DNA of 64,000 nucleotides from Heliocybe sulcata (Eukaryota > Basidiomycota > Agaricomycetes > Gloeophyllales > Gloeophyllaceae): contig ML213525.1 of assembly GCA_004369045.1 (NCBI GenBank), positions 375,789 to 439,788 of the forward strand. Direction: 5' to 3'. Position 1 is the first letter of the stretch; each line of letters begins with the position of its first letter. The notes under the pieces are model-generated. The model saw nothing but the letters and a program-made list of their open reading frames with translations, did no database searches and was not told where the DNA came from. Shown in pieces: positions 1-64,000 of the stretch. The translations under genes and the position numbers were made by a program.

Positions 1-825
1 AAATCGGCTAGGTGATACCCATTGGCAGTCGTGCCTATCAGCTTGGAAAAATCAGCGGAAGGCCAGGGTCGGGTCACCACGCGAGAAAAAAAATCGCCAG
101 CGAGTCCACGATCAATCAGAAGGACGTCAGTGATGCTATTACTAGGTCACCATTCCTTCAGAGTATCAGCGGTTGGTGACGCTTAATCCTGCATCAGTAA
201 TGAATTCCCCACGTCGGGAAAATATTGTGTCGATGCGCTGCTGCTGCTCTCACAGCTCCCAGCACGTTGTGAACTTCCTGTGTCTCTGGATACCTTGCAG
301 GACAGTTCCGCCCAAGTCGCCGCAGGAGCGAGAGCGGTCCATCCGGCGTGATCCTTGTTTCGATGCAGACTGTGGCAACAGCTCGAAGCCTAGTACTCGT
401 GCTGCTACTCGCACTGCGAAGCTTGATGCTGCACGGCGACGACTGGGCCTTTGCTGCCATAGCATAATTAATGCAGCCTACGGCAGAATTCATTCCTTCT
501 CGCTGTGCGGAGCCGAGAGGCGGAGAGAACCGTTGAACGCATCTGCATCTGCATCAGTTCCGTGCTTCCTTGGGTTTCAGACGGCTCATATACTATAGGT
601 GTGGACTTTGTCGAAATTAACTATAATTAAATAATTAACTCGAAGAGGGAGGAGAAGGAAGAGAGGAGATAGCAATTCCTCAGACACAGGCAGAATTATA
701 AAACTTGTAGCATAGCTAACATACATTGGTAATTCCTCAGGGTGGCATTTTCAGTTTCTTCCAGCCTGGAACATCCTTCCAGGACTGGTTTCTATTGCTT
801 ACCGAACATATCTCAGCTCAGCTTC

Positions 826-842
826 GCGGCGCTACGCGCCGC
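826..842. repeat. GC hairpin repeat, unit 1
   Basis: A perfect 7-base stem (GCGGCGC / GCGCCGC) around the loop TAC, sitting in AT-rich sequence. The identical 17-base motif returns at 957-973, and a variant with a TGCC loop is at 1128-1143. Such short palindromes could be small mobile elements or remnants of one; this is inference. Confidence 0.6.
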
Positions 843-956
843 CCAGCTCTCTAATTTACATTACGGCACTCTAACACATGCACAGCAACATTTGGTAAAT
901 GCATTGTACCAACAGGGCGATTTCCGCTACTCACAAAGCTTTCTCTAGTCTCGGAC

Positions 957-973
957 GCGGCGCTACGCGCCGC
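957..973. repeat. GC hairpin repeat, unit 2
   Basis: Identical to the palindrome at 826-842, 131 bases further on, with unrelated sequence between. A third, variant copy (CGGCGC-TGCC-GCGCCG type) follows at 1128-1143. Confidence 0.6.
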
Positions 974-1566
974 AGTACTACTTCCTCAGGCTTCGGAAAT
1001 CCTATTAAATACCCAGAAATCTTCTTCACCCTCTCAGAAACCAGAATCGGCACTCATGAAGTCCAGACATATGCGGAAGTTCAGATCAAAACATCAAATA
1101 AAGCATAAAAATGCCGATTTTTTTGGTCGGCGCTGCCGCGCCGTGCGTCAACAATATACTAGAAGAAGTAGAAGAACCATGTTAGTATATGGTTAAGCAG
1201 CCATAGTTTTGCCATCTTGCATCCGAGGGGCACAGCAGCATCAATTACAGTCAGGAATCGACATAGATTCTGTATGCCACAGCCGTGAGAACATATACAA
1301 ACTCCGAACTACCTCTCGAACTGGACCCTGCAACGTCTTCGCGTTTACGCTGAGATGCACCCGCTCATGGATCATACAAACACATACCGATTTGTTTTAT
1401 GGTTCTAACTACATATACTACTGTCTGGTCAGCGGGGTCTACCGTCATAATATGAATACTATCGGAAGATGACATCGCGCCACAGGTGTGGGAGCAATTT
1501 CGAAGTCCGAACTATATTTCGAACTCAGTTATAGATCTATATGTCCACACCTATAGTATAACTGCC

Positions 1567-1939
1567 ATGGCGTCCACCTCGAAGCTCTCAAGGCAGTTGA
1601 ACAGGATCGCTCTCTCATGGCCATACGACGCCTTCAGACCGAACCTGCAGTTGAAGACCTTCCTCTCGTCTTTGTCGACTCATCCCAGTCTTAGGGCGGA
1701 CGTCGTCGATGCCGCACGAGCCCTGAGTAACAACGAAATCGCGGAACAGGTATGGCAATTGTCGAGATGAGCCGACTCCGTGTTTTACTTACGTTCAGGC
1801 ACCCTAGTACCCTGTACCTCCGAATCTGCTGAAGCCCGCGTCGATGCCGCACCATTACACGCGTCTCGTCGAGGGTTACGAAAAGAGCGCCAAGGGGATC
1901 GGTCGCCCTTGGTGGAAAGTCTTCTTCAACATTTGGTGA
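1567..1939 (+). CDS. mitochondrial complex III assembly factor, UQCC2/Cbp6-like
   Basis: Small predicted protein of 104 residues in two exons (1567-1749 and 1808-1939; 58 nt intron). Seen: an N-terminal L-R-LNRIALSWPYDAFRPN segment followed by a helical FLSSL region, and a C-terminal YTRLVEGYEKSAKG-GRPWWKVFFNIW block ending at the stop. The WP-D--RP pattern and small size match the UQCC2/Cbp6 family, which acts in the mitochondrial matrix with the cytochrome b assembly machinery. The start ATG at 1567 is the first in frame and gives a basic N-terminus suited to mitochondrial import. A nearer acceptor at 1798 would place a stop in frame, so the 1807 acceptor is preferred. Family assignment is from memory of motifs only. 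Confidence 0.72.
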
Positions 1940-2229
1940 TTTTGAACGCCGTGCACCGGAACGTCTCGTCCTCAAAAACCGCAGTTTCTCTCTCGGGCGA
2001 AACATTAAAATCCTTGTACTCTGGCTTCACTTAGCCCTGTGTAGAGCCCTTTTGCAATAGTTACGCCCCAAGCAACACTTCATGTATACAATCCAGGATC
2101 AGCCCAACAAGAAGGGGATACTTCGGCAACTTCTTGCTATATGGACCGACATCAACCGCGCTAAGTATCCATAGATACCCCAGTCGTATATATGCTCCGA
2201 GAATGCAGCAGGCAGACCGGCCAGATAAA

Positions 2230-4903
2230 CTATTCCTCGAGGATCTCGTCTTCGCCCACTCTCGCCTTGTTATCAAAGTTAATCAGCTTCGATCCGAGGC
2301 GCCTCATGAGAACAGGCTCACCTTTTCGACAAGTTTGCGCCTATTCTCCCTAGTCTTCCGCTGCACCTTGACGAACTTGGCGAGCGGCGTCTGGTCGATT
2401 TTAACGTTACTCTCCCATGCCTCAACCTCCGTCATCTTTCCGGGTGCGAAGGTTACATCCTTGCGTTTCTGCTCCGTCCATTTCACATTCTCCTCCACCC
2501 GCTCAATCAGCCCTTTTATGACGCCGACGTCCTTGCCCGAAGGCCCCCGAGAGCCAGCGCCTTTCGAGCCCTTGATGGCTTTTCGTAAGGACGTGACTAC
2601 GGGAAAGGCGATTTCGGGCAACGCTATGCTGGATACCACGGGTCTCGTCCCGAACCATTCCGCCAGGAGGTAGGTTGCCTCCTCTGCGAGGCCTTCGGCA
2701 TAGACCCGTGTTTTCAGGTACTGCTGTGGAGCCCTGATACTCGTCTCCATGTCCAGGGGTCGTAATGTGGACGCTTTTCTAGAGTGCGACGGGGATACCG
2801 CAGTATTGATGATGGTGACGAGATACGGCGCCAGGGGAATATAAACCCCGGTGTGTCGTATCAGGTGCAGAAGGGAGCGCACTAACTGCAGGTGGAATGG
2901 ATAGGAGCGCGACGCAGATATCAATCTGCGTCCAAACCGTGAGTCCTGGGCAGCAACGCGATACGAACGAAAACGCACTTCATAGCTCCCAGGGTAACCT
3001 GGACGAGCGGATATATCAACGGCTTCAATTCGCTTTCATCTTGGCCCTTCTCCGCGCGGGCTTCCGCATCACATGCCCTTGCCAAAACTATGCACCAAAA
3101 ATCGATGCTGTGCACATATTGCCAGTTATATACCTGCTTATACCCCTCCTGCACGCCGCTTTCAGTCGTTGACGCTGTAAGATACAGGGCTAACTAACCT
3201 TGGTCTTCACTTTCATGCTGTTCCGGAGATGGATGGCAAGCTGCCGGATGTAGCCAAAGGCATGCTGGTATGCGGCATTCTGTGCGAAAGGCAGACAGTA
3301 AATCTCCGAAGCAGAATTTTTCATCAGATTGATGGAGGGAAGACTGTGTGCGGATGTGGACTTGGAGCTGCGAACAAGGGTAAGGTACGTTCCCTGCGTA
3401 CTGCGCGTCAGTAATGCGGCACAGAGCAGAGATGCTCTGAACCAACCTTGAGCACCATGTCCAAAACAGATTCGTCCGAGGCAGTCGATAGCCTGCGAAG
3501 GGCGAGGAAAGCAGCGATACGCGTGCTGTCCTCCGCACTTGACCATAAGTCCAAGCAAGTCTGGGTGCAATACGTCAATCCACGGACGCCGATACTTATG
3601 CACGGATGCTGACCTTCAGATATAACTTGACCGCCTTGCGACTGCTGATAATATATGGTACTATCTTTGCTGTTTCTGACACGGCCAGCTTGACCATGTC
3701 CTGCTCGGTCAGCTGGGTGATGAGGTGGATGGCGTTGTGGAAGTAGGATAGGATAAGCTTCTGCAGCGCCTTCTGTTTCGTGTTTTGTGTAGGCGGTTTG
3801 CTACGTGCGCAGTGAGCGACGGCCGGATAATTGTTTGCGAGGACACTCACAATCTGCCATTCGGGAGCTCCTTGTACGGTATATGATGCTGGAGGACGAC
3901 GGGTGTATATCGAAGGGCGGTCGTCACCAGTTTGTTGTACACTTTGGGGATGTCGGTCAGCATGAGTGCGTTGGCCGAATGGAATGTAGCACGTACCAGA
4001 AGCGCTATCGATTGACCATGCAACGGGCACGTCCTCGTTCGCGTGTGCGGCTGCACGGAAGGCGATGAGGAGTTTCCTCAATGCTTTCAAAGAACGGTGC
4101 TGTTACAAAAATCAAGGTAAGACCTCAGGGATACTACGAGACAACTCACATCAAGCAACGCCTTCTGCCATTTCCCCAGCTCCGCCAGGGATAAGGACGG
4201 CGCCTTTTCGTCTGTCTCGTCTGCCATCATTGCATCCTCCTCGTCCATGTCGTCCATCTCATCCTCCGGGCGGAACTCGAGCAATTCTCGGTCGTTCTCT
4301 TGCAGGTACTTGTAGAACTCGGGATCCTTCTCCGCCAGTTTTTGAAGTTCGAGGACATGCGCTCCCCCTTCGTCTGCGAGGCCTCTCAACACTTACCGAC
4401 CAGAACTAGCATTTGGACGAACCTTCGAGCTCATCTACGGCACCGAAATCACTGCCGTCCTCAAAGCCCTCTTCGTCCTCGTCCTCCGGATCACTGACAG
4501 AACCACCTTGTAACGACTCGGCATCCTACATAACTGTTAGTCTCTGAATTCAACAGACATCCACCATTCCCTACCTCATCGTCCATAGATTCATCTGTGA
4601 ACTTGGCATTCAGCAAGTCACTAACAGAGGTAGCCTGCGATCTGAGACAGGTGGTGAACAACGTCCTCTGTTGCATAGTCAGAAACGGACTCACGTTCCC
4701 GCCCTGCGTCTCTCCTCAACGCCCTCCTCATCTTCCGAAGCGGCATGCGGCAGGCCTCTCTGCTTGCCCTTCCCATCTTGTTTGCTCGTTTTCCTCTGAA
4801 TTTTCTTCTTGACCTGCTGGTGCTTTCGCCGCGCATCGATGGTCTTCTTCAATTGTCCGCTAGCAGCGAATTTCCTGGCGGATTTTGAGGCCTTCTTGCC
4901 CAT
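2230..4903 (-). CDS. NOC2: nucleolar complex protein 2 (Noc2 family)
   Basis: Ribosome biogenesis factor; in the family it works with Noc1 and Noc3 in the nucleolus and nucleus on 60S precursors. The gene reads leftward in many exons. Seen: a very basic N-terminus beginning MGKKASKSARKFAASGQLKK with lysine-rich nuclear/nucleolar signals, an acidic stretch, then the family signature EKDPEFYKYLQENDRELLEF near 4280-4390 (minus), followed by segments such as KALRKLLIAFRAAAHANED, VYNKLVTTALRYTPVVLQHH, and the C-terminal LVRSLLHLIRHTGVYIPLAP. The last coding exon is predicted to end ARVGEDEILEE at the stop 2230-2232, after a donor GTGAGC near 2320; without that intron the frame stops at 2304. It is divergent from the next gene, whose ATG is 190 bases away. 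Confidence 0.88.
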
Positions 4904-5093
4904 GGTTTGGTATTATAAGCAAGCGGGACAGATATCCAGTTTTGAATTCTGCACCGGTGATCGACGGCGTTTGCCTAGATTGCCGGCATCCCGAGCTCGC
5001 TGCTGCAGATCTCGCGGGAGCACCGTCGCAAACGTTGACCAGCACCATTACCGTTCCTATCGCTATTTTGGACTTTATTCTTAAGCTTAAGTG

Positions 5094-6037
5094 ATGCCTG
5101 GTCCGTCTAATGGCAGAAGAAAGAAGAGAGCTCAAGTCAAAAAGGAGAAGCGGCAAATATCGCAAGAGCGCGAAGTACCACATGAATTGCTACGCGTGCT
5201 ATCACCAGAGCGCACCCCAGAGCCGCTTTCACCGCGTCCAGAAGAGCTTTCGAAGATACGGGCAGCTGTTGAACAGGCTCCTTTACCCAAGGGCCCGTGT
5301 ATTGTCGATCCAGGGAATGGGCCACGGGTGAAGGATATTAGCGTCTTTCTATCCTCACGCTTTGCAGCACCACCCGCGGCAAACGATCCCATGTGCGCTG
5401 AGTTCGCTCAAGAGGAAGTCTTGGAGATGCTATCGACAGTTCTACCGGAGGAGATGGCTATGGTGCGTTCCCAGTGACGTCTCTTCCCCTGCCGCACTCA
5501 CGCAGAGCACGCCAGGTTCTGTGGTACAACAAAAGCCGCTCGCGTGGACGCGTGTGCCCAGCATGCTTGAGACTGTATAATCTTGGCGATATGCTACCAG
5601 AGCATTCCGAAGAACTAAAGCTATGGTCTCACGACGGTGAAATACCGGAATTAGAACGGGAGAAGGAGCTGAGCGGGCTATGTGAGTAACAACTCTACTT
5701 CGAAGTTACTTTGACTCCCTCGTGTTGATACGCTTTACTAGGCTCGTCCGTATGCTTCATAGCGGCCTCCTATAACTACCCCGAAGCCATACGTTCCACG
5801 TGGGGCCGGACGGCGAAAGAGCTGGATGACCAGACGTGGGAGTTCCTCAATACCCCGGGAGGAGGACACGACGATATGGGACTAGGAATGTTGCTGCGAA
5901 TGTCGCGACTGCATGATCTGGGTCTCGCTCAGCTATGTTTCCCGGACATGGATTTTGACTCCGATGACTCGTACCAAGACATCGAAGTCGAGAAGTTCCA
6001 ACAGGACAGCATGGAAACTGAGTGTATGAGCACATGA
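5094..6037 (+). CDS. conserved basidiomycete-type protein of unknown function
   Basis: Three predicted exons: about 5094-5462, 5516-5680 and 5742-6037. The N-terminus is a lysine/arginine-rich tract (GRRKKRAQVKKEKRQ). The middle has a CPAC pair inside a WYNKSRSRGRVCPACLRLYNL block, which looks like a structured, possibly metal-binding knuckle. The last exon holds aromatic SYNYPEAIRSTWGRTAKELD and an acidic tail. I do not recognise the family. It shares a short bidirectional promoter with NOC2, which suggests a housekeeping gene, but this is inference. The ATG at 5094 is chosen because it is the first Met and avoids an upstream GTG. Confidence 0.7.
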
Positions 6038-6741
6038 TATTACACGACAGCCCCCATTGTACGGTACGTGATCTCCTGGTTTCTGCCGTTTCGCTTATAC
6101 TTAGTGTACAAGATACAGACTTTCGATGATGTACCACGAAATATCACGACTGATTTATTGCTAATATCTATAGTAGTAGGATCTGCTCTATGTATGCCTG
6201 ACTCTCCGTACAATCCGAAATACATGCTATATGGATATTTTCAGAAGCGAAATCGGGTGGCTCTGGCCCGAACGTGTACAAGGGGTATGTTCGTTGCAAA
6301 CGCGATGCTGCCGGTCATGATCATGTCTGTTTACATATACGTAATATGCTGTTCACCATCAAATGAAAGCGCAACAGCGCACACCCCAATAATAAAGGAA
6401 CAAATGAGATAAGCAGAGCAAAGAAATGAAACGGAATATAAGCGAATGACGCGGATATTGAGCTGGAGCGTAAAAAGTTTAGAGCTCCAGCCTGTCGGTT
6501 TTAGTCAGTGGGTCTGCTGCAGTTTGCGGCATCGCCAATTTCACTCTCAGCAACTTCGTGTCGCCCGTGGCCACAACAGCCACAACCACAGACAGCACGT
6601 GCTAATGTAAACGCAGTCACGTGTATCAAATGTCTCACGCGGAATTTGCCCGCGCCCCTCTTTCCTCCGAGCCACAATCTCCTCTCCTCCTAGTTACTGC
6701 GCCCGACCTATCTCTACCCATCTACACTATATTGTGATAAA
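6038..6741. other. intergenic, no gene seen
   Basis: About 700 bases between the unknown gene and the SNF2 gene. Only short unsupported frames on both strands; presumably 3' UTR on the left and the promoter of the SNF2 gene on the right. No TATA box stands out. Confidence 0.5.
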
Positions 6742-9700
6742 ATGTCCAGGGAGAAGACGAAGACATCCGTGTACGAGAAGAGTAGGTGCTCCAGTTGACT
6801 CAGCGTCGAAACTCGGGCTAAAAGCACGTGCTATCGTTAGGGAGGTTGCAGTCTATACCAGCGCCCATCGGTTGGTACAGCTAGATGGGTATGCTAAGGC
6901 CATTGGGACTAAAGCTAGCTAGGCTCCGACTCCGACCCTGAGTTCAAAACTGGTGCATATGTGTATGAGAAACCAAAGAAGAAGCGAACGAAGAAGAGTG
7001 TCAAGAGAGATAACCAAGAAGAAGAAGAAGAACAAGTGAACATTCAGTATACAAATAACTTTGGTGCTTATGGCAACCCACTAGAGGGTGGCTCCGGTCG
7101 TCGCTGACATGTGGCGTCTACCAGGTCCATGTAGAATTAAATTAGCTCCCAACCCTTTGGCTGAGCTCTTCGGTACAGCACGTCCACCTTCTTAAACACT
7201 ACCTTGTTAACTCATGCGATCTATCTTCCATAGGAGATCTTGATCTGCACTCGGCGTCGGAGTCGGAAGACGAGGAAGCACTTGAAGAGCGTTCAGACGA
7301 AAGCTCGCAGGAAGACCGCAAATCGCCAGAGAGTGAGGATAGCCCGATTATACTGAAGACTCTATCTGGGATAGCATCCCAACGGAAACAGAAACTTGCA
7401 TCAGCCGACAATTCTCTCACTGGTATGCTCACGATGTGATACGTTGCAGATGCTATGCTGATAAGCCTCATAGAACCAGACTCTGACGACAACAGATTGT
7501 CCGTCCCTCCAAAGAGGAAACTGGACGACAGCTACGCAGATGCTGGACGCCTCGCCAAGAAACTGAAGTCAGGTAGGCCGGCATCTAATTGCATTGTGAC
7601 TTGCTGCTGAAGAGATATTCGCTCTTCAGGGGACGACAGAGAGTCCTCGGTGACCGAATCGGAATCAGACTCCGAAATGCAGAATTTTATATCAAATATG
7701 GTCTCGCAACGGCGCGAATGTGAGATGCTTGTATTCACTCTCGTGTATGCGCCGATCTTGACGCTTGTACAGCGCCTTTAAAGAGTAAGAAGCCATCAAT
7801 CGCGACAGTTCAAGAGGATTCTGTTACGGAATCCGACTCGGACGACGCATTAGACGAGCGTACACCGGTGGAGACGCGACCCAACTTTCCTCTTCCGCCT
7901 GGTCAGCGACCTCTAGGGCCTCTCATTCTGGACTCGAAGGCTCATGTCAAGATCCCGGCCTCCATTAACACCTACTTACGTGACTACCAGCGTGATGGTG
8001 TGCGATTCCTCTGGGAGCATCAGAAGACTGGACGGGGAGGGCTACTCGGCGACGATATGGGCTTAGTGAGTATACGTACGCCAGTTCTAGAAATATCTTG
8101 CTGAAGTACTCTATGTAGGGTATGTTTATCTTGGAGAATGTGAGAGGATATCCCCTTGACTGCAAATAGGTAAAACGATCCAAGTGATCTCTTTCTTATC
8201 CGCGGTTATGAAGAAATACGGGGACAGTCGGGATCTGGACCGCCGGCGGAGGTATGTATCTCAGCTGCAAGACCTGCCAGACTGGAAAGAACGGAGGCAA
8301 ATGCCTCCTGCCAACCAGGTATGGCCCACCTGCCTTATCATCGCTCCAAGCAGCGTAGTCGGCAATTGGGAACGCGAGTTCGCAACGGTAAGTCGTGTCT
8401 TGTCTAAACGGTCTAAGGAGGTTAATGGTTCATGCATAGTGGGGATATTTTGAAGTGGGGTTATATGTAGGACCGCATCGGAAAAGAGTCCTAAATGACT
8501 TCAAGTTAGGCAGGCTTGACGTCGGTCAGTATATAATTGCAAGTAATACTTTCTCCAGCTGACAGGTTATCCAGTTATCACTTCCCGCACGACGGCCGCA
8601 CGGGACATCGAGCTAATAAACTATCTACCATGGTCGATTATCATTGTCGATGAGGTCCATTACCTCAAAAACCCAAAGTCGAAAACGACCGAGAGCTACC
8701 ACTCCCTGAACCCGTCGGCAGTACGTTTTGGGTTGACAGGTACGGCCATCCAGAACTCGTACACGGAGCTCTGGACGATACTGGACTGGTGCTATCCTGG
8801 ATGCGTCGGAAGGCCGAGGCAGTGGAAGGGCTATGTCACGAAGCCTCTCTTGCTTGGCCAGTCAGCTTCGGCGAGTGACGAGGAGAAAGTCCAGGCGCGG
8901 GTACGGGGGTCTCGCACGGCATAAAGTCGCTTCCACTCATAATATTTACGGTTTTAGCTGGTATCTGAGATCCTCGTTAACAAGCTTCTCCCAAGATACT
9001 TCTTAAGAAGGTGCGCTCGGGAACGTCCTTTGTAATATACACCTGGGCTTACTATGCCTACAGAACTAAGGACTTGATAAAGCATCAGGTAAATAGTCGC
9101 GGCTGGGCGGTGTCATGCGAGATTCTCATTCCCTCCAGCTCCCACGGAAAACCGACGAAGTAGTATTCTGCCCATTGACGGCCAAACAAATTGAAACCTA
9201 CAAACGTCTCCTCTCGTCCGATGACGTGAAGAACATGATTCGCAGGGACGAACGCTGCGATTGCGGCTCTCGAAAGAAGTGAGTTAGATCGCCACCAGCT
9301 ATCGGATATAGCTGATGTCGTACATCTTATGCGTAGGAGGAAGGATTGCTGCTATCCATGGGACAAAGCGGCGCTCTTCAAATACATGTCGGCCTTGATC
9401 AAGATATCAAACCATCTTGCCCTCGTTTTACCTGGTACGGAGTTATGTCGCTGTTCATCACTATAGCACCTTACCTCGTTATACAGCCCCTAAAGACACC
9501 CCTGAACAGGTATGTCTCCGCTCATGCTCAAGAAGCTGGAGAGCGTCCTGATGACTTTCATATTCAGAACACGAGAAACCATGAATTAACAGACCTTGCC
9601 TTCGCAAAGGGAGAAAAGCCTGCATACGGCACTGCGTCTCTCGAGCCGAGGTTCTGCGGCAAGTGGATGGTATGCATTCCTAACTTATAGCTGCGCATCG

Positions 9701-11446
9701 TCACATATCCTGGCTAGGTATTGAAGAGGTTCCTCGCGGAGTGGAGGGAAGATCCTCTGAACAAGGTGCTGATATTCACGAAATCAGTGAAACTCCTCGA
9801 TATCCTGGACTTCTTTCTGCGGAAAGAACGTGAGTATAGTCTGTTATTGGAGCCGCGACCTCCCATTCAACGAGGTACATATCAGACTACAGGCTCGAAA
9901 GATTAGATGGCTCGATGAATCAGGCAGATCGTACGTATATCATCCTTTTTCACTTTTTCTTCTATGACACACTGAACACATCCAATGCAGGTATGCCGGC
10001 TGTCGATAGATTCAATAACAACCCATCAGTCAACATATTCCTTATATCTACGACTGCTGGAGGGACAGGACTCAACCTGACTAGTGCCAACAAAGTGGTC
10101 ATCTTCGGTGAGTGAAGGACGGGTAGAGGATCTGCTGACTGCCGCTTACATACCCGTCCCTGGCTGCCAGATCCTAACTGGAGTGAGTGCCGAGCTGACC
10201 TCTGAACTAATTGTGCAGCTGACATTCGCAGATCCCGCCCACGACTTGCAAGCGATGGATCGAGCCTATCGGTTTGGTCAGACCCGTGACGTCGCTGTCT
10301 ACCGGCTCCTGGGGGCAGGGTCAATCGAGGAATTGATCTACGCCCGGCAAATATATAAACAGCAACAAATGAGGATTGGTTACGAAGCCAGCGTGCAGAC
10401 AAGGTTGTTTTGGCTCTGATTGGGTCAATCCTCGTGTTGCTGATTTGCCGTAGGTATTTCGACGGCGTTCAGGACGACAAAGCAAGACAAGGGGAATTGT
10501 TTGGCCTCGAAAATATTTTCAAATTGCATGAGAACACTCTTGCTACCAAGATGGCGGTAGGGAACCATACCTTCACCTCTGTCCAGCTCTCGCTAACCCT
10601 TCCGCACTTAGATCGAAAAAGCGGACCTTGCCAATTTGGCCTGGGCTTTGCAACATATGGACGCGAAGTCTGAGAGACGCAAAGGGCCAGAAATCAGACG
10701 AAAGTCGTCCTCTTCGCAACAAGAGTACGACGCAGATGTGAGCGGTGTTATCATTATCAAGCCAGTGTTTTTGATGGATCATATCGCAGGTGGACATCGG
10801 CGGGCTGGATGATTTTCTGCTCGACGACGGTATGTGTCATTGTAATGCCTTGTGCTGTGATCGCGTTAACTCCCTTCCCAGCAATGCCTAAAGAGCGGAG
10901 TGGTGTGCAGAAAACGCTGAAGGAGTATGGCGTGAAGTACACACATCGCAATGACGACATCCTGAAGCCAAACCGCATCGAGGAGAAGAGGATCCAGGAA
11001 GCTGTCAAGGTTTGATGTCTCTATGGAGAGTGTGGATATTTGGTACTCAAATTGTTGCCAAGGCGCGTAAACGTGCTACAAGGCAGAAAACCAAGGGTAA
11101 ATCCAAGGACAACGATATGGAGGAGGGAACATGGGTGACGAAGCTCAAGAGAAGTCACCACAAGGCACCTCCAAGACCTGAAGTTAGGTAGGCGTTCGAG
11201 CATACGCTCTTGAAAGCGGATTGTTCATGCCTGCTGCTCAGGCTACAATCTCGGCAAGAAGCTCTCATTGAGCTGGGGATGATCAGGAATCCCGCAGAGA
11301 TATCAAAGTTTGCAAAGGAATTGTGAGTAGGGCTGTGATGTCCGTTTGTTCAGGACTAAAGTTATATCAGTGCGAATAAGACGGAATCCCAGCAAGCAGA
11401 TATTCTGGCGAAGCTTGATGCGTGGCGGCCTGAACCGGATCAATAG
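6742..11446 (+). CDS. SNF2-family DNA-dependent ATPase, ERCC6L2-like
   Basis: Chromatin/DNA-repair translocase. Seen in order: a basic, acidic and serine-rich N-terminus; [17 protein letters not shown]; Walker A GDDMGLGKT (split by an intron around 8068-8170); [13 protein letters not shown]; a DEVH box in [31 protein letters not shown]; a cysteine cluster RCDCGSRKK...[55 protein letters not shown]; and [18 protein letters not shown]. After the helicase, [19 protein letters not shown] and a HEN-T-A motif match the ERCC6L2 branch rather than Rad26/CSB or Rad54. At least a dozen introns. The ATG at 6742 and the first acidic exons are the least certain part. The stop follows [11 protein letters not shown]. 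Confidence 0.85.
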
Positions 11447-11629
11447 AGGGTTCCAGTCTGAACGAGCGCTGCCGTGCACTAACTTTTATCTTATTTATGC
11501 CCACTCGCTGTCATCAATATTATGTACTTTATTACCGGTGCTGCGTTATTAAGTGCCATCACTGTGGCTGTGCCAACCAGGCTTGCTTCCTTCCGATCTG
11601 CCAGTGTCCCCATTTCCTTCCAGTATCCA

Positions 11630-12998
11630 ATGCAAAATCCGCAGGATGATAGTCCGTCAGACGCTCGTTAGTGTCATCTCCCAGCGGTCTATTCCGCGGG
11701 TCCTCATCACGGCGACGCACAGCCAGACCTCCAGCGGGCGATCTTCCAAGCACTCAGAGCCATGGCGAAGAGCAGGTCCCGGCGTATACTGCCCCAGGCT
11801 ATATCACTGATAACCCAGGTCCATCCTCAACCACTTTCTCTCCCATTTAGAGACTAACTATGCAACGTAGATCTCGCTGGGCTGACACAAGCTCAGTTGT
11901 ACGAGTTGAATCAGGTAAGCTTGGTAGCTGTCGCGTTCTCCCGCATCGAAGACTCATCGTCTCCGAAATACAAGGGTTTAATGGACGAGGCCGTGCCGCA
12001 GCGACCTCTCATTGATCAGATCGTGCCGATGGCGGTGCTGCGTGCAGAGTACGAGAACGGATCGGCCTCGTTCGTGAAGCAGATCGACTACCTCGTAGCC
12101 CAGTCCTTCACGGGCATACGCAGGACAAGAGGCGATGGCGATTGTTTTTACCGCTGTAAGCCTACCGCGTCCTCCGCGGAGCGTTTTGATGCTGAATACC
12201 TTCTCCAGCTCTGGCGTTCCGTTACGTCGAACGGATTCTGAACTCCCCCGACCCGGCAATGTCGGTCGGCAGCGCGATATCCACTCTGGATGCCAGCCTT
12301 CCTATGCTTGAAGCAGCTGGCTTTCAGCCGCTTGTATACGAAGACTTCTATGAGACCCTCGGCGCCATTATAAAGCGTGTCGTCCAGCCCGACGACAGCA
12401 ACGCTACGCTGACGTCGTCGCTGCTCCTAGAAGCATTCCAGAACCCCGAAGGTCGGTCTTCTCAGTGTCGTCTGAATGATCACTGACAGAGGCTGTTCAC
12501 TCTTCTGGCCTGGCAGTCTCTAACTCCGTAGTGGTCTTCCTGCGTCTCCTCACGTCCGCCCAAATACGAACGGACCCCGACGAATACGCCCCGTTTCTGT
12601 TCCACCCAGAGCTCGGCGAGCCGATGACGCCCCGGGAATTCTGCGAGACGTTCGTCGAGGCGGTCGGCAAAGAAGCGGGTGCGTTCTTTCATCTTCCCTC
12701 TACGCCGAATTCGGGCTCGGGACTGAACCTGCGAGTTCAGACCACGTGCAGATGACGGCTCTCGCGAGGGCGTTGAAGATCAACTTTAGCGTGGCCTACT
12801 TGGATGGGCGGTCCGCGGATGGACACGTTGATTTTGTCAAGTTTAATGAGGATGTGGAGGATGGGCTCGAGCCGCTAGTCCTACTTTATAGGTATGGAAT
12901 TCGACGGCAAGTTTAGGTGGCATGACTGACCGTCCCGCAGACCTGGGCATTATGATGTACTGGAGAAGCGGACTGAGGAATTACCGGTTGTGGGATAG
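11630..12998 (+). CDS. ubiquitin thioesterase, otubain family (peptidase C65)
   Basis: Cysteine deubiquitinase that removes ubiquitin from conjugates in cytosol and nucleus. Seen: RPLIDQIVPMAVLRAEYENG, then the catalytic Asp/Cys motif RRTRGDGDCFYR, MLEAAGFQPLVYEDFYE, FLRLLTSAQIRTDPDEYAPF, and the catalytic His motif RPGHYDVL close to the C-terminus. The chain YTAPGYITDNPDLAGLTQAQ is created by joining exons across an intron at about 11820-11870. The N-terminus is doubtful: the ATG at 11630 gives MQNPQDDSPSDA, but I could not connect it cleanly, in frame, to the HGEEQVPAYTAPG exon. The true start may lie elsewhere between 11600 and 11770. Confidence 0.85.
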
Positions 12999-13159
12999 AC
13001 TCCTAGGCAAGTCGGTAGTAAGTACTCAATTTAGGATGATATGAGAGCAAAATGGCAATGACGGCGTCCGTACGAGGGATAAAATTACAACTATAATATA
13101 TGTTTCTCACCACCACCCAGATCATAACATAAAATACAATCAACAACGCCTTCGGCTCG

Positions 13160-14572
13160 TCACGAACCCGAGTCCACAACCGGCGCCGTCTCCGTGGTCA
13201 CCTCCGCTCGCCTCCGCCTGTCATCTGCCGCAGCAAAGGTCATACTGGCCAGGCTGCCCACCTCATCCAATCGTGCCGTCTTCACCGGCGTATCCGGCAC
13301 CGGGCAGTACTCGTCCTTCGCGTGCAACGACCTCTCCCCGAGCTGGAACTCGACTGTCCTCACCCCCTTCGAATAGTCCACGACCTTCAGCCCAGATCGC
13401 CTCTCCCCGTCCACCGTGGTCGCTGTCTCTTCCGTCCCTATGGTCGTCCCCCCAGTATACCGCCCCATATACGTCGAGAACCGCGACTTGTTGAAGCCCA
13501 GGGAGCGCGACTTGAACCGCGGGCCGCCCGCGGTCCCGTCCGCGTACGAGTCGTCCTGCGCGCTCTCGCCGTAGACGCCAAAGAGGCGCAGCAGGGCTGT
13601 CGCTGTCACCGGCAGGTTCGCTACTGTCAGGGACATGCAGTCCTACGAGGGGGTGAGGAAGGGGTTGGTCAGTGGAGGCGGGGAAGGCGCGCTCACCTCG
13701 ACGAGCGCGGAGATGACTACGGGGATCTCGCCCTCGGTGATGATGTAGTAGGCGTGGGCGAGGGAGACGATGGTTGTGACGACTGGTGGGGGGTGAGTGG
13801 CGTGAACAGGGAGGGGGGTAGACTTACTGCTGGTGGAGAAGATGAGGATGAGCCGGCGCTGGAGCGCGCGGTCTCTGATGCCGCGGATGAGACGAATGGG
13901 GAGCATGATGAGAAGCAGATCCGAGATCACGTCCGCTAACGCATTCAGGTGAGTATGGAAAGAGAAAGTATGGGAGGAGGCGTACACGCGACCTGGCAAA
14001 TGGCGACCTCCTTGTTCAGCCTGCACTGCGGGCTGCGCGCGTCCTTCCACCCGGGCTCGGGCTCGCACACCCACATGAGCTGGGCGAAGAAGAAGAAGAT
14101 GGCGGCGACGAACACGCCCGCGACCCACTTGAGCCTGTAGCGCATGGCGGGGTTGGGGTCGAGGCGGATGATGGAGAAGAGGATCGCGAGGCGCGCGGAC
14201 CAGATGATGGTGTAGAAGGTGACGGCCATGAGGTAGTATGCGGCGATGCGGCTTGTTTTGGAGATTGCGGTGGGGTCTTCGACGTGCATGAAGACGGCGG
14301 CGAATTGGATGAATAAGCTGGCGGATGCGTTAGTGAGAGCGAGGGAGAGGGGAGCGATGGAGGCGCTCACTTTATTAGGGAGAAGAATACCCAGGCGTCG
14401 TCCCACCAGTAGCGGCCTCGTCGAAGCCAGAGCCGCGACACGGTCATGCATATTGCCACAAAACCGCACACGGACTCGGTGACTGCGTTCAAAAATCAGC
14501 AAGACGGACAGTCAAGCGAAAAAAAACGTACTCTTTATCTTGACCAAAGGATCGTCCAGGTTGAGCCCCATT
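13160..14572 (-). CDS. rhodopsin-domain integral membrane protein, paralogue 1
   Basis: Seven-helix fungal membrane protein of the rhodopsin-domain type seen in PTH11-like families; function unknown. It starts MGLNLDDPLVKIK, then a helix LFIQFAAVFMHVED, AAYYLMAVTFYTIIWSARLA, FSIIRLDPNPAMRYRLKW, a helix ending FFFFAQLMWVCEPEPGWKD, a CQV loop, ADVISDLLLIMLPIRLIRGI, and VVTTIVSLAHAYYIITEGEI, ending in SLTVANLPVTATALLRLFG and a hydrophilic tail of about 130 residues. Introns are short (the second is about 55 nt). A second full paralogue lies at 26292-28080, and two 5' fragments lie at 30555 and 58809. Confidence 0.82.
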
Positions 14573-16350
14573 CTCACTATGCGCAAGAATTATGTACACG
14601 CGAACGGCGAGCGGGAGAGTAGAGAGGAGGGGGGCAATATACGAGAAGCTACATAAGACGTCTCAGCAGATCAAAGGTTCTCGTGGAGGAAGGCAATTGG
14701 GAATCCGCGACAGGCGTACGTCCTCGCCATCACAAGTCCTGCGTCCCATCCCGCCGGCCTTTTTCCTCCGAGCTACTCGGATCGGAAACCAAATCTCGGT
14801 CAAGAGCCTCGCGTATGGCCACGTGCGCCTGAATTGGGTCATGCCACGGAAGTAAATGTCTGTAATGAACGTGCCTTGGCAGTCGTGGCTGCGTACTGCC
14901 TGATACTATTCATTGTGTAGCTCTATCACCACCTGACACGGTAAAGGAGCAGTTCATCACTGTATCTCCCATTCATTCCTCTGGCAATCTGTCGCTTATC
15001 ACCGCCTCACCATGGACGTTATGACTTCCGTCCATCAAGCGAGCGACGCTGAGACGCCTCGCATAGCTTTGTGCAAAGTCGCGGCGCGCTGGTGGCGTCG
15101 GGGTCGGTTCTTATGTAGCGTACTGCGTCGCGGCCTCATGAGTTCAGCTGGCGCACTGCCGCCGAGCTAGGGACATCTCAGACCTCTTGGAGACTCCATA
15201 CATTGCGCGGGGCCCGTGCTTGTCACCTCTCTCACGCAAGACACCGTATCACGTCTACTCCAAGGGGGACAACCACTCTTCAGAGGATGGACGCCTGCGT
15301 ATGGACACACACCTCCTCTTGCAGTGCAAGTCGATCATACTCAAATCCATCAGTGCCTGACGTCCCTTTCGCAGCGATCGGCGGGGTTATGTATGGACAA
15401 TCCCCTGCGCTATTTAGGGCTGCTGGCTATTCCAGGTTGTTGCAATACCCGCCTGCTGCCCATCCACCAACGATACGCGTGAGGTGTGTCTATCCATCAG
15501 TCGGATATCTGTCTCGGCCGCCAGGCAATCTGCCAGCAGTTGCTGCCTTTCGTGAGTGCGATGTACTTCATTATCGCATTCTTGGTCTGGTGTTGCTCTT
15601 TTTGTTGACTTTCAACTGCGTGCTTGCTTGGATCAGCATCTGTCTTCCGCGTTATGCTTCTATCATGAGGGCTGTCTGAACGGTTGCCTGAACGCTTACG
15701 CATGAACGGCATTGTGAGTGTTATACAAAATGTCCATAGACAGCTCCGCCGGTGCTGCATCCTCTTGCAATCTATGAAATGCCGAGACTAACCATATCAA
15801 CCTCTTGAATCTTCAGGAGGATACTATTTATAACTAGCTTGATATGGGCTCTGTTACTGTGACCTTTAGCGCTTTCAGTCTGGAAGACCTCTTACTAGCA
15901 GTTCACGGGCTCGCGGATTTTTCCTCCACTGTTGTGCTTTTCCTGCGGTGATGCCAGGGGTCGAAGCAAGTAACCGGAAAGGAAATGCACCTTCCATACG
16001 CGCTCTCTTTACCGGCTTTATCCGAGCGCGAGCGCAGATCGTCCGAACACCGAGTTTGCTACCTACCATTGACGCAAGCACTGGGCTGGGAAAAGTCATC
16101 GCTCTACAGTACTTACAAACGGTCAGCGAACTAGAATGCAGTATGCACAACCTCGGCACACTGGGCACCTTATACATTCGGAATCACGAGAGGACCGCTC
16201 TGCATAGATCCATATCAAACCTCATCATGCTTATCCATCAAATCTGATTCTCTCCGACGAACCCAGGACTTCTGACTGCCCAATGCATCCCCATTCAGTC
16301 GAGAGTGCTGTGCGCCGACACACTCCCTCTCCTCCACCCACCACCCACCA
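14573..16350. other. long intergenic region, no gene seen
   Basis: About 1.8 kb without a supportable gene on either strand. Open frames up to 158 codons exist (15203-15679, plus) but show no domain, no membrane pattern and no splice-consistent neighbours. It probably holds the promoter of the rhodopsin-domain gene on the left and of the AhpD-like gene on the right. Confidence 0.45.
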
Positions 16351-17235
16351 ATGTCGCACCTCGCAACCCCCGCCCTCCTCACCCACCTCAAATCCCTCTA
16401 CCCCCCCTCCTCGCCCCCCACCTCCGCCCACGAGTACCTCCTCAACCCCTACATCTTCGCCGCCCCCGTCGTCTTCGCCTCCTTCAACTACCCCGACGCC
16501 ATCCCCGCCGTCTTCTCCACCGCTCTGCACGACATCAAAACCCTAGGCGCCACCGAGGACGAGCAAAAGCGCCTCGTGCGCAAGATCCGCGACGCCCTCT
16601 TCAAATGCGGCATCCTGATCGGGTATCCGAAGGTGAGTCTCAAGGGTACGCTGGGTGGATAAAGAGATGCGACTCCGAGGGGCGGCGCAGGCTATCAACG
16701 GCCTGGTAGCGCTGTACAACGCAACACCTGAGAATCTGAGAGACAAGCACATGATCCGGTACGCCTCCCACTCCAGGAGTCCCACCACACCCGCCTGATA
16801 CCCCACAGCGACAAATTCCTCCCCACAGATCACTGGACATCCTCCGGCCAAAAGTACTTCAACGAGACCTACGGCGAAACCGCCCACCAAACCCAAACCC
16901 TCCTCGAAGCCATCTACCCCGACTTCGGTATATAACCTCCTCACCCCCACCACGCGTTCACAAACTGACACTCCCCAGGCTTCTTCTGCATCACCCACGC
17001 GTACGGCTACGCCTACTCCTTCTCGGAGCTCATCTCGGGCCTCGAGAACTCGTACATCATGCTCGTGTCCAACATCGCGATGGACGTCCCGCGCCAGATC
17101 GAATGGCACTTGAACGGTTCGCTCAGGAACGGCGGCACCCCGGAGCAGGTCAAAGCCGTGCGGGAGATTGCCGTCCAGGTTGGCAAGGCCGCGGGGGCGG
17201 TGTGGAGGAACGAGATCCCGCAGCTGCAGCAGTGA
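16351..17235 (+). CDS. AhpD-like / carboxymuconolactone-decarboxylase fold protein
   Basis: Predicted soluble protein of about 230 residues in four exons. Seen: MSHLATPALLTHLKSLYP at the start, an alanine-rich helical region, EDEQKRLVRKIRDALFKCGILIGYPK, then AINGLVALYNATPENLRDKH, HWTSSGQKYFNETYGETAHQ, GFFCITHAYGYAYSF and a C-terminal helix VRE-AVQVGKAAGAVWRNE. The helical hairpin and the KCGILIGYPKAINGL segment resemble fungal AhpD-like proteins. The two closely spaced cysteines of a classic CxxC AhpD site are not visible, so peroxide-reducing activity should not be assumed. It converges on the METTL14 gene, whose stop lies 150 bases downstream. Confidence 0.7.
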
Positions 17236-17387
17236 GGAGCCCGTTGACGCATGAAATGTGAGAGAAGTCAAAGTGTAACTGTAATACTTAGAGGATTTGA
17301 TGGCCTTGATTTCTTCTCGGTGCGAACTGCGCGATCGGAAGCAAGTAGATTGCAAAAGCACAGCTGGACGCGACGATAGCTCACGGA

Positions 17388-19412
17388 TCACTGATTCCCC
17401 TCCCAGCCCATGCCCCAGCCCATACCTCCCATGTTGCCCATATTCCCCATACCCATGCCCATATTCATTCCGCTCATGCCCATATCCCCTATGCCCATCC
17501 CAGGCATCTGTCCCATCATGCCCTGCTGTCCCATCCCACCCATCCCCATCATCCCGTTCATGCCCATCCCCTGATTCAACCCGCCCATCCCGCCCATCCC
17601 TTGTGCCATCCCATTCATCCCCATCCCGTCCTGCCACCCCGCGCCCATAAAACCCTCCATACCCATCCCCTCAAACCCAGGCATACCCATCCCTTGCTGG
17701 CCCATCCCCATCCCCATCCCCTGCTGCCCCATCATCCCCGGATTCATCCCCATGCCGTTCCACGCCATGCCCTCCATGCCCATCGGCATCATCCCGCCCA
17801 TCTGGTTCATCTGCACCCGGTTCCCGCCGCCTCCCACCAGGCCCCGCGCCCCCATGCGCATCGCGGCGCCGCCGAGCGGTACGGCGCCAGACGTCGGCGT
17901 ATTGCCGCTGACGTTCACGGGCATGCCCAGCGAGACGCCTCCGCCGACTCCCGAGCTGTGGTTGGCAGACCCGCCGCGGACAGGCGACTTTGGCCGGAGC
18001 GCGTCAATCTCTGCGTGAGGCAGAGTCCAGCTGTTATTCAGCCGCCTTGCGAGAGATCATTCAACGCACCTGGCGTCATTGCTACCACAAACCTCCCCCC
18101 TATCCCTACCTCCTTCAGCCTCGCCTCCCATGCCTCGCGCTCCCACATCTTCGGAGCGTTCTCCCCCCGAGTGTCTATTTTCTCCTCCTCGCCCTCGGCA
18201 AGGACTGTTACCCACCCTCTCCGTAGACTGGAGCGCGCGTGGCCGAAGACTTCGAGGCGTCGAATTCCGAGACAGAAGTTTTCGATGAGAGTGTACATTT
18301 CTGGAGGTTTGAGCGTTGGGTCGGCGGGATCGCCTTCCCAGATGATGACATCCGTATCTAAGAGACGGAGTGAGTAGGATGAGGGTGGAGTGCAGGGAAA
18401 TGACATACCAACATTGCAGTGCACGAACCAGCTGTCTGATGAGCGACGGACGGTACCGCGTATACCCATCAGGCAGTGCTGCTTCGACCTCGTCAGGAGC
18501 GATGTCGTCGGCGGATCAGTCTATCAAAATAAGGACATATTCCACGAGTATAGCGTGAAGTCGTGCTTACGCCGGGGCCCTTGTTGCTCTTGTTATTGGT
18601 CTTGACCCAGACAATGTCTTCGCAACGGCGGTACCCCCACTTTGCCAGTGTTTCCCGGCCTCGCTCGAGCCCTTCCCCGGCACCGCTGCCCACCCATAGA
18701 AAGACGAAAGAGGGGTCTGCTGCCAGTGCCGGGATCGGGACTTCCTGGAGGTGGTCCCAGGTGAAGGAGGATGAGAAGGGCGGGTCGATCAGGATGACGT
18801 CGAATTTGACGGGCAGGGGTGAGGATAGAGAGGAGAGGGATGAGTGTGGAAGGTATGAGGAGGGCAGGGCGTGCTCGTTGACGGAGGCTTTCTTGAGCGC
18901 GAGGAGGCGTTGTTGCTTCGGGTACCTGATAGCGTTGAGAGCAATTCATAAACCTTGCGCGATTGCAAGGCACAATAAACTGAGAAGGGAGCTTACTCTT
19001 CAAAGCGGCGTTCAGGTTCTGCACCTATAACCCAGTTCTGTGGCCATTCTCCTCCGTCCACGTATCGTTGGGAATAGTCATTCCTTATGGTCTCCTCCTC
19101 GGGAACATAGTTTCTATACCGCGCTAATCTGGCGCGTTTGGCAGGCGGGAGGTCACCACGCGGCTCTCTCAGTTTCTGAGGTACTAGGTCTGGTGAAGAC
19201 GGAGGGGAAGGCGAACGCGAGGGTGAGCGCGATGGGATGAGAGGTAACCGAACGAGCTCTTGTGGCGGCGATGGCAGCGCCTGTAGTTGTCGACGCCGTG
19301 TAAGCTGGCTTGACTTTACGCGCTGGAGAAGGGCGGCATGGGCGGCAAGAAGGTCGTTGGCGGAGGCAAGACACTCGGTCGTCGTTGCTGGCACCGTCGA
19401 CGCGGAAGCCAT
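17388..19412 (-). CDS. MT-A70 family protein, METTL14/Kar4 type
   Basis: Partner subunit type of the nuclear mRNA N6-adenosine methyltransferase. Seen: a proline/serine-rich N-terminus, RNYVPEEETIRNDYSQRYVD and NWVIGAEPERRFEEYPKQQR, FDVILIDPPFSSSFTWDHLQ, FLWVGSG-EGLERGRE, KWGYRRCEDIVWVKTN, HCLMGIRGTVRRSSD, NVDTDVIIWEGDP, ENFCLGIRRLEVFGH and EIDALRPKSP. The last four match METTL14 rather than METTL3. Odd points: the usual METTL14 EPPL is DPPF here, and the C-terminus, after a short glycine-rich stretch, is about 150 residues of methionine-glycine repeats (17388-17830) instead of the RGG repeats of animal METTL14. Several short introns; the ATG is the first in frame. Confidence 0.87.
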
Positions 19413-20314
19413 GAGTCGTTACTGTGACAGCATCGTTCTCTCACGTGCGCAGGCCCATACTAATGTGACTAATGTGACATGAAGCCTGAGGCCTGCTTAG
19501 TTGATCCGACTTTCTGGCTTAGTTCCCCTGCCTCCGCGTCCTTTCACGAATGTATCCTTCGCAGAACGACCGCATAGTCGAAATTATTCATCGTCCCCTT
19601 ACTCTTCAGCGTGAACTGTGTCGATACAGAGAGCTAATTCTTACAGCAGTGGGCGCCAATCCATTCCTCTGCGACTTTCGTGCACCGCACATTGACGTTC
19701 GTGAGAGGCGGCGCTCAAGGCGCTTCTAAGGCTGTGATTGGGGCAGCATCATGCACCCGCATCACGACAGGCGACGACTACCGGCTTCCACCAAGATGTA
19801 CTCACGCGTCTACCATTTGACAAGGAGCGTCATTCGGGCCTACCAGCTGACAGTCCTCCGCCCGCAAGTGCGTAAATGACAGCCAGCAGTCTGATGCGAC
19901 TCCCACTCGGTGTCTCCTCAGCGTTGGTGAAACACCTCGCTGAATTTATTTCATGCAATCCCTGACGCTCGGATGTTGCTTGTTACTTGCGGCGGTGCAG
20001 CCCGGAGTTACGAGCGCTGATGGATGGACCGTCACCCTCTCAACATTTGCCTCTGAGTGGTGAGCTCCAATTGCACTAGGTCTGCCTAGGTCTTGGAGAG
20101 AACGTTCGCTGATACTGTTTCACGCGAACTCTGCGTTCCAGTACTGCCACTTGATCACAGCCATGCAGACGTCCAAAATCCCGCTCATGGATCCACGTCC
20201 AGCCTCTCAGGAAAAATTGAAGTATAAATATGGCTCTCCCTAGTCTCTATTCCGACATCAGATCGAAGCCTCTTCACAGACAGCATCAATCCCACACCTC
20301 AATCACCATCGACA
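19413..20314. other. intergenic region; promoter of the secreted expansin-like gene on its right
   Basis: No coding frame of note. The right end carries a TATA box at 20223-20230, about 85 bases before the start codon of the secreted protein. Confidence 0.5.
20223..20230 (+). promoter_or_regulatory. TATA box of the expansin-like gene
   Basis: The sequence TATAAATA lies 85 bases upstream of the ATG at 20315, a distance normal for fungal genes expressed strongly from a focused start. Confidence 0.65.
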
Positions 20315-20930
20315 ATGCGTTTCGATACTGTCTTCCTCATCGCCCTCACCGGAGCCGGCGCTGCTCTCGCCGACCTCGTCCCCGCTCAGCCGCCTAACAA
20401 CAACTTCGGCGGGACCCAGAGCGGTATCGGATCCTGGTTCCGCGCGAACAACGCACAGGACCACACCAATGGCAAGAGCTGGTGCGGCTTTGCGTACTAC
20501 GACACCGATCCTGTCTTTGCTCCGGTAAATCGTCTCTTGCTCGTTACATGCCTTGAGTCCACTAATTCGCATCCGAATAGTCCCTGAAGGCAATGGGCGG
20601 TGCCACTTGGAACAGCAACCCCACCCAGTGGGAGCAGGACACCGCAGCGTGGTGCGGTCTCGAAGCCGAAGTAACTGACCCGACCACTGGGAACAGCATG
20701 AAGATGTACATTGGTGATGCATTCGACGAAACCTACGTCAGGGTAAGCTTCCCGAACGAAGAGCTTTGACTAGAGCTGATTGTTTCTGGTAGACCCCTGG
20801 TTCGATCGATATTATGGTTGATGCCTTCTCGACCCTCCATGGCAATCCGAATGGCAACAAGGACGATGTCATCCAGGGCGTTCAGTGGAAGCTGACTGGC
20901 AACAGGAACACGTACTACGCTGCCCAGTAG
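20315..20930 (+). CDS. small secreted expansin-like (double-psi beta-barrel) protein
   Basis: Predicted protein of about 165 residues in three exons (introns about 20527-20580 and 20743-20793, both phase 0). A signal peptide is clear: MRFDTVFLIALTGAGAALA. The mature part has GIGSWFRANNAQDHTNGKSW, a conserved WCGFAYYDTDPVFAPSLKAM, WCGLEAEVTDPTTGNSMKMY, a GDAFDE loop where expansins have their catalytic-like Asp, and SIDIMVDAF before a short C-terminal strand. This fits barwin/expansin-like domains without a carbohydrate-binding domain. Likely acts outside the cell on wall polymers or as an effector; the substrate is unknown. GC-rich codon use and the TATA box suggest good expression. Confidence 0.72.
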
Positions 20931-21490
20931 ACTGTGTTGTTACCTGACACGTCGGATGTCCGGGGTCGGGCGGGATTGTGCGGGAGGAAAGCTTTGCACG
21001 AGACTGGCGTCTCGCATTGATCATGCTCCTGCGGCTCAGAGATTGATATATACAATATTTATCCCATCAATCGCATTATCTGCAGCCCATGAGACCTTTC
21101 CTTTTGCCCGCCTTTCCCGAATGCTTCTCCGGGACAGTAAGTTGCTCTCGATGGTGTGGCTGTGCTTGGGATTTTGATCGCACCGTACTTCGTCTCGCCT
21201 TGACACTGGCACTGATGAGTTTCTGGAATTTTGGAGCCTCCGGATTCCCTGCTGTGCTTCGAATACCCTTACGCCAGGAGCGCTGAGCAGGCGCTATGAA
21301 ACCTTGTTCGCGATGCATCATGTCGATCCCGTCTGATCTCCATTAGGAAGTAACGGTAACAGTACTAGTGCAAGATGTTCGAACCCGCTAAGCCTGACAT
21401 TGGGTAGGCCTCTTCCGTAACCGCACTCCCCGCAGGCGACCCAAAAGTCGATGCCATAGAGCGGCCAGCAATCTCTCCCTCGGTGTAGTC
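20931..21490. other. intergenic, no gene seen
   Basis: 560 bases between the secreted protein and a membrane protein gene; 3' UTR on the left, promoter on the right. Nothing else recognised. Confidence 0.45.
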
Positions 21491-22895
21491 ATGGCGGAAA
21501 AGGCGTGGTTCGCGGCACTGTTCGTTGAGACATCACTCCATGGCAGTGACTCGGAGAAAGCGATGGATCTGACATGCAATCCGGAGTAGGGATGTACACC
21601 ATCTTGTTCCTCCAGGCACTATTTCCTCTTCTGTATGTCCTCCAGAATATCGGCTTCTCTTATGACGGTCGCTCAATCCGACAATCCCATGTGGTCGGCA
21701 GTACAGGTCAGCGACCTCTCCATAAGAGGGACCACCGACCAGACATGGCAGCCTCATTACGATGATTTTGGTCATTGTGACGATGTACCTTGTGTCGAGT
21801 GCACACCTCGGTCTCACATTCTGTGAAACTCTACGCACGTTCTCATACGAGACCGATGAAGCCCTTTCACACATATCTTACTATCAAGCCATTGCAGTTT
21901 CCCTAGAGTTTTCCAACGTACGTGTCCAGTATAATATAGCCTGCTCTCGGTCGTATTGATCATATAGAAAGTGCATTGGAGCAGATTCCATTCTGATATG
22001 GCGGGCCTACGTAGTCTGGGGCAAACAGCTACGCATTGTCGCACCTCTCCTCGTGATGCTTGTGGCCACATGCAGTAAGTCCCAGCAACTATACTCTGCT
22101 CACCTGACTGAGATATCCCTCAGCCCTGAGCATCTTCTTCGCCTCTGAGATCTACACAGCTACTGCGGCTACACCAATGCTTCTAGAGTTCATGTCGCAG
22201 AGCGCTCGATACGGCGTCCCAATGGCAGTCATGACAGTCTGCACCAACCTGGCTGCTACCGGTCTCATCCTAGGCCGGATATGGTGAGAAATCCCTTGCT
22301 GTTCTTGCAGTGCATTGAGATGATTGTTGGTTCAGGCACCACCAGTACGACGTCAAGAGACTTCTGGGCGGGGATGGGCAATTGAACACCTACGGCTCTG
22401 TCGTCCTTGTTATCATGGAGTCGGGTATGATATATTCGCTTACTTGGGTATGCTGTCCTACCTCTGTTATACGATAACGTTTTGATGCCCCCTTCCTCTA
22501 GATTGTGACAATAATATTATATGCTAGGCAATCCCCAGCCGCTTTCGCTCTCATAAGTGCCATATCCCAGATAGCCGTTCGTCCTCATTCCTCTCTCCAA
22601 ACTAAGCATAACTTCGCGTTTGCAGGGTATCGCACCGACTCTGATAATAGTCATCGTCGCCATGAAAGCCGAGGCCGAAGAGCACAAACGCAAAAGAGAA
22701 CTTCCCATACTGACCACACTCTCGTTCGCTGTTCGGAATACCAGCGAGGTATTTCCCGAAGAGAGCGACGTGCATGAGGAATGCTTGACACCCTTGAGCA
22801 TTGCCCTGTCGGACGAGGCGTTAGCTGGTATGAAGAATAGGAAAGGTCAGACGGAGGATGGACCACGAACTAAGGATCTATCGGACACTGTATAA
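21491..22895 (+). CDS. multi-pass (about 7-TM) basidiomycete membrane protein
   Basis: Membrane protein of a large, poorly characterised basidiomycete family. The proposed first exon reads MAEKAWFAALFVETSLHG and joins through a GTGACT...TAG intron to MYTILFLQALFPLLYV. Later segments: MILVIVTMYLVSSAHLGLTF, a loop with FSYETDEALSH, then ADSILIWRAYVVWGKQLRIV followed by helices LLVMLVATCTLSIFFAS, MAVMTVCTNLAATGLILGRI, SVVLVIMESGMIYSLTWIV and GIAPTLIIVIVAMKAEAEEH. The WRAYVVWG motif after a helix and the LILGRIWH motif are hallmarks I associate with this family. The C-terminal 70 residues are hydrophilic. Splice sites between 21630 and 21770 are uncertain. Role unknown; receptor-like function is only inferred. 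Confidence 0.7.
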
Positions 22896-23329
22896 TGGTG
22901 TCTATTATGGTACTTGCGGCGTGTTGTAATAATCATGTACATTACACGTGCTGCACACTGCACGAAGTGGTTAACTAGATATTGCAGACAGTTATTGCTG
23001 CTGGCAGACCTTAGATTCTCTGCCGCTGAGTTCTACTTTCAACCTTTCTTGCCATCTCTCGCCGGCGTATGTCGTCTGATAAAGTTTGAGTGCTCTCCTT
23101 GAACATGACAACTCAAGGGAGGAAAGTGTGGCAAAAGCTGCGCCACAGACGCGGCACAAGAAAAGCTAGTCACGGCCTCGTGGCATGTGACGGACGCGTC
23201 CAATGACGATACATGCACATGCATATGGTACCAAATTCCCACTAGATAACAGCAGTGATAGGCGCCGGCGGCTGCGTGCCATGAAGTCTAGAGGATAGTT
23301 TCTCTGCGTCCCCTTCCTCATTCCTCTCG
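22896..23329. other. intergenic, no gene seen
   Basis: 430 bases between the membrane protein gene and the F-box gene. No feature recognised. Confidence 0.45.
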
Positions 23330-25244
23330 ATGTCCTCGAAGGCGAAGGCGCCGCCAAGGTCCCGCGTCGCTGGACGGCGGCCCGTGCAGACGGTCGACAC
23401 CGACCTCAACTCGTACGACCGCACGGACCCCTGGGCAGCCTTCCATGTGCTGCACCGCCTGCTCTCGTCGCTGCCCTCTCGCGTCGGCGGGTGCCAGTAC
23501 AAACTGACGCCCGACGAGCACAAGCTCTCGATGCACCTGCTCACCATCGTGGAACCCTTCGTTGGGATCTCCTCGGCGCGCCGCACTCTCGACCGCCAGC
23601 CCACCGAGGTGCTCGACGCGATCGCCGCCCACCTGGACGCGAAGCGCGACGTGCTCGCGCTCGGGCTGACGTGCCAGCGCATGCGCGATGTCGTGTTCCC
23701 GAGGCACTTTGACTATCGCGTGGTGCGGTGCAAAGTGAGCTCGATCAGGGTGTGGAACCATTTGCATGTCAACAGGGCTTTGGCGAGGAATGTGAGGCGT
23801 CTGGAGATATTGGACGAGCGCGCTGGCGCTCTCGAGATGATACCCCGCGGAATACGTACTTCGGATACTGATCTGGAGTCGACGGATGATGAACTCGGTA
23901 TGCACGCAAAGCAAGAGCGGTTCCTAATTTCGGCCCTGGCTCAGATGACGAGTATACAAACTTTCGTGTGGTCTTGCAATCACTGTCCTTTGTCTATGAG
24001 TGATATCTGGCCCATTCTGTTGAAGTGCCCTTCCCTTAAGGAAGTGCGGATCTGCGATAATTTGCTGTTCAATGCTTCCCAGGATAGCGAGAACGCTGAT
24101 GATAAGCGGCTCTCCGTGGTATGCCTACCCTTGATATTGCACTGAGGTACTAACATGCATGCAGTTGCCTGAGCTGAGAACTGCGGTCTTTCGCGCTACC
24201 GCTCATACCTACGGTGCTACAAAGACACCTAACTTGGTGAAGATAGGCAGTGTGCTGAACCAGTGCCCGCGTCTTGAAGTGAGTACCGTTTACTCTCATG
24301 GACGGGCACCCGATTGACATCCGCCTAGTCTCTCGATATATCTTACGTGTCCCCAAGGGGACCCGGATACATGCTTCCAGTAGGTGACAGCCTCATGACC
24401 TGTGGTCGGTGGCCCCAGCTACGCAACCTAACTCTCACCAACATCCGCTGCTCGTCTGCGCACGGCTTCGAGGCAGCCTCGACCTTCCTCTTCGCTCATA
24501 CTGGTTTGGAGGTCTTGCACCTAGACATCAGCTTCAGCAACGTACCCGGCGGCAAACCACGCCTTATCCTCCTGCCGAACTCGCTACCTCATCTACGCGA
24601 GCTACGGACCTCCAAGGAACTGATCGAGTCTGTATTGGTATGTCCCTCTGACGAGCCCCGTCCGCTGGAAATTATCAAGGGCGTCAAGCTGAGCGGTGCC
24701 GCGGATGCCATGTTGCTCCGAGTGTTGAAGAAGTTTGGGGGCGGATTGAAGAGGCTTGAGATGTCCGGGTGGACGGATATGGAAGATGTGAAGATGCTGG
24801 CTGATTGTGTGCCGAATTTGACCTGGTTGGACATTGGTAAGAAGATGGCTCCGCCCGCCGCGGGGCGCTCGATCCGGGCTAACCTGTCAGCTAACGCGAA
24901 CGCTGTGAGTCGCTTGGCAATATTTCCCGGTCGCATATCGGATTGATTCTTGCGTTTCTCAGGCGGAGTGGGCCGCAATCCTTTGCAACCTCCCAGAGCT
25001 CACGACGTTCCATGGGGCGAAATTCTTCTACGAAGTCTCCGCGGAACAGCATCCACTGGGCGTCTCGGACCGCAGCCGTGTCAGGAAGAACGACGAGATC
25101 GCGTCGGTGCTCGCGTGGAAGTGTCCGAAGCTGAGGCGGGTGGACCACTGGGATGAGAACTCGGGTAAGGTGATCGTGCTGAGCAAGGACGGGGACAAAG
25201 TCAGGTGGGAAGGGCGCAGGATGCGGGTGGCAGGTTCTGTGTAG
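23330..25244 (+). CDS. F-box protein with leucine-rich-like C-terminal region
   Basis: Probable substrate adaptor of an SCF-type ubiquitin ligase. Seen: a basic N-terminus, then an F-box-like helix set around residues 90-135 (LDRQPTEVLDAIAAHLDAKRDVLALGLTCQRMRDVVFPRHF), followed by repeats such as ILLKCPSLKEVRIC, NQCPRLESLDISYVS, WPQLRNLTLTNIRC, TGLEVLHLDISFS, LPHLRELRT, VPNLTWLDIGKKM and LPELTTFHG. Three or four introns; the first exon is long (about 790 nt). Basidiomycetes have large lineage-specific F-box families of this plan. The substrate cannot be guessed. Confidence 0.78.
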
Positions 25245-26291
25245 GTTTGGAATGGGGGCGGTTGCTTGCAGATTCTCGTGATATGTCATTGCCTGATAGA
25301 ACCTTATACGTATGCTGACTATGTACTGCTATGGGCCTGCCTCGATGTATTGATACATTGGCGCCGTGTTGCGGGTTTGATGTGCATGATTTAGAGAGGG
25401 GATTGTTCTCTAGCCTTATGTCATCTTGCAGATACGACAGCATTAGCTGCTTATTTATAGCGAAAGTGACGGCGCTGTGAACAAGATGACTGCGGCATCA
25501 GACGTACCTTGACCTTGATCTCGAAAGAGCGAGACCTGAGAAGCAGGCAGATCCGAGTCAGTGCTAAGCGCTAACAGACCACGAGACCCTCGAGATACCA
25601 TGCTGACAGGTAGGTCAGATATCTGTAAAGGAGATCAGAAAACTGTCAGCTGAAGCGTGTCTCGACTCTTGCCGTTATAGAAAAGGAGACACCCAGCTGG
25701 CTGAGCTCCGGGACCACATTAATCATTGTCAATACATCCTCTAATCGGCGGCTGTATACAAAGTTTGTTCTGTGAACTTGATGGGGTACCTTTATCATGG
25801 GAATGAAGCGTGTTTTGCAGACCTAATGTAGAGCATGCGCACCTGCATAAGAATACCTCGCACAGGTCAATTGGATCGATCGCTGAATCGATTTTGTCAC
25901 AACTGGAATCATAATCTACGCCGTGGTCACTGACCCCCGCTGTGTCGCAGCTGAGCTTGGTAGTAGGCATTGTAGGGAGCATAAAGCGTCGGTGCCTCCA
26001 GCGCAGAGCTGAAGAAAGATGCGACCCACTTGAGCCCACAAGATCTGCGTGGTGGCGTGAGATAGCCGAGATCGACATTGTCAGATTTGCACAGCCACTC
26101 CATACGGAATGTAACATCGACATTGTTATTTTTGGCTCTCTCAGTGGTCGTAGGAAAACTGGTGTTCTTCCGACCCATGCGTCCCTCAAAACGCGCGCCT
26201 CTGAGCTCTAACTTGTCACCGACCACCTTCCACCCGCCCCTCACAAGCAGTCGACAAGGCTTAGAGCTCGACGACCAGTTGCCAGCAGGCC
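25245..26291. other. intergenic region upstream of rhodopsin-domain paralogue 2
   Basis: About 1 kb with no gene. The last 100 bases (about 26215-26291) are similar to 30475-30554 and to 58729-58808, the promoters of the two truncated copies, so this is the likely source promoter. Confidence 0.5.
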
Positions 26292-28080
26292 ATGGGGCTG
26301 AACTTGCACGATCCTCTAGTCCAGATTAAACGTGCGTTCTTTCTCTACACTACTCAAGAGCTGACTGCGTAACTATCATCCCAGTAACCCAGGCGGTATG
26401 CGGGTTCGTCGCAATCTGCATGACTGTCTCTCGTCTCTACATCCGTAGAGGACGATATTGGTGGGACGATGCATGGGCTTTCTTCGCCCTCTTGAAGTAA
26501 GTGTCGAACTTGCTGAAGAGCATGCTATGGATGGGCGGTCGATGCACGCCATCCATCCATTCTTTGGGATGTGCCCCAACTTTCCCCGCGAAGAGGTCCT
26601 CAGGCGCCGCAGTCTCGCGTCGGCGATAACTAATATGAAACCTGTGTATCCCTCGCTGCCGGAGGCGCCGAGGGCTGTATTTCTTGCATCTCCTTTGGGA
26701 GTCTCAGGATCATCCCCGAAGGGCCCATGTGATAGCATGGCAGTCCGGTGTACTTCCTGCATCTCCTTGAGGTGCTGAAATATGGATGCGGGACCACACC
26801 ATCCTTCAACGGGGGTGAAATGACGCCGCTCATTGGCAGACTCCCGTCCCTGCATCTGGGTCATTCGCACGTTTGCAGGAGGCACATATCCGTCTACACG
26901 CCACCTGCCCATCTCACCTAAAGTGTCTGTACTTCCTGAATACGACCGCTGATCCTTTTTCTTCATGATCTAGTCTCTTCGTTCAATTTGCCGGCATCTT
27001 CATGCACGTCGAGAACCCCGCCCAGCTCCCCAAGACCAGCCGTGTAGCGGCCTACTATCTCATTGCCGTGACCTTCTATACCATCATCTGGTCCGCCCGG
27101 CTATCCATCCTGTTCACCATCATCAGGATCGACCCCGACCCCCGGATGCGGCAGCGCCTGAAATGGGTCGCCGGCTTCTTCATATTCGCGATCATTTTCT
27201 TCTTCTGCCAGCTGATGTGGGTGTGCGAGCCGCCGAGCAAGACGGCTTGGAAGGATGCGAAGAGTCCGCAGTGTGAGCTCGGTAGCCAGGTTGCTATCTG
27301 CCAGATCGTCAGTGAGTGTGATAGATAATTTGTCCCCGAAGACAGATTGTTAATCCCATTCCGCTACTAGCCGACGTTCTCTCCGATTTACTGCTTATGA
27401 TCCTGCCGCTGCGACTTATACGCGGTCTCCAGAATAAAGGCCTCCGCCGCCGACTCATGGTCATCTTTTCAACCTCCAGTGCGTCACCTTTCTTAGCTTC
27501 TCTCCTCTGTCTTCCTTCATTAACCGTCCTCCCAGTCGTGACCTCGGTCGTCTCCCTTGTCCACGCCGCCTACATCATCGCCGTCGGCGGCACAAAAGTC
27601 GTGCTGATAGCAGCAATCGAAGACTGCCTCTCTCTAACCGTCGCGAACCTGCCCGTGATGGCGACCTCGCTTTTCAAGGCGCTCGGCATGTACGCTGACG
27701 ACGACGCCGGCAGGGACAGCACGGTCGATGACGGCGAGGATATGCACTTCAAGAGCCGCACGACGCAGGCTTTCAGGAGCAGGCTTTCGGGTATGCTTAG
27801 TGGGATCAGTGGGACGAGGTCGAGAGGCGGCGGTGGCCGGACGACGGCGGGATTTGGATTGGGGAGGAGCACGGTTGGTACGGAGGAGACGGGTGATACG
27901 GAAGATACCGCGGATGAGATAAGTAAGGAGGTGGGTAAGCATGCTGAGCTTAAGGCGGCGAGGAGGGGGAAGACGGGGGATAATATGGTCGAGTTTGCTC
28001 CGACGTTGAGCTTGGGCCGCAGACAGGGGACGAGTGGCACGGCCTCTGTCAAGGCGGGAGAGCTGGGAGCTGAGACGTGA
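26292..28080 (+). CDS. rhodopsin-domain integral membrane protein, paralogue 2
   Basis: Paralogue of the gene at 13160-14572. It starts MGLNLHDPLVQIK; exon 2 gives LTQAVCGFVAICMTVSRLYI and RRGRYWWDDAWAFFALL; exon 3 gives LFVQFAGIFMHVENPAQLPK, VAAYYLIAVTFYTIIWSARL, a helix ending FFFCQLMWVCEPPSK; then DVLSDLLLMILPLRLIRGLQ, VVTSVVSLVHAAYIIAVGG and SLTVANLPVMATSLFKALGM, and a glycine-rich, charged tail of about 140 residues. The same seven-helix plan as paralogue 1, with strongest identity in the helices and divergence in the tail. Odd: intron 2 is about 470 nt (roughly 26500-26973), against about 55 nt in paralogue 1. Confidence 0.83.
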
Positions 28081-29256
28081 TTCCTTGGAGAATGGAAAAG
28101 TGCCCCGTCAAGGGGGCCGCGATACCCACTGTTCGACTTCCGTGTGCCTTTCCCCCTTGCATACTTATCTCGTATCTATGTAGCAGTAGTCATGTATCTA
28201 TACGTGTAGAATCTTAATGTAATATGGATCTCGACAGGCAGTAAACTGACGAACCGCACTCTACTCGTCCATCGTGGCATGTGTGGCATGCCCCAAGTGC
28301 AAGACGGATGCCATCGGGCACTCAGCGCTCAGCAGTTCGGGAATTTTCAGGTGATCAGCTTAGATCGAGATCATATGCACAAGGGAAGTGTTCAAAGGGG
28401 CCAGGACGGCACCATTTCTTGCGGGCCTCAGACTCGGGTAAATCACCGTCGGAGCTGAAGCTGAAGAACCGTGCGAACAAGGGCATCAATTCATAGAGTC
28501 GTGAGGGCCTAATTCACGCTCGCGAACACAGAGGATGCTGGGAGGAGTGGCGATGCGGAGAACGAGTCGCTCTCCTAGTTGTCATTGTACTGGTGAACTT
28601 GACAAGTTCGATTTGCGAGGTTGAAAGGGATTTAAGTCATTTATTGGTAGATAGTACAAACAGCTTACCTGGCTTGTGCTCATCCTTGTGATCTGCACGT
28701 GAAGAGACGTCCCTCACAGGAAGTCAATACGTCGATATTCCCGAAGAAAGCTGTGGAAGTATGAGGGGCAGTGTAACGCACGGGAGTCATTGGGAATTCC
28801 TTAAGGTAGACTAGATGCCCGGATATCGTGCACGGCGCGCGATGAATCCAGCCGGACTCTCGAGCGTGGAACAGTGGAGAGACGGACGATAGATCCGCGG
28901 GTGGATGGGGGCCGCGGGCTACGAGGAGAGACATTGTCGGTTAGACGGTGTGGTGGTGTAGTCCGGGACAACTTCAGGTAGGATAATTCTGTGAACAAGA
29001 AAACAGCAATAATCGTGACGGCTGAGAGCACGCCACAACGCACCGTGCCCCTCCAGCTCGAACGATCAAGCCCACCTCTGCGACCGCTTCAAGTGGTTGC
29101 CACACAGCATTGCCTTACTTTCAGCGCGAAATCTTGGCTGTTCCGACGGGTGGCGACAGGTAAAGAGCGTCGGCTATGTGAAACTGTCAGTAAGGAATAG
29201 AATAGGGTATAAATGGACGACGTACCTCGAGCGATATCCAACAAGTTGACGCATCC
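28081..29256. other. intergenic region, no firm gene
   Basis: About 1.2 kb. On the minus strand, 28801-29043 opens with a hydrophobic signal-anchor-like VLSAVTIIAVFLFTELSYLK followed by a basic tract, and could be the N-terminal exon of a lost or unrecognised membrane protein. I cannot extend it convincingly, so no gene is called. Confidence 0.4.
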
Positions 29257-30600
29257 CGAGCCCCAGAAAAGAGCGGGCGAGCTCAAGCGGAGCAGGGCGC
29301 GTCTGTGGAAACATTCACCGTTAGACGAGCGCCTCAGGAATTTATAGCAGGTACAGTACTAGTCTGGTACAGTCCGTTAGTTGCTCAGGAGCGTGAGAAT
29401 ACGCTGCGGCGAAGGCCGCAGGAGCAATTATATAGGAGCTAGCCCCGACGTCGCCACCAACGAGCACCAGCAAACGACTATCCTCTATTATGCCGACTTG
29501 GCTCGAGATGCGAACCGCGATGCGTGGAGTGTCCAAGTTTCCTCGCCGTACGCCTGAGGAGATCCGTGCACTCGTTGAACCGGCCGCCCAACGAATGTTC
29601 GGCTACATGCAGGCGCAGATTAGCTCTGTGATGTTCCTCGCACAAGATGCCCCCAGACGCGACGCCATGCTTCGAGAGCATCAGGTCAAGTGTAGCGCCG
29701 CTGGAATCATCGATGCGCCGGTGATCTCGGACGATCAGGATCCATACGCACTGCTAGCCATATACGATGATGCTCTCAGTGTGGGGGCACACACATTCAA
29801 AGAGTACCGTGGTCGCTTTCTTTCCGAGCACAACATCCTGCTGACAGAGACTCGAACATAGGCATTTCGACCGCATGCACCATGCTTTCGCTGCGACAAT
29901 GATCTTTTTGGAGGTCAAGGTTACTGAGTGGTCTCGAGACAAAGCTGTATGGACTGCATTCAATAAACGGTGGAATTTCATGTGAGAGTGATGTCTTCTT
30001 TGCATGCCATCCATCCCTTCTCATGTTGTATTTCTAGGCACGACCAGTGGCTCAACCCAGACAGCCCCCCACCTCATGGTGTCACCGGCACTCCTCCACC
30101 TCCCCCTCACCCACCCATGCCAAACAATGCAAGGACAATGACCGATGACGAGGTGACAGCCCTCATCACGCAGCCACTAGCACTATCGTCCATGCTGTTC
30201 TGTAGTCTGCCGGGTGGTGAAGAGAGTGGCATGTTCACCATTGAAGTCACGATCCATAGGGGGTCTTATCGCTATGGCATCCATTACGATGACTGCGATG
30301 CCACAATTCCTGTCGAGCCTGAGGAGCTGCGGTCGCTGTTGCTTGACAGTCATTGCATGAATGTGTAATTGATATGTTGTGCTTGTCATGTTTTCCTGGT
30401 CAATATTATCCTCTTTAGCTCTTAGTGGTTGAAGTGTTCTTCTAAAGTACGTGCCCCTAAATATATGTGCCTGACTTGTCCCTACTACCTTCCACCCACC
30501 CGCTCACAAGCAGTTGACATGGCCTTGAGCTCGAGGGCCAGCGGCCAGGAGACCATGGAGCTGAACTTGCACAATCCTTTGGTCCAGTATAAATGTGTGC
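29257..30600 (+). repeat. direct duplication, left copy (1.34 kb)
   Basis: Nearly identical to 57511-58854. Several landmarks (29342/57596, 29490/57744, 29970/58224, 30429/58683) all show the same offset of 28,254 bases, so there is no net insertion or deletion over at least 1.2 kb. It contains a TATA-like element, a three-exon gene, and the promoter plus first exon of a rhodopsin-domain gene. Identity falls off in the last 60 bases. The two copies are in the same orientation. Confidence 0.9.
29490..30368 (+). CDS. three-exon gene for a 254-residue unknown protein, copy 1
   Basis: Exons 29490-29803, 29862-29981 and 30038-30368; two GT-AG introns of 58 and 56 nt keep the frame, which supports a real gene. 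Seen: MPTWLEMRTAMRGVSKFPRR, a helical region with MFGYMQAQISSVMFL, then HAFAATMIFLEVKVTEWSRD, a proline-rich stretch (TGTPPPPPHPP), and a compact C-terminal domain with MFTIEVTIHRGSYRYG and EPEELRSLLLDSHCMNV. TATATA lies 60 bases upstream (29429-29434). No family is recognised; the proline linker between two folded parts suggests two domains. The second copy, 57744-58622, encodes an apparently identical protein. Confidence 0.65.
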
Positions 30601-30750
30601 TGTTTCCCTATGAGCACTATTCATGAGCTGACTGATTCATTATCATCCCCAGTGACCCAGGCCGCATGCGGGTTCATCGCAATCTGCATGATCACCTCTG
30701 GTCTCTACATCCGGAGAGGACATTATTGGTGGGACGATGTATGGGCAGGA
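30555..30750 (+). pseudogene. 5' fragment of a rhodopsin-domain membrane protein gene
   Basis: Starts MELNLHNPLVQYK, close to the first exon of the paralogue at 26292 (MGLNLHDPLVQIK), and continues after an intron as VTQAACGFIAICMITSGLYI and RRGHYWWDDVWA, matching exon 2. Homology then stops at about 30748, where the downstream flank of repeat copy A begins. The upstream 80 bases match the promoter of the intact gene. It has lost all but the first membrane helix. Confidence 0.8.
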
Positions 30751-31163
30751 CGATATCATAGATTCGGGTATACAATCATCGTCGGGACTACAGAGATACG
30801 AACATCTATGCCTACCTTGCGGCGACGTTATAGCTCATTCAGCGCTCGAGAATCTTTCATATACGATTGTCATTCAAGATTCCAAGAAATAATACCGAGT
30901 CCCTACACTACAATAAACGATTCGCCATCTGGTGAACCACCACTTCCTCCGAAAGTCTGCATCTCGACGAACCACCTTCCCGACATTGACCGTTAATAAC
31001 AGAGCGTTTCTGTGCTGCGAACGGATCCGTTACAGCCTCGACGAACAGCGCATCCAAAGAGTACTAGGGCATGCTCTAGGGTGCCAAGGCAGTGCCCGCC
31101 CGACCAGCCGGCGCGGAGCCGCGCATGTCCACAACGACGTATGCCATTTGAAGCAGACTGGAA

Positions 31164-31189
31164 GCTCTAGGGGACGTCTCCCCTAGAGC
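31164..31189. repeat. perfect palindrome in copy A flank
   Basis: Ten-base arms GCTCTAGGGG / CCCCTAGAGC around ACGTCT. The corresponding site in copy D (about 60051-60076) keeps the GGGG/CCCC core but is no longer perfect. Confidence 0.7.
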
Positions 31190-31213
31190 CTCCACGGCTA
31201 TCAGCTCCTGGGG

Positions 31214-31232
31214 TCCATAGGCAGCCTATGGA
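31214..31232. repeat. second perfect palindrome in copy A flank
   Basis: Arms TCCATAGG / CCTATGGA around CAG. The same palindrome with loop CTG (its reverse complement) is at 60007-60025 in copy D, so it is conserved in both copies. Could act as a 3'-end or terminal signal of the repeat unit; unproven. Confidence 0.7.
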
Positions 31233-31870
31233 GGGGTACCGCGACGCAGGCCAGGGAGGTGGGGGTGATCAAATCCCCACCTCGACACGCGAAGGTTGAT
31301 CAGACCCTCATCGTGTCCCTGCTAGCGTCACCCTGGCTGCCCGTGGATGGCTGACTGCGCACTGCGGGAGGCGAGCTCGCTTGGGCGTTGAGGACGAGCG
31401 GCTTGGTGCGCGACTGTCGAGGGATACAATGGGGATGGGCTTGCTTCGACCTCGTAGAGGGACGGTTGCTGCATGGTTGCCGAAGGACAGGGAAGAATGG
31501 GACAACGGCTGGGAAGGTCAGGTGGTCGCGTCGCGGAGGAGTAGACCGCGCATAGGCGGCTAGACGACCGTCGAAACGAGCATAAGCAATGACTCCACCG
31601 ACGACACGCAAAAGTCCAAGAAAGAGAAAGTACAACGCACGTTGAAGAGGAATGTGCGCCGACTGGAAAGGAACTATCCAAGCTGAAGGTAAAGAGTGAT
31701 TCCAAAGGAAAGCTGCGACGCGCGATGAAGATGAAGGGAATACGCGCCGAGCACCAAGAAATACCAAAACTCGAGAGACTTGATATGAGATTTTGTTCTT
31801 TTATTCTTTTTTTGGGTTTTGTTGCTTTTCTTATTTTTTTGTGTTTTCTTCTATCGTTCTTCGCGAGACG

Positions 31871-34057
31871 TTAACGCGAGCCCGAGACATTCTCCTTGCC
31901 GGACATCCTCTTTGCCCTCACCGGAGTACCGCCCACAATGCCATGTCGTCTGGCAGCAAGAGCCTGCCGGGGGACAGCCTGTGGAGACGACGACCCAAGA
32001 GTAGCATTCGCGCCTTTGCGGTTCACAGCGGAAACAGCCATTTCCATGCGAGACTGCTCGGCCACGGCGTTCCTGGGACGAGGGGTAGCGGGCTTCTTGC
32101 ACCTGGGCGACGATGGCGGGTTACCGGACAGCGTGAAGGAGGCGGGCTTGTTGTGGAGAGTCTGTTGACGGCGGGCGCGCTTGGTCTGCTTGGCGTCCTT
32201 CGCGCCGTTCTTGATAGCAAGAATGGGTTTTCCTGAGATGGTGATACAAGCAGGGATAGACTCGTCGTCGGCGATGGCAGGAGCTTGGACAGGTTCCTCG
32301 GAGATGATGACTAGAGCAGCAGCAGACTTCTCAGCCTCAACGATAAGAGCGACAGGGGGCTCCTCAGCATTGACGATAGGAACGACAGGAAGCTCCGCCT
32401 TAGCGACAGGAACAACGGGTGACTCCTCCTCCTCATCTTCTTCAAAGATGGTACGAAGAACCGGCGTCGTCCCCTTCTTGCGCAGGACTGGAACAGGCCT
32501 AGGCTTCCGCTCGTCAATGGGGATGCTGCATCGCCCATCGACTACAGGAACGACCGTACGCTCCTCGTCCTTAACGGTACCCGGAAGAGACTGGCGCTTG
32601 CCAAGTTGAGACACGAGGAGGTACTCGTCAGTCGGCTTGCTCTCAGACACCGCGACCTCGAGGACGGGACTTGCAGGAGGAGTAGGCAGCGCATCCTGCG
32701 TAGGTGAGGTGACAATGATGCCAGGGACAGGCGTCATCTTCAGGTCCTCGTCGTCGCTCGGAAGGTTCGCGTAGAGCGAGATGATTGCACTGTTGTCACC
32801 GCTGGGAGAGTCGCAAATCGTCTGTTCCTCGCTGGAGATAGTCTGCTCCGAGTACACCGAGGCACTGTCCGTATCCGTGTATAGAGAGATGAGGTCCGTG
32901 TTGTCGCCGCTGGGAGAGTCACTGATCGTCTCGGGATCGTTGCTGTCGCCGCTGGGAGATGCAGAGATGGCATTGTCCCGGTCGTTGTCAATGCTGGCAG
33001 ACTCGGAAATCGCCTTGTCCTCGCTAGTGATGGGCTGCGTGGGGTCCACAGTCCAGGAGGAGGGAGCAGCTTCGTCATCGGCGGAAAACAAAACATGGCT
33101 GGGCCCGGCAAAATCAGGCGACATCGGCGGAGTGGGGATACCGCAGTCACAGTCGCGACGATAGAACGTGATGCCAGACCTCCGCTTGTTCTTGCTCCTT
33201 CCCATCTCCTGCACCCAATCGACTGGCTTGATCTCCCTAGAGGTCGGCAAAGAATACCTTCGTCCCCCAATCATCCTGCACGGTGCGTGGGCAGGCAACC
33301 AGGTGGCTCGCTTTGCTGAGCGACCGGTGATAGGAGACCCAGCCAGGAGTGTCAACGGGCGAGGAGCAACTTTGACCGGAGGCGGGGTGCGCCAGAAAGC
33401 AAGGCCAGCAAGAACGGAGCCCGCAGGTGCTGGGGTGGCTGACAGTTTCTCGATGTCGTTGTCCGCAGTGACTACCGATGAGCGACTGAGCCATGACTTA
33501 AGACCAGCAAGCTTCGAGACAGAAGGCTCCGTGGGCCTGGACCCTTGCACATTGGGCGGGGTGCATGCGGGGAGAGGGAGACCGCTAGCAGAAGGCGAAG
33601 CGGGGAGCGAAGACCGAGCCTTGAGTACGCTGAGGATCGAGAGCTTGACCTCGACCACGGCATCCAGTAAGGCAATGCGCTGTGTCGCGGCATGTCAACG
33701 AACTACCAGGGCAAGAGGACGCGTTGGACGTACCTTCTCTACGACCCACTCTTTACAGCCACCCCAGTATTTCCTCCACACACGGAAGACACCGGAACCA
33801 TGATTCTTCGGTATCATATGTGTCAGCCGGTGAGCGCCTCGCAGTAGGTCAACATGACTTACATCGCCACTAGCCTGAGGAAGAATACCAACGGTGTCGA
33901 GGGAAGAAGCCCTGCTGAAGACCACGCGGACCAGGGCGATGACGCCCATGAGAGGAACCAATCCGCGGTAGTAGAGAACCGTGCAGAGACCAAACCCAAA
34001 GACACCAGCAATGAAGATGAAGAGGAGCCACATGGCCGGATCGATGCCGTCAGCCAT
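31871..34057 (-). CDS. copy A: intact single-pass acidic membrane protein of an undescribed repeat family
   Basis: Three exons, 34057-33863, 33805-33734 and 33679-31871, separated by 57 and 54 nt introns, all phase 0; 691 residues. Seen: a 10-residue N-terminus, one membrane segment (MWLLFIFIAGVFGFGLCTVL), a second hydrophobic stretch (GLVPLMGVIALVRVVFS), a cysteine/tryptophan-rich VWRKYWGGCKEWVVEK, then a long disordered region. It has FYRRDCDCGIPTPPMSP, three SPSGD repeats in an acidic serine-rich tract, a Val/Pro/Glu-rich tract (SPVVPV, LPVVPIV) and a basic C-terminus with an RxxL (RQAL), GIVGGTPVRAKRM and a KEN motif (31889-31897) close to the stop. No family is recognised. It is divergent from SFT2, 314 bases between start codons. 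Confidence 0.75.
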
Positions 34058-34159
34058 GGCGATTTAAAGCTTCGAGGACTGGTAGTAGGACTTGTCGATA
34101 TGCAAAGTCGATGTCGTACTGGCCAGAAAGAAGGAAGCCTGAAGAGGTAGCGGCTAGCA

Positions 34160-34166
34160 TTTTATA
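34160..34166 (-). promoter_or_regulatory. TATA box of copy A
   Basis: TATAAAA on the minus strand, about 105 bases upstream of the start at 34057. The same element at the same distance is kept in copy B (47450-47456). The shared sequence reaches back to about 34262, so the promoter was duplicated with the gene. Confidence 0.7.
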
Positions 34167-34371
34167 CGGGTAGCTAAAGCTGTCAGCCAGCGCGGCTGGC
34201 GCCTGACCTACTGCATTGAGCGTCTTCATGCTGCAGTCAGCCGCCGACATCGCGGTCGAAATCGCAAACAACCAGAGTGGGTGGCTGTGCTCTTCACGCG
34301 ACCCAGTCCCACGTGGCTTACCCCTACGTAGTGCATTGCGAGTCGTCCTTCGCACAGCTGAGCATCGCGCT

Positions 34372-35269
34372 ATGGCTCCTCCCCCTTCCACCGAACAAAA
34401 CTTCCGCGCCAATCTGTCGCAATTTCGCTGGGCAGGGGGAAGCACTGATGATTCCCAAGCGCAACCCGCGCCCTCCGCGAACCCGTTCAGCAGGTTCTAT
34501 AATGCGATAGGCGGCGGCTACGTCCCGCTGCGCTCAAGCGAGCGGTCGAATGAGGAGGAGGCGTATTTCGCATTGTCCAGATGGGAGAGGTGCGTGTATT
34601 GCGCTCTAAAGGAGGGATGGGGTTGGTAATTGAAGGAAGGACAGGTTATTGGGATTTGGGGCGTGTTTGCTGGGCGCAGCAGTCTGTTTCTTCGTCGCAT
34701 TCTTGACGATGCCATTACTTGCGCTACGGCCTGCAAAGTTCGCTCTCGCGTTCAGGTGCGAATGCATTCACTTCACACCAGAAGTACAGATGTCTAAGAA
34801 TCCCGCAGCTTGGGAAGCTTGCTAGTCATGTTTGGGTACGCCGACGTCTATGGTCTATCCCGTGTGAAGTCGCTGAAGTTACGCGGCGATCAGCTTCTCA
34901 GTGCTCATAGGTCCCATAAACCACATAAAACACCTCATATCGAGGGAGCGGCTCCCCTTCACCTTGGCATATTTCTCTAGCCTCGGACTGACTTTGTACT
35001 TCTCGCTGGGAGTGAGTCTATTTCTGGTTGCCCCGGCTTCTTAACGTATCTCAACCACCTGTAGGCACACTCATATATCGGCTCTCTAATATTTGCCGTC
35101 GTCCAGGTGCATTCTCCGACACCTCCTAAAGTGCCATCCTTTACTAACCACGATGAAGGTCATCGCACTTGTGTCCTACGTGCTCGCCTACTTTCCAGGA
35201 GGCATCCAAACCCTCCGCTTCGGCTCTCAAATGGCCATGCGCGGCGCAGGCAGCCTCCTCCCTTTGTAA
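34372..35269 (+). CDS. SFT2: vesicle transport protein SFT2
   Basis: Golgi membrane protein that assists fusion of endosome-derived vesicles with the late Golgi. Four or more exons. Seen: a polar N-terminus starting [59 protein letters not shown], then four membrane segments: [20 protein letters not shown], a helix ending [21 protein letters not shown], and [20 protein letters not shown], ending [19 protein letters not shown]. The RFGSQMA- ending and four-helix plan are typical. Only about 110 bases of upstream sequence lie outside the copy A repeat, so part of its promoter may come from the repeat. Confidence 0.88.
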
Positions 35270-35375
35270 CATGCACAATATGTTTCACCGCACAGCACTG
35301 AGGACGACTATAGCTACAGTTTTGACACGATATGTACAAACAGACCAGGGATCGGGTTGCTCATGACCCGTTTTG

Positions 35376-38300
35376 CTATTGCGAATCTGGATCGACAGCA
35401 TCCATCAACTTGCGCGCCATTGTCTCGATGTACGCTCTGTTCGAGTGCCACTCGCGACTGGCGATATCAGAGTCCTGTGTTGCAGACGGTTACTCATGAA
35501 GCTGGCAAGCTGCTGCGGGTGAGTACGTACCAATTCCAACGATGCAAGCTGCTGCAGCACAGGCGAAAGCCTCCGCGCGACCTCTGCGCGGAACGTGTGG
35601 CCATCCGGAGCAGATACGAAGCGCATCGATTGTGCCAACGATGACTTTGGTGGCAGGCTGCTCAGATCGATGCCCTCAGAATATTGCAGAAGATGCCGCC
35701 ATAGCAGGAGCGCCAGCATCTCTACTGTGGCTACGACACACGATCAGTTCGATGCAGAAGAATCAAGGGAGGGAATGGTAAGCTTACTAAGCAGGACGTT
35801 GACATCCGTCCTGGATTCCGCCAAGTTATCCTCCAAAACCCGACACAGAAGCATGCGTTTCTGTCCAATGTCGAGCTCGTCCAGGAATCTGGTATCGGAC
35901 ATTTCTAAGATCTGGGTCTTGGATTGAGCACCGCCCTTGTCACTATATGAAACGATTCCATTACCTCTTGCATATGGTCCAACTGTATATGATCTCGATT
36001 CGCGAGTTCAGCGGCGATGTCAGCCATCTGATCCAGGGTATCGGATAGGTCGCCATAGACGTCGCTCAGTGCTTCGATAGCGTCGCCGACTGTTGGCACC
36101 GTCGCTGCAAATATCTTGGTTTACTACGCACTATGCCGGAGACGTGCTAAAGACGTACCTTGATACAACGTTGTGCGATCTTCTCTGAATGAGCTGGTTG
36201 TAACGGGCGACAGGACAATTGTGAACTCGGGCTCTGATATTACAGTCACAACTGTACCTTCAACACTTATGTGAAATGCCCACCTGTGAAGTTGCTGGCT
36301 GCTCCCAGGTAAGCAACCAATGATTCCAGAAGGAGGCGCTCCTTCTGCTTGATGGAGACGTGGAACTTCGTCAGAGAACTTTGCCCTATACAGGCAGTCG
36401 TCAGACGGAGCTGACGCGGGATTATATCTACGAACCTGGGACGTATGTCTCCGCGTCTCGCTTCTCAGCGTCTGTTTGGGGTGTGACGTTGCCCAACCAT
36501 CGCTCGGCTGCGAGGCCTTTGGCAGCCAGACTAAGCACGGCGGTATGGATATTACTGAATCCCAAGCCACCCGTCGACTACAAACTTATGAGAGGATAGA
36601 ACAAATCATGAAGAAACGGCGTACCAGTTCAGACTTAGGAATCAAAGGCAGGACGGACACGCAGAGCGATATCAGGAGATGGATCTCTTCTACCACAAGT
36701 AGCGAAACAGTCGATGACTCGTTTCGCAGCAGTATAATGATTGTGTCCCTGTGGCTGATAATGAAGTCGAGTGCCTCAACCACAGTAAGCTAAAATAGCA
36801 CTAATATATACGAAGATCGCCTTTACCTGTTTGGATGCGCTAGCATGCTGGGACCCGAGAGTAGTCAAAATTGCGTTGACAGTCTGTAACGCAGGCATGA
36901 AAAGCTGGTGATACTGTTCTATGGCGGACGGCAGGAAGTCATCCTGATCTGATTACCTAGGTCATTATAATGATGTGAAGGAGCCGAGATGGTGCAAACC
37001 GATGAACGCCTGGTTGAGCTCCGGACGAGCATCCAGGAAATCGCACTGAGCGAGCACGCGTAGGATCTGCGCCTCGAGAAGGCGTTCAGCTCCTTGACGC
37101 GTCTGGGCAGTCTGGATCAGCATTGACATCTTCGCCTCGTAAACATACAGAGGATTGAGATAATCTATGTCGAGGTTAAGTAACTGTAACATTAGATGGT
37201 GCTGTTGAACGCACCGGGCTCAGGTTCCAAGAGAGATTGCAAGAGGATATCTGACTCTTTGATGCCGGCCACAATATTTGAAAGGACACCCTGCCTAACC
37301 AGGGTCGTCAGAATATAATTGTGCGGCTCGTTTCGGAACATATGCAGCAAAGAGTCGAGTAGCATGAATGCGATCGTCTTCCAGACCTCGCTACCGTCAA
37401 TGGCATCGCGAGCTACGACAGCTGTCAGGCGGTCAGCAGTGCCTTTTAGCACCACGAGACTGACGTTGTTCAAAGTGATAGTGCTGTGACGACTTTTTTG
37501 ACTGGTCGAGTGGATAGCGGCCATCTGACTACTGAGCAGCCCGTCATCTCGGATCGAAGAAGTTGACAGCGATGCAGAAAGATTGGCCATGTCTCCCTCT
37601 GACTCTACAGCCTTGGACGTCACCAAGTGCTGGTAATTGATTAAGGCGGCGTATAGGTTGCCACGTACGAACTCGTTGCCGTTGCTATCCACGATTATAT
37701 CCAAGAGGCTCCGCAGTAGAGCCGTTAGCCGCTCTATGGGCAGAGCACCTGCATCGACATCGCCGCCGGCTGACTGCACGATGACCTGATGCTTCCTGTC
37801 TTCCCTGAGCTTGGTGATACAGGACAGTATCGCCTCCGACAGTAAGACACCAGTGCCTTCTTCGACATTTGGTGAGCGAATCGCGATAGGTAGAGCATGG
37901 AGGAGGTCAAACAGCATATTCTCGCGACCGTCTGGAGGCAGCTGCGTGAAGCACTTCATGAGAGTCATATCCAGTAGCCGCCTCCAGGACTCATAGCCAG
38001 CAGAAACGGCGCAGTGCACTTTCCGGCGATGGTTTTCGATGACGCAACTTTGTAGCACATAGTTCGTCTCCACAGCCAATTGCTGGATATGCGCTGCGGT
38101 CATGACTCGTCCTTGGGCGTTCAGGGCACGGCGGGCATCAGCCAGAAGCGACAATACGGCTGCTTCATCAACAACTTCGCAGCCGGAATCATCAGGACGC
38201 ACGCAGGAGAGCAAATTGAGATGCCCAAAGAATTCCAGTCTGAGGGGCTCCACCGAGACACTGTCTAACCAGTCAAAGTTCAGAGACTGTAAGAACTCGA

Positions 38301-41300
38301 TTATACGGCTATGGGACTGCCCCACTTCACTGAAGCCAGTAAATCCGGATCCAGGTCCATCGTCGTATTCCTCATGGCCGAAGACAATCCCAAGCAGATC
38401 TGATGCGGCCTTTTTGTGACCTTTATTTGTCAGGACGTGAAGCTCGAGCGCTGCCATGTCAATGATCCAAGAGCGTAGACGAAGGAAAGAACATAGCACG
38501 GCTGCAGTCGTGATCACGCGTGTGCCATCAGGGTAGACAACTTCCACGAACGGATCCTCTTCGAAGGTCGGCACTCTGAACGTCACCGCAGCAAGCTGTC
38601 TGGCAAAGAAGTCTTCTCTAGTCCGCAAATACCGCATAGCAAAATCTGATGTTTGAGGATGGGCGCACAGTTCGTGGACCGTGTGATACAGGCGCTCTGC
38701 TAGACCAGGCTGTGCAATGAATAGCGGCTTCATATGTCTTGTCGGTAGATGACCGCGTTCCTTGCTTTTGCCCCTTAGTACGGGGACGCCTGACATGAGC
38801 GCCTCGAATATAACGTGGATACTAGTAGCACGGGCGTTGAGTGCATGAGGGTCCTCGATCTGGTGGTTATGACTCATCCCGCCTAAGAGGAGGAAATGCG
38901 CGATATTTGGATATGGACGACCCGGCTGCGTGTTGTCAATGAAAAGGTCCAAGGCTGCGAGCTTTGTCGCCTGAATCAACGAAGTCGGGATATCTTCGGG
39001 ATCCATTGCCCCCGCTCCTGTCCACTGCTCAGCAGCAGTCTCGGCATTGTCAACGTTTTCCGTGCTCTCTGCCTCCAGTAGTCGCCTGTACCCATCTAAT
39101 ATTCGGTCCGAGTCACTGCTCTTTTCGATCAGCGCGGCTAGGTTCGTGAAGGCAGAAGAGGCAGCAAGTAAAGACATGACCTTGACCGATAGGTACACCA
39201 ATTCTGGATACGCGGAGTTCGTGACGTATGCAGCAAGGGCTGGAACATATTGCGGATAGAAGGACAACACTTGGTCCAGCTTCTGAAAATAAGAGCGAGG
39301 CAGCACGGTGCCGGCGAAAGGGATTGCGTCCATCTCTGAGAGCAAAGGTATCAAGATATCAACGAAGATATCCTCGATTTCCAGGGCACGCAGGATAATC
39401 CGCATAACGCGTGTGATCATACTGGACAGGAACGGTTCGTTATCAGTATTCCCTCTGTCAAGCTCGTCCAAGCATCCAGTAATGAACGACAAGATAGTCG
39501 TCTGGATCGGCGTATTGGTCAGGAGCCGTTTCATGACCTCAAAGCCAGGGTGAATGAGGTAGTGCGCCAAGGATTCCTGTTTCAGTCTAGCATCTCCAGC
39601 TTGTACGCCAACGAGATTTTCAAGGTCGTAGCTCGCAAGGCATCGCTCTATAAAGCATAGACAGAGATCGTTCAACTGTAGCCTGTCCGTCAGCTTCTGA
39701 TATTCGCGGACTGGGATCCTGGAGAGCACATTGTCCAACACGAAGTTCACGAAAGGCCCGATTCCAGGTAGTCGATATGTACCGCCGAGATTCTCGGGTA
39801 CAGTGTTCGTAGGCTCGCCATCAATCATGCGGGTCTTCAGCGGAATCCGCTTCGGCGTGTGGATCAGGGTGCTGAGCAGCTTCAGGAACGCAATTGTTAC
39901 CGGGTACTGCTTGTACACAGACTCAACTTCCTCGAGCTCGACTTCCACACCTCTGACCGCAGCAAGGCCCGCCCTTGATCCACGGACATTGATGATCTCC
40001 TGTCGCTCCATGACGAGCCACACATTCTTGCACGCATCCACCCCAATCATACCCGCACCAGGCAGACAGAACGCCGCAAGGGTCTCGAAAACGGCGCCCT
40101 TCAGCTCCAGCGGAACCGACAGCGGGATGAGGGACAGCAAGGTCGGAATCGCCCGGAACTGCACGTGCGTATATATGGCCGCGCGGACAGGAGGCGAGTG
40201 TGCGACTACTGTCGCAAGCAGTCGGAGGAACGCATCTGCGAGGTAGACATCTTTGACAGACAGCACCAACTTCTCAGTCGGGACCTGTGGCGGAGGCGGA
40301 GCCTGCTGCCATGGCTGGAGGCCTGGCTGCGCAGGCGGAGCGGCGAGTTGAGCGCGCGCACTCGCTGCCGCCCCTTCAGCCCATGACTCCAACATTCCGA
40401 ATATAGTATTCCATGAGACCATCGGTACACTGGAATACCCGTTGCCATTAGACGAGGGTAGACCGCTGCCTGGAACCACTTCGCCTGCACCCCGAGCCAT
40501 GAAGTTATATGAAAGCTCGCTGCATTGAGGGCCTTTGGACAGACCAGCCAGCAAGTCGTATAATGCAGTTGACATGTCTGGATCTCTGGCTTGGGTAGAC
40601 CAGACAGCCCATTGCAAGAACGATGGCAATTTCTGTTCCGACATCTCACGCAGTACAAGATATGGAGTCCGGGTTGTCTGCGGCGGATGGGCACCCCAGT
40701 ATTGTAATGCGCTGTCGGGAGGGAGGGCGGTATACAATACGCCGACGAAGGCGAACAGGACGGCGATGTCATTTCGAGGATGGTGCTGGTCATTCGGAGT
40801 AGCAAATCTCACTCCTCCTGGTCGAACCGATCCTGCCCGACCTCGATCTGCTCGGGAAGACGTGAGCAACAGGTCTTCTTGCCGTTGCTTGATTTTCCGC
40901 AGCTCTGAGAGGGCGTTTGTGATCAGATCGCGGACGAGTCCCTCGAGAGTCTGAAGCATGGGCAGCTTGAAGTCAGAATCCGGGAGCTCGGGAAGGCTCT
41001 CCGCGTCTATAGGGAGACCGAGCTGCTTCGCGAAAGACGAGGGGAGGGAGCTCCTTAAAGACCGCTGAAGTCTGAGAGTTACGAGTAGCATGTACTGGAA
41101 CGCGTCGCCTTGGATAGCATTCCACAGGAAGGCTTCGACCTGTTCTGCCCTGAAACCGTCATCTTCCTCGAGGCTCTCATCATGAAGCCTCTGATCAGTC
41201 AAATACATTGACCACCCCAAGAGAACGACGGCCTTCAAAGCCGGGTCCTTCCATGCTGCAGCAGGATCAAGTTTCCTCTTGCAGAACTGTAACGTCCGGA

Positions 41301-42283
41301 TCAACAATGCTGTTTTGGCTGTGGCTCGAAATTTGGTCTGGTCCACAGTGTTGAAGGCAACTAGTGTTGCAGTGAGGATGTAGTAAGTCACTGCGTGGTA
41401 GGGATTATTGGAGAGCCATTCGATGGAACGCTCAAGGTCCTGAGGAGAGAAAAAGTTCAAGTTGAAGATTGCAAAGATGGAGGTTGCAAGAGCGCGCCGT
41501 TCGGCTCTTAGGTATTCGATCCGTGCATCCAGAACATCTTGCGCCAAAGCGCCGAGGTGACCTGAGAACGCCGTCTTAGGTAGCTTCATATACTACGACG
41601 TGTTTATGACATACCGGGTTCTGAGATGACAGTTTCACTTCTCGCGTTCAGCCTCGCATTCTGGGTCTTCGCGAGGTCATTTCCAATCCTGTCAATTTCG
41701 TTGAAGATCTTGATGGTCAACCCAGGCCCCGTCTTCGAAGGGTCACTGGGCGGGATGAGGTATCCAATCGCGAGCTCTGCAATGGCGCGAAAGACCTGCG
41801 GGGGGTCATCCGATTGCGCGACTTCACATGCCTCGAAGATGAGGCGTAGACACTCGGCAAGATCCCGACGTCTCTGGTGGTAGCGCATTATCGCCTTCTC
41901 GACGGCCGCGACGGGGTTCAGGTTGGGATTCTCAGTGACAACAGAATGCATCACGCCAGCACAGTATCTCTCCGAGCAGTCAAGCTGCTCCGACAGAAAT
42001 ATAACTTGACGCGCAAAATCCGGGTTAATGACCAGTTGTCGGCCCTCCACCACCATCTTGCCTGCGTTACATGAGCAAATCCAGTAGCCACAGGAATATT
42101 GCAAAACGCACCAGACGTCAACTCTCTCTGCTCCTGCATATTCCTCGGTCCAACATCAAATATCCTCGTCAACTGCTGCCTGCTCTCGTTGAGTTCATCG
42201 AAGAGTTCCTGTTCGCCATGCCGAGGCCCATCCGGGGAGAGTGTGCTGATCAGAGCCGCCCGTAAGTGAGCCAGAGAGTCCAT
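35376..42283 (-). CDS. NUP192: nuclear pore inner-ring protein Nup192/Nup205
   Basis: Large alpha-solenoid scaffold nucleoporin of the inner pore ring. The biggest exon is 37192-41589, coding about 1465 residues beginning MKLPKTAFSGHLGALAQDVL. It has segments typical of the family such as NLNFFSPQDLERSIEWLSNN, PYHAVTYYILTATLVAFNTV and LVYLSVKVMSLLAASSAFTN. Upstream exons (to 42283) give MDSLAHLRAALISTLSPDG and QVIFLSEQLDCSERYCAGVM. At least six short exons follow at the 3' end, the last reading DSDIASREWHSNRAYIETMA and ending at 35376. About 2,000 residues in all, normal for the family. It is divergent from NAA30 with 152 bases between start codons. Confidence 0.88.
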
Positions 42284-42435
42284 GTTGCACTAGTACTTGC
42301 CTGCGCCACGGCAGGACGTTGAGTGGCAACTTGCAGAACGGGCTTAAGCGAGCTCGGACGCGACGCGTTGCGTGACGCGCTACGGCCTCGTGTCACCAGG
42401 CGCGTAACAGGTCCTCTTCTCCTTCCCTCTCCTCT

Positions 42436-43251
42436 ATGAGCACTGAAATTGAGTATCGTCAATATGCCGGAGAGTCTGATCTACCGCACATCATGGCCCT
42501 CGTCCAGAACGAACTCAGCGAGCCGTATGTGATCTACACGTACCGCTACTTCCTCCATCAGTGGTACGTATACAGTGGCACTATCTACTCGTATATCCTG
42601 ATCTGAGCCTCGATACAGGCCGCAATTGTCATTTCTTGTAAGCTGACAGGCCGCTGAGCCATCGACATGACCCCGACCTCCCCCTTGCATCTTAGGCATT
42701 CCCCGCGAACTCGACCGACCCCGTCGGCGTGATAGTATGCAAGCAAAGCACGCACCGCACCTCCGCTAACCGAGGATACATCGCAATGTTAAGCGTTAGC
42801 AAGCTGTGGAGGAAAAAGGGAATAGGTGCGTCTCCTATCATTGCCGCTTTTCTGCGATCGGTCTGGAATGCGCCCCCGCCTGGCTAAACAGCCTCCACCC
42901 TCGTCCGCAAGTCAATCGATGTCATGAAAGAACACGGAGTTCGAGAGGTGTGACATCCCTTTCCTTCCTGCACTCAACCCCCGAATTCACTGGCTGCCCT
43001 CGTAGATCGTCCTGGAGACGGAATTCGACAACTCTGCTGCCCTCTCCCTCTACGAATCCCTCGGCTTCATACGTGAGAAGCGCTTATACCGCTTCTACCT
43101 CAACGGCAAAGACGCCTTCCGCCTCGTTCTAGCTGTCAGCCCATTCGAGAACGACTATAACAGGAAGGACAACATAACGCTCCTTGCTCCATGTCGCGCC
43201 ATCCCGATACCGCCTCTACCCTACGATCCAGATGAAGTATCTTCCCGCTAG
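42436..43251 (+). CDS. NAA30: NatC catalytic subunit, N-alpha-acetyltransferase 30
   Basis: GNAT-fold acetyltransferase that acetylates protein N-termini beginning with Met plus a hydrophobic residue, as catalytic subunit of NatC at the ribosome. Seen: [60 protein letters not shown], the acetyl-CoA binding motif with [20 protein letters not shown] (a substituted R/Q-x-x-G-x-A/G site), [20 protein letters not shown] and [18 protein letters not shown]. Four exons with short introns. The TYRYFL and LYRYYLNG-like motifs identify NAA30/Mak3 rather than NAA10, NAA50 or NAA60. It converges on KAR2, 311 bases apart at the stops. Confidence 0.88.
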
Positions 43252-43562
43252 ACGCATAATGCCCAATCCTCAACCTTGCTATGCTTTGTACGCTGTCACA
43301 TTCTCTCTCTTTTGGTGTCTAGGTCTACTTCTCCTTTGTGTACTCCTCTCTTGTATTCATAGACAATTTCTTCTCAATCATACTTCCTAGCTCGCAGTGA
43401 CCCACATCGTACTCCGGCTTCAGACTAAGTCCCGCTGGTCCGTTCAAAGCGTCCTCATCGTTATCAAGGTATAAATACAAGCGACGGCATGAACGAGTAA
43501 TAATTCCTTCTAATTACTATCGTTAAGACCTACAATAGGCGTCTTTTGGAACACCCAGCCTC

Positions 43563-45958
<2,396 letters not shown>

Positions 45959-46002
45959 GGTGGTCGGAGGAGAGTGTGAGCAGTGCGTCAACTGCTGTCC
46001 TA

Positions 46003-46012
46003 CTTTTATAAA
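46003..46012 (-). promoter_or_regulatory. TATA box of KAR2
   Basis: TTTATAAAAG read on the minus strand, roughly 45 bases upstream of the first possible ATG at 45958 and 80 bases upstream of the second at 45922. The distance suits the second start better. Confidence 0.6.
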
Positions 46013-46038
46013 GGCAGGCCACGTCTGAAGCGCACTTG

Positions 46039-46046
46039 ACACGTCA
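46039..46046 (-). promoter_or_regulatory. UPRE-like site (TGACGTGT) upstream of KAR2
   Basis: TGACGTGT on the minus strand, about 80 bases upstream of the ATG at 45958. It matches the TGACGTG core bound by Hac1/XBP1-type factors in fungi. BiP genes are classic unfolded-protein-response targets, so the position fits; binding is not shown. Confidence 0.55.
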
Positions 46047-46086
46047 ACGCCCTCGGTATCGTTTTCCCACGCGTCTTGTGCTTCAC

Positions 46087-46101
46087 AGAAAGTTCACGAA
46101 C
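46087..46101 (-). promoter_or_regulatory. heat-shock element upstream of KAR2
   Basis: A perfect alternating triplet GAA-nn-TTC-nn-GAA at 46088-46100, the three-unit heat-shock element bound by Hsf1, about 130-140 bases upstream of the start codon. A fourth TTC at 82-84 of the same block is one base out of register. Confidence 0.65.
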
Positions 46102-47360
46102 CCACTGCCCTTCTGCGTACTCTGACCACGAGGGCAGTACTGTCGAGTTTTGTCGAGATTAGCGCCATGCTGTTGACGTGTTGGGCACCGCATCTGGTCA
46201 ACGTTTGCCCGCTAGTCGTCTTCTTGTCTCCCACTTGCGTACCGAAACTCCCATGTTGGTTCAAGCATCGGCTCGGGATAGTGGACGCTGCTTTTGGCGC
46301 TGAAGTAGCTGCAAAATGATGACGGCAGATCGCCTCTGTGTGACGGCTCAGCGCTGTTCGACAGGCTTGCGGAGCACCCTCGACATACGAGGGGCCAGGA
46401 CTCAGGATCATGCGGATGGTCTGTCGCTGACTAACTGGGATTGCTCGCCGTCACCGGAGGACCGAGTCTGCGTGGACTGTGTGGAGACATCAGAGCCCTT
46501 CCGAGATTCCCGAGACTACTGCTATCGAAGGCAGCAGAAAGCTCCCAGTCGATTTGACCGACTAGAAAGGAACAGTGGGGAGCAGGTAGCCAGACCGGAC
46601 TGTCAGGCTAGTCCCCGGGTGCATAGGATGAAGTGTTTGATGTATGCGCAGAAGAACAAGGTATATGCGCCGGAATCTTTGATATATGCTCAGTGAAAAT
46701 CAGCCTTAAACCCTAGCACACTGGACGATACTCTCCCATATCTCTGAAGCCTCAGGAGCTTCATGGTAAAATAGGAGCGCTCATGGCTTGCAGATGCAGG
46801 AGATAGTCAGCAGATATCTAGCTCGGTGTCGGTCTTGTGTTTCCATGGATGGGGCAAGCTGTGGCTTCCGATGGATCTGCTCTTCCCGGAAGGACCTTCA
46901 ACAGCATCCATTAGACTGTATCGGATCCGCTGAGAGTAGCAAGAGGCTCATGCAGGCCTCTCTTCATGTTCGGTCTTGGTACGATGATGCTGGATTGCAC
47001 GATGGCACTCGTAAAAGTTATGAGATCGTATATAGAGAATGCATTCGGCGTTCCGATTATTGTGTGTCCTGCAAGAGCAAATCCAAAGGAAGTGAGAAAA
47101 CCGGCGATGAAGGTGGGCATAACGGGAAGAGGGAAGCTTCAAGCATGCGACTCGCATTTAAGGCGGGTTCAGCGTACATCATTCACTCGTGCCAATAAGA
47201 TGCAACAGTGAAGAATGCGTACAAAGCCTTAGCTCAATATTGCGCTTCAGGTGTAAACAAACGTGTACATGTGGCGGGTTCGCGTTGCGTGCATATCACG
47301 TGGCAAAATCCGCCGACCACGCGATGTCCACGTTGATTGCACAGCCACACGCTCCGCTCG
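46102..47360. other. intergenic region, no firm gene
   Basis: About 1.2 kb between the BiP promoter and repeat copy B. On the minus strand, 46911-47120 reads a hydrophobic FIAGFLTSFGFALAGHTIIG that resembles a lone membrane helix, but no splice-consistent neighbours were found. Probably degraded sequence. Confidence 0.4.
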
Positions 47361-49273
47361 TTTTCGACCGCGATGTCGGCGGCTGGCTGCAGCATGCAGA
47401 CGCTCAATGCAATCGGTGAGCCGTGCTGGCTGACAGCTCTAGCTGCCCGTATAAAATGCTAGCCGCTACCTCTTCAGGCTTCCTTCTTCCCGACCAGTAC
47501 TACATCGACTTTGCATATCGACAAGTACTACTACCAGTCCTCGAAGCTTTAAATCGCCATGGCTGACGGCATCGATCCGGCCATGTGGCTCCTCTTCATC
47601 TTCATTGCTGGTGTCTTTGGGTTTGGTCTCTGCACGGTTCTCTACTACCGCGGATTGGTTCCTCTCATGGGCGTCATCGCCCTGGTCCGCGTGGTCTTCA
47701 GCAGGGCTTCTTCCCTCGACACCGTTGGTATTCTTCCTCAGGCTAGTGGCGATGTAAGTCATGTTGACCTACTGCGAGGCGCTCACCGGCTGACACATAT
47801 GATACCGAAGAATCATGGTTCCGGTGTCTTCCGTGTGTGGAGGAAATACTGGGGTGGCTGTAAAGAGTGGGTCGTAGAGAAGGTACGTCCAACGCGTCCT
47901 CTTGCCCTGGTAGTTCGTTGACATGCCGCGACACAGCGCATTGCCTTACTGGATGCCGTGGTCGAGGTCAAGCTCTCGATCCTCAGCGTACTCAAGGCTC
48001 GGTCTTCGCTCCCCGCTTCGCCTTCTGCTAGCGGTCTCCCTCTCCCCGCATGCACCCCGCCCAATGTGCAAGGGTCCAGGCCCACGGAGCCTTCTGTCTC
48101 GAAGCTTGCTGGTCTTAAGTCATGGCTCAGTCGCTCATCGGTAGTCACTGCGGACAACGACATCGAGAAACTGTCAGCCACCCCAGCACCTGCGGGCTCC
48201 GTTCTTGCTGGCCTTGCTTTCTGGCGCACCCCGCCTCCGGTCAAAGTTGCTCCTCGCCCGCTGACACTCCTCGCTGGGTCTCCTATCACCGGTCGCTCAG
48301 CAAAGCGAGCCACCTGGTCGCCTGCCCACGCACCCTGCAGGATGATTGGGGCACGAAGGTATTCTCCGCCGACCTCTAGGGAGATCAAGCCAGTCGATTG
48401 GGTGCAGGAGATGGGAAGGAGCAAGAACAAGCGGAGGTCTGGCATCACGTTCTATCGTCGCGACTGTGACTGCGGTATCCCCACTCCGCCGATGTCGCCT
48501 GATTTTGCCGGGCCCAGCCATGTTTTGTTTTCCGCCGATGACGAAGCTACTACCTCCTCCGGGACTGTGGACCCCACGCAGCCCATCACTAGCGAGGACA
48601 AGGCGATTTCCGAGTCTGCCAGCATTGACAACGACCGGGACAATGCCATCTCTGCATCTCCCAGCGGCGACAGCAACGATCCCGAGACGATCAGTGACTC
48701 TCCCAGCGGCGACAACACGGACCTCATCTCTCTATACACGGATACGGACAGTGCCTCGGTGTACTCGGAGCAGACTATCTCCAGCGAGGAACAGACGATT
48801 TGCGACTCTCCCAGCGGTGACAACAGTGCACTCATCGCGCTCTACGCGAACCTTCCGAGCGACGACGAGGACCTGAAGATGACGCCTGTCCCTGGCATCA
48901 TTGTCACCTCACCTACGCAGGATGCGCTGCCTACTCCTCCTGCAAGTCCCGTCCTCGAGGTCGCGGTGTCTGAGAGCAAGCCAACTGATGAAGGTCTTAA
49001 GCTTCCTGTGCCTCAGCTTGACAAGCCGCACACTCTTCCCGTTCCTGTTAAGGACGAGGAGCCTACGGTCGTTTCTGTAGTCGATGGGCGATACAGCATC
49101 CCATTGACGAGCAGAAGCCTAGGCTTGTTCCAGTCCTGCGCAAGAAGGGGACGACGCCGGTTCTTCGTACCATCTTTGAAGAAGATGAGGAGGAGGAGTC
49201 ACCTGTTGTTCCTGTCGTTAAGGCCGAGCTTCCTGTCGTTCCTATCGTCAATGCTGAGGCCCCTGTCGCTCTT
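47361..49273 (+). pseudogene. copy B of the acidic membrane-protein repeat family, truncated
   Basis: Shares with copy A the promoter (TATA 47450-47456), start (47559), the same two introns and the coding sequence through the SPSGD tract. The start MADGIDPAMWLLFIFIAGVF is identical. Differences grow toward the 3' end, where B reads GLKLPVPQLDKPHTLPVPVK in place of A's YLLVSQLGKRQSLPGTVK. A single base is missing near 49100 (CATCCCATTG against CATCCCCATTG), so the frame is lost. At about 49273 homology to A stops and an unrelated tail begins, so the basic C-terminus and KEN motif are absent. Orientation is opposite to copy A. Confidence 0.8.
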
Positions 49274-49624
49274 TCATGGCATCACACGTCGTGCTGGTAT
49301 GCGACTGTGCGCGCAGGCGTCTGTGAATGTTTTTGACGCCCCTGGTGTGTCGGCACGGCGAATCGCACTTCACCCCACAGCCTTCTGGCACGATGAGCTT
49401 CATAACGAAACTGGCGGCCTTGTCTTGTTTATTTCAAGACGCTAGCCTCACCCGTATAATGATATAGCAATGGACCGTTGTCCGGCAATCGACACTCCCC
49501 GCTTCTCGCATGTCGTGCTTCTGTACGCCCTCGCGACGAGCGTATGCCTCGACGAGACTCGCATCGATGCCTGGGACACGGTGTGGACATGTGTACCGTC
49601 CCCGGCCCTCTCCTCTGTTTGGTG
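48064..49624 (+). repeat. inverted repeat, left arm (copy B side)
   Basis: About 1.56 kb that recurs in reverse at 52297-53851. It covers the 3' two thirds of copy B and 350 bases of unrelated tail (49274-49624). Both arms carry the same junction (GTCGCTCTT then TCATGGC), so the junction was formed before the duplication. Confidence 0.85.
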
Positions 49625-50874
49625 GTCTATGGTATGTGCAGACGCTCCTCGCATTAATGGCCTACTCATGTCATACAGGTAGCCAATATGTATCCTGATT
49701 TGAACCTATATATACATTGCAATTAATGGGCATCGTGCCTTCTCTCTGCACCCAAAGACTGAGAGCAGATGAGGCTGACATCTGGTGTACAACTGGAAGC
49801 AATCTGACTACATCTGACTAGACGTCCAGGTGATGGATGAGGCGTTGAGTTGGCAGCAAGCGGGATGCAGGCTGGTGTCCAGTGGCTCCAGCATCTTGCA
49901 CATGGTGGTCATGTCACCCGGTGATATGACCTGGCAACGCAGCAGCTGGTGCAAGTCGGCGGTGTAGAATGCACGCCTCCAAACCCGTTGCTGTAGACCG
50001 AGAGGATGCCGCCAATCACGACCTCATTAGCAGTCGAGCACATGCGCACCGTTTGTCTCCGTCCAAGCTAGGGTGTGGCGAGTAGGAGAGAGAAAGGGGA
50101 AAAGCGTCAGCTGCCGGAAAAGGGCGGGATTGTGGCCGAAGGCCGAATGCTACAAACGAGACAGGAAGAACACGAAATCAACGCGAAATCGATGCAGCGC
50201 AATGCTGAGTACCAGTTCGTGGGGTTGGGCGAGAGAGCGGGGCGGCAACAGCCGAAGGCCGTTGTGGCTGCGTCCGGACTCTGAGCGTGGCAGGTGAACA
50301 GCGCGCCGGAGTCGGCTAAAGCCAAGATCTCGGGCTCAACCAGAGCCGCAGTGACCCTTTCTGCCCGAGATGCTGTTGAAGTGCTTGAAGCTGCACTTGA
50401 TGAGGTTCTTTGCAAAGTCATAGTCGGCAAGCGAAGGTAGGTTGCCGTGAGTTAGGTGAGCCGGCGGTGCGCTTTGAGCGCTGAGCGCTGAGCACATGGG
50501 GTCGAGGAAGGTGCAGATCGCAAGGACGAGGCTGGACACGGTTTGCTCGGGGTTGCATGTTGATCGATGATCGGTTGGGGTCCTAGAAATGAACGTTGAA
50601 CATTAATGAACTGCTGGTTGTGACATGTGATCATGCCACTGAGAGCGAGAAGCCTTCGGGTCAAAGCCTCTAAGGGCACGTATCGATGCTACCAATATTG
50701 GCATCTGCGCAAGTGCTTTACCTAAAGCAACAGCCCTCCGTGCGGATAAGCTAGTGCAGCTTGCGAGAGGCAACAGAGTACGCCACATGTAGAGCACTTC
50801 AGCATTTGCGCCAACCAGATCTATCTAGAAAGGCTTCACATTGTCCAGGTGGCCTCTCAAAACAGAAGATCACT
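49625..50874. other. spacer of the inverted repeat, first part
   Basis: No gene recognised. Contains purine-rich and GC-rich tracts around 50070-50290 with two near repeats of GCCGAAGGCCG. Open frames of 60-107 codons overlap on both strands without domain signal. Confidence 0.4.
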
Positions 50875-51734
50875 ATGCTTCAAATAAACATTGATGTCTC
50901 TTGTGCTGTCAAGAACCTTATGCTCTCATTAACCCCTATCTCCAAATCACTACAAGTACTGACCCCAATTCATATGTATGGCTACGTACGCAGGCTCTTC
51001 ATCAGAGGTACTTGCAGCTTGCCGATCCACCCTCAGTGTGCTTTTGCTGATCACCCCTGTGCTAGATACAGTGTCATGGCTCATATCGTTCAAGCTCATA
51101 TCGCTGACGTGCCAGCAGCCTTTATGCCGCATATCCTTTCACAGCCACATGGCTCTTATGGGATCTCGTATGATATCTACACTCGGGCCACTGAGGATGA
51201 CCTGCCCTATGGCTGGCACTCCAATCGAAGTGAGTGCTAACACTCAAATCCTTGTTCTTAAGTACCTTATGCCTTAAACTGCTGCTAGGTCACACATATC
51301 GTGCTGCAATATTGCATCTGGAAGCCAACGGCTTTCGCAAGCATCAATATTCGGACTTCAGGCGTGATGGCACAAGTTTATTGAACACCTTCTTAACCAT
51401 GATCACGTTACGGGTCATGGCTCCTCCTTCCAAACTCGCCACCACTTTGAAGGGAGTGAAGATGCATTTCATCAGCGACATGACAATATGTGATCAGACA
51501 CGGGAACTGCGTCTAGGTGGCCGTTATGCACGTGCTCTTGAGGGCCCGGCACCTGCGGCACTTGTGCAGAGTCTGACCGGACAGTTTGCAAATCATGTTC
51601 CCCCTGTGATGCCACTGAACCCCCAACCAGTGCCTACCCCAGTTGCTCTTGCAGCCGGTGGTGGGGTATTCGAACGTCCCAAGCACACAAAGACTTCACA
51701 AAACGCCAACCTCGCAAACAGCTATGTACAGTAG
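50875..51734 (+). CDS. two-exon orphan gene inside the inverted-repeat spacer
   Basis: Exons 50875-51229 and 51289-51734 join across a 59 nt intron (GTGAGT...CTAG) in frame to give 266 residues. The joined sequence passes smoothly through YGWHSNRSHTYRAAILHLEA. Seen: MLQINIDVSCAVKNLMLSLT at the start, a histidine-rich middle (FMPHILSQPHGSYGISYDIY), HLEANGFRKHQYSDFRRDG, ITLRVMAPPSKLATTLKGVK, then a proline-rich low-complexity tail ending NLANSYVQ. No family recognised. The start could be further upstream (in-frame ATG at 50761). It may be a passenger or a gene needed for the repeat's spread; there is no evidence for either. Confidence 0.45.
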
Positions 51735-52296
51735 TATATCATGATGTAGTAAGACCAATATGATGCGCAGGCCATTGTGAATTGTCTCGATGGCATTCTG
51801 TAAAGAAATAGTGAGTCTGAAACACCTTGCAGCCACCGATACCGTCACGTAGCAAGTCCCGGAGCCCGAACACAGTGTATCCCGGCCAGTGCATCGCTCT
51901 ACAGATGAAAACATCGTCCCAAGGAATGAGTGTCATCGATGGTGGCAGGACGGGGCTTGCTGCAGACAGAGAGTGCCGATGAGAGCAAAGGAGGCAGACA
52001 TACACATGTATCGCAACATAGAGCACCAGACACCATGCGCAATGCTTGTGGGAACGCAAGACATTCCGAATCAGCAGAATTCATTCCCAACGCCCGTAAA
52101 CTCGATAGACCGTCAATATAGAGCTGCTCGGCATGACTTCACAACAGAGCTACTCCAGTCGCTCAGCACACACTACAGAATGCGGAGCATGAAAACGTGT
52201 ATTGCAGACATGCAGTGGGCATTCCCGAAGGATATGAGACATCTCGCTGGATGGCGATCTGTCCCTACATCGCATGCCACGAGCATATGCAAGCCA
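51735..52296. other. spacer of the inverted repeat, last part
   Basis: 560 bases with no supportable gene between the orphan gene and the right arm of the inverted repeat. Confidence 0.4.
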
Positions 52297-53851
52297 AACA
52301 AAGGAGAGGGCCGGGGACGGTACACATGTCCACACCGTGTCCCAGGCATCGATGCGAGTCTCGTCGAGGCATACGCTCGTCGCGAGGGCGTACAGAAGCA
52401 CGACATGCGAGAAGCGGGGAGTGTCGATTGCCGGACAACGGTCCATTGCTATATCATTATACGGGTGAGGCTAGCGTCTTGAAATAAACAAGACAAGGCC
52501 GCCAGTTTCGTTATGAAGCTCATCGTGCCAGAAGGCTGTGGGGTGAAGTGCGATTCGCCGTGCCGACACACCAGGGGCGTCAAAAACATTCACAGACGCC
52601 TGCGCGCACAGTCGCATACCAGCACGACGTGTGATGCCATGAAAGAGCGACAGGGGCCTCAGCATTGACGATAGGAACGACAGGAAGCTCGGCCTTAACG
52701 ACAGGAACAACAGGTGACTCCTCCTCCTCATCTTCTTCAAAGATGGTACGAAGAACCGGCGTCGTCCCCTTCTTGCGCAGGACTGGAACAGGCCTAGGCT
52801 TCCGCTCGTCAATGGGGATGCTGCATCGCCCATCGACTACAGGAACGACCGTACGCTCCTCGTCCTTAACGGTACCCGGAAGAGACTGGCGCTTGCCAAG
52901 TTGAGACACGAGGAGGTACTCGTCAGTCGGCTTGCTCTCAGACACCGCGACCTCGAGGACGGGACTTGCAGGAGGAGTAGGCAGCGCATCCTGCGTAGGT
53001 GAGGTGACAATGATGCCAGGGACAGGCGTCATCTTCAGGTCCTCGTCGTCGCTCGGAAGGTTCGCGTAGAGCGAGATGATTGCACTGTTGTCACCGCTGG
53101 GAGAGTCGCAAATCGTCTGTTCCTCGCTGGAGATAGTCTGCTCCGAGTACACCGAGGCACTGTCCGTATCCGTGTATAGAGAGATGAGGTCCGTGTTGTC
53201 GCCGCTGGGAGAGTCACTGATCGTCTCGGGATCGTTGCTGTCGCCGCTGGGAGATGCAGAGATGGCATTGTCCCGGTCGTTGTCAATGCTGGCAGACTCG
53301 GAAATCGCCTTGTCCTCGCTAGTGATGGGCTGCGTGGGGTCCACAGTCCCGGAGGAGGTAGCAGCTTCGTCATCGGCGGAAAACAGAACATGGCTGGGCC
53401 CGGCAAAATCAGGCGACATCGGCGGAGTGGGGATACCGCAGTCACAGTCGCGACGATAGAACGTGATGCCAGACCTCCGCTTGTTCTTGCTCCTTCCCAT
53501 CTCCTGCACCCAATCGACTGGCTTGATCTCCCTAGAGGTCGGCAGAGAATACCTTCGTGCCCCAATCATCCTGCAGGGTGCGTGGGCAGGCAACCAGGTG
53601 GCTCGCTTTGCTGAGCGACCGGTGATAGGAGACCCAGCCAGGAGTGTCAACGGGCGAGGAGCAACTTTGACCGGAGGCGGGGTGCGCCAGAAAGCAGACG
53701 AGCAAGAACGGAGCCCGCAGGTGCTGGGGTGGCTGACAGTTTCTCGATGTCGTTGACCGCAGTGACTACCGATGAGCGACTGAGCCATGAATGAAGACCA
53801 GCAAGCTTCGAGACAGAAGGCTCCGTGGGCCTGGACCCTTGCACATTGCGT
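52297..53851 (-). repeat. inverted repeat, right arm (copy C of the repeat family)
   Basis: Reverse copy of 48064-49624, holding the middle of the acidic membrane-protein gene and the same unrelated tail. The 5' end of the gene, with promoter and membrane segment, is missing. Near 53700 the reading frame differs from copies A and B, so copy C cannot encode the full protein. In places it is closer to A than to B (it keeps YLLVSQLGKRQSLPGTVK). At its outer edge it joins directly to the ketoacyl-synthase-like scrap. Confidence 0.85.
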
Positions 53852-53856
53852 GTTAA

Positions 53857-53966
53857 TTTCATGTTTGCGAACTCGTACGATCCTTCCTTACGGACGTCGA
53901 AGCCTCCAGCGAGCATGATCTTTGCCTTGCCAGATAGAATGCGATCTCCAAGGATTTAAGGGCAGT
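53857..53966 (-). pseudogene. fragment resembling fatty acid synthase ketoacyl-synthase domain
   Basis: A short frame reads ILSGKAKIMLAGGF and then KEGSYEFANMK. From memory this matches the conserved ILSGKAK-M--GGFDD--EEGSYEFANMKAT stretch of fungal type I FAS alpha chains. Only about 36 residues remain, and the sequence changes abruptly to copy C after MKLTRN. I take it as a captured scrap of a host gene. Confidence 0.55.
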
Positions 53967-54039
53967 AGAACTACAACTCTGTGTTAGACCAGTGCACTTA
54001 GGCCGTGGGTGGGACGTACCAAGCACCGACAGGACTCTT

Positions 54040-55324
54040 TTTCGGGCCAGTAGAGGACATCAGCAGTAAGTTGATCTGACCAGCCGTAATGTTGATAAAT
54101 CTGGCCAGACTCCGTCCGCGTACCCCACGCTCGGTGCATCTCCAGCCTGCTCGCCACTTCTTCCATCTCCCTCACCTGCTCGCAGTCTCTTCCCAGCTCG
54201 TATCCATACCACTTCGCAGTGAGCCCGGCCCACTCCGAGTGCGCCGCGGCGACCCACACCACATCCCCAGCCAGTCTTCCCCGCTCGCTCCAGTATCCCT
54301 CTTCATCGCCTAGCTTCCATATCGCACTTGCAATGTCCGCAGCTTCCTGGCCGGCTATTGCGCCCGTACCCCAGCTGGGCGAATTGCTGGTACAAGGAAG
54401 CAATGGTCTCCAGCCGCTGGTCAGATGCCGTGGACTCTGATGGAGGGAGAGAGCACAAGTGCAGTTTAATGTGTATTGGGACAGAAGATAGTTCCTGGAG
54501 CAAGGGCAGCAAGTTAATGACATAAGGAATGATAGCATGGGGTAGTCACCTTCGATCGTCCGTTTCCATTTCAAGTCGGTGTACGTAGTCAATAATTCCT
54601 GTTCTTTCAGTCAGTCGTCGCTGAACCAGAACACACCCTCACCCTCCCAACTATACATCGTGTTGAACTCTCCCGCGCATGCATGGTTCGACCGTTCAAA
54701 CTCGTCATCGTCGGAAACATGCTGATATGGTCCAGCCGCCCTGCTGACACGGCGTTCGCCTGCACGATAGCTAATGCAACTTGGAGCGGGCTGTGGTGCA
54801 GAGGTGGTGGGAGGTGGACAAACGAGAGGTTGTAGAAGCGTGTGCGGTCTGAGGGAAGGTGCTGAGGATGTGGGAGAGGTAGGTAGTCAACGAGGTCTTG
54901 ACTGGGATAATTGATTATAGGAATGTGGTAGGAGGAAGAGGAGCGTACTTTGTTGGGGGATCTGTAATATGGGGCTTCCCTTGATCAATAGTTTCCCTCG
55001 CTGCACCATACTTTGATCAGCTGTGGCCTTTCCAACAACCGCATGCTACACACCTGGATATCCCGTATCGCAACCAGTCCCTTCCCCCGCCCTGCACCCT
55101 GTACACTGACCATACGGCCGGTCGACACCATAGTTGACCGGCACGAGTTTGACACCCGTTGGCACCTCTCCACGTTGCGAAGCAATAGTGGTCGTCATTG
55201 GCATAGTCATCGTCCACTGCAGTTTCTGCTGCACCTGGGGAAAGAAATACCGAAACATGCATGAGAGGATCTCGTGCGGCATGGAAAAGCCTCCAAAGCT
55301 GCGGTGTTTTGGGGCGCACGCCAT
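54040..55324 (-). pseudogene. SET-domain protein gene, decayed
   Basis: Pieces on the minus strand follow the order of a fungal SET-domain protein: AGRGKGLVAIRDI (SET start), ALAIVQANA, SNHACAGEFNTMYSWEGEG (the NHxC core), FWFSDD, a stop, then LKEQELLTTYTDLKWKR, and a C-terminal region with CSLPPSESTASDQRLETIAS, IWKLGDEEGYWSERGRLAGD, VAAAHSEWAGLTAKWYGYEL, EMEEVASRLEMHRAWGTRTE. The stop inside the core, a frame change near the SET start and loss of the usual RINH spacing show it is broken. It may extend slightly beyond 55324. Confidence 0.6.
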
Positions 55325-57510
55325 TAGGGCATGGATCGTGGATCGTATGTGCAGACATTGTCGGACGGAGAGCTACAGAAGGTCATCTTCCCGATCCTGC
55401 TTACTTCGCTTCTCAGGTATGTAAGGGTCGATACTGGGTCTTCTCTGGCCGATGCTTTGTTCTGAGATGACAGATCCCCGCCTGCCTTTTCCTCGGGTTT
55501 CTCATTACCGACTGGGACCTGGCGCAAATTCGACAGTCTGCGTCCTAGGAAGCGGGGAAGCCTCCCGGCTCGTGTATGCTGCTACATTGACAGTAGGGAA
55601 GCGGCGAAAAAGGGACTCAGCGGCTAAATACTGCGCGTGAAGGTCAACTCAGCGACTAAGTTGCAGCACCCACCAGAGACTGAACCAGATCGGAAACGGC
55701 CTGCCATCCCAGGATCAGACAGACGGCGGCCTCTCCTGAGATGAACAGGTCATTAATAAGGTAAACCGGGCACAAACGTACGAATAGTACTACCTTGACT
55801 GTCGCCTATCTTAAGTTTCGTGTGCTTAGCAGCTTCTGCTTTGAGCATGTGCTCAAAGGACCTGGCGAAGAAATACCTAGAACATGCGATTAGACGAGTC
55901 GCCCAGTTAATAACGGGAATTGGATGCACTTGCCTCCGTGTATGAACCATAGCCCATGAAACGAAGACCTGCGGCATAATTAGCAAGCACCTGAGTATTT
56001 CCGAGTGTAACGTACCGGACTCCCGAGGTACACCTGAATGAAGAGGAGAGCCTGCTACCATGTTGTCAACTGACTAAGGTCGACCATCGCCAGACCGCAG
56101 ACGGCCTGAGGAGGCGGGACGGTGAGTGCGGACTTTGCAGGTTCGCAGGAAGCCGCGAGAGGCAGTTGTGGCGTCATTCGAGGAGGCACAGCCACATAAA
56201 TTGTTTGTGACAAGTTACGATACAACGGGGTTCAACTCCAGGCGGTCCACTTCTTTAGCGGGATGGAAAAATATGCTTAGAAAACATATGTATGCAAAGT
56301 ATGGGATCTTAGGAGCAAAGCCGGACCTCAATAAGACCACTGGCAACTCATTTGTCACGCTGTCACATATGGGGTCACACTGCATGTGGCGGGGAAATGT
56401 AATAGTTTGATCAAACGACTTAGCAATAATGTTACTTCCATACCTAAGAAATATGATGTTGGTAGTGACTTCTGCGACCTCCGGCCGCTGTCTGGGTCGT
56501 GGCTGGTAGTAATGTAGCAGAGACAAGCAAAGAAGGGACAACTGGTCAAGGATGGTAAAGTCCATCAGACTCAAGTAAGTTTAACCTCGGGCTCATAAAC
56601 CCCCGCAGATTTCGTGGGCATGCGCAGCATCGCGCCCATTCCTAGCCCGTCTCGAGCACGGAAACTCACTTGTCACTGCACGGCCTTCAGAGCGGTTTAT
56701 TGTGTCCTGCGCATAATACACGATAAAGAGAAATAAATAGCACCAGAAATAGGTAGGAGAGGACGGGAGAGCACATAGAGACTAGACGGAACATCCAAGC
56801 TGCAGGCGGTGAGAACCGCTCCAGGCCGGGCGTGCGATATGCCGTGCATGAGGCAGTGCATGAGGAGCGAGGGCACTGAGTGTGTTGACTCAATCCGCCG
56901 CGTGGTCGCCGCAGGAGCGTGCTACAGCATTGAGAAAACCGTGTTGGCAATCGGGTGCGTAGAACAGCGCGTCACAGATTGGAGCGGCGGGTTCATGGTG
57001 TCGAAGAGTGGTAAAACCAAGTAGAGCGTCGGTAGGGACGTTCGTGGAGCCCGCATGTGCGATATGCCGGCCTTGCGAGAGATCCAGGGCAGAGAAAAGG
57101 AGAATGCTTTGTTTGTGTCGACACGGCGCGTTGCCGGCTCGAGGCCGGGTGTCGGCAGATCAAGTATCCAGTCAGAAAGGTATGGATGGTCACGTTCGAC
57201 ATCCTGGGTCAAGGACAGGCTCGTGCCCGCCCACCCATGAAAGAGACTACTGGATCGCAGAGGTAGACCCACGTTGAGTGTTGTTGCTGTCGAAGAGGTC
57301 GACGATGTGCATCGAACGGGGCAACGACAGAGAGCGCGAACATTGTCGTCAGGCGGAGACGACATTCCTGAACGTTATTCGGGTGATGCGCGTTAGATGG
57401 GAAGATGTGCGAGTTGGCAGCGGCATGAGAACGAGAGCAGAGGCAGAGACGGGCCTGGTAGGTCGCGCCTGTCGCGCCGCAAACACAAGAACCATCCGAA
57501 CTCGCTACGC
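55325..57510. other. accessory stretch without firm genes
   Basis: About 2.2 kb. On the minus strand around 55750-56060, exon-like pieces (YFFARSFEHMLKAEAAKHTK) with plausible GT-AG borders suggest a decayed gene that I cannot name. The rest (56100-57500) shows only short frames. Confidence 0.4.
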
Positions 57511-58854
57511 CGAGCACCAGAAAAGAGCAGGCGAGCTCAAGCGGAGCAGGGCGCGTCTGTGGAAACATTCACCGTTAGACGAGCGCCTCAGGAATTTATA
57601 GCAGGTACAGTACTAGTCTGGTACAGTCCGTTAGTTGCTCAGGAGCGTGAGAATACGCTGCGGCGAAGGCCGCAGGAGCAATTATATAGGAGCTAGCCCC
57701 GACGTCGCCACCAACGAGCACCAGCAAACGACTATCCTCTATTATGCCGACTTGGCTCGAGATGCGAACCGCGATGCGTGGAGTGTCCAAGTTTCCTCGC
57801 CGTACGCCTGAGGAGATCCGTGCACTCGTTGAACCGGCCGCCCAACGAATGTTCGGCTACATGCAGGCGCAGATTAGCTCTGTGATGTTCCTCGCACAAG
57901 ATGCCCCCAGACGCGACGCCATGCTTCGAGAGCATCAGGTCAAGTGTAGCGCCGCTGGAATCATCGATGCGCCGGTGATCTCGGACGATCAGGATCCATA
58001 CGCACTGCTAGCCATATACGATGATGCTCTCAGTGTGGGGGCACACACATTCAAAGAGTACCGTGGTCGCTTTCTTTCCGAGCACAACATCCTGCTGACA
58101 GAGACTCGAACATAGGCATTTCGACCGCATGCACCATGCTTTCGCTGCGACAATGATCTTTTTGGAGGTCAAGGTTACTGAGTGGTCTCGAGACAAAGCT
58201 GTATGGACTGCATTCAATAAACGGTGGAATTTCATGTGAGAGTGATGTCTTCTTTGCATGCCATCCATCCCTTCTCATGTTGTATTTCTAGGCACGACCA
58301 GTGGCTCAACCCAGACAGCCCCCCACCTCATGGTGTCACCGGCACTCCTCCACCTCCCCCTCACCCACCCATGCCAAACAATGCAAGGACAATGACCGAT
58401 GACGAGGTGACAGCCCTCATCACGCAGCCACTAGCACTATCGTCCATGCTGTTCTGTAGTCTGCCGGGTGGTGAAGAGAGTGGCATGTTCACCATTGAAG
58501 TCACGATCCATAGGGGGTCTTATCGCTATGGCATCCATTACGATGACTGCGATGCCACAATTCCTGTCGAGCCTGAGGAGCTGCGGTCGCTGTTGCTTGA
58601 CAGTCATTGCATGAATGTGTAATTGATATGTTGTGCTTGTCATGTTTTCCTGGTCAATATTATCCTCTTTAGCTCTTAGTGGTTGAAGTGTTCTTCTAAA
58701 GTACGTGCCCCTAAATATATGTGCCTGACTTGTCCCTACTACCTTCCACCCACCCGCTCACAAGCAGTTGACATGGCCTTGAGCTCGAGGGCCAGCGGCC
58801 AGAAGACCATGGAGCTGAATTTGCACCATCCTTTAGTCCAGATTAAAGGTGCGC
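57511..58854 (+). repeat. direct duplication, right copy (1.34 kb)
   Basis: Second copy of the 29257-30600 unit, same orientation, offset 28,254. Differences seen by eye are few: one near the left edge (GCGGGC against GCAGGC) and several in the last 60 bases. On its right it runs straight into copy D, whereas the left copy runs on into exon 2 of the rhodopsin-domain fragment. Confidence 0.9.
57744..58622 (+). CDS. three-exon gene for a 254-residue unknown protein, copy 2
   Basis: Same exon plan as copy 1: exons about 57744-58057, 58116-58235 and 58292-58622. The encoded protein appears identical to copy 1, including the proline-rich linker and the C-terminal HCMNV. Promoter (TATATA about 60 bases upstream) and 3' region are also copied. 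Two identical intact genes 28 kb apart imply a recent duplication or ongoing gene conversion. Confidence 0.65.
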
Positions 58855-58855
58855 T
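58809..58855 (+). pseudogene. first-exon scrap of a rhodopsin-domain membrane protein gene
   Basis: MELNLHHPLVQIKG, the conserved start of the rhodopsin-domain genes, preceded by their promoter sequence. It ends within 50 bases, at the junction with copy D. Its wording is closer to the intact paralogue at 26292 in the QIK part than the left fragment is (QYK). Confidence 0.75.
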
Positions 58856-58860
58856 ATTCT

Positions 58861-59393
58861 CTATGAGTTTCCGGTCATTTCTGTAGGCGGTGTAGCGTCG
58901 CCGTTGACGAGCGGAAGGCGAAGTTTGCGCCGGTCCTGGGATGCACCCTGAAAGGGAAAATGCCAGATGAAGACGAAGAGGAGATTCCTGTCGCTCTTAC
59001 GGTTCAAGCTGAGAAGCCTGCTGCTGTTCTGGCCATCATCGGTCATCCTTGAGGAACCTGTCCAAGTTGCCACCATCGCCGCCGACGAGCCTGTCTCTGC
59101 TCGTATCACCATCTCAGAAGGAATTACTCTTGCTACGCGAAGGAAGTCAAACAGGCCAGACGCGCACACCGTCAACAGACTCTCCACAACAAGCCCGACT
59201 CATTCACACTGTCTGGCAAGAAGCCGGCTACACCTCGTCACAGGAACCCCGGCGGGAACACTACTCTTGAGTCGTCGTCTTCACAGGCTGTCATCAGGCA
59301 GGCTCTCACTGTCAGACGGCACGGCATTGTGGGTGGTACTGCGGCCAGGGAGAGGACGTCTCGCAAGGAGAATGTCTCCGGGTGGCGTTGACG
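58861..59393 (+). pseudogene. copy D of the acidic membrane-protein repeat family, 3' part only
   Basis: Corresponds to the last third of copy A. Readable matches: VDERKAKFAPVL, EDEEEIPVALTVQAEKPAAV, RRAHRQQTLHNKPDSFTLSG, KKPATPRHRN and the C-terminus SQAVIRQALTVRRHGIVGGT with the KEN motif (59365-59373) and stop. The frame is broken in the middle and the membrane-anchored N-terminus is absent. It is the most diverged copy, yet RxxL, RRHGIVGGT and KEN are all kept. Confidence 0.75.
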
Positions 59394-60440
59394 TCTCGCG
59401 AAGAACGATAGACGAAAACGAAACCCAAGATAAGAATAAAAAAACGAAATCTCATTTTGACTCTCGAGTTTCGGTAGTTCTTGATGCTCGGCGCGTATTC
59501 CTATTCACCTTCATTGCGCGTCGCAGCTTTCCCTTGGAATCACTCTTCATCTTCAGCTTGGATCTTTCCTTTCCAGTCGGCGCACATTCCTCTTCAACGT
59601 GTGTTGTACTTTTTGTTTCTTGGACTTTTGTGTGACGTCGGTGGAGTCATTGCCTATGCTCGTTTCGACGGTGGTCTAACCGCCTATGCGCGGTCTGCTC
59701 CTCCGCGATGCGACCACCTTACCTTCCCAGCCGTTGTCCCCTTCTTCCCTGTCCTTCGGCAACCATGCAGCGACCGTTCCTCTACGAGGTCGAAGAAAGC
59801 CCATCTACGCTGTATCCCTCGACAGTTGCGCATCAAGCCGCTCGTCCTCAACGCCCAAGCGAGCTCGCCTCCCGCAGTGCGCAGTCAGCCATCCACGGGC
59901 AGCCAGGGTGACGCTAGTAGGGACACGATGAGGGTCTGATCAACCTTCGCGTGTCGAGGTGGGGACTTGATCACCCCCACCTCCCTAGCCTGCGTCGCGG
60001 TACCCCTCCATAGGCTGCCTATGGACCCCGGGAACTAATGCCCGTGGAGGCTCGAGGGGAGACGTCCCCGAGAGCTTCCAGTCTGCTTCAAATGGCCCAC
60101 CTCCTTGTGGCCTTGGATGCGGCTCTGTGCCGGTTGCTCATCCTTTGCACTCCTTGAATGTGTTGTCCGTCGACGCTGGAGCAGGGCCGTTCGGAGCACT
60201 GGGTGTCAAGGGCCAATGTCGGGATGGTCTCGCATCCTATGGACTCAGTAGTTTGGCGCGATGGGGGTTCTTGGAGGAAACGATGGTTCACCGTATGGCA
60301 GACAATTTATTGTAGTGTACAGACTCGGTTATTATTTCTTGGAATCTTGAATGGCATTCGTATATCAAAGACCCTCGTGTGCTAAATGAGCTATAACGTC
60401 GTGGCAAGGTAGGCATAGATGTTCGTGCCTTTCTGCAGTC
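59394..60440 (+). repeat. downstream flank of repeat family, copy D
   Basis: Matches the flank of copy A (30751-31870) in the opposite orientation, including the palindrome TCCATAGG-CTG-CCTATGGA at 60007-60025. Homology fades near 60440, the probable outer border of the repeat. Confidence 0.7.
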
Positions 60441-60685
60441 CCGACGGTAATTCACCCGAGTGTGAGCGCCTGCCGGCCCCATTGAACACTTCCCACAATG
60501 ATTGATGATTGCCTGAACAGTCCCCGAACTGCTGAGATTCCCACATGCATCGGTACTACACCTTTTCGAGCTTGGGGCGCGGCCAGCACAGCCAGTGGTG
60601 AGGTGTGACTTCAAATCATGCTCAAAAATTGCCATTACTTGTATTATGATATTACAGCTAATTTTTGTCTAGTCCACAAAAGCAT

Positions 60686-62892
60686 CTATGACGCCTCGAC
60701 AGCCTTAACATCAACTCCCTCTCGCCCGCGCTTCTCGTTCTCGCTGCTCGTCTCGGAAGACTCGTACTTCCGCTCGACCGTCGGTATCGGGCCTGTGAAC
60801 CAATGCACGCCGCCATAAACGGGGAAGTAGTACCAAATGAGCGAGAGGATGAGCACGCCGCCGAGGACGACGATGGTGTAGTTCATGTCTGCAACGCTGG
60901 TCTGCGGGCTGGTGGGGAAGAGGAAGACGACGCCCATGAAGGCCATCCATGCCACGGCGATAATGGCCACTGGGAGAGACTACCAAAGGCCACATCAGCC
61001 TCCCGTCACATGGTCATGATATGAGAGAAATGACTGACCCAAATCCCTAGGTTAAAAGGCCCAGGCTTGTACTCATTCTCCCCCATAAATCGCGCCATAA
61101 TCGGGATTGCATACGCGACGTATAGAGCGACGACACCGATAGCGAAGACCGCGTCGATGGCACCCTCCCCGGCGAACGCCAGCAGACCGAGCAGAATCGA
61201 GGAGATGCAGACGAACCAGACAGTGTTGACTGGCGTCTTGGTGTAGCTGTTCATCCGGTACAGAACAGACGAGAAGGGCAAAGCCCCGTCGCGGGAAAAT
61301 GCGAATGATTGTCTGGACGCGGCCAGGACCTATAGGAGATTTGTTAGAGGTTCCGCGGTGCAGGGCTACTGATCTCAGTTTTGACGCACCATGCTCGAGC
61401 CCATCATGTATCTAGAGAATATGTGAGTTGGATTACCAACGTTATTGAGGATGCACGTACTGTACGAGTACGACGACTGCCCAGATCCCGAGGGTTCCCT
61501 TCTGCCCAAAACTGTTGAAGAATATCTGAGCCATGGGCTGCCCAATGGGACTGTTCATGAGGCTGTCCAAGTCCGTGCCCATGCAAAATGCAAGCGACAC
61601 GTTGATGCCTGATACACATGATATTGAGTGGTTGTCTAGTCAGGTAGCGCCCCTCACTTACCCCATCCAAGGATACCCGCAATCCCGATGGCATTGACGA
61701 TAGCCCACGGAACAGCCGTTGCAGCGTTAGACGCCTCTTCACTAATGTGCACACTCGAGTCGAAGGAGCCTGGCTCACGCCTACACTTTAGAACCATACG
61801 TGGAAATTGAGAATAAAGCTTACATATAGTCCAGAGGGGCGCGAGGAAGCTGAGAATGAACGCAAACCCGTTTGGCCACCCACTGACATTTGAGAAATTG
61901 CCAAATGCGTAGCTCGCGCTGTTCTTGAACTCTGATGGTGTGACGATGGGGAGAGCAATAATCACTGCCAAGCATAATCTAAAGCAGGCATTAGCTTGAG
62001 CCAAATGTGCGCGTAGAAACAACTGCTAGCTTACAGTACGTTCAGGATAACGTAGACGGTCTGGAGACGCGCCAGAACTTGCGTGGCAAGACAGCAAATC
62101 ACAGCTTGGGTAAGCACGATGGCTACATAGCATCCGCTGCAGACAATAATCAGTATCTAGGATAGAGGAATGTCAGAGTGTCCTTTCTCACAATGTTTGA
62201 GCATTTGTGGCGGTGAATTCGAGGTTCGAACCAATACCGGCTGCTGCCATGATCTGCACTGCACATCCCCAGTCTATGGAAGCCACCGATGCAATGGAGC
62301 CGATTGTGTTCGAGTCTACATCGAAAGGTCAAGTTATCTCTCCTTCGCCCATCAAGGTTGTACTCACAACCCACAATCCACGCCAGCAAATTTCTCCACC
62401 GTGGGGATGACAGGGAATGCGTCCAGAAATAAAGCTATGGGGCGGGACATGTGAGCTCGCGACGCTTGTAAGATCCGGCAAAGATACTTACACCGCCAGA
62501 CGTGGGTGCTGCGGATGCCAACTCCGCCATGGACATGCCAACAAACAGGATGAAAATGCTTGCGACCGCCCAACCCCAAATCATAGCAGATGCGCCTCCA
62601 TTGGGAATTGCATAAAGCAAGACCGACCTGGAAAAGTGTTTAGCGTCTCATCCTTACCTTCCCAGTCATCTCGACACTCACGCGATTGACGGCAGCAAAC
62701 CAATGATACTAAAGGCTATACCGAACACCTATCACGCCGTCAATCACCAGACAGCTCGTAGACATCACAGTCAGGAGACTTTACCTCGAGCGGCGTGAAG
62801 GCTCTTAGAAACTCCTGCTTGTACCCCAGCTCAGCCAGCAACTGCTTGTCCGCTTCTGCAACAGCATCCTTGTTATTCTTGGGCGCCGCCAT
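60686..62892 (-). CDS. amino-acid/GABA permease, APC superfamily
   Basis: Plasma or vacuolar membrane transporter with about 12 helices. Seen: MAAPKNNKDAVAEADKQLLA, the family start LAELGYKQEFLRAFTPLEVF, GIAFSIIGLLPSIASVLLYA, WAVASIFILFVGMSMAELAS, APTSGG (substrate-site region), CYVAIVLTQAVICCLATQVL, HISEEASNAATAVPWAIVNA (the conserved SEE motif), GIAGILGWG, a SRQSFAFSRDGALPFSSVLY motif, NTVWFVCISSILLGLLAFAG and FPVYGGVHWFTGPIPTVERK near the C-terminus. This fits the Uga4/Hnm1-like group (GABA, choline or polyamines); the substrate is not decidable. About ten short introns. ATG at 62892 is the first in frame. Confidence 0.85.
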
Positions 62893-64000
62893 CGTCTAGG
62901 ACCGCTTCGTATGACGACCAGTTAAGGTGAAGCGCTCGGTGGAAGAAGAGAGGGCGTCATTTGGAGAGCACCCACGGTATATATGCAGAGTATGGGCGCC
63001 ACCATTTGAGCTTATCTGGTACCGTATGCTGTAAGAGCAGGCGATGGCTCTGGCGTTCGCTTAGCCGTCCGTGGGTAAGATAAGGCCCACTTGCGGGGAT
63101 ACCCGATCTAAATCTGTCTGTCTTTCACCCAATCAGAGGGCGCCATTCTACTCTTTCCACCGCCACCATCACCGAGTCTCCTTGATCCAAAGCTCTAAAT
63201 TTAGGATTTCCTGTGCGCCAGATGCAAGCTCGAGGCAGCATCACGGGCTGCTCAGCTTCGTATATAGCCGTGGTTCGTCTCTTTGTACGCGTTTCCGATA
63301 CTCCGAGAAAGATACCAGTGTACTGAGCGTACTTGGTCTCCGAAGAGAAATCCAAGGCTGGGGTATATGCAGGTCTGTCATCTTACCAATATTTGGGGCT
63401 CGGAACTTGGAATCTCCGTGATGAGCCATGTCAGGTGCGCTCCTGTATACGAGCTCGTCAGAGGTGAACATAAACAGAACCCTGTCAAGGGAGACTGCTT
63501 TCCGTGGTCTGCGGTTATTTGAGTAAGACCAGTTAACTGATCAGCATACGGTTTTTTAGATCTCAGAGGCTCGCGTCATCCAATTACCGAGGTTGTGCTT
63601 TTATCTATATACGCTCGGACTATGGATAGCGAGTTCGTTCCACCTGCGGGAAACCTAGGAAAAAGAAGAAAGCTTCTGAATCCTTTAGCAGCCTGCAAAA
63701 TCCCATATTATGCCAATCTCCTTCGCCTTCTGCAGAAAAGTACCAGATGCTAAGCAACAGGTTGTCGGGGAGGGTCATATGAGAGCTGGAGATCGCTGAG
63801 GCCTGCAGGATTACCGCGGAATGAGATCTGGTTACTTGCCAGTAGCCGTGGGAAACCCAGTTTGAGCTTGGGATGCCCGAAGACTGCCTTCCTGAGTATT
63901 TGACTCGCTCAGCTGGGCTCCTACTCCCGTGAGTCAGTTCGCTTCACCATGGAACAAGGGAAGGACCTGCTTGAACCCGATAACATTACTGCATTTCGCA
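62893..64000. other. right end, no gene seen
   Basis: 1.1 kb upstream of the permease. Frames up to 116 codons exist (63071-63421, plus) without domain signal. Presumably permease promoter plus intergenic sequence. Confidence 0.45.

Follow-up and report, generated by a model that had tools for sequence, protein, structure and literature searches.

A gene family for a probably membrane-anchored protein in Heliocybe sulcata, with two constrained segments and a 3' flank more alike among three copies than their coding DNA

Within a window of 64,000 nucleotides of Heliocybe sulcata DNA (the whole stretch that was analysed), copy A of a small family, on the minus strand at 34057-31871, is a real gene. 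It has three exons and introns of 57 and 54 nt, both GT..AG, and the frame is kept after splicing to give a product of 691 residues. We put at about even the chances that copy A functions as a host gene within a fast-evolving family whose product would be a membrane-tethered, disordered scaffold or adaptor, the status of host family being based on two intact paralogues in one genome. If true, the list of fungal genes would gain one for an unnamed disordered protein that is tethered to a membrane and has two sharply conserved segments.

Table 1. Features of the family, its flanks and its neighbourhood (window positions unless a contig is given), and divergence between copies
Feature	Position	Strand	Remarks
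Copy A, exon 1	33863..34057	-	65 codons; carries the start codon and encodes the hydrophobic helix at the N-terminus (residues about 7-50)
Copy A, exon 2	33734..33805	-	24 codons; introns at matching places in E and F
Copy A, exon 3	31871..33679	-	602 codons + stop; encodes the constrained core (residues 201-286), acidic SPSGD repeats and patches of basic residues, and ends with the conserved tail
Conserved tail of A with KEN	31874..31960	-	last 29 residues
TATA box of A	34160..34166	-	TTTTATA on the plus strand; ~100 nt before ATG; conserved in B and E
Got1/SFT2-type gene	34372..35269	+	head-to-head with A; ATG and stop read from sequence, putative exons
Copy B	47339..49273	+	covers the promoter and codons up to about residue 530; truncated, with introns retained; 96% to A
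Copy C	52643..53848	-	about residues 132-530 only; 98.5% to A
Non-family DNA at end of C	52294..52642	-	100% identical to 49274-49622 behind B
Copy D	58861..59391	+	3' part from about residue 472 (last ~220 codons); frameshifts and stop; tail kept
Copy E	contig C22		87% DNA identity; single in-frame TGA at codon 229 after splicing
Copy F	C23:356639-358711		whole, 654 residues; ~49 kb from A, outside the window; 72% DNA identity
Copy G	contig C44		fragment; 91% over 439 nt
3' flank of A	31124..31870	-	counterparts follow D, F and E; mismatches lack a clear codon phase
3' flank of D	59504..60115	+	93% to flank of A
3' flank of F	C23:355915-356634		more alike to flanks of A and D than coding DNA is
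Very stable RNA fold	31155..31355	-	z -7.1 against shuffles; plus strand z -5.5
Divergence (%), 3' part of coding DNA			A-F 25.5, A-D 19.4, F-D 27.9, A-E 13.7, E-F 27.1, E-D 21.9
Divergence (%), stop codon to structured island			A-F 6.6, A-D 8.6, F-D 9.8, A-E 15.4, E-F 16.9, E-D 19.3
Divergence (%), beyond island			A-F 36.1, A-D 22.9, F-D 35.6, A-E 16.9, E-F 34.1, E-D 21.9

The original prediction had described A as whole, with two short introns and a TATA box, and the splice sites, the open frame and the TTTTATA were all found (Table 1). Upstream DNA that includes the TATA box and an AGCC..TGGCTGACA element is common to A, B and E and weaker in F. The element itself (34181-34197), kept in A, B, E and F, is partly palindromic and lies ~15 nt upstream of the TATA box. 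Beyond the Got1/SFT2-type gene at A are Nup192 and HSP70 genes. The E locus is a copied block that matches 30822-35056 of the window at 84% and includes the Got1/SFT2-type neighbour, whose copy there, as read from the sequence, is missing its start codon; a third Got1-type match, on contig C4, is interrupted by two TGA codons.

Searches of the genome to which the window belongs (51 contigs, 31.6 Mb in all) with the DNA of A (8 matches) and its protein (11 matches) revealed at least seven family loci, designated A to G, far beyond chance (E 0 to 1.4e-8 in the protein search). All four copies predicted in the window (A to D) exist. For C, which had been placed at 52297-53851, family sequence is present from 52643, but the first ~349 nt (52294-52642) are non-family DNA; as B and C share this non-family DNA at 100% identity, both descend from one truncated copy. 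The claim that only A is whole holds within the window but not genome-wide, since F is whole too and E has one stop; both A and F are open after splicing (691 and 654 residues). Introns are retained in B, E and F, at the same places in E and F as in A, indicating that copying occurred at the DNA level. The family may have expanded by local DNA duplication, with F first and then the A/E block and its SFT2-type neighbour, and the fragments B, C, D and G would have arisen separately.

Several truncated copies lying close together as inverted and direct repeats might suggest that the family is transposon cargo or debris without host function, and the DNA between B and C contains several short matches to other sites (39-293 nt, 68-95%) that could be repeat remnants. 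We regard this explanation as very unlikely: the product of A is without a Pfam match, the loci found genome-wide number seven (a lower bound), introns are kept in B, E and F, A adjoins the Got1/SFT2-type, Nup192 and HSP70 genes, and the frames of both A and F are uninterrupted, with an omega below 1. Pfam searches of the product of A and of 18 further ORFs, out of 77 listed for the window, detected no transposon domain. The seven loci have different ends. The earlier description of the family as repeat-borne is misleading given the location of A next to these genes, DNA-level copying and the lack of a transposon domain in the products searched.

Among Pfam, the PDB, this genome and the bacterial, archaeal and viral contigs searched, the family is without a described relative, in agreement with the prediction that the protein belongs to no placeable family. 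A Pfam search with all 691 residues of A found no family at E up to 1, no PDB relative or solved structure was matched to the product, and no relative was confirmed in bacterial and archaeal contigs (41 pattern matches) or in viral contigs (22). When the tail, the core and the N-terminus were used as separate queries for distant paralogues in the genome, the known loci were recovered together with matches on contigs C12 (E 1.33) and C4 (E 0.29), which were judged unrelated on reading. Lineage-specific (orphan) gene families are a general class in fungi. The present family resembles them in having no domain match, in evolving fast and in being locally duplicated with decayed copies; it differs in possessing two intact paralogues with sharply conserved blocks and in being homogenised more strongly in the 3' flank than in the gene.

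The product is probably membrane-anchored, as had been predicted. Over 19 residues, hydropathy in A, E and F reaches 2.28-2.38 at its peak, which is near residues 7-30. A second hydrophobic stretch continues to about residue 50, and an AlphaFold model of exon 1 (3-sequence alignment) contains one helix at residues 7-58 (mean pLDDT 72, and 92 at residues 11-20); this hydrophobic helix is long enough to span a membrane. The ~600 residues after the helix are predicted to be disordered. The model of exon 3 (2-sequence alignment) has almost no structure and a mean pLDDT of 34.5, a low confidence that, because both alignments are shallow, is just consistent with disorder and not proof of it. The helix, at residues about 7-50, would act as a signal anchor that tethers the product, with the disordered part probably cytosolic, a topology suggested by acidic residues before the helix and by R31, R44 and R49 within or after it. 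Long disordered cytosolic tails mark a general class of single-pass signal-anchor proteins. The product is like these proteins in consisting of one N-terminal helix followed by ~600 residues with almost no predicted fold, and unlike them in that no sequence relation to any member was found.

Such a protein may work as a membrane-tethered scaffold or adaptor in which short constrained segments dock partners, as their constraint and composition suggest. Three segments are candidates for docking: the core near GRRYSLP...FYRRDCDCGIPTPPMSP; the SPSGD-ISLY repeats, which are acidic; and ARRHGIVGGxPVRAKxxSGKENVxG, which is basic and lies at the C-terminus. Kinase control may be hinted at by the ~20 SP/TP sites (19-21 SP/TP pairs each in A, E and F) and by RRYSLP, which we take to be a possible basophilic-kinase or 14-3-3 site; in E, a broken copy, Q replaces the P of this site.

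Comparison of coding sequences shows that A and F have been under moderate purifying selection, an omega near 0.45 being mild. Both frames are open and omega between them is below 1 (0.44, bootstrap 0.36-0.54; dN 0.210, dS 0.479); the values involving E are similar (A-E 0.48, 0.35-0.66; E-F 0.46, 0.38-0.58) and mix time before and after the break, as E is broken. This constraint is uneven. Across the A, E and F comparisons, omega is 0.16-0.20 in the core (residues 201-286) and 0.04-0.21 in the last 29 residues, and 0.88-1.66 in residues 633-662 directly before the tail. The core differs from the rest in all three comparisons (Fisher p 0.049 for A-E, 0.028 for A-F and 0.002 for E-F), and the tail does so for A-E (p 0.001; 2 non-synonymous and 11 synonymous changes, versus 135 and 80 elsewhere) and A-F (p 0.02) but not significantly for E-F (p 0.23). 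Judged on amino-acid identity alone, the tail does not stand out, being equalled or exceeded in 68 (A-F), 46 (E-F) and 132 (A-E) of 672 29-column windows. Retention of the tail merely through conversion of the 3' end was rejected, as tail dS is 0.73 for A-F, 0.73 for A-E and 0.39 for E-F with amino acids retained. These codon comparisons indicate that the tail matters, but that it is one of two such constrained blocks. The original prediction, that the tail is kept while the middle drifts, was drawn from A and D and fails for that pair, for which DNA identity per 100 nt is 81-85% across the tail and 71-88% elsewhere, with 8 non-synonymous and 8 synonymous changes in the tail of D; it holds for A, E and F, where block 201-286 is similarly constrained.

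A more specific proposal was that the tail is an APC/C degron, combining a KEN box with a D box, and that the protein is a cell-cycle-regulated membrane protein. The predicted motifs are present, since RQAL, RRHGIVGG and KEN occur in the 3' ends of both A and D, and KEN is found in 4/4 tails (SGKENVSG in A and E, SGKENVAG in F and SRKENVSG in D). The protein-level constraint on the tail and its position within a stretch predicted to be disordered also favour a degron, as does a Glu three residues before KEN, found in F alone. The motifs alone are weak, however, as a KEN turns up in 4.7% of shuffled versions of A (5000 shuffles) and the RxxL count of A is 5 against about 3.2 expected. A published review gives [DNE]KENxxP as the KEN consensus, a motif that usually follows directly on acidic residues, and RxxLx[D/E][O]xN[N/S] as that of the D box (PMC5717348). 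APC/C substrates and the present tails have in common a KEN tripeptide in a terminal segment, here probably disordered. All four tails depart from the consensus in having G or R directly before KEN and no Pro after it, and 0/13 of the RxxL sites of A, E and F (5, 4 and 4) have N or D at position 9, where the D box has Asn. Moreover, F, one of the two intact paralogues, has KQAL in place of the tail RxxL, and LAARRHGIVGG, also in the tail, is as invariant across A, E and F as KEN. KEN is kept in D although D is a frameshifted fragment; as D is broken and its tail changes are 8/8, retention there is weak evidence of selection. The case for a degron role is weak and we consider it highly doubtful: nothing singles a degron out, and the cell-cycle or degradation signal, the main source of the original interest, is unsupported.

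An unexpected result was obtained beyond the stop codon. The ~700 nt of non-coding 3' flank diverge by 7-10% among A, F and D, compared with 19-28% in their coding DNA. Of the four copies that have such a flank, E is nearest to A in coding DNA, yet it is the outlier in the flank (Table 1); A, F and D are on one contig (C23) and E is on another. The same reversal is seen in single-copy changes, with 49 of 441 flank sites at which E alone differs versus 12 for F alone, and 28 versus 59, respectively, of 491 coding sites. Flank sites with a clean two-by-two grouping are few (AF|ED 2, AD|EF 3 and AE|FD 3 of 441), so the case for conversion rests on the distances and the single-copy changes. Gene conversion or unequal exchange on C23 fits these comparisons best as the process that homogenised the flanks, and A-type sequence may have overwritten the 3' flanks of F and D. 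If true, this would be a neat local case of gene conversion making non-coding flanks look more conserved than genes, and it warns against inferring function from conservation between local copies. The flank was also considered, and rejected, as a hidden gene; mismatches by phase (A-F 10, 11, 12; A-E 25, 27, 24; A-D 16, 9, 17) were read as having no clear phase, and its longest open frames are 180 codons in A, 157 in F, 153 in D and just 109 in E.

It is also possible, but in our view unlikely, that the 3' flank is itself functional, serving as a long 3' UTR or as a structured RNA in its own right. This would agree with the 200-nt fold (z -7.1) and with the restriction of matches to its DNA in the genome to the regions behind A, D, E and F (4/4 3' flanks). 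Divergence is also lower in the fold than just before it for E-D (8% versus 19%, p 0.00015) and for A-E (8.5% versus 15.4%, p 0.015). In a coarser minus-strand scan (25 shuffles per window), 200-nt windows overlapping 31155-31355 rank 2nd and 3rd of 638; at D, the corresponding stretch is weaker (best z -2.26) when folded from the strand opposite to the one that carries D. Against a functional flank, there is no covariation support, with two-sided compensatory change in 1/64 pairs across the four close copies (a comparison of low power) and paired columns as variable as unpaired ones (17/128 and 9/61 variable). An AATAAA starts 66 nt past the stop codon, and copy distances reverse between coding DNA and flank, a reversal that constraint alone would not give. 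When 30000-32600 was searched for known RNA, the two Rfam matches that appeared fell far short of the gathering score and were taken as chance. Most improbable, in our judgement, is a joint arrangement in which a membrane-tethered disordered protein, its basic KEN tail being a real docking or turnover signal, is accompanied by an independent, strongly structured RNA from the 3' flank; gene conversion would keep this RNA alike among the copies on one chromosome, and the RNA might coordinate them.

Other repeats and folds were observed in the window. A direct repeat of ~1.36 kb, 99% identical (29256-30614 and 57510-58867), ends near the 3' side of A and directly before D, respectively, and two ORFs tested from it had no Pfam match above the cut-off. 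A diverged repeat family at 13066-14564 and 26292-27273 is also present within ~6 kb of F (83% over 784 nt). The ORF at 13945-14502 bears a weak resemblance to fungal rhodopsins (Pfam E 0.017, below the cut-off). The strongest fold of the 638 200-nt windows scanned is at 8601-8800 on the minus strand (z -4.4, 25 shuffles).
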